Shown: piece after piece, positions 1 to 64,000 of the stretch | Position numbering within the stretch: the stretch's first letter is position 1 | Layout of the letters: every line of letters starts with the position of its first letter | Assembly: GCA_020975725.1 (NCBI GenBank) | Contig: QXJR01000029.1 | Span: forward strand, 1-64,000 | Length of the DNA: 64,000 nt | Direction: 5' to 3' | DNA from: Picocystis sp. L7 | Lineage: Eukaryota > Chlorophyta > Picocystophyceae > Picocystales > Picocystaceae | The notes under the pieces: generated by a model | What the model was told of the DNA's origin: nothing | Seen by the model: the letters and a program-made list of their open reading frames with translations, nothing else | The model's database searches: none | Translations under genes and position numbers: made by a program

Positions 1-50
1 AAACCTAAACCCTAAACCCTAAACCCTAAACCCTAACCTAACCCTAACCC
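1..50. repeat. Telomere, CCCTAAA type
   Basis: The window begins with CCCTAAA units that grade into CCCTAA and then stop near position 50. This is the C-rich strand of a TTTAGGG-type telomere, known from plants, green algae, oomycetes and several other protists. Only a few units are present, so either the assembly ends inside the tract or the tract is short here. It marks position 1 as the left chromosome end. Confidence 0.93.
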
Positions 51-412
51 ACACGACTAAAGCACAAGATCTCCTGGAAAGGGCCAAGCATCCAGAGTCC
101 AATAAGAAATTGGCACAAGGCAGGCTGTTGACAAACATCCTAAACGTGGACAAATGGTCCAACCAGGATCGCCCCACTGAAATGATCAAGACAGCTCTGG
201 AAGCTGCACTTCAGGGAAACGGTCCCATGCAAGTGGCCAGGGTGATGCTGCAGAAGGTGCTGGAAGCTTCCACAAAACACACAAGCGTGGAACAAATCGT
301 GGCCAAGCTTCACAACACTGCAAGAGTCAACGGAAGGCGACCGGAATGGTTGACACGAATTGGACAGCATGAAAAATTGGTAGGCTCGAAAAGAGGATCC
401 TTCAACCTCTAG
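50..412 (+). CDS. Coding frame truncated by the telomere (3' part only)
   Basis: An open frame enters directly from the telomere boundary with no start codon at a sensible place and runs to a TAG at 410-412, giving about 120 residues. The peptide is helical and polar (for example LLERAKHPESNK near its start and MIKTALEAALQG in the middle) and looks like real coding sequence. I do not recognise the family. The likely reading is the 3' part of a gene whose 5' part was lost when the chromosome end was healed by telomere addition. It lies just upstream of, and in a different frame from, the ORF at 553-1179, so the two may have belonged to one spliced or now broken gene. Confidence 0.4.
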   Translation, partial: HTTKAQDLLERAKHPESNKKLAQGRLLTNILNVDKWSNQDRPTEMIKTALEAALQGNGPMQVARVMLQKVLEASTKHTSVEQIVAKLHNTARVNGRRPEWLTRIGQHEKLVGSKRGSFNL

Positions 413-552
413 GATTGTGTGCTGTAGGGGTAAGTGGTGCTGGGAACCTATGCATTATCAGGACCTTTGCCTTCCTCATCCTCATCAACGAAGGCCGGCT
501 CCCTCCCTTCTGTTGGAGACTTACAGCCTACGTGGCATTCACAGCTTTCTTG

Positions 553-1179
553 ATGTTGGGATGTGGCGACGGCCAAGGAAATCCTAGAGTCCTGAACCCC
601 CAAAAATCGTCCTTGGAACCAGCCATGCTTGAACAGCTGGGCCACAGGTTGTGGGAATGGCCCCAACGACGAGACGAGTTCGAGAGAAGCGTACGCTGGC
701 CTTTGATGGACGAAGAGCATGTCCCTTTGAGTATGACCCTTGACGATAGCTTGGAAGCTCTGATTTTGGGATTCTTTGCCAAGAAAACTCCAGAGAAGCA
801 AGGTGAGGTATTTGGATTGGACAAAGGTCTCGATTATGCGACCTTGCATGTTTTGCCTGCCATGACAGGGAAGCCGTTCCTGGTAGTTCGCACCGTAGGT
901 CCAATCGTGGACGACTGTGGTAACGTCTATGATGCCAATCTTGCAAGGCGAGATAGTGCCAAAGACAAAGTTGCCGTCTTTGACGTCTTCCACGTCAAAG
1001 ACACGGGTCAACGCGAAGTCTGCACTTACGGCTCATACGAAGAAGCACAGGCAGAGCTGGGAGGGGGTACGCCATACATTGCCTTCTGGACACAACTAAC
1101 CGATTTGTCACATTTAGAACCAATTGTGACAAAAGAGATTTACGCCAAATTGCCGGAGGAACGTGTTCTCGTGCCATGA
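553..1179 (+). CDS. Hypothetical subtelomeric ORF
   Basis: A 208-residue frame from the first in-frame ATG at 553 to a TGA at 1177-1179; the frame is open back to 415. The composition is globular and mixed, with stretches such as LEPAMLEQLGHRLWEWP and AELGGGTPYIAFWTQL. No signal peptide or membrane segment is clear after position 553. The upstream open part contains GTAAGT at 429-434, which could be a splice donor, so the true gene may be spliced to the frame at 50-412. I do not recognise a family. The neighbours are the telomere and a 204-bp tandem duplication, so this is a subtelomeric ORF that may be functional or decaying. Confidence 0.35.
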   Translation: MLGCGDGQGNPRVLNPQKSSLEPAMLEQLGHRLWEWPQRRDEFERSVRWPLMDEEHVPLSMTLDDSLEALILGFFAKKTPEKQGEVFGLDKGLDYATLHVLPAMTGKPFLVVRTVGPIVDDCGNVYDANLARRDSAKDKVAVFDVFHVKDTGQREVCTYGSYEEAQAELGGGTPYIAFWTQLTDLSHLEPIVTKEIYAKLPEERVLVP

Positions 1180-1237
1180 ACTAAGCTTCCCCTGTAGAAT
1201 GTAAACATGAACTAGCCTTCTCGAAGACTCAACATCA

Positions 1238-1632
1238 TTCAACCCAAGGGACCAGACCGCCAAGGGAGGGGGCAAGAAACCGCCTGACGATCAAAGGACG
1301 AGCGCTCGGGATCCACGCGCCGGATCCGGCCTAGGCAATCGCACCAGCTACCCGAATCCACGTCTCACGCTGTCCTAGCGCGACGCGAAGAGCCCCGATA
1401 AATCGGGCAAAATCACCTGCCCTCGACCTGGACCCCCCCTCTTCAACCCAAGGGACCAGACCGCCAAGGGAGGGGGCAAGAAACCGCCTGACGATCAAAG
1501 GACGAGCGCTCGGGATCCACGCGCCGGATCCGGCCTAGGCAATCGCACCAGCTACCCGAATCCACGTCTCACGCTGTCCTAGCGCGATGCGAAGAGCCCC
1601 GATAAATCGGGCAAAATCACCTGCCCTCGACC
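1238..1632. repeat. 204-bp tandem duplication
   Basis: The stretch starting TTCAACCCAAGGGACC at 1238 is repeated at 1442, a period of 204 bp. The copies match to about 1632 with only an occasional base change (for example CGACGCG against CGATGCG). There is no coding frame. It is a subtelomeric duplication of two units. Confidence 0.9.
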
Positions 1633-1768
1633 TATACCCTTACTGCTACTCTAAACCACGAACCGGTCGCGGAGCCGCCTAACCCCTACAAGAATCCGGT
1701 TGACCTATGAGAGAGGAAGCTTCTTCTGTGCATGGGCTCCATTTTGAAATAAAAGGAACAATAGTACT

Positions 1769-2530
1769 TTAATTAGCAACGGAGATGTATTGAGCAATCA
1801 ATTCCTCCTTCTGGTACACGTCCCTCGTGGTATGGAAGGAGACGACCCAAGAATTACGTCCTGCTGGTCCGATGCTATCAATGGAGGCGACCATCCTACA
1901 ATTCGGCACATTTCCATCGTTGATGAGGATGACAATCCCCGATGCTTTCAGGTCAGGAATGATCAAATTGCCATCTGGCAGGTTACGCTCCCGAGCCAGT
2001 CCAGCCGGCAACTCCAAGCAAGAGTGAGTGATTGCCCACATCACATTTGGGTCGTTTGCATGGACCTCCCTCAAGTGCTGCACCTCCGCAGGAGTATACT
2101 CCATCCCATAAATCCCACCTGGTAGGTAGGTGCCCGCTGGGATGTATTCGTGAAACTGGCGCCCGGCCTGCACTTGCAAACCCCGACGCTGCGCTCGACT
2201 ACTCAAACCTTCCGTCGACTTGGCCCTTCCGATTGGGTGCAGACCATGCCGGACCCACTCTCCTCGTAGCTTCGTCGTGAAGCATACGTCGAAGCGCGTC
2301 CCAGACTTTCGAACTGGCCATCGGTGTGGTGGTTTGAATGCGCCCTTCTGCGGACGTCCTCTACGCTTTATCCACGCGCATCCAGCCCCTTCCTCTTCAC
2401 GTGGCGTACGGTTCGTATACTGAAACCGCTCGAACAGCCTGCCACTCCCATCCCGAACTGTTTCGTAGTTCGGTCTTGGCTGCCGCCGGAGGACCATGTT
2501 CCCAGCCCGGCGCTCATTCCCGTCCGTCAT
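1769..2530 (-). CDS. Possible SET-domain protein
   Basis: A 253-residue intronless frame with an ATG at 2530. The N-terminal third is rich in Arg, Gly and Pro and has low complexity. The C-terminal 100 residues resemble the end of a SET domain: VMWAITHSCLEL, then VILINDGNVPNCRM (compare the family's N-H-S-x-x-P-N-C), then SWVVSFHTTRDVYQKEEL followed by IAQY (compare A-x-R-D-I-x-x-G-E-E-L-x-x-D-Y). SET domains transfer methyl groups to lysines, mainly in histones. The usual NHSC is altered to NDGN here, and the DY end is QY, so catalysis is doubtful. The resemblance was judged by eye and is moderate. It could be an unrelated subtelomeric ORF. No partner genes lie nearby. Confidence 0.35.
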   Translation of the reverse strand: MTDGNERRAGNMVLRRQPRPNYETVRDGSGRLFERFQYTNRTPREEEGAGCAWIKRRGRPQKGAFKPPHRWPVRKSGTRFDVCFTTKLRGEWVRHGLHPIGRAKSTEGLSSRAQRRGLQVQAGRQFHEYIPAGTYLPGGIYGMEYTPAEVQHLREVHANDPNVMWAITHSCLELPAGLARERNLPDGNLIIPDLKASGIVILINDGNVPNCRMVASIDSIGPAGRNSWVVSFHTTRDVYQKEELIAQYISVAN

Positions 2531-3005
2531 CTCTTCTGCCCAAACCCCCGTCCCCGGTCCTCCCCTTGAAACCCAGACGCTCGAAGGGCTTGGTGTTCGT
2601 CAAAAACTTCGCAAAACACATGCACCCAAGATTATATACCCTCGTTCATAGACGGTTGCAGTCCAAGAGATTTAGAGCTAGACAATATGCGACTACATCG
2701 GCGTCCACTTGAATGATGTCTGAACATGGAGAAATGCTCACTGACTAGGGACGCAGAATAGAGACAACCATCCTGACACCTTAAAGATGGGGCCGCGTTA
2801 ATAGCAGTGCCGATGAAGACAGTGTCAGCGAAATGCGACCCACCTTAACACAAGAGTTATCGTTGCAGTATTTCCCTACAAAACTTTCAAAAGATTGCAA
2901 GCCAGGATTTGAATAACACTCAAGACGCGAAGTTAAATGGCAAAGCACTAGTAGGAGAAATTCAAAGGTACCCGCACTTGGATGACACACAATCACGGGT
3001 GGCGC
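2531..3005. other. No gene seen
   Basis: Between the SET-like ORF and the 26-bp array I see no coding frame, RNA gene or repeat that I can support. Confidence 0.5.
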
Positions 3006-3950
3006 GTCCGGAATTCCCGGACAAGTGGTAGGTCCGGAATTCCCGGACAAAACCCAGGTCCGGAATTCCCGGACAAAACCCAGGTCCGGAATTCCCGGAC
3101 AAAACCCAGGTCCGGAATTCCCGGACAAAACCCAGGTCCGGAATTCCCGGACAAAACCCAGGTCCGGAATTCCCGGACAAAACCCAGGTCCGGAATTCCC
3201 GGACAAGTGGTAGGTCCGGAATTCCCGGACAAAACCCAGGTCCGGAATTCCCGGACAAGTGGTAGGTCCGGAATTCCCGGACAAAACCCAGGTCCGGAAT
3301 TCCCGGACAAAACCCAGGTCCGGAATTCCCGGACAAAACCCAGGTCCGGAATTCCCGGACAAGACCCAGGTCCGGAATTCCCGGACAAAACCCAGGTCCG
3401 GAATTCCCGGACAAGTGGTAGGTCCGGAATTCCCGGACAAAACCCAGGTCCGGAATTCCCGGACAAGTGGTAGGTCCGGAATTCCCGGACAAAACCCAGG
3501 TCCGGAATTCCCGGACAAAACCCAGGTCCGGAATTCCCGGACAAAATCCAGGTCCGGAATTCCCGGACAAAAGCCAGGTCCGGAATTCCCAGACAAAACC
3601 CAGGTCCGGAATTCCCGGACAAAACCCAGGTCCAGAATTCCCGGACAAGTGGTAGGTCCGGAATTCCCGGACAAAACCCAGGTCCGGAATTCCCGGACAA
3701 GTGGTAGGTCCGGAATTCCCGGACAAAATCCAGGTCCGGAATTCCCGGACAAAACCCAGGTCCGGAATTCCCGGACAAGACCCAGGTCCGGAATTCCCGG
3801 ACAAAACCCAGGTCCGGAATTCCCGGACAAAAGCCAGGTCCGGAATTCCCGGACCAAACCCAGGTCCGAAATTCCCGGACAAAATCCAGGTCCGGAATTC
3901 CCGGACCAAACCCAGGTCCGGAATTCCCGGACAAGTGGTTGGTCCGGACT
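3006..3950. repeat. 26-bp minisatellite, about 36 copies
   Basis: The tandem unit GTCCGGAATTCCCGGACAAA plus ACCCAG has a period of 26 bp. A second unit type ends in GTGGTAG instead of AACCCAG and is also 26 bp. The core TCCGGAATTCCCGGA is one base short of a perfect palindrome. The two unit types alternate irregularly (the GTGGT type recurs about nine times). The unit has no stop codon in any of six frames, so long open frames on both strands (up to 358 codons) are artefacts of the repeat. Confidence 0.95.
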
Positions 3951-4476
3951 GGGCGCGTGGTTTCGTGGATAACCAAAGGAATGGAAGGAAAGCGCTTTTC
4001 GGTTTGTTTTCGGGGAGAAGGTTTGTGATCGATATTTCTTCAGGAGAAGAGGTTGGGTGTGTGGAGGCCCGTGGTGGTTTAGACGTCTACAAGTTGGGTG
4101 GCTCCAATAATCCTAATGGAGTAGAAGGCGTAGATTGAGGGAAGCCATGCCAATGCCTTCATTAAAGCTGTGGGCATAGTGGTAGCGTAAACGTTTCTCT
4201 CGAGCCATTGGGTTCATTTGGAGAGCGTTGTAGTCTTGCAACGGATGTTTGGCGAAGCAGAAGCACCCCAACGTTTTTTGATTGCATGGGGTTTGATGGG
4301 TCACAACCCGTGGATATCTCTTCTCAATGCTTTATTGCGCGGAGCATCTGTGGAGCAACCCCTACACATCCGAATAACGGCTGTAAAACCCTTATGCGAT
4401 AGATTCGTGAACATGGCCGATCCATCATGCAGCAAGAGGAAGCTTGCTTTGCGAACACGTTATCTCCCCTTGCCTC
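3951..4476. other. No gene seen
   Basis: Short open frames only; nothing recognisable lies between the 26-bp and 184-bp arrays. Confidence 0.5.
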
Positions 4477-5067
4477 CCTTCGTCGGTCCAGGTGCAAGAT
4501 GTCGACGACCCATCAGCAGGGTGTCCATTTCGTCGTTTCGACTCGGATGGCGCTGAATTTTCGCGTGCGTCCCTCTCGGACCCATCCAACGAAGGTGGCA
4601 TGGTCAAGTTGTCCCGTTCGCATCGCTTTCGATACCGACTCGAGGTCCCTCCTGGTCCTGCCTTCGTCGGTCCAGGTGCGGGATGTCGACGACCCACCAG
4701 CAGGGTGACCATTTCGTCGTTTCGACTCGGATGGCGCTGAATTTTCGCGTGCGTCCCTCTTGGACCCATCCAACCAAGGTGGCAGGGTCAAGTTGTCCCG
4801 TTCGCATCGCTTTCGATACCGACTCGAGGTCCCTCCTGGTCCTGCCTTCGTCGGTCCAGGTGCAAGATGTCGACGACCCACCAGCAGGGTGACCATTTCG
4901 TCGTTTCGACTTGGATGGCGCTGAATTTTCGCGTGCATCCCTCTATGACCCATCCAAGGAAGGTGGCATGTTCAAGTTGTCCCGTTGCGATCGCTTTCGA
5001 TACCGACTCGAGGTCCCTCCTGGTCCTCCCTTCGTCGGTCCCGGTGCGGGAAGTCGACGACCCACCT
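4477..5067. repeat. 184-bp tandem array, three units plus a partial
   Basis: Units begin with CCTTCGTCGGTCC at 4477, 4661, 4845 and 5029, exactly 184 bp apart. The last is cut short near 5067. Units differ by scattered substitutions, such as GGTGCAAGATG against GGTGCGGGATG. 184 is not a multiple of 3, so the open frames across it are not conserved coding sequence. Confidence 0.93.
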
Positions 5068-5960
5068 GCCCTCCTCCAATTCTTTCGCGACCGCTCCAAC
5101 GACGCTTAATTTTTGCATCCACCCGTTTTCGAGCACGTAGAATCCAGTGGTAGCGTTCGTTTGGCTCATCGCATCGCCAGTCGAAGCGTGCGGGATGCCT
5201 GCTGGTCGCTCCATCGGATGTTTCGCCGACGAGGGACCAGGAGTCCACCGAAACCTGTCGAACGAACGAGGCTGGAGCGAATATCGCTTCGAAACATGCT
5301 TTTGTATTACAGAGGAGAGATTCCGACGTTCGAAGCCCGAAAAACGATCGCCCTTATGTCCCTTCGATCGCGTCGGTCGCGGTCGGGCCGACCTCCGTGG
5401 CGTCGGCCGTCCGTGGCCCTGCGTCGCACGGGCCGTACGCGGTGCCACGGGCGCGCGAAACGCGCCACACGCACGCGTCGACCGCCCACGGAGGAGGATC
5501 GACGGCGCGTGCGCGTCGCGCGCGTCCGTGGGACCGCGTCTGTCGGTGTCGCGTTCGCGCGCTGGTTCGGTCGCGCTACCAGTACCGCCTCTCCCCTCTC
5601 CCTGTCCCTCTCGCGATCGCGAATGCCCCCCCTGTCCCCCTCAAACCCCCCACAAACCGCCCGACCCCCTGTGCCCCCCTTTCCCCCCTGCGCCCCTCAC
5701 CCCCCCACCCCCACGCGCGCCCGACGGGGTGGGATGCGCCCCCACGCGCGATGGCGATGGAGAGGCCCCGCCGACGCCCCCACCCCGCTCCCCGACCGAA
5801 AGGACGCCCATGAACGAGGTCCCGGGGCGATGGCGGGTTCCGCGCCCCCCAACCCGAATCCCCCACGCCCGAAAAAAAAAAAAAGGAACGAACGAAGGAC
5901 GGGGGAGCTGCCCCACGAGAAGCGGAAGAAAAAAAGGGGGGCACGGACGATTTCAAAAAG
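5068..5960. other. GC-rich, strand-skewed region without a gene
   Basis: The base composition changes sharply: rich in CGCG from about 5380 to 5560, then almost pure pyrimidine runs with C tracts of 4-7 bases at 5625-5713, then purine-rich with an A run at 5870-5884. Long open frames occur on both strands (up to 306 codons), but their translations are low-complexity Arg/Pro or Gly-rich, and they overlap one another in every frame. I therefore call no gene. The minus strand carries many G runs and could form quadruplexes. Confidence 0.6.
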
Positions 5961-5972
5961 GGGGGCAAGCAT

Positions 5973-6038
5973 CTACTTTGAGCAACTCAGCTTAGCTCGA
6001 CCTCCAGCAACTACTTTGCGCAACTCAGCTTAGCTCGA
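5973..6038. repeat. 28-bp direct repeat pair
   Basis: CTACTTTG followed by GCAACTCAGCTTAGCTCGA occurs at 5973-6000 and again at 6011-6038 (38-bp spacing). The core AGCTTAGCT is close to palindromic. It lies just beyond the 3' end of the large minus-strand ORF. Confidence 0.85.
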
Positions 6039-6109
6039 ACCGTTTTGCGAGCCTCTTTTTGAAACCCTAAACCTTAATTGGTCCCACGCGCATCGCAAAA
6101 ATCCTCTTC

Positions 6110-9100
6110 CTAAACCCCTTCACCCACTCCGTCAAGTGTGACATCCAGGCTCGTCGATGGGGGGGGCTGGTGGAGCGGAGTAGGATCCACCCCCCCAAAC
6201 GGAGAAAGAAGCGCAGCGCATGGATGCGCAGCACTTGAGTCACAGCTTCTGAAATGCTCCCATAGGAGTCGGTTTCGCTCGTCCAATTGAGGACCATGTT
6301 CCCCGTGGAATGCCTTGCGGAAATGTTCCAAGGTGAGGGCTTGGTTGCGGCGCAGCCATGTCAATGCCATTTCTGGAGTAGGTGTACTTCCCAGGGTTGT
6401 ATAGAGGATGGTACGCATCCGTGCCAAGGTAAATCCTCCCGTTGTGGGGCCCCTTTTTTGACGCTTCTTGGCAGAGTTTATCTTGTCATACATCTGTCGG
6501 ATGGTCCGGCGCACACGATAGCAATAGAGAAGCTGCTTTTCCTCAGTCTTGTACGCACTTTGCACATCCAAGCGAGAAGAAAAGTCATTGTGTAAGATCA
6601 AGTCCTCCCCACCCTCCAGAAAAACGAATAGTACGAAGACGGTGGTCTCGTGATCCGTGAAACGGTGGACTTTTGCTTGATGCTGCACGGATCGAACTTC
6701 CTTCTCAATCCTCTCTTCTCGTAGAGCAGCAGTAGATGGGGAATTCGGTGGTGCTGTGTGCGGTTGGTCCCTGTGTAGCCTGGGGGTGAGAACTGGCATG
6801 TACGAGCCGGTACCCACCACCACCCTCCAATGATTCAGTTGATGGAAGACCCGCTGTCCTGTGAGGGCGTCCGGTACTAGAAGTGGCAGGGCAGACCGCA
6901 ACTCTACTTCCACTCCCCTTTCATGCAAATGCCATGTCCGCAGGTCACATGCTAGTGTTCCGATTGTCTTCTGTAAGGCCATGTATTTCCCTCGGGCTAG
7001 GGAGTTTGCAAGCGCACACCATAGGTGTGGGGTTGCATACTGGATGGGGGCAGATGCCTTCACCATTCCATACCCGTGTACAGGAAACCACCGCCGAAGG
7101 AAGGCATCGACTTCCACGCCCCCTCTGTCCCGGAAGGGGTGCACTTTTGATTCTTTTCCTCCATACTCTTCTCTGAGGTGATTGCTACCCGGGATCGTGG
7201 GATCCTGGCGCACGTCCAGAAGAGACAGGAAAAAAGGTGCTTCGGTACAGGTCCACCTGCGTTTGTGGTACATGTGCGCATGCAGATCAGAATAGAAGTT
7301 CCGAATCAGTCGCAAAGCCATTTGCCGAATGAGCTGTCTTTCGTTGTCGGGCCTATGCCTCAACAAGCTTGTCTTTTCCTTCATCCAATCGAACTCTGAG
7401 AACAGTCGGAGAAGAGTGTCCCTTTCCCATACTCTGCAATGGATCTTCAGCACCTGCTGTACCATTTTGGAAATCCTATGACCGTCATTTCTGCAGATCT
7501 CGTGAGCTTCCTCAAAGATAGAACGTGGGCGAAAGTAGCCCTCTCTTGAAGCAACCCGAAGGAAGACAACACATGTGTTGTAGTCCCAAACTGGTTGACC
7601 CCGCAACACAAAGTTGCACGACTGTAGTGCCTGCTCGGCCCAACATGCACGTAGGAACCCATCTTCACATAGACTTTGGGCAGTCACGCTTTGTTCTATC
7701 TCCCTCCACCAGAGACCAATATGCTTCACAATGTACTCCTTGATCAAGTCCAACGGGAACTCGATCGGTCTGATATGCTCTGGGGTGGTCAGGAAGGTTT
7801 CATGAGAATCGAGACCCAATTGATGCCTCAATGTCACCAAGCTCTGAAAACTGCATTCTGGGCTCAGAGAGCCAATTTCCAAACGCATGGACCATGGTTC
7901 CATGCATGAGTGGATGTGTTGGAGGAATTGTATCTTTACTTGCAATGCCTCCAGGTACACCTTGTGCAGCTCGGCAGTGGCTGTCTCCAATCCAGGAACC
8001 AAGTGGTGGATGGCAAGGTATGGGGTCATGCTGCTGAAGGACATGCCCCATGTATTGAAAGTGCTCGATGTTCTTTTTGGCCCAGGACAGTACATGTTCA
8101 GCAAATTGACTTCTGGAGGGAGGGTAGAGGTTTCTTCCAAGGTATCCTCTTGGATCTCTCGAGCTGGGACATGCTTGCCTAGGAAAGTTACCCCACCCCC
8201 AGGTGGCACGGCGAATGTATGCCTGTTTGGTGGCCCCGGTATCCAATACAAGTTATGTGCTTGAATGTTGACGGCATTGAGAATCCCAAATTGGGGATAG
8301 ATTCTTGCACGTGTTTTGAGGTTCCTCGGGAGCTTGGATAGAACTTTCGGAATGCACCCACCAGACCAAAACAAGGCAGTCTCAGGTGAAGACGATGACT
8401 GCCATTCCAACGCCATATCCACTCTGCAACAGTGGTTTGAAGCTTCTTCTAGCTTAGGAAGGGCATCTCTGACAATTCTTATGGCGTCCGTTGGGATGCT
8501 TCGGCCGTCAACAAACTGTGCAGTCTGAGCTTTGATACCCAAGGCATCAAAGTAAAGCAAAGTGTACCCCAGTTGTGCCCCAGCATGCTCCTCATCAAGC
8601 AATGCAATTGCAATGGGCATTGACACCAATAACGCGTGAAAGGCACCCACTGACAATCGAGCCGTGTGCTCTGTTGAGTGATGAGGTAGCGGATGAGCTG
8701 GAATGAATGCGTCTGTTAGTTCCTTATAGACTCTTTTCAGGCAAAGTGTCAAGCTTTCCCCACTTCTTTGCCATTTCATGATTGCTGTGCAAGTTTCAAA
8801 AGCCAAGTAGTTAGTCGCTTCCAAGTCAGCCAGAATCTCAGTCTCTTCTCCGGATGCACTGGAGATCGCGTTAAGGGCCTGTCGTGCTTTTCCTTCTGCC
8901 ATCGTTTTTGCTTTGGAAAGTATTCCTTGGACCCTCTGCTTTTGGATGCCGTCTAGCCTTGGTTGCTTCGAAGCTTTTTCAGCAGACGAGTGTCTGGTCT
9001 TGGCAGGCATGTTAGGAAAGATCCACCACAGTCTTGCATTTACATGCCCTGCTCGTACATGCGCCAACTGCACATGCTTTAGTTCTGCCAAACTTGTCCA

Positions 9101-9652
9101 CCTTTGTTGTGACCCAGAAGGGTCTAGCCACCGAAGCTCTGATTCTCCTAAACGTTCGGGTAAGCTTGTGTGGACAGGATCGGGGATCTTGGGTATACTG
9201 ACAGCTCCACGTTTACATCTCAGCGTGGAGCTATGATTTCCACGAGCTGCGAGAGTGTGGGTCCCATGAACATTCGTATAAAGTTCAAACGTGGGAGGGG
9301 CTCTTGACTCCACACCATCATGGAACGCATCCATGAAGGCGTTCAAGGTGAAGAGGCCCTTGACGCTGTCCACGTCGACACTCAAGTGCAGCTGACCACC
9401 ATCGATGCTGCGGCCCTCTAAGCGTGGCATTTTAGGGAGAGATGAACGTACATCGTTGTCGAGCTCTTCATTGAGAAGCCCCACTAGACTCTCGAAGCTC
9501 TGCTGATTGCCGTCAAAGACCGGGTGAAATATGGCACTCCAGTCCACATCCTCGCCAGAAACTGTACGATTCTCAGGTTCCTCTGTAAGAACTTCGTCGC
9601 CCGACTCTCCACTCTGGTCTTCAAGACAACTGCTGCTATCATTGGGTAACAT
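6110..9652 (-). CDS. Large intronless orphan protein, 1,180 residues
   Basis: A single uninterrupted frame of 1,180 codons from an ATG at 9652 (the frame is open back to 9661 at a GTG). The first 100 residues are acidic and Ser-rich (EDQSGESGDEVLTEEPEN). Residues from about 200 on are globular, rich in Trp, His and Leu, with strongly helical stretches. Near residue 230 is a basic Lys/Arg/Ala stretch (GILSKAKTMAEGKARQALNA). The C-terminal 150 residues include a basic cluster (KINSAKKRQKRG) that could be a nuclear signal. No transmembrane segments, signal peptide or catalytic motif is recognisable, and I cannot name a family. Its length and normal composition argue strongly for a real or recently real gene. 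The subtelomeric position and lack of introns would suit a transposon-borne, virus-derived or fast-evolving species-specific gene. Confidence 0.7.
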   Translation of the reverse strand: MLPNDSSSCLEDQSGESGDEVLTEEPENRTVSGEDVDWSAIFHPVFDGNQQSFESLVGLLNEELDNDVRSSLPKMPRLEGRSIDGGQLHLSVDVDSVKGLFTLNAFMDAFHDGVESRAPPTFELYTNVHGTHTLAARGNHSSTLRCKRGAVSIPKIPDPVHTSLPERLGESELRWLDPSGSQQRWTSLAELKHVQLAHVRAGHVNARLWWIFPNMPAKTRHSSAEKASKQPRLDGIQKQRVQGILSKAKTMAEGKARQALNAISSASGEETEILADLEATNYLAFETCTAIMKWQRSGESLTLCLKRVYKELTDAFIPAHPLPHHSTEHTARLSVGAFHALLVSMPIAIALLDEEHAGAQLGYTLLYFDALGIKAQTAQFVDGRSIPTDAIRIVRDALPKLEEASNHCCRVDMALEWQSSSSPETALFWSGGCIPKVLSKLPRNLKTRARIYPQFGILNAVNIQAHNLYWIPGPPNRHTFAVPPGGGVTFLGKHVPAREIQEDTLEETSTLPPEVNLLNMYCPGPKRTSSTFNTWGMSFSSMTPYLAIHHLVPGLETATAELHKVYLEALQVKIQFLQHIHSCMEPWSMRLEIGSLSPECSFQSLVTLRHQLGLDSHETFLTTPEHIRPIEFPLDLIKEYIVKHIGLWWREIEQSVTAQSLCEDGFLRACWAEQALQSCNFVLRGQPVWDYNTCVVFLRVASREGYFRPRSIFEEAHEICRNDGHRISKMVQQVLKIHCRVWERDTLLRLFSEFDWMKEKTSLLRHRPDNERQLIRQMALRLIRNFYSDLHAHMYHKRRWTCTEAPFFLSLLDVRQDPTIPGSNHLREEYGGKESKVHPFRDRGGVEVDAFLRRWFPVHGYGMVKASAPIQYATPHLWCALANSLARGKYMALQKTIGTLACDLRTWHLHERGVEVELRSALPLLVPDALTGQRVFHQLNHWRVVVGTGSYMPVLTPRLHRDQPHTAPPNSPSTAALREERIEKEVRSVQHQAKVHRFTDHETTVFVLFVFLEGGEDLILHNDFSSRLDVQSAYKTEEKQLLYCYRVRRTIRQMYDKINSAKKRQKRGPTTGGFTLARMRTILYTTLGSTPTPEMALTWLRRNQALTLEHFRKAFHGEHGPQLDERNRLLWEHFRSCDSSAAHPCAALLSPFGGVDPTPLHQPPPSTSLDVTLDGVGEGV

Positions 9653-9935
9653 TATGATCACGATTTGAAAGTGAGCTGAAAAAAAAGGGGTCGAAACTAG
9701 CGTGGAAGGAAAGTTAGCTTCTATCTACAGCGCATACTCTTCTTGCTACCTCGAACGCATCCCCCTTTGTCGATAGCTGCGTACCTTTGGTAAGAATGAT
9801 TGGTTAGGGCGTGCACGGCCGTTTTCGAAGGTGCAAGTTTCCAAAGTGGACAATTCTGAGATGCTAGGGTTTCTCCTCTCTCACGCCCATAGATGCAAAG
9901 ACCTGCCACAGTACGGTACCCAGGGGCAGCTGTGC

Positions 9936-10771
9936 TCCCTTGGGGAGCCTCTGTCCCCTGGGGGCAGCCGTGTTCCCTCGGGGGCAGTTGTGTCCTTTGG
10001 GGGTCGACCCTGTCCCCTGGGGGCAGCCGTGTCCTCTGGGGGCAGCCGTGTTCCCTGGGGGCAGCCGTGTACCTTGGGGGCACCTGTGTTCCCTGGGGGT
10101 CGACCCTGTCCCCTGGGGGCAGCCGTGTACCCTGGGGGCAGCCGTGTTCCCTGGGGGCAACTGTGTCCCCTGGGGGCACTTGTGTTCCCTGGGGGTCGAT
10201 CCTGTCCCCTGGGGGCAGTCGTGTTCCCTGGGGGCAGTTGTGTCCTTTGGGGGTCGACCCTGTCCCCTGGGGGCAGCCGTGTACCCTGGGGGCAGCCGTG
10301 TTCCCTGGGGGCAACTGTGTCCCCTGGGGGCAGTTGTGCTCCCCGGGGGCAGCTGTGTCCTTTGGGGGTCGACCCTGTCCCCTGGGGGCAGCCGTGTTCC
10401 CTGGGGGCAGCTGTGTTCCCTGGGGGCAGCCGTGTTCCCTGGGGGCAGCCGTGTCCTCTGGGGGTCGATCCTGTCCCCTGGGGGCAGTCGTGTTCCCTGG
10501 GGGCAGTTGTGTCCTTTGGGGGTCGACCCTGTCCCCTGGGGGCAGCCGTGTTCCCTGGGGGCAGCCGGGTACCCTGGGGGCAGTCGGGTCCCCTGGGGGC
10601 AGCCGTGTACCTTGGGGGCACCTGTGTTCCCTGGGGGCAGCTGTGTCCTTTGGGGCTCGACCATGTTCCCTGGGGGCAACCGTGTCCCTGTGGGGTCGAC
10701 CCTGTCCCCTGGGGGCAGCCGTGTCCTCTGGGGGCAGCCGTGTTCCCTGGGGGCAGTCGTGTCCCGTGGGG
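9936..10771. repeat. 19/20-bp minisatellite, about 43 copies
   Basis: Units of the form CTGGGGGCAGCCGTGTTCC (19 bp) and CTGGGGGTCGACCCTGTCCC (20 bp) alternate irregularly. Third-type units read CTGGGGGCACCTGTGTTCC. Because 19 and 20 are mixed, no frame is maintained, although all frames happen to be open. The long Pro/Gly-rich open frames over it (up to 334 codons) are therefore artefacts. Confidence 0.94.
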
Positions 10772-11140
10772 ACTTTCTGATTTTCTGAAAAGGATCGAGA
10801 GTTGTCCTCAATACCAGGGCTCTCCCAAAGGCTAGAGCCGAAAGATCTCCTCGGGCTGGTCGTGGAATGGGAAGATCTACTATACCGCCCCTTGTAGATA
10901 GCAGAGATGTGCGTTGAGAGTAAACAGGAAGAATAGGGACCAGCCAGATTCTAAACCAGGTACATGCATCGGAAGCGGCACTTTCCGTGGATCACTCCTT
11001 CAACCATCTTGTCTAACCACGTCTCATATTTGTGGTATACGTTGAATTACTCTCTTGTTAATGTAACTCAACCGCCCTTCCCCGAAGGCTCGATCATGCA
11101 CAGACTGGTCGTGAATGTCTAGCAGGCCCACGTGACAATC
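10772..11140. other. No gene seen
   Basis: This is a spacer between two tandem arrays with no supported feature. Confidence 0.5.
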
Positions 11141-11920
11141 GCCTCGGTCCCTTGGCCGCTGGGAGGTCGTCCACCCGGAGGACCCTTTCCAATTGCGTCG
11201 TTTCGAGGAGAATGGATCCGAAACTCGGCAGACAGGCCTTTCGAAGCCTCCGGAGACAGGTGGAGGCCTCGTCCCGACCCTTCCTCCCATTCCGAGGCCG
11301 CGAAGGGACCTCCTGCTGCCCGACGACGCCTCGGTCCCTTGGCCGCTGGGAGGTCGTCCACCCGGAGGACCCCTTCCAATTGCGTCGTTTCGAGGAGAAT
11401 GGATCCGAAACTCGGCAGACAGGCCTTTCGAAGCCTCCGGAGACAGGTGGAGGCCTCGTCCCGACCCTTCCTTCCATTCCGAGGCCGCGAAGGGACCTCC
11501 TGTTGCCCGACGACGCCTCGGTCCCTTGGCCGCTGGGAGGTCGTCCACCCGGAGGACCCCTTCCAATTGCGTCGTTTCGAGGAGAATGGATCCGAAACTC
11601 GGCAGACAGGCCTTTCGAAGCCTCCGGAGACAGGTGGAGGCCTCGTCCCGACCCTTCCTCCCATTCCGAGGCCGCGAAGGGACCTCCTGTTGCCCGACGA
11701 CGCCTCGGTCCCTTGGCCGCTGGGAGGTCGTCCACCCGGAGGTCCCCTTCCAATTGCGTCGTTTCGAGGAGAATGGATCCGAAACTCGGCAGACAGGCCT
11801 TTCGAAGCCTCCGGAGACAGGTGGAGGCCTCGTCCCGACCCTTCCTTCCATTCCGAGGCCGCGAAGGGACCTCCTGCTGCCCGACGACGCCTCGGTCCCT
11901 TGGCCGCTGGGAGGTCGCGC
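11141..11920. repeat. 187-bp tandem array, four units plus a partial
   Basis: Units begin with GCCTCGGTCCCTTGG at 11141, 11328, 11515, 11702 and 11889, exactly 187 bp apart; the fifth is cut at about 11920. Units are nearly identical (TCCTCCCATT against TCCTTCCATT, one GGTCC for GGACC). All six frames are open, but 187 is not a multiple of 3, so the frame shifts between units and no protein is implied. Confidence 0.94.
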
Positions 11921-12639
11921 AGGAGGGAGAGGGTAGACAACGCTGAAAACCCTGGCAGTCAGGCGTCGGGATGATTGCGTCTTGGATCCTTTATCGTTCG
12001 TAGATTCAGGCATCGTGGGCGCCTAGAAGACTCGTCGGAGTGATTTTGGACGAATTGGTCGTGCGTCCGAAGGGGTCGGGGTTGTTCCGACAGCTCGTTC
12101 GCACAGTACCCGAGGGGTTCACGAAAGTAGGAATGCCCCCCCTTTTCTCTCTGTCTTCGTCTCATTCGCGCTCCTGAATACCCCCTTTGGTTCCTTCATC
12201 GTGATTGGTCCGAAGTCGGATGTCGTCCTCGGCGGGCATGGATACTTGCTCGGGATGTCCAATGGCAAATCTGCTACCCAAGGCATTTCCTTTACAGTCC
12301 CCGCTGAGTCGCCCCAAGTATCGGGATTCCTTGCTTCTGAACCCAAATCGAGGGACAGAGCTTGGGAGGACCGCGAACTTTTGCAGCCGAACAGGGGACG
12401 GGAATCCCGGGTCTTAGTGTCGGAATTACACATTCTTACCGTACCGAGTTTCGGGGGCTTCGATACGGCTCCTCTCAAACACGAGGAAGGTGTCCCGTGG
12501 GGGCAGTTTTGTCCCGTGGGGGCAGACCCCAATTCGACCCCTAATCCCTGTTTCGGCACGGGCATTTTGGGGTACCCATGAGTGAGTACCGTGCCATGTA
12601 CCATCTCCACTTGGACAATTAGAACATGCATTGACACGG
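11921..12639. other. No gene seen; two stray minisatellite units inside
   Basis: I see no supported coding frame. The stretch contains the orphan repeat units described separately at 12490-12528. Confidence 0.5.
12490..12528. repeat. Two orphan units of the 19/20-bp minisatellite
   Basis: GTCCCGTGGGGGCAGTTTT is followed directly by GTCCCGTGGGGGCAGACCC. Both match the 9936-10771 minisatellite unit, about 1.7 kb away from that array and beyond the 187-bp array. Confidence 0.75.
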
Positions 12640-12935
12640 CACTTGGAGCAGCAGCAGCAGCAGTGGTGGATGGATGGACTTGCTGGAGCAGCAGCAGCAG
12701 CAGTGGTGGATGGATGGACTTGCTGGAGCAGCAGGAGCAGCAACGGTGGATGGATGGACTTACTGGAGCTGCTGGAGCTGCTTGAGCAGCAGGGGTGGAT
12801 GGATGGATGGAGTTGCAGCAGCAGTAGCAGCAGTGGATGGATGGATGGATGGATAGAGCTGCAGCAGCAGCAGCAGCAAGAGTAGATGGATGGAGCTGCT
12901 GGAACAACAGCAGTGGCAAGAGTGGATGGATTGTG
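12640..12935. repeat. CAG / GGATGGAT compound satellite
   Basis: Blocks of (AGC)n alternate with GTGGATGGATGGA, with several higher-order units of about 48 bp (TGGATGGATGGACTTGCTGG + AGCAGCAGCAGC). It is a microsatellite-rich tract. The Gln/Trp-Met-Asp or Ser/Pro-rich translations are low complexity and are not called as genes. Confidence 0.88.
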
Positions 12936-13183
12936 TTGTAGGGGCAACGTCTCTGTTGCGGAATATAAGCGGGACCATAAGCCTCGTTCACGCACGGTGA
13001 ACGAGGCCATTGTTATTCAATAATCAACTCTCGTATTCAAATTTTATTTTTTCTTACCGTCTTCTCGTTCGCTCGAATGACCGTGACGCAATTGCCTGAC
13101 TTCGTGAACACGAGAGTGTTGGGACGATTCTTGCAAACTCGAGCAAGGAAGGCACAACAGTACAAGTTCATTACACGTTCGTT

Positions 13184-14047
13184 TCAATTGTCGACGTCTG
13201 CAACTATTTCATCGCTAACGGATGAAGCCTCAAGAGCGTCCTTCGACCTAGAGGTGTTCACATTTCGCATCTTCATGCGATGGGCCGCCACGGCTGCGTC
13301 CACAAAAGCGTCCTCGGATCCTAGGTGCTCGCCTAGCATGGGGTGGTTGGCGTGCAGTTGCACCTTCGTCAACCACTTCATCCTCGCGCTTCGTTCGATG
13401 AACGATTCCATTGCGACTGCAGCGAAGTCCTCCGCGGCTTCGAGCTTCACGGCGAATTCCGTGCCACTCCCTCGCCGTCCGGTCCGTCCTCCACTACTCC
13501 CGCTTCCTCCAGATCGCCGCGGTTTTTTCGCATGCCTCTCCATCGACCGCTTTAGCGCATCCTTCGCATAGCCATCCAGCCGCGCCAGCTTCGAAGCCTT
13601 CCCTTCCTTCTCGGTCGCGCGCTCAGTGTCCACGTGTTCCTAGAGATCCAGCAAGTGTTGTGCACCGGCCTCGAGGTCAGTGTGCATTCGAGCCCCTCCG
13701 AGACCGGTGGCAGCGAGGGCCTCGCGATTTAGCTCCTTCTGCCTGCGCATGAGGTCCTTCACCTGCCTCCGCACAACCGGTATCGAGAGGTCGAGTCCAT
13801 CGAAAAGGCCATCCCCACGAATGCTTAATGCTCGAATGAGGCTCGTCCATGCGGCATTCACCTCCTTGTGGGTACGCTTGCCAATCGGGGAGCACTCATC
13901 CAAGTAGATCTGATTGACGAGCGCCATTTTGTGCGCTTCCTTCCAAACGTTCCGGTTCTTCTTCTACGACGCAACGACGAGCTCCTCATTCGCGTCCGCA
14001 TTGATGTTGATTTCCGCCAAAGGATGGCTCGCTGCCCTGGCGTCCAT
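13184..14047 (-). pseudogene. Harbinger second ORF (Myb/SANT-like), in-frame stops
   Basis: A single frame runs from an ATG at 14047 to 13184 (288 codons), interrupted only by TAG at 13964-13966 and TAG at 13640-13642. The peptide includes NRNVWKEAHKMALVNQIYLD and THKEVNAAWTSLIRAL, a tryptophan-spaced helical pattern like the Myb/SANT or MADF proteins that accompany Harbinger transposases and help them bind DNA or enter the nucleus. The C-terminal part is basic and Gly/Ser-rich (KKPRRSGGSGSSGGRTG). No frameshift is needed across 864 bp. Whether it binds DNA is inferred from family habit; the fold assignment is tentative. Confidence 0.5.
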
Positions 14048-14255
14048 CTTGCGCTCGGTTCAAACGTCGTCGACCCGCTCAAGCAATCCTGCTTCCTCTT
14101 CGAGCCATGGCTTGCAGCATAATTGGATGTGCAAGTATAATTGCTCCATTTCGATAGGATGCCATGTGCCTATGGAAACGAAGAGGCCGACCTTTCGCGC
14201 CAAAACCAGACCATCCTTAGTTTCCCTATTAATTGCCCGAATCCTTGCAATCGTC

Positions 14256-14398
14256 GTAGAGGAAGGGGTCCCCTATCATCGCACTCTTTTCCGGGGAGAA
14301 AATCCGAATACTTGTTTGGGGCCGAAAGTATTTTTTTCGGTAAGGGAGTCCAAAACCGATGCGAAAAAAATATTTTACCAAATCCGAATACCTCTAAT
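14256..14398 (-). repeat. Harbinger-type leader, inner copy
   Basis: Read on the minus strand this begins ATTAGAGGTATTCGG and contains a T run with CGCATCGGTTTTGG, ending in GGGGACCCCTTCCTC. It resembles the leader of the transposase gene at 15895-16160 and lies upstream of the second ORF. It could be an element terminus. Confidence 0.5.
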
Positions 14399-14459
14399 AC
14401 AAAATTATTACAAGGCAGATTGTTGGCAACTCAGTGGATTTAGGTACCATGCATGAATG

Positions 14460-14650
14460 TATGGCACCTGCTTCTTCTTCATGTTGCCGTTGCTGGATGG
14501 TTGCTACACCGCTGGATGGTCACTGATGGATGGTCACTGTTGGATGGTCAATGCATTGCTGGATGGTTGCCGCTGCTGAATGGTTACCGTTGTTGGATGG
14601 TCGCTGCACTACTGGATGGGCACTGCATTGCTGGATGGTCAATGGTCAAC
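14460..14650. repeat. CTGGATGGT minisatellite
   Basis: About ten copies of a degenerate GCTGGATGGTCACTG-type unit of 15-27 bp lie between the transposase pseudogene and the inner leader. They have no coding meaning. Confidence 0.8.
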
Positions 14651-14671
14651 TTCAACCGCAATCGTGTCCTG

Positions 14672-15841
14672 TTACTGTGCATCTCCCACCGAGTACATAT
14701 TTCTGTACTCCTGCATAGTCGGAGGTGTTGTGTTGAAGTAATTGTTCACAACACCGCTGTAACGACACGTATGAAAGTTAGTCAGTAAAGCTGCTGCCCA
14801 ATCTTCCTTACTGGTTGCACGGGAGCTTGTCATCTTCCTTGTGACGTCCGTTACGAACGGCCACAAATTGCCGATCTTTCCAAAGACCCATTCAACACAT
14901 TCCCTGTACTGGGGCTTGGCGGTAGCGTACTCTGCCATGGCAGGTGTCGTGTTTGGTCGTTTCGGTGCACGGAGGAGGACCTCACTCGCTGGAAAGGCTG
15001 CATCTCCATACAAGCACACCTGCTGTCCAATTCGTTCGCAAATAGCACGCAATCAAAGCACAAGCTCAGAATCAACCAGCATCTGCGGATCGTTCGTACG
15101 ACCTGCAGATGGTCCAAACCAATCGCCGATCATGAAGTTTGGAAGGACAACACACTGGTATTTTACCTTGTGCGACCGCTTCCATCCATTGTACATGCTC
15201 TCCTATCCCACCACTAAACGGCAGATGGTGAATATGGTGCCGTTGATGAAGCCCACACAATGAGCTTCGAGGCACTCGCAGCGCGCTAAGTCGTCCGCAA
15301 ACGATGGGAGTTGAGCCTCCCACATTTCCAATCGCATCGCACGTTGCGCATGTTCGTACACGTGGTCCAGCATCACGTTGTACATCTCCAATATTGCCGG
15401 CGTAGGCCAACCGAAAATCTGCGCGAGCTCCATGTTGCGCTCGCGCCCAACCAACCGACGAAGGAGGAGGAGGAACGCCTCTTCGCCGCCAAACCACCTC
15501 TTGCATAGCGACCGCAGCACCTCTAGGACATGCAGCAACCCTCGCAGCTCGGAAATCGCCTCTCGATCGAACCGGAACCACGACCGCAATTCGTCGTCCG
15601 TAAAGGAGTCCACTGTGCGCGCCGTCGAAGCAAGAGAGCATTGCGGACTCCACCAGCCCATCATTTCTCGCAGTAACGCGTCACACTCCGTCGCGATGGC
15701 GTCGAACGCAGCTGCGAACGCGAGACCAAGGCTAGGCGACTGACGCGTCACGACGACGGCCAAGGCGCGCATCCTCGCGATCTCCACCCGCATTCGCCTC
15801 AGTTGCATGATCTTGAAGATCCTGCCTTTGCGCTGCGGCAT
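14672..15841 (-). pseudogene. PIF/Harbinger transposase, copy 1, in-frame stops
   Basis: One frame of 390 codons from an ATG at 15841, broken only by TAG at 15203-15205 and TGA at 15053-15055. The N-terminal half is helical (HTH-type region). The DDE core follows: GFINGTIFTICR (first catalytic Asp replaced by Asn), YNGWKRSHKVKYQCVVLPNF and MIGDWFGPSAGRTNDPQML (second Asp), CLYGDAAFPASEVLL, and YRECVEWVFGKIGNLWPF (the Glu). This order matches the DDE_Tnp_4 / HARBI1 family of cut-and-paste transposases. The copy is inactive because of the stops and the Asp-to-Asn change. A second copy of the same family is at 18943-20130. Confidence 0.85.
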
Positions 15842-15894
15842 GGTGCTCCTCTCCTCCCTCTTTCCCGCATTCTTGTCCCGGCTTTGCTACCGCC

Positions 15895-16160
15895 GAGGAA
15901 GGGGTCCCATCATGGCCGAGGCCACGAAGGGAATATTTTCCTCAAAGCATGTGTCCAAATCGCTCCATAATGACCGATGGAATGTCCTGCTCGTTTCGTT
16001 ACTCTTTCGCATACCCGTAGAGGATCCCCGAAAATAGAACCACTATTCGCGGCGAAAACGGACCGTATTTTATTTTCCTGTCGGGAAACCCGGGTCAACA
16101 GTCAAAAAATTACGTAATGCAAAACCGGAAGTTTTTTTTGGGGGGCTTGCCGAATGCCTC
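15895..16160 (-). repeat. Harbinger-type leader, outer copy
   Basis: Minus strand: TTAGAGGCATTCGGCAAGCC, then an A-rich tract, CTTCCGGTTTTGCATTACG, and GGGACCCCTTCCTC close to the transposase ATG. It is the probable 5' terminal region of the element and is the counterpart of the copy at 14256-14398. Confidence 0.5.
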
Positions 16161-17086
16161 TAAGAAGAGGATAAATCGTTCCCATAAGTGCATGTAGCGC
16201 TCAGGAAAATGAACAGCCTTAGATGTAAGGGAGACCAACCAAGCAGGTAGTAAACATGTGCTTGCAAGCAGGAGATTCAGAATTTTGGAAGTGTATTTCG
16301 CACTTTATCAAGGTCCCTCCTTCACCATGGTGCCTCTGTCATCCCAGCGGCCAGAGCCGAGCCATGCAATCACCCTCCTTGTATTTGTCAGGTTGCCTTG
16401 GGATATTGGACGTTTTTGCTTGAACTGACTCGTAGGACAGACTATGGGGTGAAAGACTGAGGGCAGCATCGTTTAGCACCGGCATCTTGCACATCCAGAG
16501 CAGGGTGCCGTAAGGATCCTATCTAGCTACACAACATTGTTGTCATCCCACCTTCTTAAGTTCCCGTGTTAGCCGCCGGCCGCGTCAAAGAAGCACCATT
16601 CGGTCCTTACTCGATTGATACCGGTGTGGTGGATTCTCGAGTCCTTTGTGGAGGCCTCAATGCATGCCCGGAGAAGTTGCCGGCTCTCCCTGTGATTGTA
16701 GGCATGGGTGACCGAGTGAAGGCTACTTGCATGATCAAAGGTGGACCCCTGATAGGTCACATGACCAGTTTTCGACACCCCCACTTGTACTCTTCTGCCT
16801 GCACTCGTTCGCATGAACTTCCACTTTGTGTACGGGACGGTGTCGAGATTTGTATTTCTCCTTGGGCTAAGCGATGGGAACTGCGAGTATTGTGTCTTTG
16901 CAGAGAAACGTGACACTTGATTTTCATTTGTCCATGCTGCCTCACCTGAGCAGACCGAAAGCGGAAGGTGAGTTTGAGTCTCTATGCAGGCATAAAATCT
17001 TCTTCCTGATTCATACTCCCTCTAGCTGGAGAGGTACTGCAGAGGCTGCGGAAGTATGCATTTGCTGGTACCCCTGTTTGCTTGTC
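16161..17086. other. No gene seen
   Basis: Two opposed open frames of 115 codons at 16566-16916 overlap each other, and neither shows a recognisable motif. I call nothing here. Confidence 0.45.
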
Positions 17087-18430
17087 TCAAGCAGAAGCAC
17101 AGAATTTTCCCCAACTAGGCTGCTGAGCTGCTTGACCTTCGAAACCAGAACCATTGTCAAACTTAAATGGCTCACTATGAATCTTTTCCACACACCATCC
17201 TGATATGTCTTGGTTAAAGCTTAGAGCTATATCGAACATTCTGAACATATTTTTCACTTGGCTGGTGTTCCAGTTGCCGATGTCTTGGTTGAAGCCAAAG
17301 GCCAAAGTAAACATGCGACTCATGGAGGTCACTTGACTGGTGTCCCAATTGCCAATGTCTTGGTTGAAGTGTGTGGTTTCTTCAAACATGCTTGTCATGT
17401 CGGTCACTTGGCTGGTGTCCCAGCTGCCGATGTCTTGGTCAAAATCCTTGCTATGACGAAAAAACTCTTCCATGTTCGTGATCCCGCTCGTGCAACTACG
17501 ACGAATTCGCTCGTCACTCGGGTCCTCAGAGATGAGGGCAGTCAATTCCTCCCAATTGCGTTTGGTGTATTCTGTGCCGTGTACGAATCCACTTGATCCT
17601 ACAGCCGCTTCTGGGCACATGACCGTGACTCCGTTCGGAGCAAGGTAGAACAGCGAATTCAGTGGCTTCGGAAACGCTGAATTGGGACCTGCTCCATCCA
17701 GGTAGGTCGACGTCACTGTCGAGGTGATGCTGTCCCCTGGACCCGATTCCAACTTGCGCCCTTCCTTCGCGGTCCCGTTGGAAAGGAGGAAGCCAGATCG
17801 GGCCAACAGATCGCCCACCGAGTCTGTGAAGGAATACCCCTGCGCCGTGAGCGTGACCCCACCCACTTGACTGAACACGATGCTCAATTTCTTCTGCTCC
17901 CCTTCCTGGTACCGCAAGTAGCCTGCCACGTCAAAGCTGGCATGACTGCCCGTCACTGAGCGAAAGCTGAGTCGTTCTGCTTGTTGCAAAACTGCGTCCT
18001 CCAGGTCCAGGTTGAGGGGATAGTCGTGGCTGGCGATCCCCGTGTGCACGAGCTGTCCGTTCCCTTTGTCGGTCAGCATGACCGTTCCGTCATCGGAGCT
18101 GGTTTCGGTGTCCTTCACTTTCACCAGGAGCGCCCACACCGTCCCCACGATGGCGGCCACCTGGATCAGCGCAAAGACGCACAGGGCCAGGATGACCTTC
18201 ATGGCGATCCCGTACTGTCGCTTGGATTCCCGGTACATCCGCACGCTTTCGACGATTTCGGAGACGGACAGGGTCCCGCTCTGATCCACGTCCAGCACCT
18301 CCAGTTCTTCCGCCAGTGACGCGGGGAGATCCGCCATCCGGATGGACCGCACGTGTTTGCGGTTCTTCTTGTCCGCGGCATCTCCCTCCACGTCCGCATC
18401 TGGCTCCAGCTTGTCGGTGCCATCTTGCAT
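17087..18430 (-). CDS. Type II membrane protein: EF-hand, TM, DUF285 ectodomain
   Basis: 447 residues from an ATG at 18430; the frame is open upstream only from a TTG. Residues 1-40 are cytosolic and charged. Residues 47-58 form a canonical EF-hand loop (DVDQSGTLSVSE: Asp1, Asp3, Ser5, Thr7, Ser9, Glu12). One membrane helix spans about 74-104 (VILALCVFALIQVAAIVGTV). The outside part has a beta-type domain, then a conserved Cys module (YLAPNGVTVMCPEAAVGSSG to SCTSGITNM), then three DUF285 repeats (FNQDIGNWDTSQVTSM type) and a closing FNQDISGWCVEKI plus WGKFC. DUF285 repeats occur in BspA-like surface proteins of bacteria and protists. The inferred role is a surface protein with a calcium-sensing cytosolic foot. 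The same foot and anchor occur in the gene at 31682-34264, and the ectodomain module in those at 25724 and 37343. It is divergent from a Harbinger relic. Confidence 0.85.
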   Translation of the reverse strand: MQDGTDKLEPDADVEGDAADKKNRKHVRSIRMADLPASLAEELEVLDVDQSGTLSVSEIVESVRMYRESKRQYGIAMKVILALCVFALIQVAAIVGTVWALLVKVKDTETSSDDGTVMLTDKGNGQLVHTGIASHDYPLNLDLEDAVLQQAERLSFRSVTGSHASFDVAGYLRYQEGEQKKLSIVFSQVGGVTLTAQGYSFTDSVGDLLARSGFLLSNGTAKEGRKLESGPGDSITSTVTSTYLDGAGPNSAFPKPLNSLFYLAPNGVTVMCPEAAVGSSGFVHGTEYTKRNWEELTALISEDPSDERIRRSCTSGITNMEEFFRHSKDFDQDIGSWDTSQVTDMTSMFEETTHFNQDIGNWDTSQVTSMSRMFTLAFGFNQDIGNWNTSQVKNMFRMFDIALSFNQDISGWCVEKIHSEPFKFDNGSGFEGQAAQQPSWGKFCASA

Positions 18431-18637
18431 CCTCCTGCTTGGTTCACCTTCGCTACGACGAGGATCGGTGGGATCCCTGCACACGTGTGATCGTCCCACC
18501 TTCGTCTGTTCCTTACTGCCCGGTTCCAGGTTGGGGTCATTCGTTTCGGTCGATGGGCTGAGCAAGAAGGATCGATTGCTCAGCGAGGAAAGAGTTCCTA
18601 CAACGGGGGACGGGAGCGTCCCGAGAGGAGTTTAGAG

Positions 18638-18859
18638 TTTGGGGAAAGGCACAATATTCGGGCAAGAGGGAGTTTATTCTTGGGGGTTGAGGACTTCGGG
18701 TTTCCCTTTTTCGATTTTGGGGAAAGTGAAGGATCCGTACCTTTCCCCTTTTCCATGCTGGGTACTTCACCGACTGTAAAAATGGGGCGGTTTTCGTCAG
18801 GGGGTCGATAGCGAATATTATTTGATTCGCTATCTGTCGTGGAGGAGTTTTGGGGAAAG
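18638..18859. promoter_or_regulatory. Three TTTGGGGAAAG motifs upstream of the EF-hand/DUF285 gene
   Basis: The same 11-mer occurs at 18638-18648, 18716-18726 and 18849-18859, between 208 and 430 bases upstream of the ATG at 18430. Repeated short motifs in an upstream region suggest transcription-factor sites, but they could also be part of the adjacent Harbinger copy's leader. Confidence 0.4.
18807..18834. repeat. Inverted repeat with perfect 10-bp arms
   Basis: GATAGCGAAT at 18807-18816 and ATTCGCTATC at 18825-18834 are separated by 8 bases. It lies between the EF-hand/DUF285 gene and the Harbinger copy 2 transposase. It could be an operator, a hairpin, or an element end. Confidence 0.6.
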
Positions 18860-18942
18860 CAAACCTCGTTTCTCCACGCTCGGTGCACTTCAGGCCGTCA
18901 AAGAGGTACAAGGTCCGAGATTCCGCGGGAACGGAGGAAGCC

Positions 18943-20130
18943 ATGCCATCGCGAGTGGGATGTGCGTTGGAGAGAAGGATGCTCCGCAAGCAATTTGACG
19001 AGCTCGTGGGGCTCTTCGTGGGCTTCGTGGCAGAATATCGGCTTTGTGCGGATGTGCAGATTGGAGTTTGGCGCCTACTACTTGATGCCATTAAGCAATG
19101 TTGGGAAGACTTGGAGAAGGCCAAACGCTACTGAACGTACAAAAGCGCGGTAACGAATGTGCCGCGAACGATCGTCGGCTTCTCGGACGATTTGTTGCGG
19201 CAGTATTGCCGGTTTGTGGGTCTAGAGGTATGCAAGCTAATACGAATTCTCCGCGTTCCACGAACTATCCGTGTCCGAGAGACCGGGCGTGTCTTCGTAG
19301 GCGAGGAACGGATGTTGCTGCTATTGCCGCGTTTGGCAGGGTTGGAGAACTTGCACTATCTCTCCCACACCTTCGACCGGACCACTGGTGCCTTATTGGA
19401 GCCTCACAATGCAATGCTCGACCACACCTACCCCTTCGCAAAACGAGCCTTGGGTTTGGAACTGTGGGCAAGCGAGCTCTCTCGACTCGTAGATGCACTT
19501 GCGAGGAGAGGGTGATAGATTACCTCGTGTTGTTTTTTCATTGATGGGAAGTTGTTCAAGATTTGGAGACCAACGGAGGGCGAAGACGCGGCCTACAATG
19601 GTTGGAAGCAAATGCACGCAATGAAGCACTAGCCGATGGTAGTTTCTAATTTCATGATCGTGGACTTCGATGGTCCATACGCAGGTTCTGTGGGAGATGC
19701 GAATATTTGGCGAAGGTCGAACATGAAGCAGCGCCTGGGAGCGATCGTCCGTGATCTAGGCGAAGAGGTGACTTTGTACGCTAACGGTGCCTACCCGTCC
19801 ATGGAGCTACTGTGCCGGCCCTTCAAAGGGAATATTTGTGCGGACAAAGCGACCTTCAAAGGGGATATGAGCAAGTCTAGGCAGTCCTTTGAGTAAATTT
19901 TCGGAAAGCTCGAATAGTTGTGGTCGTTCGTGGGCGACAAGACTCGAAAGACGGATCTATTCCGTCAAGCAGATAAGGAGGACGTGGTGATCGCGTTGCT
20001 TACCATCTTTCACACTTGCTTGTGCGGCGGCGTGACGACAAATTATCGAGGGATCGCTCCTTCTACTTTGCAAGAATACGCTGAGCTAATCGCGGAGCAA
20101 GGGAACGGTACGTTGTGGGTTTTGGCGTAG
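18943..20130 (+). pseudogene. PIF/Harbinger transposase, copy 2, in-frame stops
   Basis: A single frame from an ATG at 18943 (MPSRVGCALERRMLRK, compare copy 1 MPQRKGRIFKIMQLRR) to 20130. It is broken by stops at 19132-19134, 19513-19518 (two adjacent), one before PMVVSNF (19633-19635), 19894-19896 and 19915-19917, but by no obvious frameshift. DDE-type blocks read through in the same frame: FFIDGKLFKIWRPTEGED (first Asp kept), AYNGWKQMHAMK, NFMIVDFDGPYAGSVGDANI (second Asp), LYANGAYPSMELL, and QSFE with IFGK (Glu). The closing block FVGDKTRKTDLFRQADKEDV, then LLTIFHTC and STLQEYAEL, matches copy 1's FVTDVTRKMTSSRATSKEDW block. It is older than copy 1 by its number of stops and is on the opposite strand. 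Confidence 0.82.
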
Positions 20131-20862
20131 GACATATAAGGATGTCTGTCATCCCAACATGTTTCGAACCACACATTCTGTGGCTGCAGGTAATTTCAAC
20201 AATTTCGAAGTAGGCATTGAAAACGAATCACCGTTGCTGGTTAGCAACGCTTCTTCTTGATGTGTATTCACATCATACGTTCTTTCGTACACATACATAA
20301 AGCAGCGGCAGTTCCATACAAAAATACAGTAATTAATGCATAGAGTCATAAGTTTGTACCCGCAAATGACAAAGGAAGCAGAAGACACTCTAGTCTGTCC
20401 ATAGCAAAAACCTATAGTGATATGTTTATCCGTTTGATTAAAAGAAGCGTGCATCCCTCGCATCTTTGATTAGGGAATCTACTTCGCCTTCCTCTCGTTG
20501 CAAAGCCGGCGGTCAAGTATGGATGCTTGTGCCTTGCCCATGCGCATTCAAGTAAACGTTGATCCAGTCATCCAAAGAACCAGGATCAACGTGGCGTAAT
20601 GGATCATCGAGGTGTGCCTTGCACCGTACTCTTCACTCGTGTAAGCCATCCCATCGCTCCTAGGAACGATGCACAGCAACCAAGCTCTTCTCTTATTTAG
20701 GGATATTGAGCCCACAGTTCTCATCACCCGAAATTCATCGCCAATGAGTATTCGTCCACAAACCAGATTCGTCCGGCAAGCTATTGGAGCGTGCTTGCAA
20801 ACGTGTGCGCTTGCCTCCGGTTAGAAGTTGGCTGATGACCAACATCTCACCGTTCTACTCCT
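20131..20862. other. No gene seen
   Basis: Probably interior of the second Harbinger copy, between its convergent transposase and second ORF. Only short frames are present and nothing can be named. Confidence 0.45.
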
Positions 20863-21408
20863 TCATCTCCCTTGCGCGAGCTTTCTTTGCGTGTGCCGCT
20901 CCTTTCGGTGTTTTGGCAACTGATACTCGTTCCGCAACCTCGTCACAAAGTTGTGCGAGCTCCTCGTCGACCATGCCGCCCCCCGTCCGATGGCGCGAAG
21001 CGCTTCCACCTCTTTTGCTCGGTTAGCTTTCAGCAAGGCAAAACTCCTCTTGCGGATTTGCTTCCGGTCAAGGTCTCACGAGCCAAACTGCTTTGAGTAC
21101 GTTCTCTTCAACCGCTCTTCAAAGAGCTTCCAAGCGTTGCTTTTGATGCGATTAGTCCTCTTTTCAAGGAAACAACAATCTTCGTCCCTCACCACATACA
21201 ACAAGGCCTTGTTGTGCGTTGAGGTCCATGTACGGCCACGGAGGGTGGCCATGATTTGGAGAGCATTTTCTCCAGGCGACGTGATTGGTGAATTTCCTAT
21301 GTCACTCGTTACCTCGTCCATCGCAACCTCCACAACGTCTACCACGCTCTCATTCGCCAGGATTTGAATAAGGCCTGCACTTGTAGTGCCACCTCCACCA
21401 ACACCCAT
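20863..21408 (-). pseudogene. Harbinger second ORF (Myb/SANT-like), copy 2
   Basis: A frame from an ATG at 21408 to a TGA at 20863-20865 with one internal TGA at 21076-21078 (consistent with an Arg CGA codon). The peptide contains RTWTSTHNKALLYVVRDE, then KRTNRIKSNAWKLFEERLKR, a Trp-spaced trihelix/Myb-like pattern, and after the stop a charged helical tail (LDRKQIRKRSFALLKANRAK). It is convergent with the copy 2 transposase, a layout known in Harbinger elements. It is not obviously the same protein as the copy 1 second ORF. Confidence 0.5.
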
Positions 21409-23052
21409 GCTATCCCAAGCCGCTATGACGCGAACGAGCGTTAGCACGTCGATCCTTCTCCACTCCGGGACAACGCACTCATCAAAAACGCACCTTCTCT
21501 AGTGGATGGGCGTGCACTGGTTCACCATAGGCGCGTCGGTCGGAGGCGTTTGTATCCATTCGAACGGGCTCCCCGCGAAAACGGAAAGAGTCTGAAAATT
21601 TACATGCCTCGTCGAGGAATGGAGTCATTCCCCATTTTCCTTGATCCAAAAGCTAAACTCCCATCTGGGGGAAATCGGTCGAGGTATCGATCGAAGTTGT
21701 GACGCCGCGGGCCTCGTCACGATATTAATTTTGACATGAACACGTTGTGTCTCGTCGAAGTCGCTATAGATCAAGCAGAATTGCAGGGTCGCTCAACGAT
21801 TGAGGCTTGGTGCGCTTTTTGGTGCTATTTGGATGCATCCTCGCATAAGGGATTGTGGGGCGAACTATTCCCCGTAGAGGGGTAAATGGGGTATCCATGC
21901 CGTTGCTCCTAGCCCCATTTCGGTTGAGCAAATGTACCCCCTCTTTCTTGTTTGTTGCAGGATTGGAGAATGCGTCCGTGAGAGTACACACGGGACGTTT
22001 GGCAAAGGGTCCTTCTTTGGGAGGATTTGTATGCGCTTTCGAGCAACTTACGTGCTCTTCTCACGTCCGCAAGCCTTGGCCGAGCGGTATAGGAGGCGCG
22101 GACAAACGTGGACACGTGCCCTTGGGTGCAAAGGGACTTCTCTTTCACTTCAAGTGAGGGCTGTACTAGTAGCCTCTCACGGAATGCATGATGGAGGGGC
22201 GCTTATCCGCACCCGTGGGGATCACGTGGGTCCTCGTATCTCCCGAAGGTAGTCCTCGATGGGTCCCCATGTGGCTCTTATCCATCGATACCCCATCTGA
22301 TTGGTGGGATTCGTCACGCGAAAGATTCGCCTTGATACTCCTCGCTCCATCCCCAACCAGTGGGGTCTCCAATGTGGGTCAACCCGGGGTTATTCGATCG
22401 TTCCTCCGGGTTCTCACGGCAAGTACGCCTTATGAAAGGGATTCCGATTCCCGGAAGACAAGTTCACCTCCCCTCGCGTTGCTCGTCCCATTCCAAACTA
22501 AACACTGCAATTATAACACGGTATCCTAAGCGCCTTCCACGGCTGTGGACGGCCTAGTCTCTAGCCTCCCTCGTAGGAGCTGGCCCATGCCTTATGCTAC
22601 AAGGCCGATACGGTTCCTCCTTTCAAAAAGATGGTCCCTTAAGTCTTCTTGAGGGGAACCCCTCGTAGGTTCTCGTAGGGACCTTGCACTTGGCAGTGTA
22701 GTGCCACACGTACAAGCCGTCCTCGCCGCTTTTAAACAGCATCCCTCGTGGAGGTAGCCAACCGCAAGCGGCTTCTGCATGCTCACTTAGTGCTTCTTGC
22801 CTATGACAAGATCTTGACCTTCCCGCTTGCAACCGAGTCCTTTATATAATGCCCGCCTCTATGCATGTGATTCATTCGGCCACATATACTGGAACGTGTG
22901 CCCGTGCTACCAAGTCCTATATGCTTGCCTCTGATCTGACCGTGCACACCGCAATCTATGTCAACTTAGAACCAGATCTCAGGCTGGTAACCTTAATAAA
23001 CCTCCTCCAGCGGTCAATGCCTTTGCTCACCATCCCAACACTCGTTTGACGA
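21409..23052. other. No gene seen
   Basis: Only short, mutually overlapping frames of up to about 113 codons, with no recognisable motif. It probably holds old decayed repeat sequence. Confidence 0.45.
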
Positions 23053-23133
23053 TGTGGCGCGTGTGCGCCCACCTCCTTCTCCCGTGGCGAGTCGGCGTCG
23101 ATGGTGGTAGGAGGTGGGCGCACACTCGCCACA
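23053..23133. repeat. Long inverted repeat, 25-bp arms, 31-bp loop
   Basis: TGTGGCG, one differing base, then GTGTGCGCCCACCTCCT (to 23077) pairs with AGGAGGTGGGCGCACAC, one differing base, then CGCCACA (23109-23133). That is 25-base arms with a single mismatch, GC-rich, around a 31-base loop. Possible meanings are a foldback or miniature element, a hairpin RNA, or a chance inverted duplication. No gene abuts it. Confidence 0.75.
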
Positions 23134-23639
23134 GGCCCACACCAAGGGGGGCATCCTTGGGGCACAAATCTTGCCGAGGGAGTGGTGCATTTGGGAATCC
23201 ACGCTTCAGTGTCTTGCCTTAGATTGTGCTAGGCCCATTCCTTGCTTCTTCTAGGGGGAGTCTTGACCTTGACGCCAAAAACAACGCCCACCGACATTTT
23301 GGTAGTTGGGGTTGGAAAAAGGGGAACGAAGGAATATGAAAAGGTTGGGGGATGGGAACGTGTACCAACGATGTGGAGGTGCAACACTACGTCGAACGTA
23401 CAAAAGTTGCATACCTCGATTTCGTGTGTCAAAAGCTTCTTCAAAGAATCTTTCTTATCGAATCAAGTAATCCGGTAAACGTACAATGTGGCAAGTGGTT
23501 GAACAAATTGTGGCAAAAGTGGTTGGTTGTTTCTAGACCATCTCGATTGTGGACTATACTTTAAAGTACGAATCCCTCTTTGCTCTAAGTATAGCACAAT
23601 ACTCCCCAAAGGAACGTTTCTCCGCGAATCACTCTATTA

Positions 23640-24090
23640 AGTGGGACAAATAATGCTTGGATACCCGAGACATGTACCAATCATGGACCGGAATTACAAT
23701 GGGCAAGTTTAATATTGATTCTAGAGTTGACCAATCGCGCCGGAAGCCCTATGGGTTTTTGGACGTGATCTTTGCATGGCGAGAGGACCAAGGCAACTCC
23801 AGCAATGGCCTCCCAATCCACTCATCATAGTGCGCGTTCACGTTCCAACAACTGGTTTTTGCAAAGAATGGCCTTGTGGAGCCCATAAGGAAGTGTGGTG
23901 CTCCGCCTGGTACGCTTCCGTACAAGAGAGTATAAACCATCATTTGGTGCCACCCGTCGAGTACCTCGACCAAGAAAAGGTGGGCCACCAAGAAAACGGC
24001 GAACCGTGTAGTTTCCGAACTCGAGCCCGTCGAGAACGTGGTCTCAAACCGGCGCGGACAAGGTGCCCATGGAAGTGGGTCTGTTCATAG
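23640..24090 (+). pseudogene. piggyBac relic (5' leader and N-terminus)
   Basis: From about 23655 (ATGCTTGGATACCCGAGACA) the DNA follows the 5' leader of the piggyBac gene at 43187-45538 (minus strand ATGCCTGAATACCCAAGACA) through ACCAATCATGG and TTTTTGGACGTGATC into the start codon near 23776. The frame MARGPRQLQQWPPNPLIIVR then VHVPTTGFCKEW matches MAPRRKQRQQRPPNPLIGAR then VRIPATEFGFEW of the intact copy. Similarity fades after the first 60 codons. It is a 5' fragment of an older insertion of the same family. Confidence 0.8.
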
Positions 24091-25723
24091 GTCGAGTGAA
24101 GGACGATATACTAGCCTTGCCTTAATGTAGATATCTCAAAAAGAACGACACTAGACTGGTGCATTAGCAAGCTAGAGATTCAACAATTAATGAATTCGTT
24201 GCATCAAAGTCCAAGGTACTTCCGCTTCCACACTGCGATTGCCATCCCAAAGGCTGGGACCCGACCAATTTGGCGTCCTGCCATAGTTCACCCGATGGCC
24301 TGTTTGGGACTTGAGGGTTCTCGTACATACGAACACCCAGGGTCCTCCAAGGGATTGGAGAATAGGAAGCGACCTAAGGTTAAGGATGCGTAATTGCCAC
24401 ACGTCCGATTCTTTGAAACCAAATGAGAGGCTTGCATACATGTGAACCGTCGGGTAGCGGGTTTCAAACACAATTTTTCTATGTTTTGTGGCTTTGCCAA
24501 CTCTAAAAAAGCCTTAGAGAACGTGATACGTGCGTCGGTGACCCGAGTAGCACAAGTTTCATTCGAAAGCTCGGTGCATGCAAGATCGTGGGCTCTGGGG
24601 TTGTCCCGCTCTTCATTTTCCTAAAGGTTTTGAGTAGTCCTCTAAACTGAGGAATCTTTGCATCCATATGTGGATCTAACATCGTGGTACAAGAAGATAC
24701 TTATCTATGGGGAGGGTGACCTAGGAGGATGCACCATATTGTGCCGTGGTGTAAGTTCAAGCAGTCTTCGATTGAACACATTCACATTGGTTGATTGCTT
24801 ACCTCATAATTTCAACACAAACATCCTCCAAAGGCAAATATCCCCGAGGCCATTCATACTTGCATGCGGCACAAGACAAGAAAGAACAAGAAAGGCTTCT
24901 CGAAGGGGCAATTAGGATTAAGTGCCCTCACACGAAGTATTAACAACCAAAAGTACGATGCGAACCATTGTTTTTCTCAAATCAAACGGAACAAAAAGAT
25001 TTTCCCAGTACTTTTGTCAGAAGGGTTCGAAAATAGGACAGTACAAGTCGAGAGCCACCAATCATGCAAAAAGTCCGATTTTCCCCACGACACCCCCTAA
25101 GCCGAACGCAAACACGAAGACAATTGTCCACGGCCCCTATTTACGATTTGCGAAAGGTGGTTCATATGTTTCTAGCCTTTGATGCTATTGCTAGGGTCGC
25201 CAACCGTCTCGTGCATCGAGATCTAGGAAGAGGTTGATGTGCGTCGAAAATGCACAGAATACGGATATTAACACGAAAGTTGCATAGAGGACGTCCTAGT
25301 TTCTTTGCTAAATATACATATGCGAAAGCTTAACAAGGCCATGGAGGTACCTCAGCTGGTCATAAACTATGCAGAATGCAACTCTATCAATGCCAACTAC
25401 TTTCCGTGACTTACTAAAATGCTTGGTAACTCAAGTACCACCGTACAACGAGTGATTGCTTAAGACGATTGCCATTATAGAGGACTTGATTGGGTGGAAG
25501 AAGGAGCTCTACTTCCAAGAGACTGGATCGGGTTTGAATGTGTTGATCAATCATAACCCTTGTTTTCCCAGTAGAAAATAGAACTAACAACCAACGTAGA
25601 CATCCACCAATAAATTACTCAAAAGCACAAACTAAATGCTGCCATCACGTGGGAGGCCCTATGGTTGACCAAGTTGCTACGTACTCAATTTGAGTTGCAG
25701 ACTGTGTGGAGGATGAGAAATAT
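24091..25723. other. No gene seen
   Basis: A rather AT-rich stretch with only short open frames. It may contain decayed remainder of the piggyBac relic, but I could not follow the protein beyond its N-terminus. Confidence 0.45.
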
Positions 25724-26845
25724 TCACAACTCAGATGAAGGCTCAATATTGTATGGGGTGTCTCTAATGTGGATGGCTGCCACTAATTTGATAATCGGAT
25801 GAAGGATGCGGGCAAAGTGTCGTGCTCCAAGCATTCGGTAAACGCTTCGGATGGATCCAAACAAAGTTTGATAGCCTGCAGCACAAGGCACATTCATCCT
25901 TTCCAGCATGTGGTCAAGGATCCAGCTTGAATGCGAAGAGACCAAAATCCCATCAACCACGAGCAATCCAGACAAAGTGTACGGACTGTACAAACCTGTT
26001 GCATACTCTGCATCTACACTGGAAACATACTCCCAAACCATACTCCCATTTCCTGCCAATACCTTCACTTTGTCGCCGATTTTTACCTTCTTGCTTTCCT
26101 TCAAAGCAGTTGGTGCCACCCCTTTCTTAGCTTGGGTTGGTATCCAATGATCTGGACTCAAAAGCACACACTTTTGAGACTTTGTGCATATTTTCATGAA
26201 AACAGCCACTCTTCCCAATTCTCCATGGGGTATCATGTACACGTCTTCGTATACAAGAGAACCGCCCCTGGCTTCCACCAAAATTTTGTCACCGACTTGA
26301 AGTTCAGTCATTGGCACAGCTCCTATCGTGTCTTTTATAACAATGGATGTTTGGGGGAAGCAAAAGTAGGCGGTTGGACATGTGCCCCATACCGGTGATC
26401 CAAACACAATTGCGAAGGATGTTGCCCCTTCCTTGAATTTTGTGGGTTCTTCGTCAATCAGTGTTACACACCATATGGAAAGGTCCTGGTTGAAGGTGCT
26501 TGCATTCTGAAACATGGCGGTCATGTCCGTGACAAGGCTTGTGTCCCAGCTGCCGATATCCTGGTTGAATGTTGCTTGACCCTGGAAAAGGGAGGACATG
26601 TTTGTGATCCCTGACGTGCAGGTTCGTTGGATCTCTTGGTCATGCGGATTGGCGTGAATGAGAGCAAGTAGACCCAATCTATCTCTTTTCGTATACAGCA
26701 CTCCGTCGACCTCGCCGGAGCTACCTACCTCTGCCATGGGACACTCGATGGTGACGTTGTTGGATGTAGACAGGTAGAACAGCTCGGGTTCAGTTCCTGC
26801 GAGCACGCCGCACACTAAGACGATACACAACATAGCTGACAACAT
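25724..26845 (-). CDS. Secreted DUF285 protein with C-terminal Hedgehog-type Hint domain
   Basis: 373 residues from an ATG at 26845, chosen because it begins with a signal peptide (MLSAMLCIVLVCGVLAG); in-frame ATGs further upstream exist. Residues 22-85 are the Cys module shared with two other genes here (FYLSTSNNVTIECPMAEVG to CTSGITNM). Two DUF285 repeats follow (FNQDIGSWDTSLVTDM, FNQDLSIWCVTL). From Cys162 a Hint domain begins: CFPQTSIVI, MTELQVGDKILVE, SPDH at 230-233 (the TxxH position, with His), KIGDKVKV, and GLYSPYTLSGLLVVDGILVS. This is the Hedgehog/Hog class of self-splicing Hint domains, which cleave before the Cys and in Hedgehog attach a sterol. The inferred outcome is autocleavage releasing or lipid-tagging the DUF285 part. 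Gly before the Cys is replaced by Phe, so activity is not assured. Confidence 0.82.
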   Translation of the reverse strand: MLSAMLCIVLVCGVLAGTEPELFYLSTSNNVTIECPMAEVGSSGEVDGVLYTKRDRLGLLALIHANPHDQEIQRTCTSGITNMSSLFQGQATFNQDIGSWDTSLVTDMTAMFQNASTFNQDLSIWCVTLIDEEPTKFKEGATSFAIVFGSPVWGTCPTAYFCFPQTSIVIKDTIGAVPMTELQVGDKILVEARGGSLVYEDVYMIPHGELGRVAVFMKICTKSQKCVLLSPDHWIPTQAKKGVAPTALKESKKVKIGDKVKVLAGNGSMVWEYVSSVDAEYATGLYSPYTLSGLLVVDGILVSSHSSWILDHMLERMNVPCAAGYQTLFGSIRSVYRMLGARHFARILHPIIKLVAAIHIRDTPYNIEPSSEL

Positions 26846-28342
26846 CCCCTTGATTTCCTTCCTCTCCGCGATCAGGAACATTCCTCTCTCTTGGCAAAGT
26901 TCGTTCGCAAGCAAAGCACGTGCCATCATTGGCATTTGTTGCGGGTTTCCACCTTCGTCCCCACGTCTACCCCGTCCGTCCAGGTGTTGACCCTCAGCAA
27001 CAGCTTCGTTCCAGCACCGACGCATGTGGCGTCGGAGCAAAACAGGCAAGCTGCGCCGGAGAAGGGACGGGAGCGATGACGCACGGAAGGTAGGCTGGAT
27101 GAGGAAGGTAGCAAAGATGTTTTCATTCCTATCGACTTCTCCCCAACGTGGTGGAGACCGATTAAGGTGGGGTGGATCGCCCCACGTGTAAGGCCCAGGT
27201 CATCGTGCGGTCCTGGGGGATCCCTTGGAATGGACCCTTCGACCTGCGAAAGATCCTGTTCGTTCGGTGCCAGAGTTTCTGCATCGAGAAGGTAGGGCTT
27301 CCCAACCACTGTCGCCCCCAGACCCAACTGATACGGTAAAGGACTACGTGCGTCCCGGTCAGATGCGTCGGTTGACTAGGGGCAAATGGACATTGGTAAG
27401 GGTCGCACTTGGTTTGTCCTTCTTCCAATACTGTCATGTTTTTGTCTGGGCGACCCTCTCTACTACCAAGGAATCTAGATTCACGACTTCCCTGAAGCCC
27501 CTTTGCCGAGTGAGAAGTGCTGTCTTCAGATCCGTTTAGCAAACTCCTCGCGGTTTTGGCGCCTTTCACCTAAGCGGAGTGCCTTGGTGACAGTCGTTTC
27601 CATCTGGTCCACGCCTGCACACCAGCTTGGCATGGCTTACTCGTTGTTTTCTCGCTAGGTTGCGGGTGCACGTGCATAGTCGGAACCTACTTCCAACATC
27701 TTACCTTCGCTCACCTGCTACTTGCTGGATCCTTCCACAGAATTCGCCACTTGTAGGACTCGATCATGGTCAAATTCCAACAGGAGATCAAGGGTACCAA
27801 CTAGGACACAATCCAGTTTACTGCAGCAATCATGGTCTGCATCTAAATACTATTCTAATTCTTGGCAGAAAGAGCAGCGCGGTGGAACTGACTAGGGAAG
27901 AGACTTTCTTTTGCTTTTTCTTCTATGCAGGCTCTGATGCCCTCCATCAAGGAACCTACACTTGGCTTTTTCCAGACAGGCAGGACTGAAAAATTCTTGC
28001 GAGGAAAACTTATCGACTAGACAGGGAATTTCGAATGATACTCAGTAAACTTTTGGTTCTGAACTTTTGATAACAGAAAACCAACAGGTACGCCTTTCAC
28101 CATGGATATCGACTCATTCATTTGTACTAGGTGCCTTCTGTTAGGCAACACATATGCTGCAACTCACCTTCGAAAAGGGCACCAAAATCAAAGCGATCTG
28201 TCTTTCGGAGATTGAAACAGCCCAGTAAACAGCTTCCAAATCACGCACCTCAGAAATGGTAGACTTGGCTATGGTGCGAATCCACTTGCAGTCCATCTGC
28301 ATTCCACTCAATTTTTAGAATGCACAAGCTTCGGCAATACTT
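26846..28342. other. No gene seen
   Basis: Intergenic between two minus-strand genes. It should hold the promoter of the Hint gene and the 3' end of the lyase-fusion gene. No coding frame looks real. Confidence 0.5.
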
Positions 28343-30715
28343 TCAACGAGGTAAATTCTTGAAGCTCAATCCTAGATTCCAAAATGGTTGGACTCCGTCA
28401 TGGGGATGGAGGTTTGGCTTTATGCTGTACATTTCTTCCTCTGCATATGTTTCAGTATTCGAAAAGTCTGGTATGCGTACCAACCAACGAAGTACTTCAA
28501 AACGTTCTACATCAAAAGATCCACGATCTGGGTATGGCCAGTTTAAGGCTTGCTTGAAATGAAGTTGGACTGCTTTTTGGATACTGGAGCCTTCAAAGTT
28601 CTTAACCTGCCAAATTGGCGCCCCAAACTTGTGGGCAAGAACAGCCATGTGTACCCAACCCAATAGGTTGAAGTTTGTGTAGTGCCTGGAAGTTGGCCGT
28701 ACCAACTCCTCTGGCTGTTCACCCTTTGGCGTGAAATGAAACGGAATCCTGGTTTGGGCACGTGCAATAGCTTCTAGGAGAGATGTCCTCTCTTCCAAGT
28801 AGGCAGCAATGGAGGCAGTCTGCAAGTCAAAATAGATGCCATGATTGTTCGCAGCAACCATTTCCTTTCTTCCGAGTTCTGACTTTAATAACCACTTCTG
28901 GTACTTCCTCAACCATGACTTGAAGTGTGATGCGTTCTTCTTGTCCAAAGCTTTAGAGCGCTCCAGCAGTCTTGCAGCGTCCAGAAAATAGTACAAATCT
29001 TTCATCTCGATGATGCCACTACTAGATGCACGGTTGGTGTACTGAGCATACTGCAAATGTGGGTTCATTCTTGTTCCTGCACGAACAAAGAACGTCTTCA
29101 GGAGTAGCGCACCATGATCAGCAAACGTACGATTCCCAGTGAAAAACCAGGCCAGAGCGCAGATAGTGGTATCGACGAACATTCGTTGCAGGGAGGACCG
29201 ATCGTATGCGGCGGATTCCAGAGAATACAGCACAGCAGCCGGGTGGCGTTGACCATCCTTGCGTACGAAATACGTCTCATTCTTCTCGTTGACTTGAGGC
29301 CAATAGTAAGGAGGAACATGGAAGTAGTCATGCTGGTCTCCGCTAGGGGCAACTAGTTTTTTGTACATGACAGAAAAGGGTCCCCTATTCACGGCTTTGT
29401 TGGCCTCTGACAAAAGAAGTCTAAGAATTCTTTGCAGCAATACAGGAGTTCCTCTTTGGAATGCCAGTAATTGTTGCTGAAGCACGCTTAGATCATAGAA
29501 CACCGGGTCAGAGAAAGTTCGCTGCTGCAAGTGTAGGTCGACATCCATCAGAAATTTAATAGTCCCCTCTGCCCTAGCCCGCCAGCGCTCAATTGAAGCT
29601 CCCTCGCCAACTTCCAGGCTGGCATGACCCGAAGGCAATCTACTAACCCATCCAGCATTCACATCTCGCCTAGCATTAGCATCCCTATCAATCGCTGTTG
29701 TTTGCCTAGGACAACTGAGACCAAGCTTTCTTGCGTCCCCTCCCCAAGAAAGCCAGCGTCCGGGAGATTGCAGTCGCTGGAGCAACTCGGCCTTGGGTAT
29801 GTGACCATATGGGTACGACTCGTCGAAAATTTGCTCGCTGCTTGCATGAAAGGCAATTTGGGGCTCCTCTGTAGCGTTGACCTTGCGTAGTATTCGTGGA
29901 TGCACATTCGGATACGTGGTCAAACGTACCATAGGGACTGTTACGTACTTTGCCTCAGTTGACAGCAGCGTCTGGTACAAATCATCCCACCCAGAGGATT
30001 CCAGGAAGCAGTTGCCATCCCATGGAAGTGTCCATTCTGCATCCTGCTTGCCTTTCTCCAATGCTACGTTCCGTGCACCATTGTTGTTCATGATGTAGAG
30101 ATTTTTGCGATAGAACAGCTGTAGACGGGCCCTCAATCTATCAGTGTTGCTAAGGTTGTAGTAGCCATCGCTTAGAAAGTAAAGAGGATCGGGGAAACAC
30201 CATGTTTCGTGTGGAATCTGCCGGTACTCGCTGGCTTTAAACTCAATCCTGCTATACCTCATGCCTTTCTGTTCAAGCATCGCCATGATGTGATTTTCCA
30301 AGGTAGCGTTTAGGATCCTATTTAATACGAAACGCTTCTCACAGTTCTTGAAAGCCTCTTCATGTTGTAGCATATAGACTAGGTTTTTCCACGTCTGGCC
30401 AACATGATGCCGTCCCGGGATGTCATTGCCAAGAATACGATACATCACGATACTTGTTGAAGGACGTTTGGAATGACAGCCGTACATTTTCTTTTTCTGA
30501 GCAGAAGCATGGTTGGTAGGCGTTTGTCTGGCCGTTTGCTGGGAGTATCCCGCACTCCATCTCTGCACAAACAGGATTTGCAAGACGATCAAGATTGCGA
30601 GGAGGAGGACACATGAAATCAACTTCAGCGTTCCCATGTGCGTGCTTCTAGTTCTGGCTGCCCTCTCCAGTCCCCTCCAAAAGCATTCTGCACAGGTCTC
30701 CGTTTTCATCCGCAT
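28343..30715 (-). CDS. Type II membrane glycosyltransferase-like / alginate-lyase-family fusion
   Basis: 790 residues from an ATG at 30715. A short cytosolic tail is followed by a membrane anchor at about 30-50 (LISCVLLLAILIVLQILFV), the layout of Golgi type II enzymes. Residues 85-315 resemble an algal glycosyltransferase-like domain: MYRILGNDIPGRHHVGQT, FVLNRILNATLENHI, AEWTLPWDGNCFLESSGWDD. Residues 445-730 match the alginate-lyase family (PF05426): HDYFHVPPYYWP at 462-473, CALAWFFTGNRTFADHGALL, TRMNPHLQYAQY at 548-559, SGIIEMKDLYYFLDAARLL, and the active-site NNHG at 623-626. Family enzymes cleave uronate-containing polysaccharides by beta-elimination. The fusion may build and trim an acidic wall glycan; substrate and reaction are unknown. 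It is intronless and divergent from the EF-hand gene at 31682. Confidence 0.83.
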   Translation of the reverse strand: MRMKTETCAECFWRGLERAARTRSTHMGTLKLISCVLLLAILIVLQILFVQRWSAGYSQQTARQTPTNHASAQKKKMYGCHSKRPSTSIVMYRILGNDIPGRHHVGQTWKNLVYMLQHEEAFKNCEKRFVLNRILNATLENHIMAMLEQKGMRYSRIEFKASEYRQIPHETWCFPDPLYFLSDGYYNLSNTDRLRARLQLFYRKNLYIMNNNGARNVALEKGKQDAEWTLPWDGNCFLESSGWDDLYQTLLSTEAKYVTVPMVRLTTYPNVHPRILRKVNATEEPQIAFHASSEQIFDESYPYGHIPKAELLQRLQSPGRWLSWGGDARKLGLSCPRQTTAIDRDANARRDVNAGWVSRLPSGHASLEVGEGASIERWRARAEGTIKFLMDVDLHLQQRTFSDPVFYDLSVLQQQLLAFQRGTPVLLQRILRLLLSEANKAVNRGPFSVMYKKLVAPSGDQHDYFHVPPYYWPQVNEKNETYFVRKDGQRHPAAVLYSLESAAYDRSSLQRMFVDTTICALAWFFTGNRTFADHGALLLKTFFVRAGTRMNPHLQYAQYTNRASSSGIIEMKDLYYFLDAARLLERSKALDKKNASHFKSWLRKYQKWLLKSELGRKEMVAANNHGIYFDLQTASIAAYLEERTSLLEAIARAQTRIPFHFTPKGEQPEELVRPTSRHYTNFNLLGWVHMAVLAHKFGAPIWQVKNFEGSSIQKAVQLHFKQALNWPYPDRGSFDVERFEVLRWLVRIPDFSNTETYAEEEMYSIKPNLHPHDGVQPFWNLGLSFKNLPR

Positions 30716-31681
30716 TCCTTTGTCCACGCGCAAGGATACGCTGCCGCAGTTGGAAACCGATCCGTTCTCCTCCTTCCGAGGGACCTATTCGCTGTCGAAC
30801 GATGTTGTCGACATTGGCCGGCAACCCATCTTCTGCGCCGTTCACTCTCGCGATGGCAACCAGACCTGGAGAGGTCGACCCCAACATTCTATGGCGATGG
30901 GACACCATTTCTTGGTGTCGATTTCGGATGGAACCATCGTGCGATGGAGAATGGTTCAGATCGACGGTGGAGGATTCGTGTATTCTGCTCTGCTGGATGT
31001 GGGGTTTTCCCCTGGACCGAGCTAGGCGAGGATGGGACCAATGTTGACCGACCCGTCCCTTACCGATGAGGATCTGCAGGGTCCACCGACCCTCCCCCCG
31101 GGAGGAACCCAGGGGTTGGATCGGGGCGGATCTGCTTGTCGATCGACGTACCAAGGTCCTGGATCCTGCAGCACACTCCACCGCCTTTGGATGTGGAATC
31201 GTGGGCACCCGTAGAGGAAATCGGGGTCGCCCCAATTACTCGCAGGATTGTGCGATGGGTCTTGGGAGATCGGACGATTGCGAAGCAACGGAAAGGAGGC
31301 GATAGGGGTCCACGGACCTCGTGGTTGGGTGGACATCATCCCGTGCCTCAGCAAAAACGTGACAAAGATCATCCAGCTCGCAACAGAGAGTGCACGGTCT
31401 GCTTGCAACACACGATCGCTGCCCTGTGTGTCCTTGGACGAAGGTACGGACCACCCCTCGGATCCGTTTGAAGGCACCTGCATCCGACCAACTTATCCGT
31501 CCTTCAGCATCGAAAAGGCAGCTGCATCCCTACAACGCCAGGGTAGACCACGAGAAGCGATTTGCACGACCCTGCTGGAACAGATATCGTGACAGCACAA
31601 CGTAGAAGACCCTCTTTCCTTGCCTGGCAACAACAAGTCGCAGCAAAGTAGAAGTGCCTCACGGTGAACGGGCCATTGAAC
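30716..31681. other. Divergent intergenic region
   Basis: A 966-base spacer between two divergent genes (lyase fusion and large EF-hand protein), presumably holding both promoters. Long open frames on both strands overlap each other and show no motif. Confidence 0.55.
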
Positions 31682-34264
31682 ATGGACTTGGAAGAGGGAG
31701 AAGACGGCTCAGGAAAGCCATCCAAGTGGATGAATCCCGATGCAGCGGTAAGAAAAGGGGAACGCACGATCGCCCTCGACGAACTCCCCACTGGTCTTGC
31801 AAATGAACTACGAGTACTGGATGAAGATGGAAACGGGGTTTTGTCCTTGGATGAGATACAGGAGGGAGTAAAACGTCTAAGGTCTGCAAAAGAGCAGCTT
31901 GGCTTGGCCAAGAAAATCATCATCTTCCTTGCCATTCTTACCTTGGTACAAATCAGTGCCATAGTAGGGGTTGTGTATGCCCTTCTGGTCTCATTGAAAG
32001 ACACTGATGTCGACAGCCACCACCAGCTTGTGGTGAAGGGGACGAACGTACCGGTGACCGTGGCAAACCCGGACATTAGAGTTGGCACGACTAACTATAC
32101 ATCTGCCTTCCCTGAATCTATGGGCAATGCGAGGATCCTGCTGGAAGAGCATTCCCAGCTTGTGGATGCTCAAGGCAGTCCCATTGCCACAGCGACTTTG
32201 GTGGGGGAAAATGGCCACGTCCTGACCCCACAAGGACAGGATGCCTCCATTGCTACAGTCAAGTATTACGCATCAGCAAGCGAGATAGGGGGGTTCGAAG
32301 CTTTGTTCAATTGGACTGCAGAAGAGCTAGGTGCTTTAGAAATGTTGGTGCTTGTTGTAGACAATTCGACCATTTCCCTTGCAGTTCAAGCGATTGATTT
32401 CAAAAGGATTGAGGTCGATAATTCGCTAGAAATGGAGGCTCCTGTGGAAGATGATCTTGGCGATGATGTTAACTCTACCTTCGAAGCGCTCTTGATTACA
32501 GTCGAACATTATCAATATAAGATGCTCTTTCTCCTGCGAGTTTATGAAACAGACAACCCGGATAACATGGAGCACTTCATGTGGGCACTAGACGATATCA
32601 CGGAGGCCTTGGATTTTATAATCATGCTAGAAGCAATAAAGGACGGAGGAGTCATTGCACCAGACGAGATATCTGAACCAAGCCATACTCCCCAGCGCAG
32701 GGTAATGTGCTCGGTGACGAATATAAAAAAGTGCTTCAGAAAAATAAAAGATCTGCAGAACAAAGTCAGTAGGCTTGAGGGAGACATCAAAAATATTCAA
32801 AGCAACTATAATTCTGCCATGTCCTCCCTGCGAAGCTTTGCGGACATATCCAGACGAGCGGGGCAGAGCCTGGCAGGGAGCATTGCCAACTTGCAAAGCA
32901 TACGGGGAACGATCCAGCAGGTGCCCAATCTGATTGAGAATATCCTTTTGGCATTCGAGTGGGTGCCTGCCCAATGCAGTCCGATTTTGATTGCGCTGGA
33001 ACAGATCATCCTGAACGGGGTGGGCAAGCAGTGCATACCATACGGAAGCATTTTCCCGGATGCGTTTGGCTCCTCCATCACAATCTACGAAAAGCCCAAT
33101 GTCTTCAAGATGGAGGCAAGCCTCCAACCCACCACCTGCTTTGAGCTGGTGGAGTTCAAGCCCAAGTGTCCAGGGATCCAGACCCTTCTGACAGATATGA
33201 ACGCTATTGTGCGGGCGGCCATCAAAGATGCGTTTGTGGTCTTGAGGGGCGAAATCCAAAACATGTTGAACCTCGATGTGATTCGACCGCTGGACAATGT
33301 GATCAGTTCCTTGAGAAGCATCCAAGATTTGCTGTCGCAAATCTCCACCAGGAGGCGCCTGGGTGCAAGGCTGACTTCCGAGTCGCCGACGCAGAGCGAG
33401 GTGTGGCTCTCACAGGTGTACGAGCACTGCCATTCGCACGTGGAACGAGAAATACACAGGCGGCTGGAGTATGCGGCCAAACAACGCCAGTTGTTCACAT
33501 CAACATCGTTTACGTTTGATGCATTGCGCATAAAAGTGGAAACCAGGATGAGCGCGTCGCTCTCCTTTGAAGGGTTTCAGGAGAACTTCTACAGCGTGGA
33601 CCTGCTGCGGGAGCTTGGGGGTGGCGCACTCCCTTTTGTGACACAGAGCTCCATCCCCCTGTACCCGGCACTTTCTCTGGCCATCGCAACCTCCTTTGAT
33701 GTGCGGCTTCTGTTCCAGACGTACATGTCCGCTTCTGCGCAGGGCATGGGTGCGGTATCCACTGGTGGCCTCACCTTTGACGTGGACCTGGCCAAGCGAG
33801 TGGCCACGGTGAGCCGAGGGGATCCATCGCGGGACTTGAACCTGGATGGCACCGCCCGCACTTCTGTATCCCTGGGGATTGACTTTCAACCCACGGCCAG
33901 CATTGGGCTCTGCGTGGGTTTGGGGGCTGCTGCTTGTTTGACCACGGAGATCCTTGCTGGTGTGGGTGGGGCCATTGGCGGAGACCAGATCATGGCTGCC
34001 TCCGTGGGTGCTCCACAAGGGACCGTGAAGTTGAGTACCTTCTTCACCCCCGATGTTTCCTACGAGGAAGAAAACGGGTCTTGCGTTCTGGGAGCGAATG
34101 CCTTCCTGGCCGCGGGGGGCGCTTGGGCGCACTTCCCTCCACCGTTTGCAAGGGCCAAGCTGAAAGCGCCTGGACTCAACGACGACCTCTTTCAATGGGA
34201 ACACAGCTCCCCCCTTGTGTCCACGGTGCTGTTTCAGCAGTGCTCTCAAGATGCCTTGACCTGA
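31682..34264 (+). CDS. Large type II membrane protein: EF-hand foot, TM, coiled-coil ectodomain
   Basis: 860 residues from the first ATG at 31682 (an upstream GTG is in frame). A canonical EF-hand loop DEDGNGVLSLDE sits at residues 47-58, the same place as in the protein at 17087-18430. A membrane helix follows at 78-103 (IIIFLAILTLVQISAIVGVV). The flanks also match that protein: DELPTGLANELRVLDEDG against ADLPASLAEELEVLDVDQ, and ALLVSLKDTD against ALLVKVKDTE. The ectodomain of about 750 residues is different: a coiled coil around 355-420 (IKDLQNKVSRLEGDIKNIQS), several paired Cys, and a Gly-rich beta-type C-terminus (SIGLCVGLGAAACLTTEILA). No DUF285 repeats are present. The family is unrecognised. 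Inferred role: a surface adhesion or scaffold protein with calcium sensing on the cytosolic side. Confidence 0.82.
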   Translation: MDLEEGEDGSGKPSKWMNPDAAVRKGERTIALDELPTGLANELRVLDEDGNGVLSLDEIQEGVKRLRSAKEQLGLAKKIIIFLAILTLVQISAIVGVVYALLVSLKDTDVDSHHQLVVKGTNVPVTVANPDIRVGTTNYTSAFPESMGNARILLEEHSQLVDAQGSPIATATLVGENGHVLTPQGQDASIATVKYYASASEIGGFEALFNWTAEELGALEMLVLVVDNSTISLAVQAIDFKRIEVDNSLEMEAPVEDDLGDDVNSTFEALLITVEHYQYKMLFLLRVYETDNPDNMEHFMWALDDITEALDFIIMLEAIKDGGVIAPDEISEPSHTPQRRVMCSVTNIKKCFRKIKDLQNKVSRLEGDIKNIQSNYNSAMSSLRSFADISRRAGQSLAGSIANLQSIRGTIQQVPNLIENILLAFEWVPAQCSPILIALEQIILNGVGKQCIPYGSIFPDAFGSSITIYEKPNVFKMEASLQPTTCFELVEFKPKCPGIQTLLTDMNAIVRAAIKDAFVVLRGEIQNMLNLDVIRPLDNVISSLRSIQDLLSQISTRRRLGARLTSESPTQSEVWLSQVYEHCHSHVEREIHRRLEYAAKQRQLFTSTSFTFDALRIKVETRMSASLSFEGFQENFYSVDLLRELGGGALPFVTQSSIPLYPALSLAIATSFDVRLLFQTYMSASAQGMGAVSTGGLTFDVDLAKRVATVSRGDPSRDLNLDGTARTSVSLGIDFQPTASIGLCVGLGAAACLTTEILAGVGGAIGGDQIMAASVGAPQGTVKLSTFFTPDVSYEEENGSCVLGANAFLAAGGAWAHFPPPFARAKLKAPGLNDDLFQWEHSSPLVSTVLFQQCSQDALT

Positions 34265-35988
34265 GGAGGGACCACGGGGGACCGTGCCTTGCAGTCTGCA
34301 TGGGGAGTGACCTGCCTTGTTATGTTTTTGTTCTTCTTTGTCTGTCCTTCTCCGATTTTTCCTATGTTGGATCGCCCGCTTTCCCGACCCAGGTCACACA
34401 CACGTATGCCTCGCGGAGGGAGCAGGTGGGGGTCCACTGCCCTTCACGCAACAGGTCCTTGGGTCCATTCTCAGGGACCACATCACCGTTTCGGTACCTA
34501 GAATGGTTTGTGTCGCGGATGGTACCCACACCGTGGACAGTGCATCTTGGGGCAACCTTGCGTGACCAATAGGCAGCGGCACCTACACGGGACATGGAAT
34601 GCAAATTGTGCGTTGTGGTAGGAGGGTCTAGTCAGCACTTCTGGCATTGTGGTGCTCCACCCTCTGATGGTGCATAGTAATGCAGTGTCTGGTTTTATCT
34701 TTAAGTCCGTCTTGGGGCCTCCGTTGAGAGCGCATCCGGCTGCTTGGGTGACATTGTGTGTCGCTAGTTCGCGTGCCATTGAGATCCATGCGTTTGGGGG
34801 CCCATGCAACAACGAATACCTTCCCTTCCCTTGCAAGGCTTCGGATGGGAGGGAGGAACCATGTCCATCCGGGCAGCATGATTGGAAGTAATCACCTATG
34901 GTTTCCAATCTATTAAAGGAGCACTGGCCATGGCTGGTCTTTTGATTCTCATGGCTCGTCTTGCAGCGTCCCAAGGGTGGGGCCTCCTTATACTCCCTTA
35001 CACCAAGGCGGTCCTCCGTCGTTGCTCTGCTAAGAGATGAGGATTCGACGAGGCTCGGTTTGACCATCTCGAGTCTTGCATCGTTGTTCCACGTGGGTCA
35101 AGATGTCCTTGATAAAAGGTGCCCGGCTATTGTAAGGCTCCCGGTGCAAGGGCAATCCGTCACGTTCGTGGTGGTCGTCATCTCCACTCTGTCTATTTCG
35201 AGATGAGATAGTGCATCTCGTTTCCATGAAGCAAATCTTGTAGATCTCAACGCATGATCTCTCCATCTAGTAGTATTAGCATATTCCATTCGACTTGGCT
35301 ATGCTCCGGTTCCTCTTTTTTCCATGAGTGTGGTCTACTTGTGCATGTCAGGCTAACTAGTTCTTCTTCAACGCTCTCGTGGCTAGGAAAAGACTACAGT
35401 CAGGGCAATTTGCGAGTAGAGAAGATTTATAAAGAGTTGGGAGGATCGGAGAACGAAGGTTCAATGAGAGCTAACACAAGCGAGGTTCAAATTCAAATGC
35501 AACATCCTCTAGGAGGTCCTAGATGTATTCATAGCTACGATTGGTGTATCGAGGCTTCGACTACCATGGTATGTATTCGGTAAAGATCTCTTGGTTGGCT
35601 TTCGCGCATCTCGCACCCACCCCTTCTTTATAAGGCAAGCGGGAGTTGGTAGTGGTGGCGGCGGCGCACGTTTGTGTCGCCGCGGCGGTCGAGACCGTTG
35701 GGCGGAACGTTGAGGAACGTTGTTGTTGTTCTCTTTCCCCACCGCCGCAATGAATATAACATCTTAACTCCATTGCGTTATCCACCCGTGGATGAGCCAC
35801 GTGTTTATCCGGTTTAGCAGCCACGGAGCCCTTATTAGAAAGGGTAACAAACCGGTCCCTATTCGGAGTGAGTCCTAGCCCTTCATCCACCTAGGGACAT
35901 GGCGGACAAGGACGTCTCAGTGAGGGGAAGGCAAGGGCCTTCCTCGGGCATCCGAGAATATTCCCTCATGCCTCCCTAGTACCTCCTA
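34265..35988. other. No gene seen
   Basis: Many short frames on both strands with no recognisable protein. It grades into decayed repeat sequence towards 36 kb. Confidence 0.45.
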
Positions 35989-36321
35989 GTAGGTAGCGAG
36001 ATGCTGCAAGTGAGGGAACCAGGGAGCCTCTGGCCAATGCGGAGTGATCGTGGTCACAAGGGCTCTGGGTTCGGCCTCCGCCTTGCCTATCACTGTGTCA
36101 ATGAGGCAACAGGGTGGGTGTGCCCATAGGTTGGCAAGATTAGCCCACTCTTGGGCGAGAGCAAGGGTCTCCTGTGTAAAGAAGGCCGGACATTGGGCAT
36201 GGTTTGGCGAGGCAAACAAGTCCCAAGTAAATGGCCCGAATAGAATTGAGAACCTCTCAACAGCCTCGCGATTGAGTGCGTACTCCTCTTCGTCAAAGGA
36301 CAACCTCGGCAAGACTAGCAT
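35989..36321 (-). pseudogene. Retroelement fossil (DIRS/Ngaro- or Ty3-like tail domain)
   Basis: A minus-strand frame with FTWDLFASPNHAQCPAFF, a Trp-Ala-Asn-Leu-Trp-Ala-His-Pro-Pro stretch and PHWPEAPWFPHLQHL resembles the domain that follows RNase H in DIRS/Ngaro-type and some Ty3-type retroelements of protists and algae. No reverse transcriptase, integrase or recombinase can be seen nearby and no terminal repeats are evident, so this is a broken remnant. The age cannot be measured. Confidence 0.45.
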
Positions 36322-37342
36322 GGTGGGCGGACACGAGGCAACATAGATTTTCGACGGTACTGTTGATCCATGATGCGGAAAGTTTGATAAACTATGCCGA
36401 AAAGAAGTTTAAATTGAATGGCCAGTACCATGATAGTTTGCCCATCCTATACTCGGGTATCCCCACTTCTTCTTTAGGTAATTAGAGGCCACTACGAATA
36501 ACGTGCAGTTGTATCGATTTTAGTGGGAGAAAAGAACCTCCAAAGAGCAACACTTTCCATCTTCACTTGCATGAAACAAGCTGACTCACCTCTAGAAGTG
36601 TAAGGATTGCAAGCCAATGTGTACCACGGAGTGTTGGGTTTGAAACATCCATTTCCTTTTCCTCCTCGTGTCGATGTTCTTAAATGGGGAATAGTTCTCT
36701 TGAGACAAACTAGATGGACGTAGCCAAGGAGAAAAATGCTTTACTCCTATGTTGATTCAAAGCGTTTAAGGGAACAAGTGGGGCAGTAGCTTACAACAAT
36801 GTCGTAAAGTCACATGGAGACATGGATCCGTTCTCAAGCACGCATAGAGCTCGTTCTTACAAGCCATCAGGGCTACGAATGACAATGAGACTGCATCCAC
36901 ATCCAAATACTTGCTTTGTGCACTTGCGCATGCTTGAAAAAGCACATTCGGCATTGGAGGGTCTACGCCCTTGACAAACTGTCATTCTTCACAAGCGTAT
37001 AACAACTCTTTGGCTGGTCAAAGCCCCCCACGGGTATCCCAGGACATTCAAAATGACCACTTTGACCTTGAAAATTTGATTTGATGCCAGCCCCCTTTCT
37101 CCATTTGAGAATCATTCCTTTTCTTCCTAGCATGAGCAAGGGCATAAGACAGTTCTATTGTGCCTCCCCTCGCACCACAATCAGGGATATTTTATTTCAA
37201 TTAAACCTTAATTCCATTGGTTACGCCTGGTTCATCCCTGCTTCCTCCACATAAATATTCTATCTAAACTGCAAACCCCAGGGGACGGGTGCTTCCTTCC
37301 CTTGGTTTCACACCTGCGGAACACCTACCAGGTAGATATATC
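36322..37342. other. No gene seen
   Basis: Spacer between the retroelement fossil and the secreted DUF285 gene; nothing is supported. Confidence 0.45.
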
Positions 37343-38572
37343 TTAGCAAGGTGCACCCCAAGTAGGACGGGAGAGAGTCCATGCATCAGCTCCCACATCA
37401 AAATTAGCTGGCGAGGGTTCAATTTGTTCCACGCACCAGTTTGATAGATCTTGGTTAAAGGTGACAGCCTGACGAAACATGGAATCCATGTCGCTCACAT
37501 TGCTGGTGTCCCAGTTTCCAATGTCTTGATTGAAACTGTTGGCATTTGAGAACATAGATGCCATGTCCAATACCTTGCTGGTTTCCCAGATTGTGATGTC
37601 TTGGTTGAAAGCCGTTGCATTGGAGAACATGAATCTCATGTCTGTCACTTGGCTGGTGTTCCAGCTCCAAATGGATTGATTGAACTTACTTGCAAATCGA
37701 AACATTGACCGCAAACTTTTCACTTGGCTAGTGTTCCATGCACCGATGGCTTGGTTGAAGTTGCTGCTGTCTCCAAACATGCCTGCCATGCCCACCACAT
37801 TGCCGGTATTCCAATTCCCAATCTCAGCATTAAAAGCGGATGCCGAAAAAAACATTCCACTCATGTCAGTGACTTGCCCCGTATCCCAGGTTCCAATTGC
37901 TTGATTAAAACTGCTAGCGCCGCTGAACATTCGTTCCATGCTAGTCACTCTACTGGTAGACCAACCCCCTATTTGCTGATTAAAACTACTTGCACCATTA
38001 AACATGAGTTCCATATTGACAACTTGATGGGTGTTCCAGTCCCCAATGGCCTGGTTGAACTTCGCGGCAGACTGAAACATGCCCTTCATGCTGGCCACTT
38101 GGCTGGTATTCCAACTACCAATGTCCCGGTCAAAAGCACTGGCACTTTGAAGCATGTAATCCATGTTCGTCACGCTGCTAGTGTCCCAGCCGCCGATGTC
38201 TTGATTGAAGTTGTTGCTTGCCCCCACGTTGGATTCCGTATCCATCATTTGGATACTTCTTGAGCGCCTAAACTTGGAGATCGAGGTACCGTCAAACAAA
38301 CCACTGAAATCCACGATTCCCGAAGTGCAGGAGAGCCTGATTTGAGGATCGCTTGAATTTTGTTGGATCAAACTTAACAAGGTCTCTCGATTATGCTTGG
38401 TGTAAGTTCTTCCATTGACACTACCTTTGTCTCCTACTTCGGCGTCTGGACAGAGTACCGTCACTCCATTTTCAGCCAGGTAGAATTGAGTCGGAAGAAT
38501 GCCGGCACATGCCTTTGGCAAAGCTGCGACCATTAAGAACAAGCAAGACAAAACCGAGCCTGAATACTCCAT
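37343..38572 (-). CDS. Secreted DUF285-repeat protein
   Basis: 409 residues from an ATG at 38572, which starts a signal peptide (MEYSGSVLSCLFLMVAALP plus KACAG); another ATG lies 14 codons upstream. After the signal comes the shared Cys module (FYLAENGVTVLCPDAEVG to SCTSGIVDF), then about ten DUF285 repeats of 23 residues of the type FNQAIGTWDTGQVTDMSGMF, closing with FNQDLSNWCVEQI and PTWGAPC. The repeats pack as a solenoid in BspA-like proteins, which are adhesive or surface-exposed in the species studied. A 23-residue Arg/Ser/Met insertion (centred on KFRRSRSIQMMD) lies between the Cys module and the first repeat, with no GT-AG intron that keeps the frame. There is no membrane anchor or Hint domain, so it is probably released or wall-bound. 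Confidence 0.86.
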   Translation of the reverse strand: MEYSGSVLSCLFLMVAALPKACAGILPTQFYLAENGVTVLCPDAEVGDKGSVNGRTYTKHNRETLLSLIQQNSSDPQIRLSCTSGIVDFSGLFDGTSISKFRRSRSIQMMDTESNVGASNNFNQDIGGWDTSSVTNMDYMLQSASAFDRDIGSWNTSQVASMKGMFQSAAKFNQAIGDWNTHQVVNMELMFNGASSFNQQIGGWSTSRVTSMERMFSGASSFNQAIGTWDTGQVTDMSGMFFSASAFNAEIGNWNTGNVVGMAGMFGDSSNFNQAIGAWNTSQVKSLRSMFRFASKFNQSIWSWNTSQVTDMRFMFSNATAFNQDITIWETSKVLDMASMFSNANSFNQDIGNWDTSNVSDMDSMFRQAVTFNQDLSNWCVEQIEPSPANFDVGADAWTLSRPTWGAPC

Positions 38573-40895
38573 GCTACAATGAATCAAGTGTTGGGGATGT
38601 CGCGGCGCGAACATCCAGTGCTAGGCCAGACTCTTTTCACTAGAAATTTTCAGTGAGATCTTTAGACAGTCCCAATGCTTGACTCGTCGCCTGGTGCAAC
38701 CGGCCCTGTGGATTTCTCTGTTTCGCTTCCTGAGCCGTGTGAATCTCCTCTTTTTGTCATCCGCACTTGTCCGAATGGTCTCTCGCTCTTCGTTGATCGG
38801 CTTATACGAACAAGTAACGCTTGTATCTTACTTTCGGCGATGTCGCCTTCCCAAGACCTGCGCTTTCGCTCGACCAGGCACTGGCGAGTGTGCAAAGTGC
38901 GCCCAGCGGATCCTCTCCTGTCCGTGGCACTGGAAGCAATTCACCCCTCTTCGTCCTGACCCCAGCCCGTCACCCCTGTATTGTCCCTGGGTTTGCCTTC
39001 CCGACTTCCATTCGGATTGGACGGTTGTGGAATGCTGAGTGATCGAATGCCAGCCCAAACACCTGTCCTTCTGGCTTGGAAACAACACGGTCATGGTGGT
39101 GGATCCACTCCAACCCGTTCGATGTTGGTCTCCATCTCCATCTTAATACCGAATCGGTAGGTGAGGGGATAGAATGGATACAACCGCAATTCAAAGAGAT
39201 GATCCTGGATGGGTGAAGGATAGATTATGAATAATGATACACGTCCCTCGCAGTTGCTTGGACTTCCTTGGGCATGAAAGAAGGCGTGGGTGGTCATCAT
39301 GCATCCATGTGTCGTAGATCCGTGCATTCCACAACCGCGACATGGAGAGTAGGATGCCAGGGCATCATTCATGGGCAGCATCCAAGCATGTTTACATGTG
39401 CGCGCTACGGTCACTATGGGATGGGATGAAGCCACCATTGTACATTTCGAACGCCCCCTGTAGGACGCCTAGGATCGGTAGGTATGACTTGCCCTGTACG
39501 TGGCTTCCCTTGTCTCAAAGTGCCTTCCTCATGCAACTTCCATATGAACGCTGGGCTCGGATATTTCCTGGCCAACTACTGGATGGGTCTGCCGCCAGTG
39601 GAAATATCCATACTCGGGTCTATCCATACTCACACAAAAAGGAAACGGGTAAGGCGGATAGTATCATGCACACCTGCTTCAGTGCTGCTTTTTGGCCCCA
39701 TAGAGACACGCCGGTCTTGCATACTGGACTCTGGTACAGATGGTTGAAATGAGGAGGCGAAGGAAGAGCAGTGTAAAAGAACGCTGGGGTGTGCACAATT
39801 CCAAGTGTGCATGATTCCAATATGAGTGTGTGAAGAAAAGGGTAAACCATAGTACACCTCCTGTCAGCCTGGCGCAGATTGAAATATCACCGACGGTGGT
39901 ATTTGGAAGAGCCTGAGACAACAAGTAAAGCGGCAACTTCGGAAGCAATGACAGAGATGGACCGATCTGAACGAGCATCTCAATTGAGCTCAACCAACAA
40001 TCAAACTTGCAACAACATGCAGCTGTGAAAAAAGTTGTTTCAATGATGGATCCCTTTAATTATTTTGTGCATGTCCACTGCTGCTGGTATTCTTGGCCGT
40101 AGGCAAACTTAAAGCAAGCCTCCAACAAACGCATTCCTGCTGTCTTCAAAGAATTTGCGTAGGATGGCAAGCCCCAGGTATGTCCTTCCCATGTTCAAGA
40201 TGAGGAAGCAGGAAGCAAGCGAACACTCACTATCCGAGGTTGCTTCTCTTTTGCCATCATTGCTTAAAGAAGAAGAATATACCTCGTAGTCCCAGACTTT
40301 CGGGTGTCCACGACCTTACTTTGCAGCACATATTGAAGCTGCCGCTTTGCCCTTCTGTCGGTGAGAAAGGAGGCCTGCACGTCAGTCGCATGCGTCTTCC
40401 CGAAGTGTGCCCATAGATATAACATAGGACGAACCAACCCTGTGTGACTGTTCATCGCACGGAATGGACTCTTGTCTTGTCAGTTTGCCATGCTGTGCCC
40501 CGCGCGAGTAAAGGGTGCTGGGTTAGTCTGCAGCAAACTTCAGGATAGGTACAAAGTTATTTCATCCACAGATACATCCAATGAAGCAGTTGCCGACCCG
40601 GCACCTTTGTGTAAACAATTAACCTAAGAATATTGCCAAGAGCAGTAGTGATGCGGAGCAGGCTGACCTTGCTCCCTCCTGTGGTGCAAGGCAGCTCTCT
40701 TTAAAGACTTTGGCATGCAAATTGAGAGATACTGCTCCATATCTTTAGAAGTTGCAAGAACAGGTTGGCACTGACTGGGCAAGCATTTCATCCTCATTAT
40801 TGCAGATAAGCAAACAAATGTATCCGCTGCGAATGGGCCAAGATTTTCACTTTTGAGGAGAACCAACTGGTTGCAAAGAAGCTAAGGCTCACAAA
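38573..40895. other. No gene seen
   Basis: 2.3 kb with only short overlapping frames on both strands (up to 136 codons) and no recognisable protein. It includes the promoter side of the DUF285 gene. Confidence 0.45.
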
Positions 40896-41882
40896 TCAGT
40901 CACGTTTCGCATCATTTGCTTCCTGAATATCAGAAAGTGTTTCTTTTTGTGACAAAAGCTTTTGTATCCTTGGGTTCTCCAGATCCAACATGAGAAGAAA
41001 GTCCTCGTCTTCCTGCATCACACGCCCATTGCCCGGCCTTTTCCTGTCCGTCTCCTCTGGGAAGATGTCCGCTATCTCGTAGTGACGTTTCCACTTGTAC
41101 ACGTACATGGGAGGTCCGTATCCTGGATCAAGGCCTTTTACCACCTTGTTCACTTCCTCTCGACTAGGGACATAGTTCAAATCTTTGCCACTGGCCCAAT
41201 CTGGAAACTTTTCCTCCCCGTCCCGGATGGTCCAATCTCTGGGGAAATAGGATCCCCGAACGCCTACTCCTTCGTATTGCCTGGGTAAAGGTGCATACTT
41301 TCTGCTCCATTTGTCTAGCTGTAAGAGCTCTTCAGCATGCACACGACCGGTCCCCTCCGCTTGTTGCTGGGGAATCCTTTCACTTTCGCGCAGTTTCTGC
41401 TGGACCATTCTGTAGTAACCGCCCGGAAGGTATCGGTCGATGGCTCTCCAAATCTCCTTGGCCTTGCTGGTGGGTTCTTCCGGAGGCGGCACCCAGATGA
41501 GCTTGATGCCTGGACCGGCCACCGGTTCTTCCTCCAATCGATCCAGCTCCGCTTTCTTCTCCAATGTCTCCTCCAACTCTTGCACCAATGCTTTCAGTTC
41601 CTTGCTGGCTCTTGCGTTCAAGAGCAGGAGATGCACCAGTTCGGGCACCTGTCGGACCACGGAGTAACCAAACAGCCACAGCAGGCAGAGGTAGACGGCG
41701 AGCACTCTTCGCATTTGGATGGGATCCAGTTCAAGTCCGTTCGGCTTCACGGGCCACTCGAAGAGTTTTCGGTTGGCTGTGGTCCATCCAGCCTGCCAGT
41801 CCATCTGCACCACCTGTTGCACGCGTGCTCTTCCTCGTCGCATCCACTTCAACCCGGTCTTCCACCACGTCCGTCTAAGCAT
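40896..41882 (-). CDS. Hypothetical single-pass membrane protein with coiled coil
   Basis: 328 residues from an ATG at 41882; the frame is open to 42233 with other ATGs, but the upstream part is Cys/His/Gly-rich and looks non-coding. The N-terminus is strongly basic (MLRRTWWKTGLKWMRRGRAR), compatible with an organelle-targeting peptide. A membrane helix lies at about 59-75 (RVLAVYLCLLWLFGYSV), then an acidic coiled coil at 90-118 (ASKELKALVQELEETLEKKA), then a Tyr/Pro/Trp-rich soluble region (WVPPPEEP, PGYGPPMYVYKWKRHYEI). I do not recognise the family. The layout resembles small mitochondrial or plastid membrane proteins; that is inference only. Confidence 0.6.
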   Translation of the reverse strand: MLRRTWWKTGLKWMRRGRARVQQVVQMDWQAGWTTANRKLFEWPVKPNGLELDPIQMRRVLAVYLCLLWLFGYSVVRQVPELVHLLLLNARASKELKALVQELEETLEKKAELDRLEEEPVAGPGIKLIWVPPPEEPTSKAKEIWRAIDRYLPGGYYRMVQQKLRESERIPQQQAEGTGRVHAEELLQLDKWSRKYAPLPRQYEGVGVRGSYFPRDWTIRDGEEKFPDWASGKDLNYVPSREEVNKVVKGLDPGYGPPMYVYKWKRHYEIADIFPEETDRKRPGNGRVMQEDEDFLLMLDLENPRIQKLLSQKETLSDIQEANDAKRD

Positions 41883-42847
41883 GGCACGTGCGTTCCTCTT
41901 CCACGTGTGCTTCTCCTTCCTCTCCTTCTCGCCTCCATCCTTCCTCCCTTTCCCAAACCCGCGCCCACCAACGGTTCCTTTCCATCCAGACATGGTCCAA
42001 TCCCCCCCCCTTCCCTTCCTCTTCACCAATCCACACCCATCCGTTGGCAGTGTAGGGGAGCACACGCAACCCACCGCTTGGATGAAGGGATGGGCACATG
42101 ACCCAAGACCCATGCAAATGCGAGAGTGTGCATGCCGTGGAAGAAGATGGCACCACCATGGGTGCGGGGAGTGGCATGCAAGAGAGCAGCCGTACCGATT
42201 TCGGGCCCACTCAAAGCAAGCATGCGCCAACAAACTACGTAAAGGAAAGGAAACGGTTGCATCGCAACATGGAATCTTCTACCCGAAAGAAAACCACAAG
42301 GTTTCACACACCAACTTGCCACGCTCTCTCCAAGAACGCAATCATCCAGGCGTGTAGCCTTCACCATACCCGCTTTTTGTGAACATGAACAACTTCCTCT
42401 GCGAAGAGAGTCCAAGAGGATGGGAGCTCACCGTTGGTCTACCATACGAAAGGTTGAAGCATATGTCGATACAAGCACATGACCGTAGAGGCGGATGAAG
42501 TCGCGAGTCATCGCCTAAAATCTAAGTTCTTTTGGCTAAGTCTGGGGGTATGTCATTTGCGCATGAACGAAAGAGATAGAATCCGAAGCAAGAACGTCCG
42601 TTCTAAACGAGCCAATGGAACATCAAGAAAAACATATCATGAACCGCCACCCTCATGCTTGCTTGGGCATTACGAAAGACACCGAGAAACGTTTCTATTT
42701 TCTTTGAACTTGCACGGCCCTCGTCTCATTCGGAAAGGTATAGCAAGCGAATGGGTGTCCTTAGAGCTAAACAATTCGATAGTTCTTTAAAATTTTGATT
42801 CTAAGATCAGGTCGTAGTTACAACGCGCATGGATAGCCGAGAGCAAC
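41883..42847. other. No gene seen
   Basis: Spacer between the coiled-coil gene and the piggyBac element. It contains pyrimidine-rich stretches (41900-42030) that read as low-complexity frames only. Confidence 0.45.
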
Positions 42848-42887
42848 CGTGTACCAATTCATACCCCATTGTGTAAATCCCCAGCTC

Positions 42888-42909
42888 ATTGTCCTATATA
42901 TAGGACAAT
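42888..42909. repeat. 22-bp palindrome, left end of piggyBac
   Basis: A perfect palindrome with core TGTCCTATATATAGGACA, extended by A-T and T-A pairs to ATTGTCC and GGACAAT. The same sequence occurs at the right end, so it is likely a transposase-binding or subterminal repeat. Confidence 0.9.
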
Positions 42910-43186
42910 CGGGGACAATGACGTTTGGCGCGCGTTCGCCACCATAACCATGCGCGTTTCTTTTGCGCGTTCTAGGACGTGTAGAGAACTCTTTGGAGCT
43001 TCTAAGTCCACGCGCATGAGCGGAGAGATGCCCCGTGTCGTCGTCCAACGCCCCGTACATCCGACTCTTCGTCAACCCATAGGACAATAGCGCCCAACTT
43101 CGCGCGGTCCGTGTACACCCATCGCGCTCTCCCACGTCGCGTGGCACGGCTCATTTGAAGGCTTAGAAGCTCAACTTATCGATCTA

Positions 43187-45538
43187 TTACTCTGTGGAGC
43201 TACGCCTCCGACTTCGCATCAGACGGGCCGGTGCAGGTGTGCCCACGTCCGCCCCCGACACCCTCCGGCGTCGCCTAGAGGGGACTCCCGCCATGTGTTG
43301 TGCGGCGCAATCACGGCCCGTGTATGGCCCATTGAGGTAGGCAACGATGCCTTCACTTGGCTTGTGACATGCCTGGCATGCTGCCGAGGCTTTCCTACCG
43401 CACATGACGCAGCGTCGCTGCGTCACCTTCCTCACTTGCGTGTCTTCGCCACTCGTCCTCATCACTTCCTCAAGTGCCACCAGACGGTGTCCACTTCCTC
43501 CACCCAAATCACCCATCGCAGCGATCAACGGACGAAGACGGAGAGCTTGCTGCCTCTCCGTCTCCAACTCTGCCATTATCCACGGATTTTCCAGGAGCTC
43601 CTTTGCAAGGAGCATCCTGCACTGCTTCTGTCGCACCTGCCCTGTTCCGTTTGCACGCATGAGCAGGAAGGTGTTCACCTCCGCCAATCCAATCAGCTCA
43701 CTCAACTCGCGAATTCGAAAGTCGTGCGTTTTCCACACGTCGTGGAACGCAACGCTACCTGTTCGCAAACGGTTGTGCTGGTCCACAATGCTGTACTTGG
43801 ATCTGTACATCTGCGTTGTCTCATCTACTGGGATTTGCTTTGCCAGCAGATGAGTGGTGTCCGTTGGATGCTTGATCATGTACTTCATGGTGCCTGCTGG
43901 CTGTGTGGTGAAGCAGGAAGACACCAAGCAGAGTGGTACACCAGCAGGCCCACGATGGGCAGTTGCCTTGATCAAGGTGCGGGTCCTGCGCACAGAGACT
44001 TCTCCTGGAATGCAAACAGTCAGTCCAGGTTGGTTGGGCTCACTCGAAAGGAAACGTTGAAGTGCAGCCTTGGGGTAACCCCTGTGTGCTGTTTTCACAT
44101 TCAACACGGAGTACACACCGCGCTCCAGCAGCGCACAGCATGTCTTGACTGACCCAAACCAGCTGTCACCAAGGCAGACACGCCCACTGCCAAAGAACGG
44201 CTTCATCAGCCTGAGGGTGGTTGCCGTTGTGGTGCCAAATTCTGCAAAGAATTCTTTCTCCTTCATCAAGCCTGCATTCTCCACTGGTTCCATACGAAAG
44301 CAGACACCAGTCAGCCCATCACATACAGTTTTCAGCTCCCTGCCCAGCGGGTCAGGTTTCCTGCGCAGAAACATCCTAGAGGGCATGTACCGGCCCATCC
44401 ATTTCAACATGGATTCATCCACAACCACCAGCCAGCTTGGAGTGTAATGCCGGGATGCATGTGCATTCCATGCATCCCAGAACCTGCGCAGTTCCCAATG
44501 AGGATCATCTCGCAGTGTATGCAGGGTGCCTCTGGGTCCCTTGCAAGCTCCAGCTTGCTCAGGTCTGTCCACTCTCGCTCCTCGCTCCGCTGTGTATTTT
44601 GGCACACTGTCTACCAAAAATTCCAGGATGCGGTCAAAGTCCCTCTTGCAGAGGAACTTGTTTAGGTTGAATTGGACCGCCAGTGGGTCCTTTTCCACAT
44701 CAATCACCTGCCAGAAGGACTTTCTGCTGTGTCCAGGGTGCAACAACATGTACACAAAGCACCCAAGCACCCTCAACAACATACCAGGTGTACACTCTTT
44801 GTCGTAAGACAAGAAAGTGTCACCTGGTCTGTTGTACTTGCTTCGACCACGGCTGGTGATCTCAGCAGTCCAATCAGGCAACAACTCGTACGGGAAGAAG
44901 CGCAGGAAATACTGCAATGCTTTTGTCTCACGAAAAGGCTCTGGTATGTAGGACGAAGGCGAGGCATAGCCTTGCTGCCTGTCCCTGACGCCATTGGCTG
45001 CACGTGAGTCGACGGTCACATGCGCCTCCTCTTCCTCCCACACCACTCCAAAACCATTCCTAGCAACTTCGTTGGCGTCCACGCCATCTCCAAGCGGGTC
45101 CAAGCCTTCCTCGTGGAGCGTCGCGCACTCCTGGACGTCGAGGAAGGCCTCCTCCGGTGGTACCTCCGTGGGTGGAGGTACCAAGTCGTCGTCCCCACCG
45201 GCATCCATTCCGGTGGGTCTTTCTTCCTCCGTGGTCGCGCGCTGCGGTTCTTCTTCCGGTGGTTGCTCGACAACCCTGTAACGGTTCACCGTTTCCTCGG
45301 TGACCGGCCATTCCTCCGCCGAGGTGCCCGCCGTGTGGCAGCGAACGATGGCCTCCTGCTCTCCTGTACGTAAACGTATGAGGCGGAGCACCACGCCGTC
45401 ATACCACGTGTCGCTCCACGCCTCCCCATGCGCTTCACGGGCCCATTCGAAGCCAAACTCGGTTGCTGGAATGCGAACGCGCGCTCCGATGAGCGGATTC
45501 GGCGGCCGTTGCTGGCGTTGCTTCCGTCGCGGCGCCAT
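43187..45538 (-). CDS. piggyBac transposase
   Basis: 783 residues from an ATG at 45538, uninterrupted. Residues 15-90 form a small basic domain (PPNPLIGARVRIPATEFGF, WYDGVVLRLIR) conserved in a relic at 23776. An acidic linker follows to about 200. The DDE_Tnp_1_7 core spans 200-630 with the three catalytic aspartates visible: Asp374 in VVDESMLKWMGRYM, Asp458 in VCLGDSWFGS, Asp586 in YSIVDQHNRLRTG. A C-terminal Cys-rich zinc domain (710-748) has Cys-x2-Cys pairs and a final Cys-x3-His, as used by piggyBac enzymes to grip their ends. The enzyme cuts and pastes at TTAA without leaving a scar. The intact frame and full domain set suggest recent or current activity, or domestication. Flanking palindromes argue for a transposon rather than a host gene. 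Confidence 0.92.
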   Translation of the reverse strand: MAPRRKQRQQRPPNPLIGARVRIPATEFGFEWAREAHGEAWSDTWYDGVVLRLIRLRTGEQEAIVRCHTAGTSAEEWPVTEETVNRYRVVEQPPEEEPQRATTEEERPTGMDAGGDDDLVPPPTEVPPEEAFLDVQECATLHEEGLDPLGDGVDANEVARNGFGVVWEEEEAHVTVDSRAANGVRDRQQGYASPSSYIPEPFRETKALQYFLRFFPYELLPDWTAEITSRGRSKYNRPGDTFLSYDKECTPGMLLRVLGCFVYMLLHPGHSRKSFWQVIDVEKDPLAVQFNLNKFLCKRDFDRILEFLVDSVPKYTAERGARVDRPEQAGACKGPRGTLHTLRDDPHWELRRFWDAWNAHASRHYTPSWLVVVDESMLKWMGRYMPSRMFLRRKPDPLGRELKTVCDGLTGVCFRMEPVENAGLMKEKEFFAEFGTTTATTLRLMKPFFGSGRVCLGDSWFGSVKTCCALLERGVYSVLNVKTAHRGYPKAALQRFLSSEPNQPGLTVCIPGEVSVRRTRTLIKATAHRGPAGVPLCLVSSCFTTQPAGTMKYMIKHPTDTTHLLAKQIPVDETTQMYRSKYSIVDQHNRLRTGSVAFHDVWKTHDFRIRELSELIGLAEVNTFLLMRANGTGQVRQKQCRMLLAKELLENPWIMAELETERQQALRLRPLIAAMGDLGGGSGHRLVALEEVMRTSGEDTQVRKVTQRRCVMCGRKASAACQACHKPSEGIVAYLNGPYTGRDCAAQHMAGVPSRRRRRVSGADVGTPAPARLMRSRRRSSTE

Positions 45539-45713
45539 GCGCGATCACGTCCGAAAACCCGTAGGGCTTCCTTCGTGGTTCGACCGCGCAAAAACCAATA
45601 CTGAACTTGCTCATCGGAATTCCGTCCCATGATTGGAACATGTCTTGGGTATTCAGGCATCAATTCTCCCATCTAAATTGGGCAATTTGCAGAAAAACGT
45701 TCCTATTGGAAAG

Positions 45714-45764
45714 ATTGTCCTATATATAGGACAATAACACCCTCATTGTCCTATATATAGGACA
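45714..45764. repeat. Two palindrome copies, right end of piggyBac
   Basis: ATTGTCC-TATATATA-GGACAAT is complete at 45714-45735, and an 18-bp version is at 45747-45764, spaced 33 bp centre to centre (45724.5 to 45755.5 by position, about 31). The first lies 176 bp upstream of the transposase ATG and may also affect its promoter; the TATATATA centre could act as a TATA box. Confidence 0.85.
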
Positions 45765-45782
45765 CATGGGGATTCGTACACC

Positions 45783-48700
45783 ATGTATTCGAAGTGCAAA
45801 AAGCATGGGCCATTCCATCGCCCCTTCTTTTACTCTGCATTAGAGCTTGAATACTTCCTCGTCATGAAGAGGCATTGATATTGGTGGAATGTAGTTTAGA
45901 CCTTCATAAGCAAAGGCTATACTTTCGTCTGGAAAGGTATAGCTTGTCAGGGACTGAAACTTACTACTACACTTACGAGTACTAGTTACTTTCCTTGTGA
46001 GGACGGACATCGGAGAACAATGCAATTTCCTCTTTGTGCCAATTTGACTCGTTGCTTGCAAAACTTGCATGCGCAACGTTTGCTACCTACTCCGTGTCAT
46101 CACTTAGATGTACAATGAAAGCGGTGACGAGTGCGACCAACAACTTGTGATTTGTCGTCAAGAAGACCACTACCCTCATGTTCGAACAAAACTCTTGCAA
46201 TTTCAAGTAAATGGAATTTCGATGATCAATCATTCACGTCCTTGGTATGCTTTTACAATCACCTTCATACTCCTTTATTACGGAACCATTCATATCCATT
46301 CTCACCTTCGAAATACCTCACAGGTTGTTATGGATTTCCATGGGTATTTGACAATGAACTCGCCAACGACTCATGATGTGGCTTCAATTGGAACGGCTTT
46401 TTCCACTTTTTCAAGAAGGCAAGTTTGAATGGCACATCCAAGCATCCTTTCTACCACATGGGGCTCATCGAACCTTTGTACCCTCCTAACATTCAAGACA
46501 ATGTCCCGTTATAGCATTATGATCATCAAAGGTACACTCAATGGAAATCAACTCGTTGTTGTAATGAACTTTGAAGGCATTTGCCCAAGGACCTTACATT
46601 CCATGTCAAAAATGCTAGATACTTTTCTTCCAAAGCCCATGTAGGAATTTGATGCATTTGTGCCCCTTTTAGTGACTATGACTTTGCATAAGCTCAATAT
46701 TTACTCTTTCTTGGATAGTTCTTTCGAATATTGTTCCTTCGAAACCATTTCGTTTGTTCATGCATCTTTCTTTTGCGTCTAAAAATTCTATACCATTGCG
46801 AGGCTTATTGGCTTTTGTGGTAAATGTACACAAAAGCCCATCAAATAGGAGATGGAAGGCCCCCCAAGATGAGTTTACTATGCAAGAATTCTCCCAATCT
46901 AAAGAACACCTACCTCCTTCGTTCAATTATTATACCAAGATGATGTGGCGACAAGATATTTTTTGTTACCAAGAAGTAGTTGTCGTACGGTACAAAATTT
47001 ATGCGACACTAGACGATAAGTCTTTTTACTTGCCACGTAATATGAGAATTCCTCTGCTTCGAAATAACAAAATTAACCATGTAGTATCCAAGAACGCTTT
47101 TGAACTCCAAATGGCAATTCAAGCACGCTACGCCGTCAACGAATTAAATGTTGCTTGGACAACGTTGCTGCATTTACCACGATAGAAAGATTCCAATTTG
47201 ATCATGCACGAGTTTCGACATCGGTTGTTCAAGCCATGAAGTTGTGAAGGAGCGAAGTTCTATATTCCAAATCTTTCATCGTTCGTGATGTCCACTCACT
47301 TTATTTATCTCAAGGAGACTAGTACTCAGAACATTATGTGCACCTCAGATTGACCACACATGTACCAAATGAAATTAATGCTCTCAGCCTGAGTCTTGGT
47401 TGTCAACAAATCTCTAACTCAAGAAGTTTCCACAAAGAAGGATACTTCAACTTTCAGTTTTAGCCTCGTATGTTTCACTTTTCTTCCCTGGTGCACAATT
47501 AAAATTCCAAGAACAATTTCTTCACGGGCTGTGCCTGAAAAGCGAATTTGCACGCAGGCTCCTGATACGAACGCATTCCATAGAATTCATCTCAACCGTG
47601 CGATTGATGCTTAGTTGCCATGTCATGCTTTGCAGCACCAGTTAGAAGGAGCTGCGAGATGTGTTTGACTTCGCACAAAGCTTTGAGTTCTTAGTTGGTC
47701 GTAAAGGCTTTAAGCAAAACCAGGGAAATCCTCCATTGCTACTGATGTTCTACTGGTTGGACTTGATGCTATGCTATACAGCCTGAGAAAGCCTTGTTAG
47801 TTGGAGTGGTCCCAAGCTTGACAGCACTGACTTGTGTGCCACTGATGACAGAAGTATGGACCCCCATCCATCAGGAATGATTCCAAGAGCATGTAAGCGC
47901 CGTAAGCTTCCCCAGCACATGGAAGCGTCCACCCGCCTCATTTGCAGAACAGAGCAGTTTGCTGCACAAAGCATCCACAGCGAAGGAGTAAGTTTCTGCC
48001 AGTGCCGTTTCCCATGACAAGCGATGCTGACAATTACTCACACTCAAGAAAGTGGAAGGTAGGCTTCGTTGAAGGAAGCAATGCTTTTGCAGATTACCAT
48101 GTAGTCTTGCTACTTTCAAGGATGCCAGTGTCACGGCATAGGGCACATCGAGCCCAATACAGTACAATACATACTCAGAGTACAATAGGACAACTGGCAA
48201 TAGCGAGGTTTGACTTTGATGTCTTGCATATTACGACACAAAAACAGATGCTGCTGCTTTGTCCCATCCTAGGTTCCTTTGCTCCCTGTCCAATACTCAA
48301 ACTCAATTATATTTACACTGCAGACTTGTTCCTGGTTTTTGTTGGCTCCTCCATTTCAAATTTTAGAGACGTGTCTTTGGTTGAGCTGAGACCAGGTGCT
48401 GATACCTGGAGGAGGTGTTTTGCAACCTGCAACTCAGAGGATACCATCGCCCTTGTACGCACTTGCTAGTGTCCGTATATGCCAACCGACCGCTTACTCT
48501 ATTTCACTTTTCTTAATTGGTAGTTCTTTTTGACATCGACATCACGCAAACTCAATCGTTGTACATGTAAGGATTTTCATCCAGCCATTCTTCTTTGTAT
48601 CCCCGCAAAGCAAGGTTTAATTTCCTCTACTGTTATTGTTTGAATGATACCCGGAAGTTCATTGGGAAGTTCAAGTAACCAGGTTCTGTAAAGGAAGAAA

Positions 48701-49013
48701 AGAAACCTTCCATAATTGCAAGGTATGAACAGGCAATGCAGTCTCCTGCCTGCAAGTGTGTGAAAAGGTGACTTCCTTGCTGAACTTTGGGTTCTAACAA
48801 GATGATGTGCCTCAACCACATCTTAAGTTGTGAGCCCTCAAAGGTGTGAAACTGGGCTACTGTTGCTGAGAATGCAATTATTCACGCACTTTTCCGTCAT
48901 TGCAGCTGATTGAGCTTGCTCATATCATGGCTGTGAAGAACACAATTCCATAGCAGAATGTGCGGACGGGTCTCAACTAAGTCAGACATAACAGAATCAA
49001 GTATTACCATCGG
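45783..49013. other. AT-rich gene-free region
   Basis: 3.2 kb of visibly AT-rich DNA with short frames only (longest about 175 codons at 47942-48469, and 143 codons at 46754-47185), none with a recognisable motif. It probably contains old decayed repeats next to the transposon. Confidence 0.45.
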
Positions 49014-50744
49014 TCACGCTGCACAGTGATTGCCTTGAATTCCTACAATTGCTAAATGGGAGAAGCGCAGACGAAGTCTGTGCCTTTTCACATCTGCTCG
49101 CACCTCCATCTTGCACAACATTTCTCCCTCCATTTGGCGTTCAAGCAGTAGCTTGCCTTCCAACTGCTGCCACATACCTCTGCTTTCCAATTCCAAGGTA
49201 ATTCTAGAGGTCTCGCAAGAACCACCAAAAGTACTGGTCCTGTACAATATCTTGATGCATGGTGATTTGACTATTAGTGGCAATGTTGTAACAAAGATCT
49301 CGCTGCTCTGGGCGGGGACAGAGCAAAAGCGGTCCCTGCTCCATCTATTCGTGGCCATTGTACAACAGTTGACTCGATGGGTGCAGCTACAAGCAGTCAC
49401 TACGGATCTTTTGGTGAGGACCAAATTGCTATGTACTGGATGTCCTGGCTTGGTCTTGGCGAAGAACATTGGTTTGGAGAAGCATCTGAACTTCAGTGTT
49501 TCCTCGTTGCCATGGCACAGGTACACTCCATTGTTCTCATACATGTATCCAAACATGGCAAACAATCTCTGGAACAGTGTGTAAACGCCAGACTGATACA
49601 CTTGCTGTTCCATCCGACAGGAGATGGAACAGTTGCTCAGTCCATCCAATAAAGGGGCAAAGAGTCTACTCCTTGAACTTCTAAGCAGGCAATCTTGGAA
49701 CACTTCCCTGTCCAAGCTCCGTGTCCAGTTTGATTCCTGAGGCTTAGCTCCTTCACAGCGAAAGGCATGCCAGCCATCAACACTTATCCTTGGAAGACGG
49801 CTTTGCTGCGTTGTGAAGGATGCACATTGCGCAAGGCATTTGTCTTCCAGTGCATGCACAGCAACGAGGTCTCCTCTGGCAGTGCATGAGCAACTCAAAC
49901 CCTCGGACGGGCATTGAAATTGTATGCGGTAGATTCCTGACTGCCGGTAGCCGTGTCCCAGCATACTGTGCAAGTTGTAGGGTACAGTGACCCTTGCGTT
50001 TGCGTAAAGCGTGCTTCCTACTTGGAAGAGGGAGCCGATGTTCTCTCCACCAACATCTGCGAAACCACTAGTTTTCAGGGCACAAACTGATTTGTCGTTG
50101 ACGAGATTCACGTGCACAGAGTACTTCCCGTTGGTGAACAGTGCCAATTGGTGCTCATCATTGGGCTTGCGATCGAGGAAGGCTCCACTCGTCCATGAGT
50201 TTTTGTTGGATGCCTTGAGGAACGAAGGTTTCCAGTCTTTCCACAGGGTTCCTCCATGAGGAAGGTCTTTCAAAGGCTGCGAGAACTCCACGAGAGATTG
50301 GAGTTGGTCCCCTCTGGGAAATAGCTTGACATGAACGGCTTCGTCCTCGGTGGCCTCGAGCATCACCGATGCAGTTGCGAGGGCTGGACAAGTTTCCGAG
50401 TCTGGCCGTCCCTTTTGCGGCAGAAGCAGATCTGTGACCGTTGCGGGATAGAACAGGACGGGATCGGATGCAGGAGATGCTGGTGGAAATACCAGGAAGC
50501 AGATGGGGATCGTTTCTCCCATCTCCAACACCACTGGATTGTCTCCTGCCTCCATGGACGCGGTGCTCCTGTCTTCACGTGGGAACAACGCTTCCAACGT
50601 CCTCAACATGCGTTCTTTGTTCTTTCCACGTACTCTTGGTAGGAGCTTTGGATTGGGCGTCCATGGATCCTGGAGTGGGTCGGTTCCACCAACGATGTCT
50701 AGGGTCCAACACGAGAGCATCCCCACCATCCATCCCCACCACAT
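49014..50744 (-). CDS. Secreted Cys-rich orphan protein
   Basis: 576 residues from an ATG at 50744, chosen because it starts a signal peptide (MWWGWMVGMLSCWTLDIVGG); the frame is open for 165 further codons upstream, but that part is Pro/Arg-rich and not convincing. The mature part has many Cys, often in close pairs (CPSEGLSCSCTAR, CLAQCASF, CSISCRMEQQVY, CSCTHRVNCC), and beta-rich stretches such as GIYRIQFQCP. No transmembrane segment or anchor is seen. I do not recognise the family. Neighbouring exostosin and K+ channel genes suggest nothing specific. It is likely extracellular or in the secretory path. Confidence 0.65.
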   Translation of the reverse strand: MWWGWMVGMLSCWTLDIVGGTDPLQDPWTPNPKLLPRVRGKNKERMLRTLEALFPREDRSTASMEAGDNPVVLEMGETIPICFLVFPPASPASDPVLFYPATVTDLLLPQKGRPDSETCPALATASVMLEATEDEAVHVKLFPRGDQLQSLVEFSQPLKDLPHGGTLWKDWKPSFLKASNKNSWTSGAFLDRKPNDEHQLALFTNGKYSVHVNLVNDKSVCALKTSGFADVGGENIGSLFQVGSTLYANARVTVPYNLHSMLGHGYRQSGIYRIQFQCPSEGLSCSCTARGDLVAVHALEDKCLAQCASFTTQQSRLPRISVDGWHAFRCEGAKPQESNWTRSLDREVFQDCLLRSSRSRLFAPLLDGLSNCSISCRMEQQVYQSGVYTLFQRLFAMFGYMYENNGVYLCHGNEETLKFRCFSKPMFFAKTKPGHPVHSNLVLTKRSVVTACSCTHRVNCCTMATNRWSRDRFCSVPAQSSEIFVTTLPLIVKSPCIKILYRTSTFGGSCETSRITLELESRGMWQQLEGKLLLERQMEGEMLCKMEVRADVKRHRLRLRFSHLAIVGIQGNHCAA

Positions 50745-51807
50745 CTTGGTGACACGTGTGCCTGGCCTGCCGTCCAAGGAATGCATTCCCACGGTCCACC
50801 CTTGCTTGTCTGCCAACTGTACAAGAATGGAAGCCACCACGACGACCACCTGGGAATCCTTCCTCCTCGGACAAAGGCGAATGCAGCCTATACCCAATCG
50901 AACGGATCCTCGAGGGAAGGAGCGAGGCCGTGTGGGTGTGAGGGCGGGACGCCCTGGGGTCGAGCCATCGGAGAGTTTCTTCTCAACGGGGGAAGGGGGG
51001 GCTGGGTGAACGAGACAAGCGATGGGTTCATGAATGGAATTGTAGGCAACGTCCAATAGGAACGGCATGGTGCCGTCGTGGGGGTGCTTGAATTCCACCC
51101 GGGCAGGACCGTTGCATGCATGCAAGGAGCCCATTCGTGTGTGGATCATGAGCATGATCCTTGCCCTCGTCGATGAAAGGGGAGCATGAAGAGCGATTTC
51201 GGTGAGGATTCCGTGATTGCACTGCAACGCCGGGCACAATGGCGATGAACGGCGCGTCGAAACACAAGAAGTTCATGTGGACATGATGGTTGCCCGGGAA
51301 GCTCCTCTTCGGATGGAGTTGTACAGCACATCGTGCACGTTGCATTTCTCCAACGCATGATACATTCCGAAAGTCCTACAACACGTCCTCTTCGCTGGGT
51401 TGATGCGCATGCAACTCCTTCTTGCTTCGTGTGGTAGCATCTCCCTCGACTTCCTTTTGGTGAACCTTCCTATCCTCCTCGAGAAGAAACTCCCTCAGGG
51501 GAGTAGGCAAGGGGAGGTCGGGGCGACCCCATCCATCCAGTCCACCGGGGTCGAGCGTCTGGGAGCCGCCTTCGTATCTGATCTCAAGCCAGATCCATCT
51601 CGAAAGCTTTGGTGCATCGACCTCCCGACGGAGAGGACCAAGGCCCCTTGGAAATCCTCCTCACGAACACAATGACACGTGCATGAACATTCGGATCCTT
51701 GCATGCTTCCGGAACGGTTGTGGAATCGTACCTGAATCAACAGTCGTAGGAAGCGGGATTGAGATGGAGAACTGCGGAACCCGAGAACTGCACCGTTGTC
51801 CATAAAA
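50745..51807. other. Divergent intergenic region
   Basis: Spacer between the minus-strand secreted orphan and the plus-strand exostosin gene, presumably with both promoters. The open frames here are extensions or shadows of the flanking genes. Confidence 0.5.
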
Positions 51808-53043
51808 ATGGAATACAGAAACGTTGGTGAGAGGGCTATGGCATGGATGTTCTTCCCGTTGTCATTTTTGCCTGGACGGATGGAAACGAAGTTGCGCGAC
51901 TGGACTCGGAAACTCGCCCAACCAAACGCACGGAAAGTATTTCTGATCGTCCTCGTCACCTTTATCCTGTGTGGTATACTCCTCCAACCCTACCGACGAG
52001 GAAACAGGCCACAGAAGTGCACAATGGAGAGCTGCTTCCTACAACCCAACTGTGAGGGTAACTGGTCTCTCTACATCAGTGAGGAGATCGCCACAAAGTT
52101 GGGTGTGGAGTACGAGCAGCTCTTGTCCAAACCATGGTACCGCTCACATCAAGAGGAGGCTTGCCTCGTTGCCGAGCGATACCTGGCAAACGACGGTATC
52201 ATCCATCCACGGAAAATTTGGAACAAAGCATGGAACGAGATTCTCTTGGATCAACGGGACAAACAAAAGGTCAGTTGGAAAGCGGTCGATGCTGCCATCT
52301 TGGCAAAGTCACATGCATCGCCACCGTATTTTCGACCTGGATTCGATGTGTCCATACCGCTGCCTCCTCGGACAGATTGGAACATGGATGTGACGGCACG
52401 CTTGGGTCCCAGGAAGTATTTTGTGACCTTCAAAGGTACTGCGTACGTGCGCAGTACCATTGGATGGTTTCGTGAGTCGCTTTTGAAATTGCACAATCCG
52501 AAGGAAAAGATCGTGGTCGTCACGACCTGTGACCACCAAACAAATCAGCGAAAAATCAGGAAAACACCAATGCTGGCACACTATTGCAAATCAAATGCTT
52601 CTGCATACAAGGAGTACTCATACTCGGACCTTTTGAACACCACTTTCTCTCTTGTGCCTGGTGGCAGGCAACCTGCATCTTACAGGTTTTTGGAAAGCTT
52701 GCGTGCAGGTGCTGTTCCGGTGCTTATTAGAAGCATCCACCACCCTTATGTCCTTCCTTTTGACCAGATCATTTGCTGGCCTCGATGTGTTGTGTCCGTT
52801 CTGATCAATTCCTACACAGGTGATCACCACGCCAATTTTCAGCCCGATGAAGACTGGGTTGCCAACTTACGCAGGAGCTTGTTTGGAATGGGCGAAGAGG
52901 AGTTAAGAGCACGTCAACAAGCTTGTGCCAGAATTCTTGACAGGCACTTTCATCCACCCGTACTTGTGGTTGATTCCTTGGTGCAGTCTATCCAAGCCAA
53001 CAAGAATGGATGGGTCGATCCCTGTGTTACTCCAATCAAATAA
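51808..53043 (+). CDS. Exostosin-like (GT47-type) glycosyltransferase
   Basis: 411 residues from the first ATG at 51808; later ATGs are possible, and that at 51880 would place the membrane anchor nearer the N-terminus. The type II anchor is at about 43-60 (VFLIVLVTFILCGILLQPY). The luminal part matches the exostosin family: PYFRPGFDVSIPLPP, RKYFVTFKGTAYVRS, DLLNTTFSLVPGGRQPASYR, then FLESLRAGAVPVLIRS. Exostosins transfer sugars (GlcA/GlcNAc in animals, Gal/GlcA/Xyl in plant wall polymers) in the Golgi. The donor and acceptor here cannot be read from sequence. With the lyase fusion and phosphomannomutase it points to glycan synthesis, although the genes are kilobases apart and independently oriented. 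Confidence 0.85.
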   Translation: MEYRNVGERAMAWMFFPLSFLPGRMETKLRDWTRKLAQPNARKVFLIVLVTFILCGILLQPYRRGNRPQKCTMESCFLQPNCEGNWSLYISEEIATKLGVEYEQLLSKPWYRSHQEEACLVAERYLANDGIIHPRKIWNKAWNEILLDQRDKQKVSWKAVDAAILAKSHASPPYFRPGFDVSIPLPPRTDWNMDVTARLGPRKYFVTFKGTAYVRSTIGWFRESLLKLHNPKEKIVVVTTCDHQTNQRKIRKTPMLAHYCKSNASAYKEYSYSDLLNTTFSLVPGGRQPASYRFLESLRAGAVPVLIRSIHHPYVLPFDQIICWPRCVVSVLINSYTGDHHANFQPDEDWVANLRRSLFGMGEEELRARQQACARILDRHFHPPVLVVDSLVQSIQANKNGWVDPCVTPIK

Positions 53044-53150
53044 ATGGGCTATCTCTCCAGGATTCACACTTCCCTTTTTTGTTTGGTTTACAAATCCTTT
53101 CTATGCTTCCATCTTTCTCGGACCATCAGACAGTATGAATGTCGTGTAGC

Positions 53151-53171
53151 GGGACCCGATAGCCGGGTCCC
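53151..53171 (+). terminator. Hairpin downstream of the exostosin gene
   Basis: GGGACCCG and CGGGTCCC form a perfect 8-bp stem with a 5-base loop, 108 bases past the exostosin stop codon. It could be a 3' UTR or 3'-end-processing element. No function has been shown for such a site in this organism. Confidence 0.35.
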
Positions 53172-54209
53172 TCCTCCTTTTACATTCTTGTTTCATGCAT
53201 ACACATGCATGGTGCGTGTGGATACATTGAGATACTTGTCGATTCATCGCTCCTTTGGGTTCCTTTCCTCCTATTGTTCCCTTGTGAAATGATATCCTTT
53301 CTTCAAGCCAAGCTTCTGTTTGATTTATTCGGGTATGAAGCGTCACCTTATTGATGTCCTTGACCATTCCTTCCCTTGTGGAAGCTATTCATGGCTCATT
53401 AGTGCCCTTTTACTTCTTTCTCCCAACATACATCTAGATGACTCTGAGACCTTGGCTTTTGGCCATGTTTCCTACTTGATGATCCATTCTTTCTATCATA
53501 TTATTACCATGATTTTCGCTCCATGCGTTTCCGCCGGATGCATCACTCTTCTTGGTAGCTTTCAATACGTTGCCTTTGGATCCATCACGTCCATCATGGG
53601 TTGCCATCTTCCACCACGACCGGGGATGGCGTTCTTGCCCCCTCCGGTACATCGGGACTTTTTTATAGAGGCACCTTCTCCCCAACAACTTTAAAATGAC
53701 CTTAGACGTGGTTAGACCATGGGGAGGTTACTGCTGAATCGCCACACAAGGGATCAATAGGAACAATTGTTCACGATAGGGACACAAAGGTGGACTTCTG
53801 CCTCAGGTCCCTTGGTTCTACATACAAGAAGTTGTCCTTGTTACCAAGCGTCCGTGAGGGACACTTTTCACACACGTTTTCTCCCTGTGCACCTTGTCCT
53901 TGTCCGGTTGTTGGAGGAAAAGGGGTCGTAGAGCGCCTTGGGAGGTCCCTAGTTTCCGGTCTTCTCTCGCTTTCTTTTTCAAGTGAGGAGTTCCTCTCGG
54001 TTGGGGTCGTAGGAGAGCTTCTTGCTGATCGTCCGGAGCAGTTGGCGACCGAAGAGAATGGCGCACCAAGCTCACGAGGGAAAAAGACAGCCGGTTGCTG
54101 GCTCAAGCAAAGTTCTATTCTAGCAAGTGGGTTGCTCCCCTTCTTCTTTCCATCTCTCGAGGAGAACGAGTGGTGGAAACTGCCCTCCTTATCCGCTCAA
54201 CAGATAGTT

Positions 54210-54229
54210 GGGGGCCCACGTGGGCCCCC
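54210..54229. promoter_or_regulatory. Perfect 20-bp palindrome with CACGTG core
   Basis: GGGGGCCCACGTGGGCCCCC is a perfect palindrome centred on CACGTG, the G-box/E-box bound by bZIP and bHLH factors. It lies about 1 kb upstream of the K+ channel ATG at 55247 and 1.2 kb downstream of the exostosin gene. Regulatory use is inference. Confidence 0.4.
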
Positions 54230-55246
54230 GCGTCCCCATCGGACGGTCCTCGGGCTGTGTTGTTGCCGACCCTATCCGGTCACCAGGGTATTCCACCGTT
54301 CGATCCACTTGGGGGGAGATTCGCCCCGACTGAGCCCGGGTCTGTTTCCCAATCAGTAAGGGGGATGAACCCGGGTTCCTGAAGCTGGTCCCTTCGGTCC
54401 CAGTCTTGATTGGGGGGACTTCCCGTCTCGTCGAGAGGATTGGGCTCAGAGCCGGGTAAGTCCTTACTAAGGGTAGGACTCTCCCCACTTTTCACTGCAA
54501 TTGTTACTGTCTATCCTTTGAATGGGAGCTACCCTCGATGGGGGTAGGGTGACCTTGCGTAACATCCTTGGGTGTACCAATCCCCATGTGTCCTATCTAG
54601 AGAACGAGGAGGGTGTGGACGTCCTAGACATGGGACAATGAGCAAGGAATTTGCGCATAGGACCAACTGATCGATTCGACTACCTAGAATTTGGATTGCA
54701 CAACATCGAACCATTCGTTTTGCTCCATTCGAGTCACTTTGAGCTTTTCAAAAGACACGGACGCCATCAGATCACCTGATGATCGGAACCGCCAATCACC
54801 TTCCAATGGGAGTCGGCCGATATCATCCACCATTGAGTTAGATCCTTGGACCACCCAGAGGAGAGTGGAATGCATGAACGGGATTCCTTTTGCATCTTCG
54901 AAGAGCGTTTCAGCTACAACCTTGTGACCCCTCTTTGTTAGCACAGGGGCATCCATCCTTACAGTCTCTATCTTACACGAAACCACCACAAGCAACCCAC
55001 GAATTCCATGTCGTGGACTGTCCGATCCAAGGTGGGACCTTCTCCTCGACGCTCGAGTTACGTTTCGAAATCAAAGTTGCGAGTGGACCACACCACGTGT
55101 CCCCACGCCTTCCAGTCCGGTCCACCCATCCACGTCCCTTTCAATTCCGACCCATGGAAAGGGGATCGATCCCGATCTCATCGGGAGGTAACCTCCTTCT
55201 ACCTGCACCTTGGTATACGTGTCGTGTACGGTTTCGGACCTTCGGC

Positions 55247-57954
55247 ATGGACGCGTCATCGCGTCGCGCCGCTTCTCCGTCGAAGGCTTCGAGCAGCGGA
55301 CGCGTCCAGGAACGCAGAGGACGTGTTGAGAGGGGAGAAGGTCCTTGGAAACGTTGGTGGGAGGATCTGAAGCAGCGATGGCGTGGAAAGTGTGGTACCC
55401 ATCCGGAGGATCGAGGAGACGAAGACGAGACTCGGACCAGCCGATCGTCTTCCTTCGACAGCGCCATGTCTTCGAGTTTCGGAGCCATCTCGGATGTTTT
55501 TCGATCGAGGATGGTCTTGGAAGAGATGGAAGAAGAAGGAGATGGTCCAGGAACCAATGGCATCGACGTTCACCACGAACGAACCGAGAAGAGGAAACAA
55601 GCACTCTTCCTCCCTGGAAAACGATACATCATAAATCCCATGAGCATGACATATCGCGTGTGGTGGATGGGTACTGCACTGGTGGCACTCCTGAACTCCT
55701 TCTTTGTGCCGATAGAGATAGGATTCAGCAAGCAACCAGGACTGCCACCCTACAACGATGCAACTGCCATCATTCAATACATCGTCGATGCAATCTTCCT
55801 ACTGGACATCATCGTTATCTTCAACCTGGCATGCTTTGATAACATGGGAAGGCTTGTGAAGGAAAGAAAGAAGATTGCCAAACAATACTGTAAGTTCTAC
55901 TTTTGGATCGATGTGTTGGTCCTCTTCCCGTTGGATTGGGTGGCGCTTGCCATGAGCGGTAATGTCAACAATGGAGGGTCCACTGCTGCACAGTATACAT
56001 CTCTCTTGAGGCTGCTACAACTGCTTCGTCTGTACAGGTTTGGCCAGCTGCAGAAAAAGCTTTTGTTTTACCAGAAGTTCTCTCTGGAAGTGGTGATTGT
56101 GGCACGAGTGGCCATCACGTTTCTTTTCCTCGCGAACATCTTTGCATCTGGATTTTACTTTATTGCACGCCAGGGAAATGTGGAGGTAGATTCCTATCTG
56201 TCAGAGTTTCTGGAAAACTTTGGTCCCTTAAACTTGTTCCAAAGATACATGTACGCCATGTGTAGTCTCACGAATGTTGCTGAATTTCCTGTTTTCGAAT
56301 GACTGGACTGACCATATGTTGCCAACCACGCCAATGAATGCAGTGCATCCTTCTACTTCGCAATTTGCACTGTTCTCACGACTGTACGTGGAGATATGCA
56401 TGTGACTGGCGACCCCCTTGCCTTGCGGAAGCTGACAGAGTTTGTTGCGGCGTTCTCCACTTCGTGCCTCTCGCGGGAAAGGTTGGGTATGGCGAAATCG
56501 CCCCCGTTGGTACTGCGGAGCAAACATGGTGCATGATCTGTATTCTGCTTGGTATATCAAATCTTGCGTACATTCAATTTTCACTGTTCCTTCTGGCCAA
56601 GTCTGACCCCAAAACCAGCAACTATAGGGACTTCTCTGAAATCCTTGCTACGTACTGCAGGCTGAATTCCTTGCAAGACATCGAGCCAAGCATGCAGCAG
56701 CAATTGAAGCTCCAATATCTTGCAGCAGAGATGTCAGACGACGTTGTCCTCCAAGGCTTTCCTCTAGCCGTAAAGCAGAAGGTGCTGGGAGCGATTTATC
56801 TTGAGTTCATTCAGAGGTGCTCGCTTTTTTCGGGCATTGAGCAAGGTTTCCTGGAGGAGTTTTTGAGTAGATCCAGCGTGGATCTCTTCATGCCAGGAGT
56901 AGACCTTGTGCAGAAGGGCTTTGTGCCAACCCATCTACTCATACTCCTGAATGGAACTGCTAGCACAGATATGGATGTGGTGATGAACGACAGCATATCA
57001 GTTTCTGACTTGAGGTTGGAACAAGAGAACGAGTTACAAAGTAGCAAGGAAATCCATGCTGGAAATGTCATCACAGAAGTGGGCTTTCTTACAAGGACGC
57101 CGCAGTCGTTTCAGGTTCGTGCACTAACGCTTTGTAAGGTTTTAACTCTTGCACGGGATTCATTTGATGAGCTTATCAACATTCATCCAGATGCGATGAA
57201 AGTGCTGCTAGAGAATGTTCTCAGAAGGCTGAAGCAGAACATAGAGCAATTGCAACAAGGGAGTGGCCTTGACAACACCAGCGGGGCAAGCTCCGTCAGA
57301 AATGCAGAGTCTCAATTTTGGCTCCCCAAGCATAGAAGAGCACTAGATGCTGTTCGCATGTCGATCAATCGCTATGGAAGTCAAAAGGTGTCAGAGTTTT
57401 TGGATCTTGCTTTTGCTGGTGACCTTCCTGGAGTTGAAGCAGCCATTGCTACAGGAATGAACATAAATAGCTCCAATTATGATGGTAGAACAGCACTCAT
57501 GATTGCCTCGTCTAGAGGATTCAGGCAGGTTGTGCATGCCCTACTTCGAGCTGGTGCTGAAGTGAATGCAGTGGATTCAAGATTACACTCTGCACTTTTG
57601 GAAGCTACCTTATTTGGACACGACAAAATTATCAAACTTCTACTTGAGCATAAGGCAGAGATACGGGCTCCTTCTGAAAAGCAAGCATCTCTATTGTGCA
57701 CAGCCACAGGGGAAGGTAACCTTGCCCTTGTCAAGCGTCTCCTCCAAGCAGGAGTGGATCCGAACGCTGAAGATTACGGGCAGCGTACAGCATTGCATGT
57801 GGCCATCAGTGTTGGTAATCTCCCCGCTGTCAATGTTTTATTCTTGCATGGAGCCAAACTAAAGAAAGATAGCAGGTGGAAAGACACTCATCTTGCTTAC
57901 TCACAACTAATGGAAAGGAAAGTGATTTCTTACTTCGAAACCATCACGGATTAG
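55247..57954 (+). CDS. Voltage-gated K+ channel with CNBD and ankyrin repeats (three exons)
   Basis: Proposed exons 55247-56259, 56344-56383 and 56482-57954 give 841 residues. Introns of 84 nt (GTGTAG to TGCAG) and 98 nt (GTACGT to GAAAG) restore one continuous pore: QRYMYA-I, ASFYFAICTVLTT, VGYGEIAPVGTAEQ. The 40-nt middle exon codes the pore helix. The Ser/Arg-rich cytosolic N-terminus of about 130 residues is followed by S1-S3, an S4 with periodic Arg (LLRLLQLLRLYRFGQL), S5, pore with GYG filter, S6, a cyclic-nucleotide-binding-like domain (CSLFSGIEQGFLEEF to PDAMKVLLENVL) and four or five ankyrin repeats (NYDGRTALMIASSRGFRQVV). This is the layout of plant and algal AKT-type Shaker channels. 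It is tail-to-tail with a paralog, 172 bp apart. The start was chosen at MDASSRRAASPSK. Confidence 0.88.
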
Positions 57955-58126
57955 AGATGCTGATGGGATGGGTTTGGACACTTGTGTCACAGGCAAATGT
58001 TGGCTTCCAGTTCCACTACAGCACTGCAGCTGCCAAGGAAGATCTTGGCAATGCTCCTGGTTCTGTAGCTTTTCAATCCATCTACAAGTCAGCGGGGCAC
58101 TCTTTCCTCCAGCTAGCATTGCTGGC

Positions 58127-60349
58127 CTAGGACACTTCATTCAGATCTGCCTTGCCATCCAAAAGCTGCTGCACTCGAAGGGCTTCTGAAGTAGCAGCTT
58201 CATCGCACGGAGTCCTTCCCCACTTATCTACTAGGTGGGGATTGGCACCGTGCCGCAGTAATATGGCTGTTGCAGCCACATCCCCCTGCATTGCGGCAAT
58301 GTGAAGTGCGCTTCGTCCTACAAAGTCCTGTGCAGCGGCTGGTGCACCAGCCAGAAGAAGCACTGCAAGCAACTTATGGTCGTGCTGGGCAACTGCAATG
58401 CACAACCGCTTCGCAGATTCATCTTCAATAAATCCTAAACTAGCCCCTACGCGGAGCAGCTGTTCTGCGACATCTGTGTGTTTATTTTCTACTGCCTCCC
58501 TCAGTGCTGTCCTACCAAAGCTATCTTGCTGATTCACATCTATCCCTGGAGTATCAAGCAGCAAGGAGACAACACGTTGGTCCCCCTCTGCTGCTGCAAG
58601 CATGAGTGCAGTGCGCCCTTCATCATTGGGTGTGTTGACGTCGATCCCCTCTTTGATGACCATGCGAACGGTGGCTGCATCGCCCCTGGCTGCAGCAAAT
58701 CTGAGCGCTGTTGTTTCACTCTGGGTGTAAGAAGCCAAGTTAGACTCAATGAGGCCTTTCAATCTCTTCACATCTTGCACAGTGTTCTCTCCCTTTCCTC
58801 GCATACTGTAACTACCCTTACTCGAGGCATCGGTTTCCAAGCCCACGCCTGCCAACTTCTCCAGCAAGTTTGTTAGTATTTTACGTGCGCTTGCTGGGTG
58901 CAACTTGGCGATCTTCCTATATTTTTCCCGAGGAAGGATGAGCACTTTGCACACTGTCAACGTGTGCGCCCTGCTTGGCACCTCCCCCCCAAGTATGAAC
59001 TGGATATCCCCAATGAGGTCTCCAGGCTCGCAGAGCACACCCTTTCGCCCGGTGGAGGGAGGCTCCATGCTTTTCAGAGAAGCGCCGAGGGTGTCCTTGG
59101 CGTCCGCCTGCAGTTCGACCAATCCTGCGACCAGCATGTACAGGCTGCCAACTGTGCTTCCTGGTTCGATCATGTCTACCCCAGGAAGAAAGAAATCCAC
59201 GTTACAATGGGCTACCACCAGGTCCAGGAAGCGCCTGCTTACTCCTTGTAGGAGGGGAGCGCGCTGCAGGCATGGCAAGTACAGCCGACGGAGCACTTGT
59301 AAACGCACCTCGCCAGGAAAGCTTCGTAAGACATTCTCATCAGAAATACCCTCGACATCGAACCTCAGCCTCAGGTGGTCCATCATGGTGGCCTTGAGTT
59401 GCGGATCCAGCTGATGAATGGCGCAGAATCGTTTGACATTGTGAGAGGATTCGCGAAGTTTCATGGCCTTGTTGTCGGCTTTGACCAGCAGCAGGAAGGA
59501 CGTTTGTACGTACGCCATCAGGATGATCCCCAGGAACATGAACAGTGCCACCCATACCTGTTCTACTGTGTTTGAGGGGAAATAGTCCCCAAACCCGATG
59601 GTCTGGAAGGTGCTCATAGCCCAGTAGAGCGAAGCGATGTACCTTTGTGCGAGGTTCATGGAGTCAAAGGGAACGGGGCCCTGTTGCACCCACGTTTCGG
59701 CAGAGAATCCTTCTCTTCTTGCGATGAAGTAGAACCCAGCCGCACTGAAGTTGCAGAAGAGCATGACGTACAGGAAGTTACGGAACAGGGTCACCAGCAG
59801 CAGGGACACTTTGTGGTTGTACTGCAATCGGAGAACCAGTTGCGCGAGTCGATACAGACGAAGCAGCCTGAGCAGCCTGACCAGGGCCAGGTAGCTGGCC
59901 AAGGAGGTCTGCTGGTTGATTTCACCTGCAGCTGCCAGCACCACCACGTCCAGTGGGAACAAGGCCAAGAGATCCACCCAGAACATCCCCTTCACATATT
60001 TCTGGGCGATTTCTCTTCGATCCAGGACGAGTCGATTCCCGCGGTAGAAGCCCAAATTGAACTGCACGGCCATGTCCACCACGAACACGGCTTCCAGGAG
60101 GTACTGCACCACCGCTCCTGCGTCATCGTAAGGCGCGAATCCCACGTCCTTGGAGTAGGCGATCTCGTTGGGCACGACGAATCCCGACAGGACCGCGGCC
60201 ACCACGGTGGCGGCCCACCAGTACCGATACCCGCGGTGGGACGGGAGGAAGACCGGCCATGCACGTGGATCCGCCATCTTCGGCATTCGGCCTCGCAGGG
60301 ACGCCATTCCATCGAAGATGGACGGCATGCGCATCGTCGACCTTCGCAT
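58127..60349 (-). CDS. Voltage-gated K+ channel with CNBD and ankyrin repeats (intronless)
   Basis: 740 residues from an ATG at 60349, no intron. S1 (YWWAATVVAAVLSGFVVP), S2, S3 (FWVDLLALFPLDVVVL), S4 with regular Arg (YLALVRLLRLLRLYRLAQLV), S5, pore with the filter TIGFGD (QRYIASLYWAMSTFQTIGFG), and S6. A cyclic-nucleotide-binding-like domain includes PSRAHTLTVCKVLI, with the Arg of its phosphate cassette present, then about five ankyrin repeats (NDEGRTALMLAAAEGDQRVV, FGRTALREAVENKHTDVAEQ). It is a paralog of the gene at 55247 and convergent with it, so they arose by inverted duplication. The filter GFGD rather than GYGE suggests a somewhat different conductance. A palindrome CCCTTTCGAAAGGG lies 94 bp upstream of the ATG. 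Confidence 0.9.
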   Translation of the reverse strand: MRRSTMRMPSIFDGMASLRGRMPKMADPRAWPVFLPSHRGYRYWWAATVVAAVLSGFVVPNEIAYSKDVGFAPYDDAGAVVQYLLEAVFVVDMAVQFNLGFYRGNRLVLDRREIAQKYVKGMFWVDLLALFPLDVVVLAAAGEINQQTSLASYLALVRLLRLLRLYRLAQLVLRLQYNHKVSLLLVTLFRNFLYVMLFCNFSAAGFYFIARREGFSAETWVQQGPVPFDSMNLAQRYIASLYWAMSTFQTIGFGDYFPSNTVEQVWVALFMFLGIILMAYVQTSFLLLVKADNKAMKLRESSHNVKRFCAIHQLDPQLKATMMDHLRLRFDVEGISDENVLRSFPGEVRLQVLRRLYLPCLQRAPLLQGVSRRFLDLVVAHCNVDFFLPGVDMIEPGSTVGSLYMLVAGLVELQADAKDTLGASLKSMEPPSTGRKGVLCEPGDLIGDIQFILGGEVPSRAHTLTVCKVLILPREKYRKIAKLHPASARKILTNLLEKLAGVGLETDASSKGSYSMRGKGENTVQDVKRLKGLIESNLASYTQSETTALRFAAARGDAATVRMVIKEGIDVNTPNDEGRTALMLAAAEGDQRVVSLLLDTPGIDVNQQDSFGRTALREAVENKHTDVAEQLLRVGASLGFIEDESAKRLCIAVAQHDHKLLAVLLLAGAPAAAQDFVGRSALHIAAMQGDVAATAILLRHGANPHLVDKWGRTPCDEAATSEALRVQQLLDGKADLNEVS

Positions 60350-62559
60350 GCCGTCGCATCCGACACGTAGAAGGTGATGGGAAAAGGAAACGTATCGGAC
60401 AAACCGATTCCATTCCCATGGAGATCCCCGTCCCTATCCCATCCCTTTCGAAAGGGAAACGGACCCGTCCGACCCCAGAAAGAGAGAAGGCAATGGGTCC
60501 CGTCCCAGATGGAGAAGAAGAAACCAACCAGGGGATGTACGCCTCCACAAAACGAACCAACCAACAAGCAAGCAAAAAGCGGCACGCGTGAGATTCAAGA
60601 CGAGGAGACGGGAAGAAACGGAAGGAAGGAAAGAGGATCGGAATCGAAAGTGGACCTTCGATGCCCGCGCCTTCGATCGGAATCCCCATCTTCGAACGGC
60701 AAGGTGGCTCCACCTCGGTTTCGCCTTTGCTTTCTTGCCGGAGCTCGTTCTCGTGCGGACGGGAATCCCGTCCTGCTGCAACAGGCCACGCAGTCGATGC
60801 AAAGCAAATCGAGCAAGAAGGTGAATGGAAACTTTCATTTTGCTTCATGCACCACAAACAAGTCGAACATGAAGGTCCAAGATTTAAAACGGTTGGCCAA
60901 GTTTCGATGCTCTTTCAAAAGATCCACAGCGCCATGCGACAGAAGTTGAACCCAAAGCAGAGGATACTTCACCTACGAAGGAATAGGACACGGGTAATTC
61001 TTGATCGAACGTTGAGATCATTCGCACTTGCGAGAGCATAGTGCTTGTTGCACAACTGTCCTTTAGTGAATCGAGCTAACAACACCAAATTCATTTGTGT
61101 TTCATTCTTGGAAAATCTGGATGGTAGCAGGAAATTCAAGAATATGCTATTGGTCTTTTCAATCTTCGGATTAACATGACATGAATTTGACAAAGTTTAC
61201 TTAGTCACCTATTAAAACGCTAGGTAGAAAAGATTTTGCGGAACATTGGAAGTGGTTCCATCCATCATGGATTGATCAAAGGAATTTCCTCACGCAACCA
61301 TTGCTTTTACGAACAATAAATGTTGTTGAGAGCTTAGATGATTTTGATCTCGCGCGTGCTAGTTACGATGAAGATGGGCACGCTGACAAGGCATCCTTCT
61401 TGATCATTACGCAACTTTGATGGACGAGGTGGGAACATAACTACTTATTTAGATTTTAGCTTGCTCTACAAGCTTGTCTTCTCTTTCGAGAGTTCTAAAA
61501 ATTGTACCACTCTTGACTTTGTGTCCAATATTGCAATACTTTTGAAATATTTTCAAGAGTATTGTGTGCATTGTTGTGCCCATGGTAATCACGAGTGCTT
61601 CTACATGCAGAGCGGGTGAAAAGGGAGGCAACATGACGTTTTCACTACAAATGTAATAGGCCGCTCCATCACGATATGGGTCATCTACAACTCTACCAAG
61701 GCATGGCCGGCCTTTCGCTATGCTAACAATGACATTTACGACTTTTCTCATAAGCGCACATACTTAACATTCAATGCACGATCTTAATTATCCCAATGGC
61801 TTTTTTCCACCATACTCTATGGCACGAGGATGATTTCACAATATTTTTGGTAACGAAGCAAGCTGTGAGGGCAAGATGACCAAGAAACTTTCTATAGAAA
61901 TTTTAATCGGACCATTTGCACCAAATACTACAACATTATCTTGCATTGTTATAATTTGCAGACAATGGTGAAGTTTAGGGCTTCGGAGCAAGTTTTGCTC
62001 TGGGTTTTCTTGGACCTTCCCTTATTCGAACTTTGTTGAAGCCTTCACGGTGCAACGATAAAAAGCTGCTAGGACTTTTATGTTGTAGCACCCATGGCTT
62101 GCTGTAGAAAAGATGAAGGATCAACATCGACATCTTTCTTTGAATGAGCAGGTCTTTGAGTACGACTTGCATCCTTATGTAGTACCTGGTCATGGAAAGA
62201 CGGCGTCGAGGTGATGGTGCTTCCCTAACCGCGGCAAGGCTTGCTAAAGCAAGAACATGAAGGGTAAGGTGACCTACGTCTGAGCCTTTGTAGAGCTCCT
62301 CAGTAGATCGAGCGTTGCGTCTCTTAAAGATTGTGCATTCAGCGCATTGAGATTGGACTGGTGATGGGGGATGCTTTCTTGAACCGATGGTCGCATGAAT
62401 TGATGAGTTTGTTTGATGGACCATAGGCTGCGTTCACCATAAAATCGCCCAACCTACCCATCGGCACATCTTTTGAAGACACGAAGCAGAACGCCGCATC
62501 ATGTTCTCCCACATTCCTATCTGGTTCGGATACAGAAGGACGAGTGCGATCTTCAACGT
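60350..62559. other. Promoter and AT-rich intergenic DNA
   Basis: 60350-60650 is the upstream region of the K+ channel gene, with a purine/pyrimidine-rich mix and the CCCTTTCGAAAGGG palindrome. From about 61000 to 62500 the DNA is AT-rich, with no frame over 150 codons and no recognisable protein. Confidence 0.5.
60443..60456. promoter_or_regulatory. 14-bp palindrome upstream of K+ channel gene
   Basis: CCCTTTCGAAAGGG, 94 bases upstream of the ATG at 60349. The identical sequence is upstream of the phosphomannomutase gene at 63495, so it is a candidate shared promoter element. Confidence 0.5.
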
Positions 62560-63457
62560 TTATGACAAGAAAATCGTCTTGACCTGTGCCATAGTGTCTT
62601 CGGGCGATGTTACTGTATGGCCCCTGGTCCTGTCCGATGCAAAGATTTCGTAATCGTTCCCTCCTGGGTACGTTTTGTCCCCGAAGAAATGGATCTCGTC
62701 AAAATCATCCAAGTACCTCAGGCAGAAAGTCTTGTCCCATCCGCTGGGAAACACATCGAAGCTGATCTGTCCCCCGATGGAATACGTCAGATTGTAATCA
62801 GCGAACCTTTCCTTCAGCACGCCCACCATCTTCGATCGCACGTTGGCTGTTTGATCGAACTCTTCAAAGGCATCCCTCTCTTCTTGGCTGCAATTCCTTC
62901 CGATGGGAGATACGTTCAACATCCCATTCCTGAACTCCACGAAGGTTCCTCTCTTGATGGGGATGTCCAGATCTGCGATGTAATGAAGGATGAAGTTGAT
63001 CAGCGCTTGAAGCTTGCCTTCTCCCAGGTAGGTTCGCAAGCTCTGGGTGTCCAGCAGCTGTCCTTCCTTGTGTGCCATCAGTCCGTTCTCCGAGAACACG
63101 TAATCGTAATCCTGCACGGCGCTTGCACCGAGCTGTTCGGAGATCTTCGACAGGTCCGAGCCGCCTACGATGCCCACGTTCACGATCTTGCGTGATCTGT
63201 ATCGTCAGAAAAGCGCTTTGCGTCCTTTCCGAGGCTTCGTTGCTTCATCACGACGCGCCGACGCACCTTCCTCAACTCTTGCAAGAACTTCAGCATCGTT
63301 GGGCTCGCCACCTGCGTCCTCCCAGGAAGTCAGCCACGTGCCTTACCTTCGCATGCGATCCATAGCTCTCCTCCCTCACCTTCCTCGGCTGCGTGAGCGT
63401 CCCGTCCACGTCGAAGAGCGCGATCTTGCGTCCTGGAGACGCCATAGCCGTCGCCAT
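62560..63457 (-). CDS. PMM: Phosphomannomutase (three exons)
   Basis: Exons 63457-63380, 63311-63267 and 63186-62560 join to 249 residues, close to the 246 of human PMM2. The enzyme interconverts mannose-6-phosphate and mannose-1-phosphate in the cytosol, feeding GDP-mannose for glycosylation and wall glycans. Residues 12-23 carry the HAD motif [10 protein letters not shown], with nucleophile Asp16 and acid/base Asp18. The 45-nt exon codes [15 protein letters not shown], matching the family helix, and the junction reads [14 protein letters not shown]. Further family blocks: [65 protein letters not shown], and the end [14 protein letters not shown]. Introns are 68 and 80 nt with GT-AG ends (GTGAGG to CGCAG; GTGCGT to GCAAG). 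The start MATAMASP was chosen from the family's N-terminal length. Confidence 0.94.
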
Positions 63458-63494
63458 GCGCTTCGAAACCGAACCTACGAAAGGAATGGATTTC

Positions 63495-63508
63495 CCTTTC
63501 GAAAGGGA
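63495..63508. promoter_or_regulatory. 14-bp palindrome upstream of phosphomannomutase
   Basis: CCCTTTCGAAAGGG, 38 bases upstream of the chosen ATG at 63457; a second copy is at 60443. It is near enough to the start to lie in the core promoter or 5' UTR. Confidence 0.5.
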
Positions 63509-64000
63509 CCAGCTGCCCTTTTCGATCGGGGATCCGTTTCCCTTTACGAAAACGGGGGACGAAAGGGGATTCGTAGAGGCCACCTGAAGATGGGATGGAA
63601 TGCCCAGGTGGAGTCATGCACCACCACATAGCTGCATTCGAGGATGGAAAAGATGGATTCCCATCCTCCTGCCTGGTGGCATGCGAAGTTTGACGGAAAT
63701 TCAGGCAGGAGGATTCGGCAAAAGGGACGATCTCTCGCCTGTCCAGTTGCAGGTGAAAGTTGTCCGAGAAGCCCAGCGGCCGCCCCTTCAAAGACTAGCC
63801 TCATCGCTGCATATACTTCAACACGTGCTCGCGCATCATCCTGACGTGTAGTCCAGGATTGTCGATGCGAGCATGCGATCTCTAGAAACACGAGTCATAT
63901 GAAAAGCCACCCGCAAGTGACCGATCCCCGAGGACATGCAGCACGAACCACAGCTTTTCAAAGCTCCTATCTTTCGCCAGAGTGGTCTCACGTGAAATCG
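63509..64000. other. No gene seen at the window end
   Basis: Short frames on both strands with no recognisable motif. It is presumably upstream DNA of the phosphomannomutase gene or the edge of a gene beyond the window. Confidence 0.4.

Follow-up and report, generated by a model that had tools for sequence, protein, structure and literature searches.

A gene on the minus strand of the window, the 64,000-nucleotide stretch of DNA from Picocystis sp. L7 analysed here (contig QXJR01000029.1, positions 1 to 64,000), encodes a DUF285 ectodomain fused to a Hint domain of the Hog class. This architecture had been proposed from a sequence-only reading and is borne out by profile matches to both PF01079 and DUF285, with the nucleophile and the active-site His present. 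The evidence as a whole is best explained by a secreted DUF285 protein that cuts itself and probably links its ectodomain to a sterol by an ester bond, a reading that we consider probable. The parts of the gene and its two relatives in the window are listed in the table.

Table. The DUF285-Hint gene, its parts and the DUF285 paralogues of the window (window positions)
Feature	Position	Strand	Basis or detail
DUF285-Hint fusion gene	25724..26845	(-)	single open frame, 373 aa + stop, ATG at 26845
Signal-peptide-like hydrophobic start, residues 1-17	26795..26845	(-)	hydropathy; putative cleavage at about V14-L15-A16-G17
Ectodomain, four-Cys module + DUF285/PARCEL repeats, ending ...PVWGTCPTAY	26366..26794	(-)	Pfam 69-144, sequence
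Predicted scissile junction Phe161/Cys162 (Cys162 = Hedgehog Cys258)	26360..26365	(-)	alignments
Hint module, residues 162-305; His207, Ser230, His233, Ser304	25931..26362	(-)	Pfam, alignments, variant scoring
Tail, residues 306-373, candidate adduct recognition region without profile match	25727..25930	(-)	hydrophobic moment, Pfam
DUF285 paralogue without Hint, ends ...PSWGKFCASA	17087..18565	(-)	Pfam, sequence
DUF285-array paralogue without Hint, same Cys module, ends ...PTWGAPC	37343..38614	(-)	Pfam, sequence

The coordinates in the sequence-only reading were correct; the strand had been left out. Five further in-frame ATGs are found 5' of the ATG at 26845, and the first in-frame upstream stop is at 27202; the start codon of the Hint gene is therefore not fixed. 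Residues 1-15 have a mean Kyte-Doolittle hydropathy of 2.78, which fits a signal peptide. The signal peptide claimed earlier thus stands as far as this hydropathy goes, for a start codon that is not fixed. A scan around the gene for bacterial-type promoters and terminators gave chance-level results and is not meaningful in this setting. GC3 was considered as a mark of late fusion and rejected. It is 95/160 in codons 1-160 and 97/213 in codons 161-373 (Fisher p 0.009), but the drop starts near codon 121 rather than 161 (77/120 up to codon 120 and 115/253 after; p 0.0009, for a split picked post hoc). Nine other genes in the window span 0.51-0.69, and GC3 was not counted as evidence.

Pfam PF01079 matches residues 159-319 at 78.6 bits (E 6.7e-22, cut-off 29.7), and DUF285 matches residues 69-144 at 71.2 bits (E 7.8e-20, cut-off 25). 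With such E-values the two matches are not due to chance, and the first is the Hint/Hog profile by which the original proposal was to be checked. Nothing beyond these two families was matched when the whole protein was compared with Pfam at E <= 1. The N-terminal Hedge (signalling) domain is therefore missing from the matches, and assignment to Hedgehog proper fails on that account. PF01079 is the sole Hint-type Pfam model that matches, be it with the whole protein at E <= 1 or with the Hint part at E <= 10, where two unrelated families gave weak and short matches besides (0.09 and 0.19). When PDB sequences are searched with the whole protein, four distinct ones match at E <= 1, and each is a Hedgehog (best E 2e-6). 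With the Hint part there are seven at E <= 10: four Hedgehog sequences lead (best E 6.8e-7), followed by a bacterial intein-like domain (E 0.54) and two unrelated proteins. The closest solved sequence is 6TYY. AlphaFold2 run from single sequences gave unusable models (pLDDT 33.1 for the whole protein, 32.6 for the Hint part). By profile and nucleophile, the protein is firmly a member of the Hog/Hint family, and it departs from the usual letters at three sites.

The peptides quoted in the sequence-only reading are all present and rightly numbered, namely FCFPQTSIVI (F161-C162), VGDKILVE, SPDH at 230-233 and YSPYTLSGLLVVDGILVS. Alignment with fly Hedgehog is ungapped from Cys162 through Hint position 72 (phmmer and MAFFT agree) and pairs C162 with C258, H207 with D303, S230 with T326 and H233 with H329. 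In Hedgehog, Cys258 is reported to form the thioester, with T326 and H329 aiding the N-S shift, while D303 acts as the general base activating cholesterol and also restrains early cleavage (PMC9163320, PMC4695875). Since the nucleophile at the first Hint position and the active-site His of the TxxH motif are both in place, self-cleavage is the likely default, and we would expect it with good confidence. The Thr of TxxH is conservatively changed to Ser230, and the motif J Cys to Ser304, which falls on fly C400 in two alignments. Where Hedgehog proper has Asp303 and Gly(-1), the protein has His207 and Phe161; the substitution of Phe for the usual Gly before Cys162 had been pointed out from the start. 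Some inteins tolerate Phe at -1.

The residue bearing most directly on lipid transfer is the His at Hint position 46, the position of Asp303, which went unnoticed in the sequence-only reading. Human SHH, a weaker match (E 0.0029), likewise sets its Asp against H207, and nematode Hog proteins often have His at this position. Nine single-residue variants were scored against PF01079, with the protein's own sequence as reference. At position 207, His (the protein's own) scores 80.3 bits and Asp 80.2, while five other residues lie 2.4-3.8 bits lower (Glu 77.9, Asn 77.7, Gln 77.5, Lys 77.2, Ala 76.5). Because the profile scores His and Asp alike, His207 seems to be a variant that the family accepts and not a sign of decay; a Hog-type base (Asp, or His as the profile's alternative) is thus present. 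The remaining variants, Ser230Thr (84.4 bits, a gain of 4.1), Ser304Cys (84.9, a gain of 4.6) and Phe161Gly (82.7, a gain of 2.4), all improve the score, and Ser230, Ser304 and Phe161 therefore depart from the family preference. The 6TYY sequence is that of fly Hedgehog D303H, described as near-identical in structure and similar in activity to its parent, with much better use of coprostanol and epicoprostanol and hence a wider acceptance of sterols; the D303A change spares cleavage by DTT and stops full cholesterol attachment (PMC9163320).

Upstream of the Hint domain, DUF285 appears as a single Pfam stretch, of which the two repeats described earlier are a fair reading; the NCBIfam PARCEL repeat model stays below its cut-off (17.3 vs 30 bits). 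The ectodomain cysteines C35, C76, C126 and C156 recur in both DUF285 paralogues of the window, 18565..17087 and 38614..37343. The Cys module is indeed shared with these genes, and both are devoid of Hint, as had been stated of the related genes nearby. A tblastn search of the window gave no second Hint (next best match E 0.25). The paralogue at 17087..18565 has a weak EF-hand match, below cut-off, and one strongly hydrophobic TM-like segment near residue 124. That at 37343..38614 has a hydrophobic stretch near residue 21 and looks secreted, with no obvious anchor.

The junction between the two domains falls where related proteins end. Both paralogues stop at the last conserved Cys or three residues past it, a cyanophage DUF285 protein ends ...PQWGTCP-stop, and all three share the ending ...WG..C(P). 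Two of the four matching PHROG profiles stop at query residue 157. In the Hint protein, only TAYF separates the cap ...PVWGTCP from Cys162. A similar cap is internal to a very long protein of Vibrio phage vB_pir03, so that the cap marks the end of a domain but not always of a protein. The comparison supports a modular junction, in which Hint would have been joined to the DUF285 ectodomain at its natural end. Cleavage at F161/C162 would free an ectodomain that is complete by the standard of its relatives.

Several other features of the window are worth recording. The proteins encoded at 17087-18565 (-) and 31664-34264 (+) have about 120 N-terminal residues in common (43% identical, E 2e-23), which include a weak EF-hand match and a strongly hydrophobic segment. 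Their outer parts differ: DUF285 in the former, no Pfam match over cut-off in the latter. From this comparison, anchors too seem to be exchanged between surface proteins in the window. The gene adjoining the Hint gene on the same strand, 28343-30733 (-), encodes a protein with a strong match to alginate lyase (PF05426, 2.2e-52, residues 458-729 of 796), preceded by about 450 N-terminal residues without Pfam match. An uninterrupted DDE_Tnp_1_7 transposase frame, presumably of the PiggyBac type, lies at 43187-45538 (-). At 23776-23922 (+), some 1.8 kb from where the Hint gene ends, lies a fragment that is 51% identical to the first 49 residues of this transposase (E 6e-9), a copy that has either decayed or been captured. 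Together with a eukaryotic phosphomannomutase match and ion-channel/ankyrin genes, the transposase points to a eukaryotic nuclear genome. Tandem repeats occupy 1238-1633, 3006-3934 and 4473-5066 (units of 204, 26 and 184 bases) as well as 9923-10771, 11140-11917 and 12644-12873 (units of 19, 187 and 40 bases). The long open frames 2781-3976, 9831-10835 and 11024-12013 lie mostly on these repeats and are probably not genes. An open frame of 1183 residues at 6110-9661 (-) has no Pfam match at E <= 0.01.

We propose that the DUF285 (PARCEL) surface protein would be secreted and that its Hog-type Hint would cut the chain between Phe161 and Cys162. Cys162 would attack the carbonyl before it in an N-to-S acyl shift, assisted by Ser230 and His233. 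The thioester would then be displaced by an alcohol, for which a membrane sterol deprotonated by His207 is the likeliest candidate, the amphipathic tail bringing the Hint module to the membrane. The product would be the DUF285 ectodomain, complete with its four Cys and a short end ...CPTAYF, and would carry an ester-linked lipid anchor. For the transfer of a lipid to the ectodomain we would put the chances at even or slightly better. A more specific version can be offered only tentatively. In it, a native His46 Hog may link the C-terminal Phe of a PARCEL surface repeat protein to an algal sterol, which need not be cholesterol, as a Hedgehog-style anchor with a relaxed, D303H-like choice of sterol. 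Counted against the explanation as a whole are the departures from the usual Hedgehog letters (SxxH, the Ser of motif J and Phe(-1)), the tail without Pfam match and a PF01079 match that ends at profile position 173 of 213.

The tail has two stretches of raised hydrophobic moment, at about 320-341 and 336-362, with values of up to 0.48 near 322-341 and 0.69 at 341-358. No Pfam family was matched at E <= 10 in a search of residues 305-373, and the HPR/HWY residues of human SHH are not evident in the tail by eye. Human SHH is reported to require an amphipathic helix-loop-helix with H374, R381 and the HWY motif, P379 being conserved (PMC7906309, PMC7242414). In nematode Hog proteins, Burglin calls this part the adduct recognition region (PMC2362128), and the tail could be such a region with another specificity.

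It is also conceivable that the Hint cuts itself off by hydrolysis or thiolysis and releases a soluble ectodomain with no lipid. This we consider unlikely, albeit with several observations in its favour: nucleophile and SxxH are present, yet the tail has no profile match and shows, by eye, neither the HPR nor the HWY residues reported from human SHH (PMC7906309, PMC7242414), and the paralogue at 38614..37343 looks secreted and unanchored. What speaks for lipid transfer instead is His207, at the very position where fly D303A loses full cholesterol attachment and keeps DTT cleavage (PMC9163320). A plain self-protease needs neither Asp nor His there, and PF01079 favours both over five others. It must be noted that position 46 is not a clean test of soluble release, as the residue is also said to restrain premature cleavage (PMC9163320, PMC4695875). 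The amphipathic character of the tail also argues against simple release. A catalytically weakened or inactive relic, the protein remaining whole, is improbable. Phe(-1), Ser230 and Ser304 are indeed three departures at active-site or flanking positions, but in two of them Ser stands in for Thr or Cys, and Burglin gives Ser, Thr or Asp in place of the motif J Cys for mosses and red algae (PMC2362128). Moreover, no stop interrupts the frame, and Hint is matched strongly.

Next to no credence can be given to the idea that the domain is an intein or belongs to another Hint class (BIL, Vint) instead of Hog. The Hint fold is common to all of them, and an intein-like domain appears as a weak PDB match; however, no Pfam model of another Hint class was matched by the whole protein at E <= 1 or by the Hint part at E <= 10, and the best structure match is Hedgehog. 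An intein or BIL domain is further contradicted by the lack of a terminal His-Asn and of any Pfam domain after VVDGILVSSH (by eye, the sequence from residue 296 is VVDGILVSSHSS), and a Vint protein by the lack of a Pfam match to the VWA domain at E <= 1. We also find it very hard to believe that the gene model is an artefact, with a frame that is not translated as read owing, for example, to unseen introns or another start. The eukaryotic context and the five upstream in-frame ATGs leave some room for this, but both domains lie in one unbroken frame, each with a strong profile match, and they meet at a natural domain end.

Searches of viral contigs, genome contigs, phages and plasmids gave no relative of the Hint part by which the conservation of H207 or of the fusion could be judged. 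In viral contigs, there were 0 relatives among 1 pattern match for the Hint part and 0 among 62 for the two-row alignment. Nine pattern matches in genome contigs yielded two loci, covering only residues 52-144 and 42-114. The whole protein matched 79 phage records, and the 20 listed ones match the N-terminal/DUF285 part. Among these 20, one, from Vibrio phage vB_pir03, extends to residue 188. It was rejected as a Hint relative, being a DUF285 repeat plus cap with an alignment that overruns the cap; its match to the Hint alone is nil at E <= 10. The Hint part itself had no match at E <= 1 in phages and plasmids. Of 296 genomes of one bacterial phylum, 14 had a PF01079 match at E <= 0.001, six over cut-off, the best at 35.5 bits vs 78.6 for the fusion protein. 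A regular-expression scan for Hint cores was positive for 3 of 12 loci.

The C-terminal domain of Hedgehog (Hint + SRR; fly Hh 1AT0, D303H 6TYY) has the same Hint core, Cys nucleophile, active-site His and spacing over positions 1-72. Unlike Hedgehog, the fusion protein has no Hedge domain, has an unmatched tail, and carries His for Asp303, Ser for Thr326, Ser for Cys400 and Phe for Gly(-1). Hog domains are reported from dinoflagellates, apicomplexans, red algae, mosses, a haptophyte, a cryptophyte, a cercozoan, a jakobid and a Glomus fungus (Burglin 2008, PMC2362128). Like the present protein, several of these have a signal-peptide-like start, a Cys-bearing N-terminus and a C-terminal Hog in which the motif J Cys is often replaced (PMC2362128). 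In contrast to them, its N-terminus is a known repeat family, DUF285; that survey names only GmGIN1 and Hoglet as lower-eukaryote Hogs fused to distinct other domains (Burglin 2008, PMC2362128). The kelch-Hint fusions of cyanidiophyte red algae (PMC9812998) resemble the present gene in architecture: they too are algal and combine Hint with repeats unrelated to it, kelch there and DUF285 here. In Ectocarpus, low expression of one Hint gene is reported from female gametes (PMC3879662), and one diatom is reported to have Hint in >290 genes (PMC12803021).

DUF285/PARCEL proteins, for their part, are described in diatoms, prasinophytes, a giant virus and bacteria (PMC2996958, PMC11992049, PMC10720644), and DUF285 ranks among the top 100 Pfams in marine diatom transcripts (PMC11992049). 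The surface proteins of bacteria, phages, giant viruses and algae have the same repeats and the cap ...WCV...W..C(P). They differ in that no Hint is mentioned in the accessible portions of these papers, 'hint' and 'hedgehog' occurring 0 times in PMC2996958 (PMC2996958, PMC10720644, PMC11992049). No description of a DUF285-Hint fusion was found in the literature searched, of which several listings were available in part, and protein databases may contain this architecture without its having been remarked on. Protists are already known to have Hog domains behind varied N-termini, and DUF285-Hint is a variant on that theme.

The gene offers a compact test of these ideas: a short, secreted-looking ectodomain, sister proteins without Hint, a cleavage point predictable to the residue, and a natural His where an engineered one widens sterol tolerance in fly Hedgehog. 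If the proposal is true, sterol anchoring would be a modular trick that DUF285 proteins can acquire, and an ester-linked lipid anchor would exist in a microalgal surface-protein family in which the sister proteins seem to be either anchored in the membrane or just secreted.
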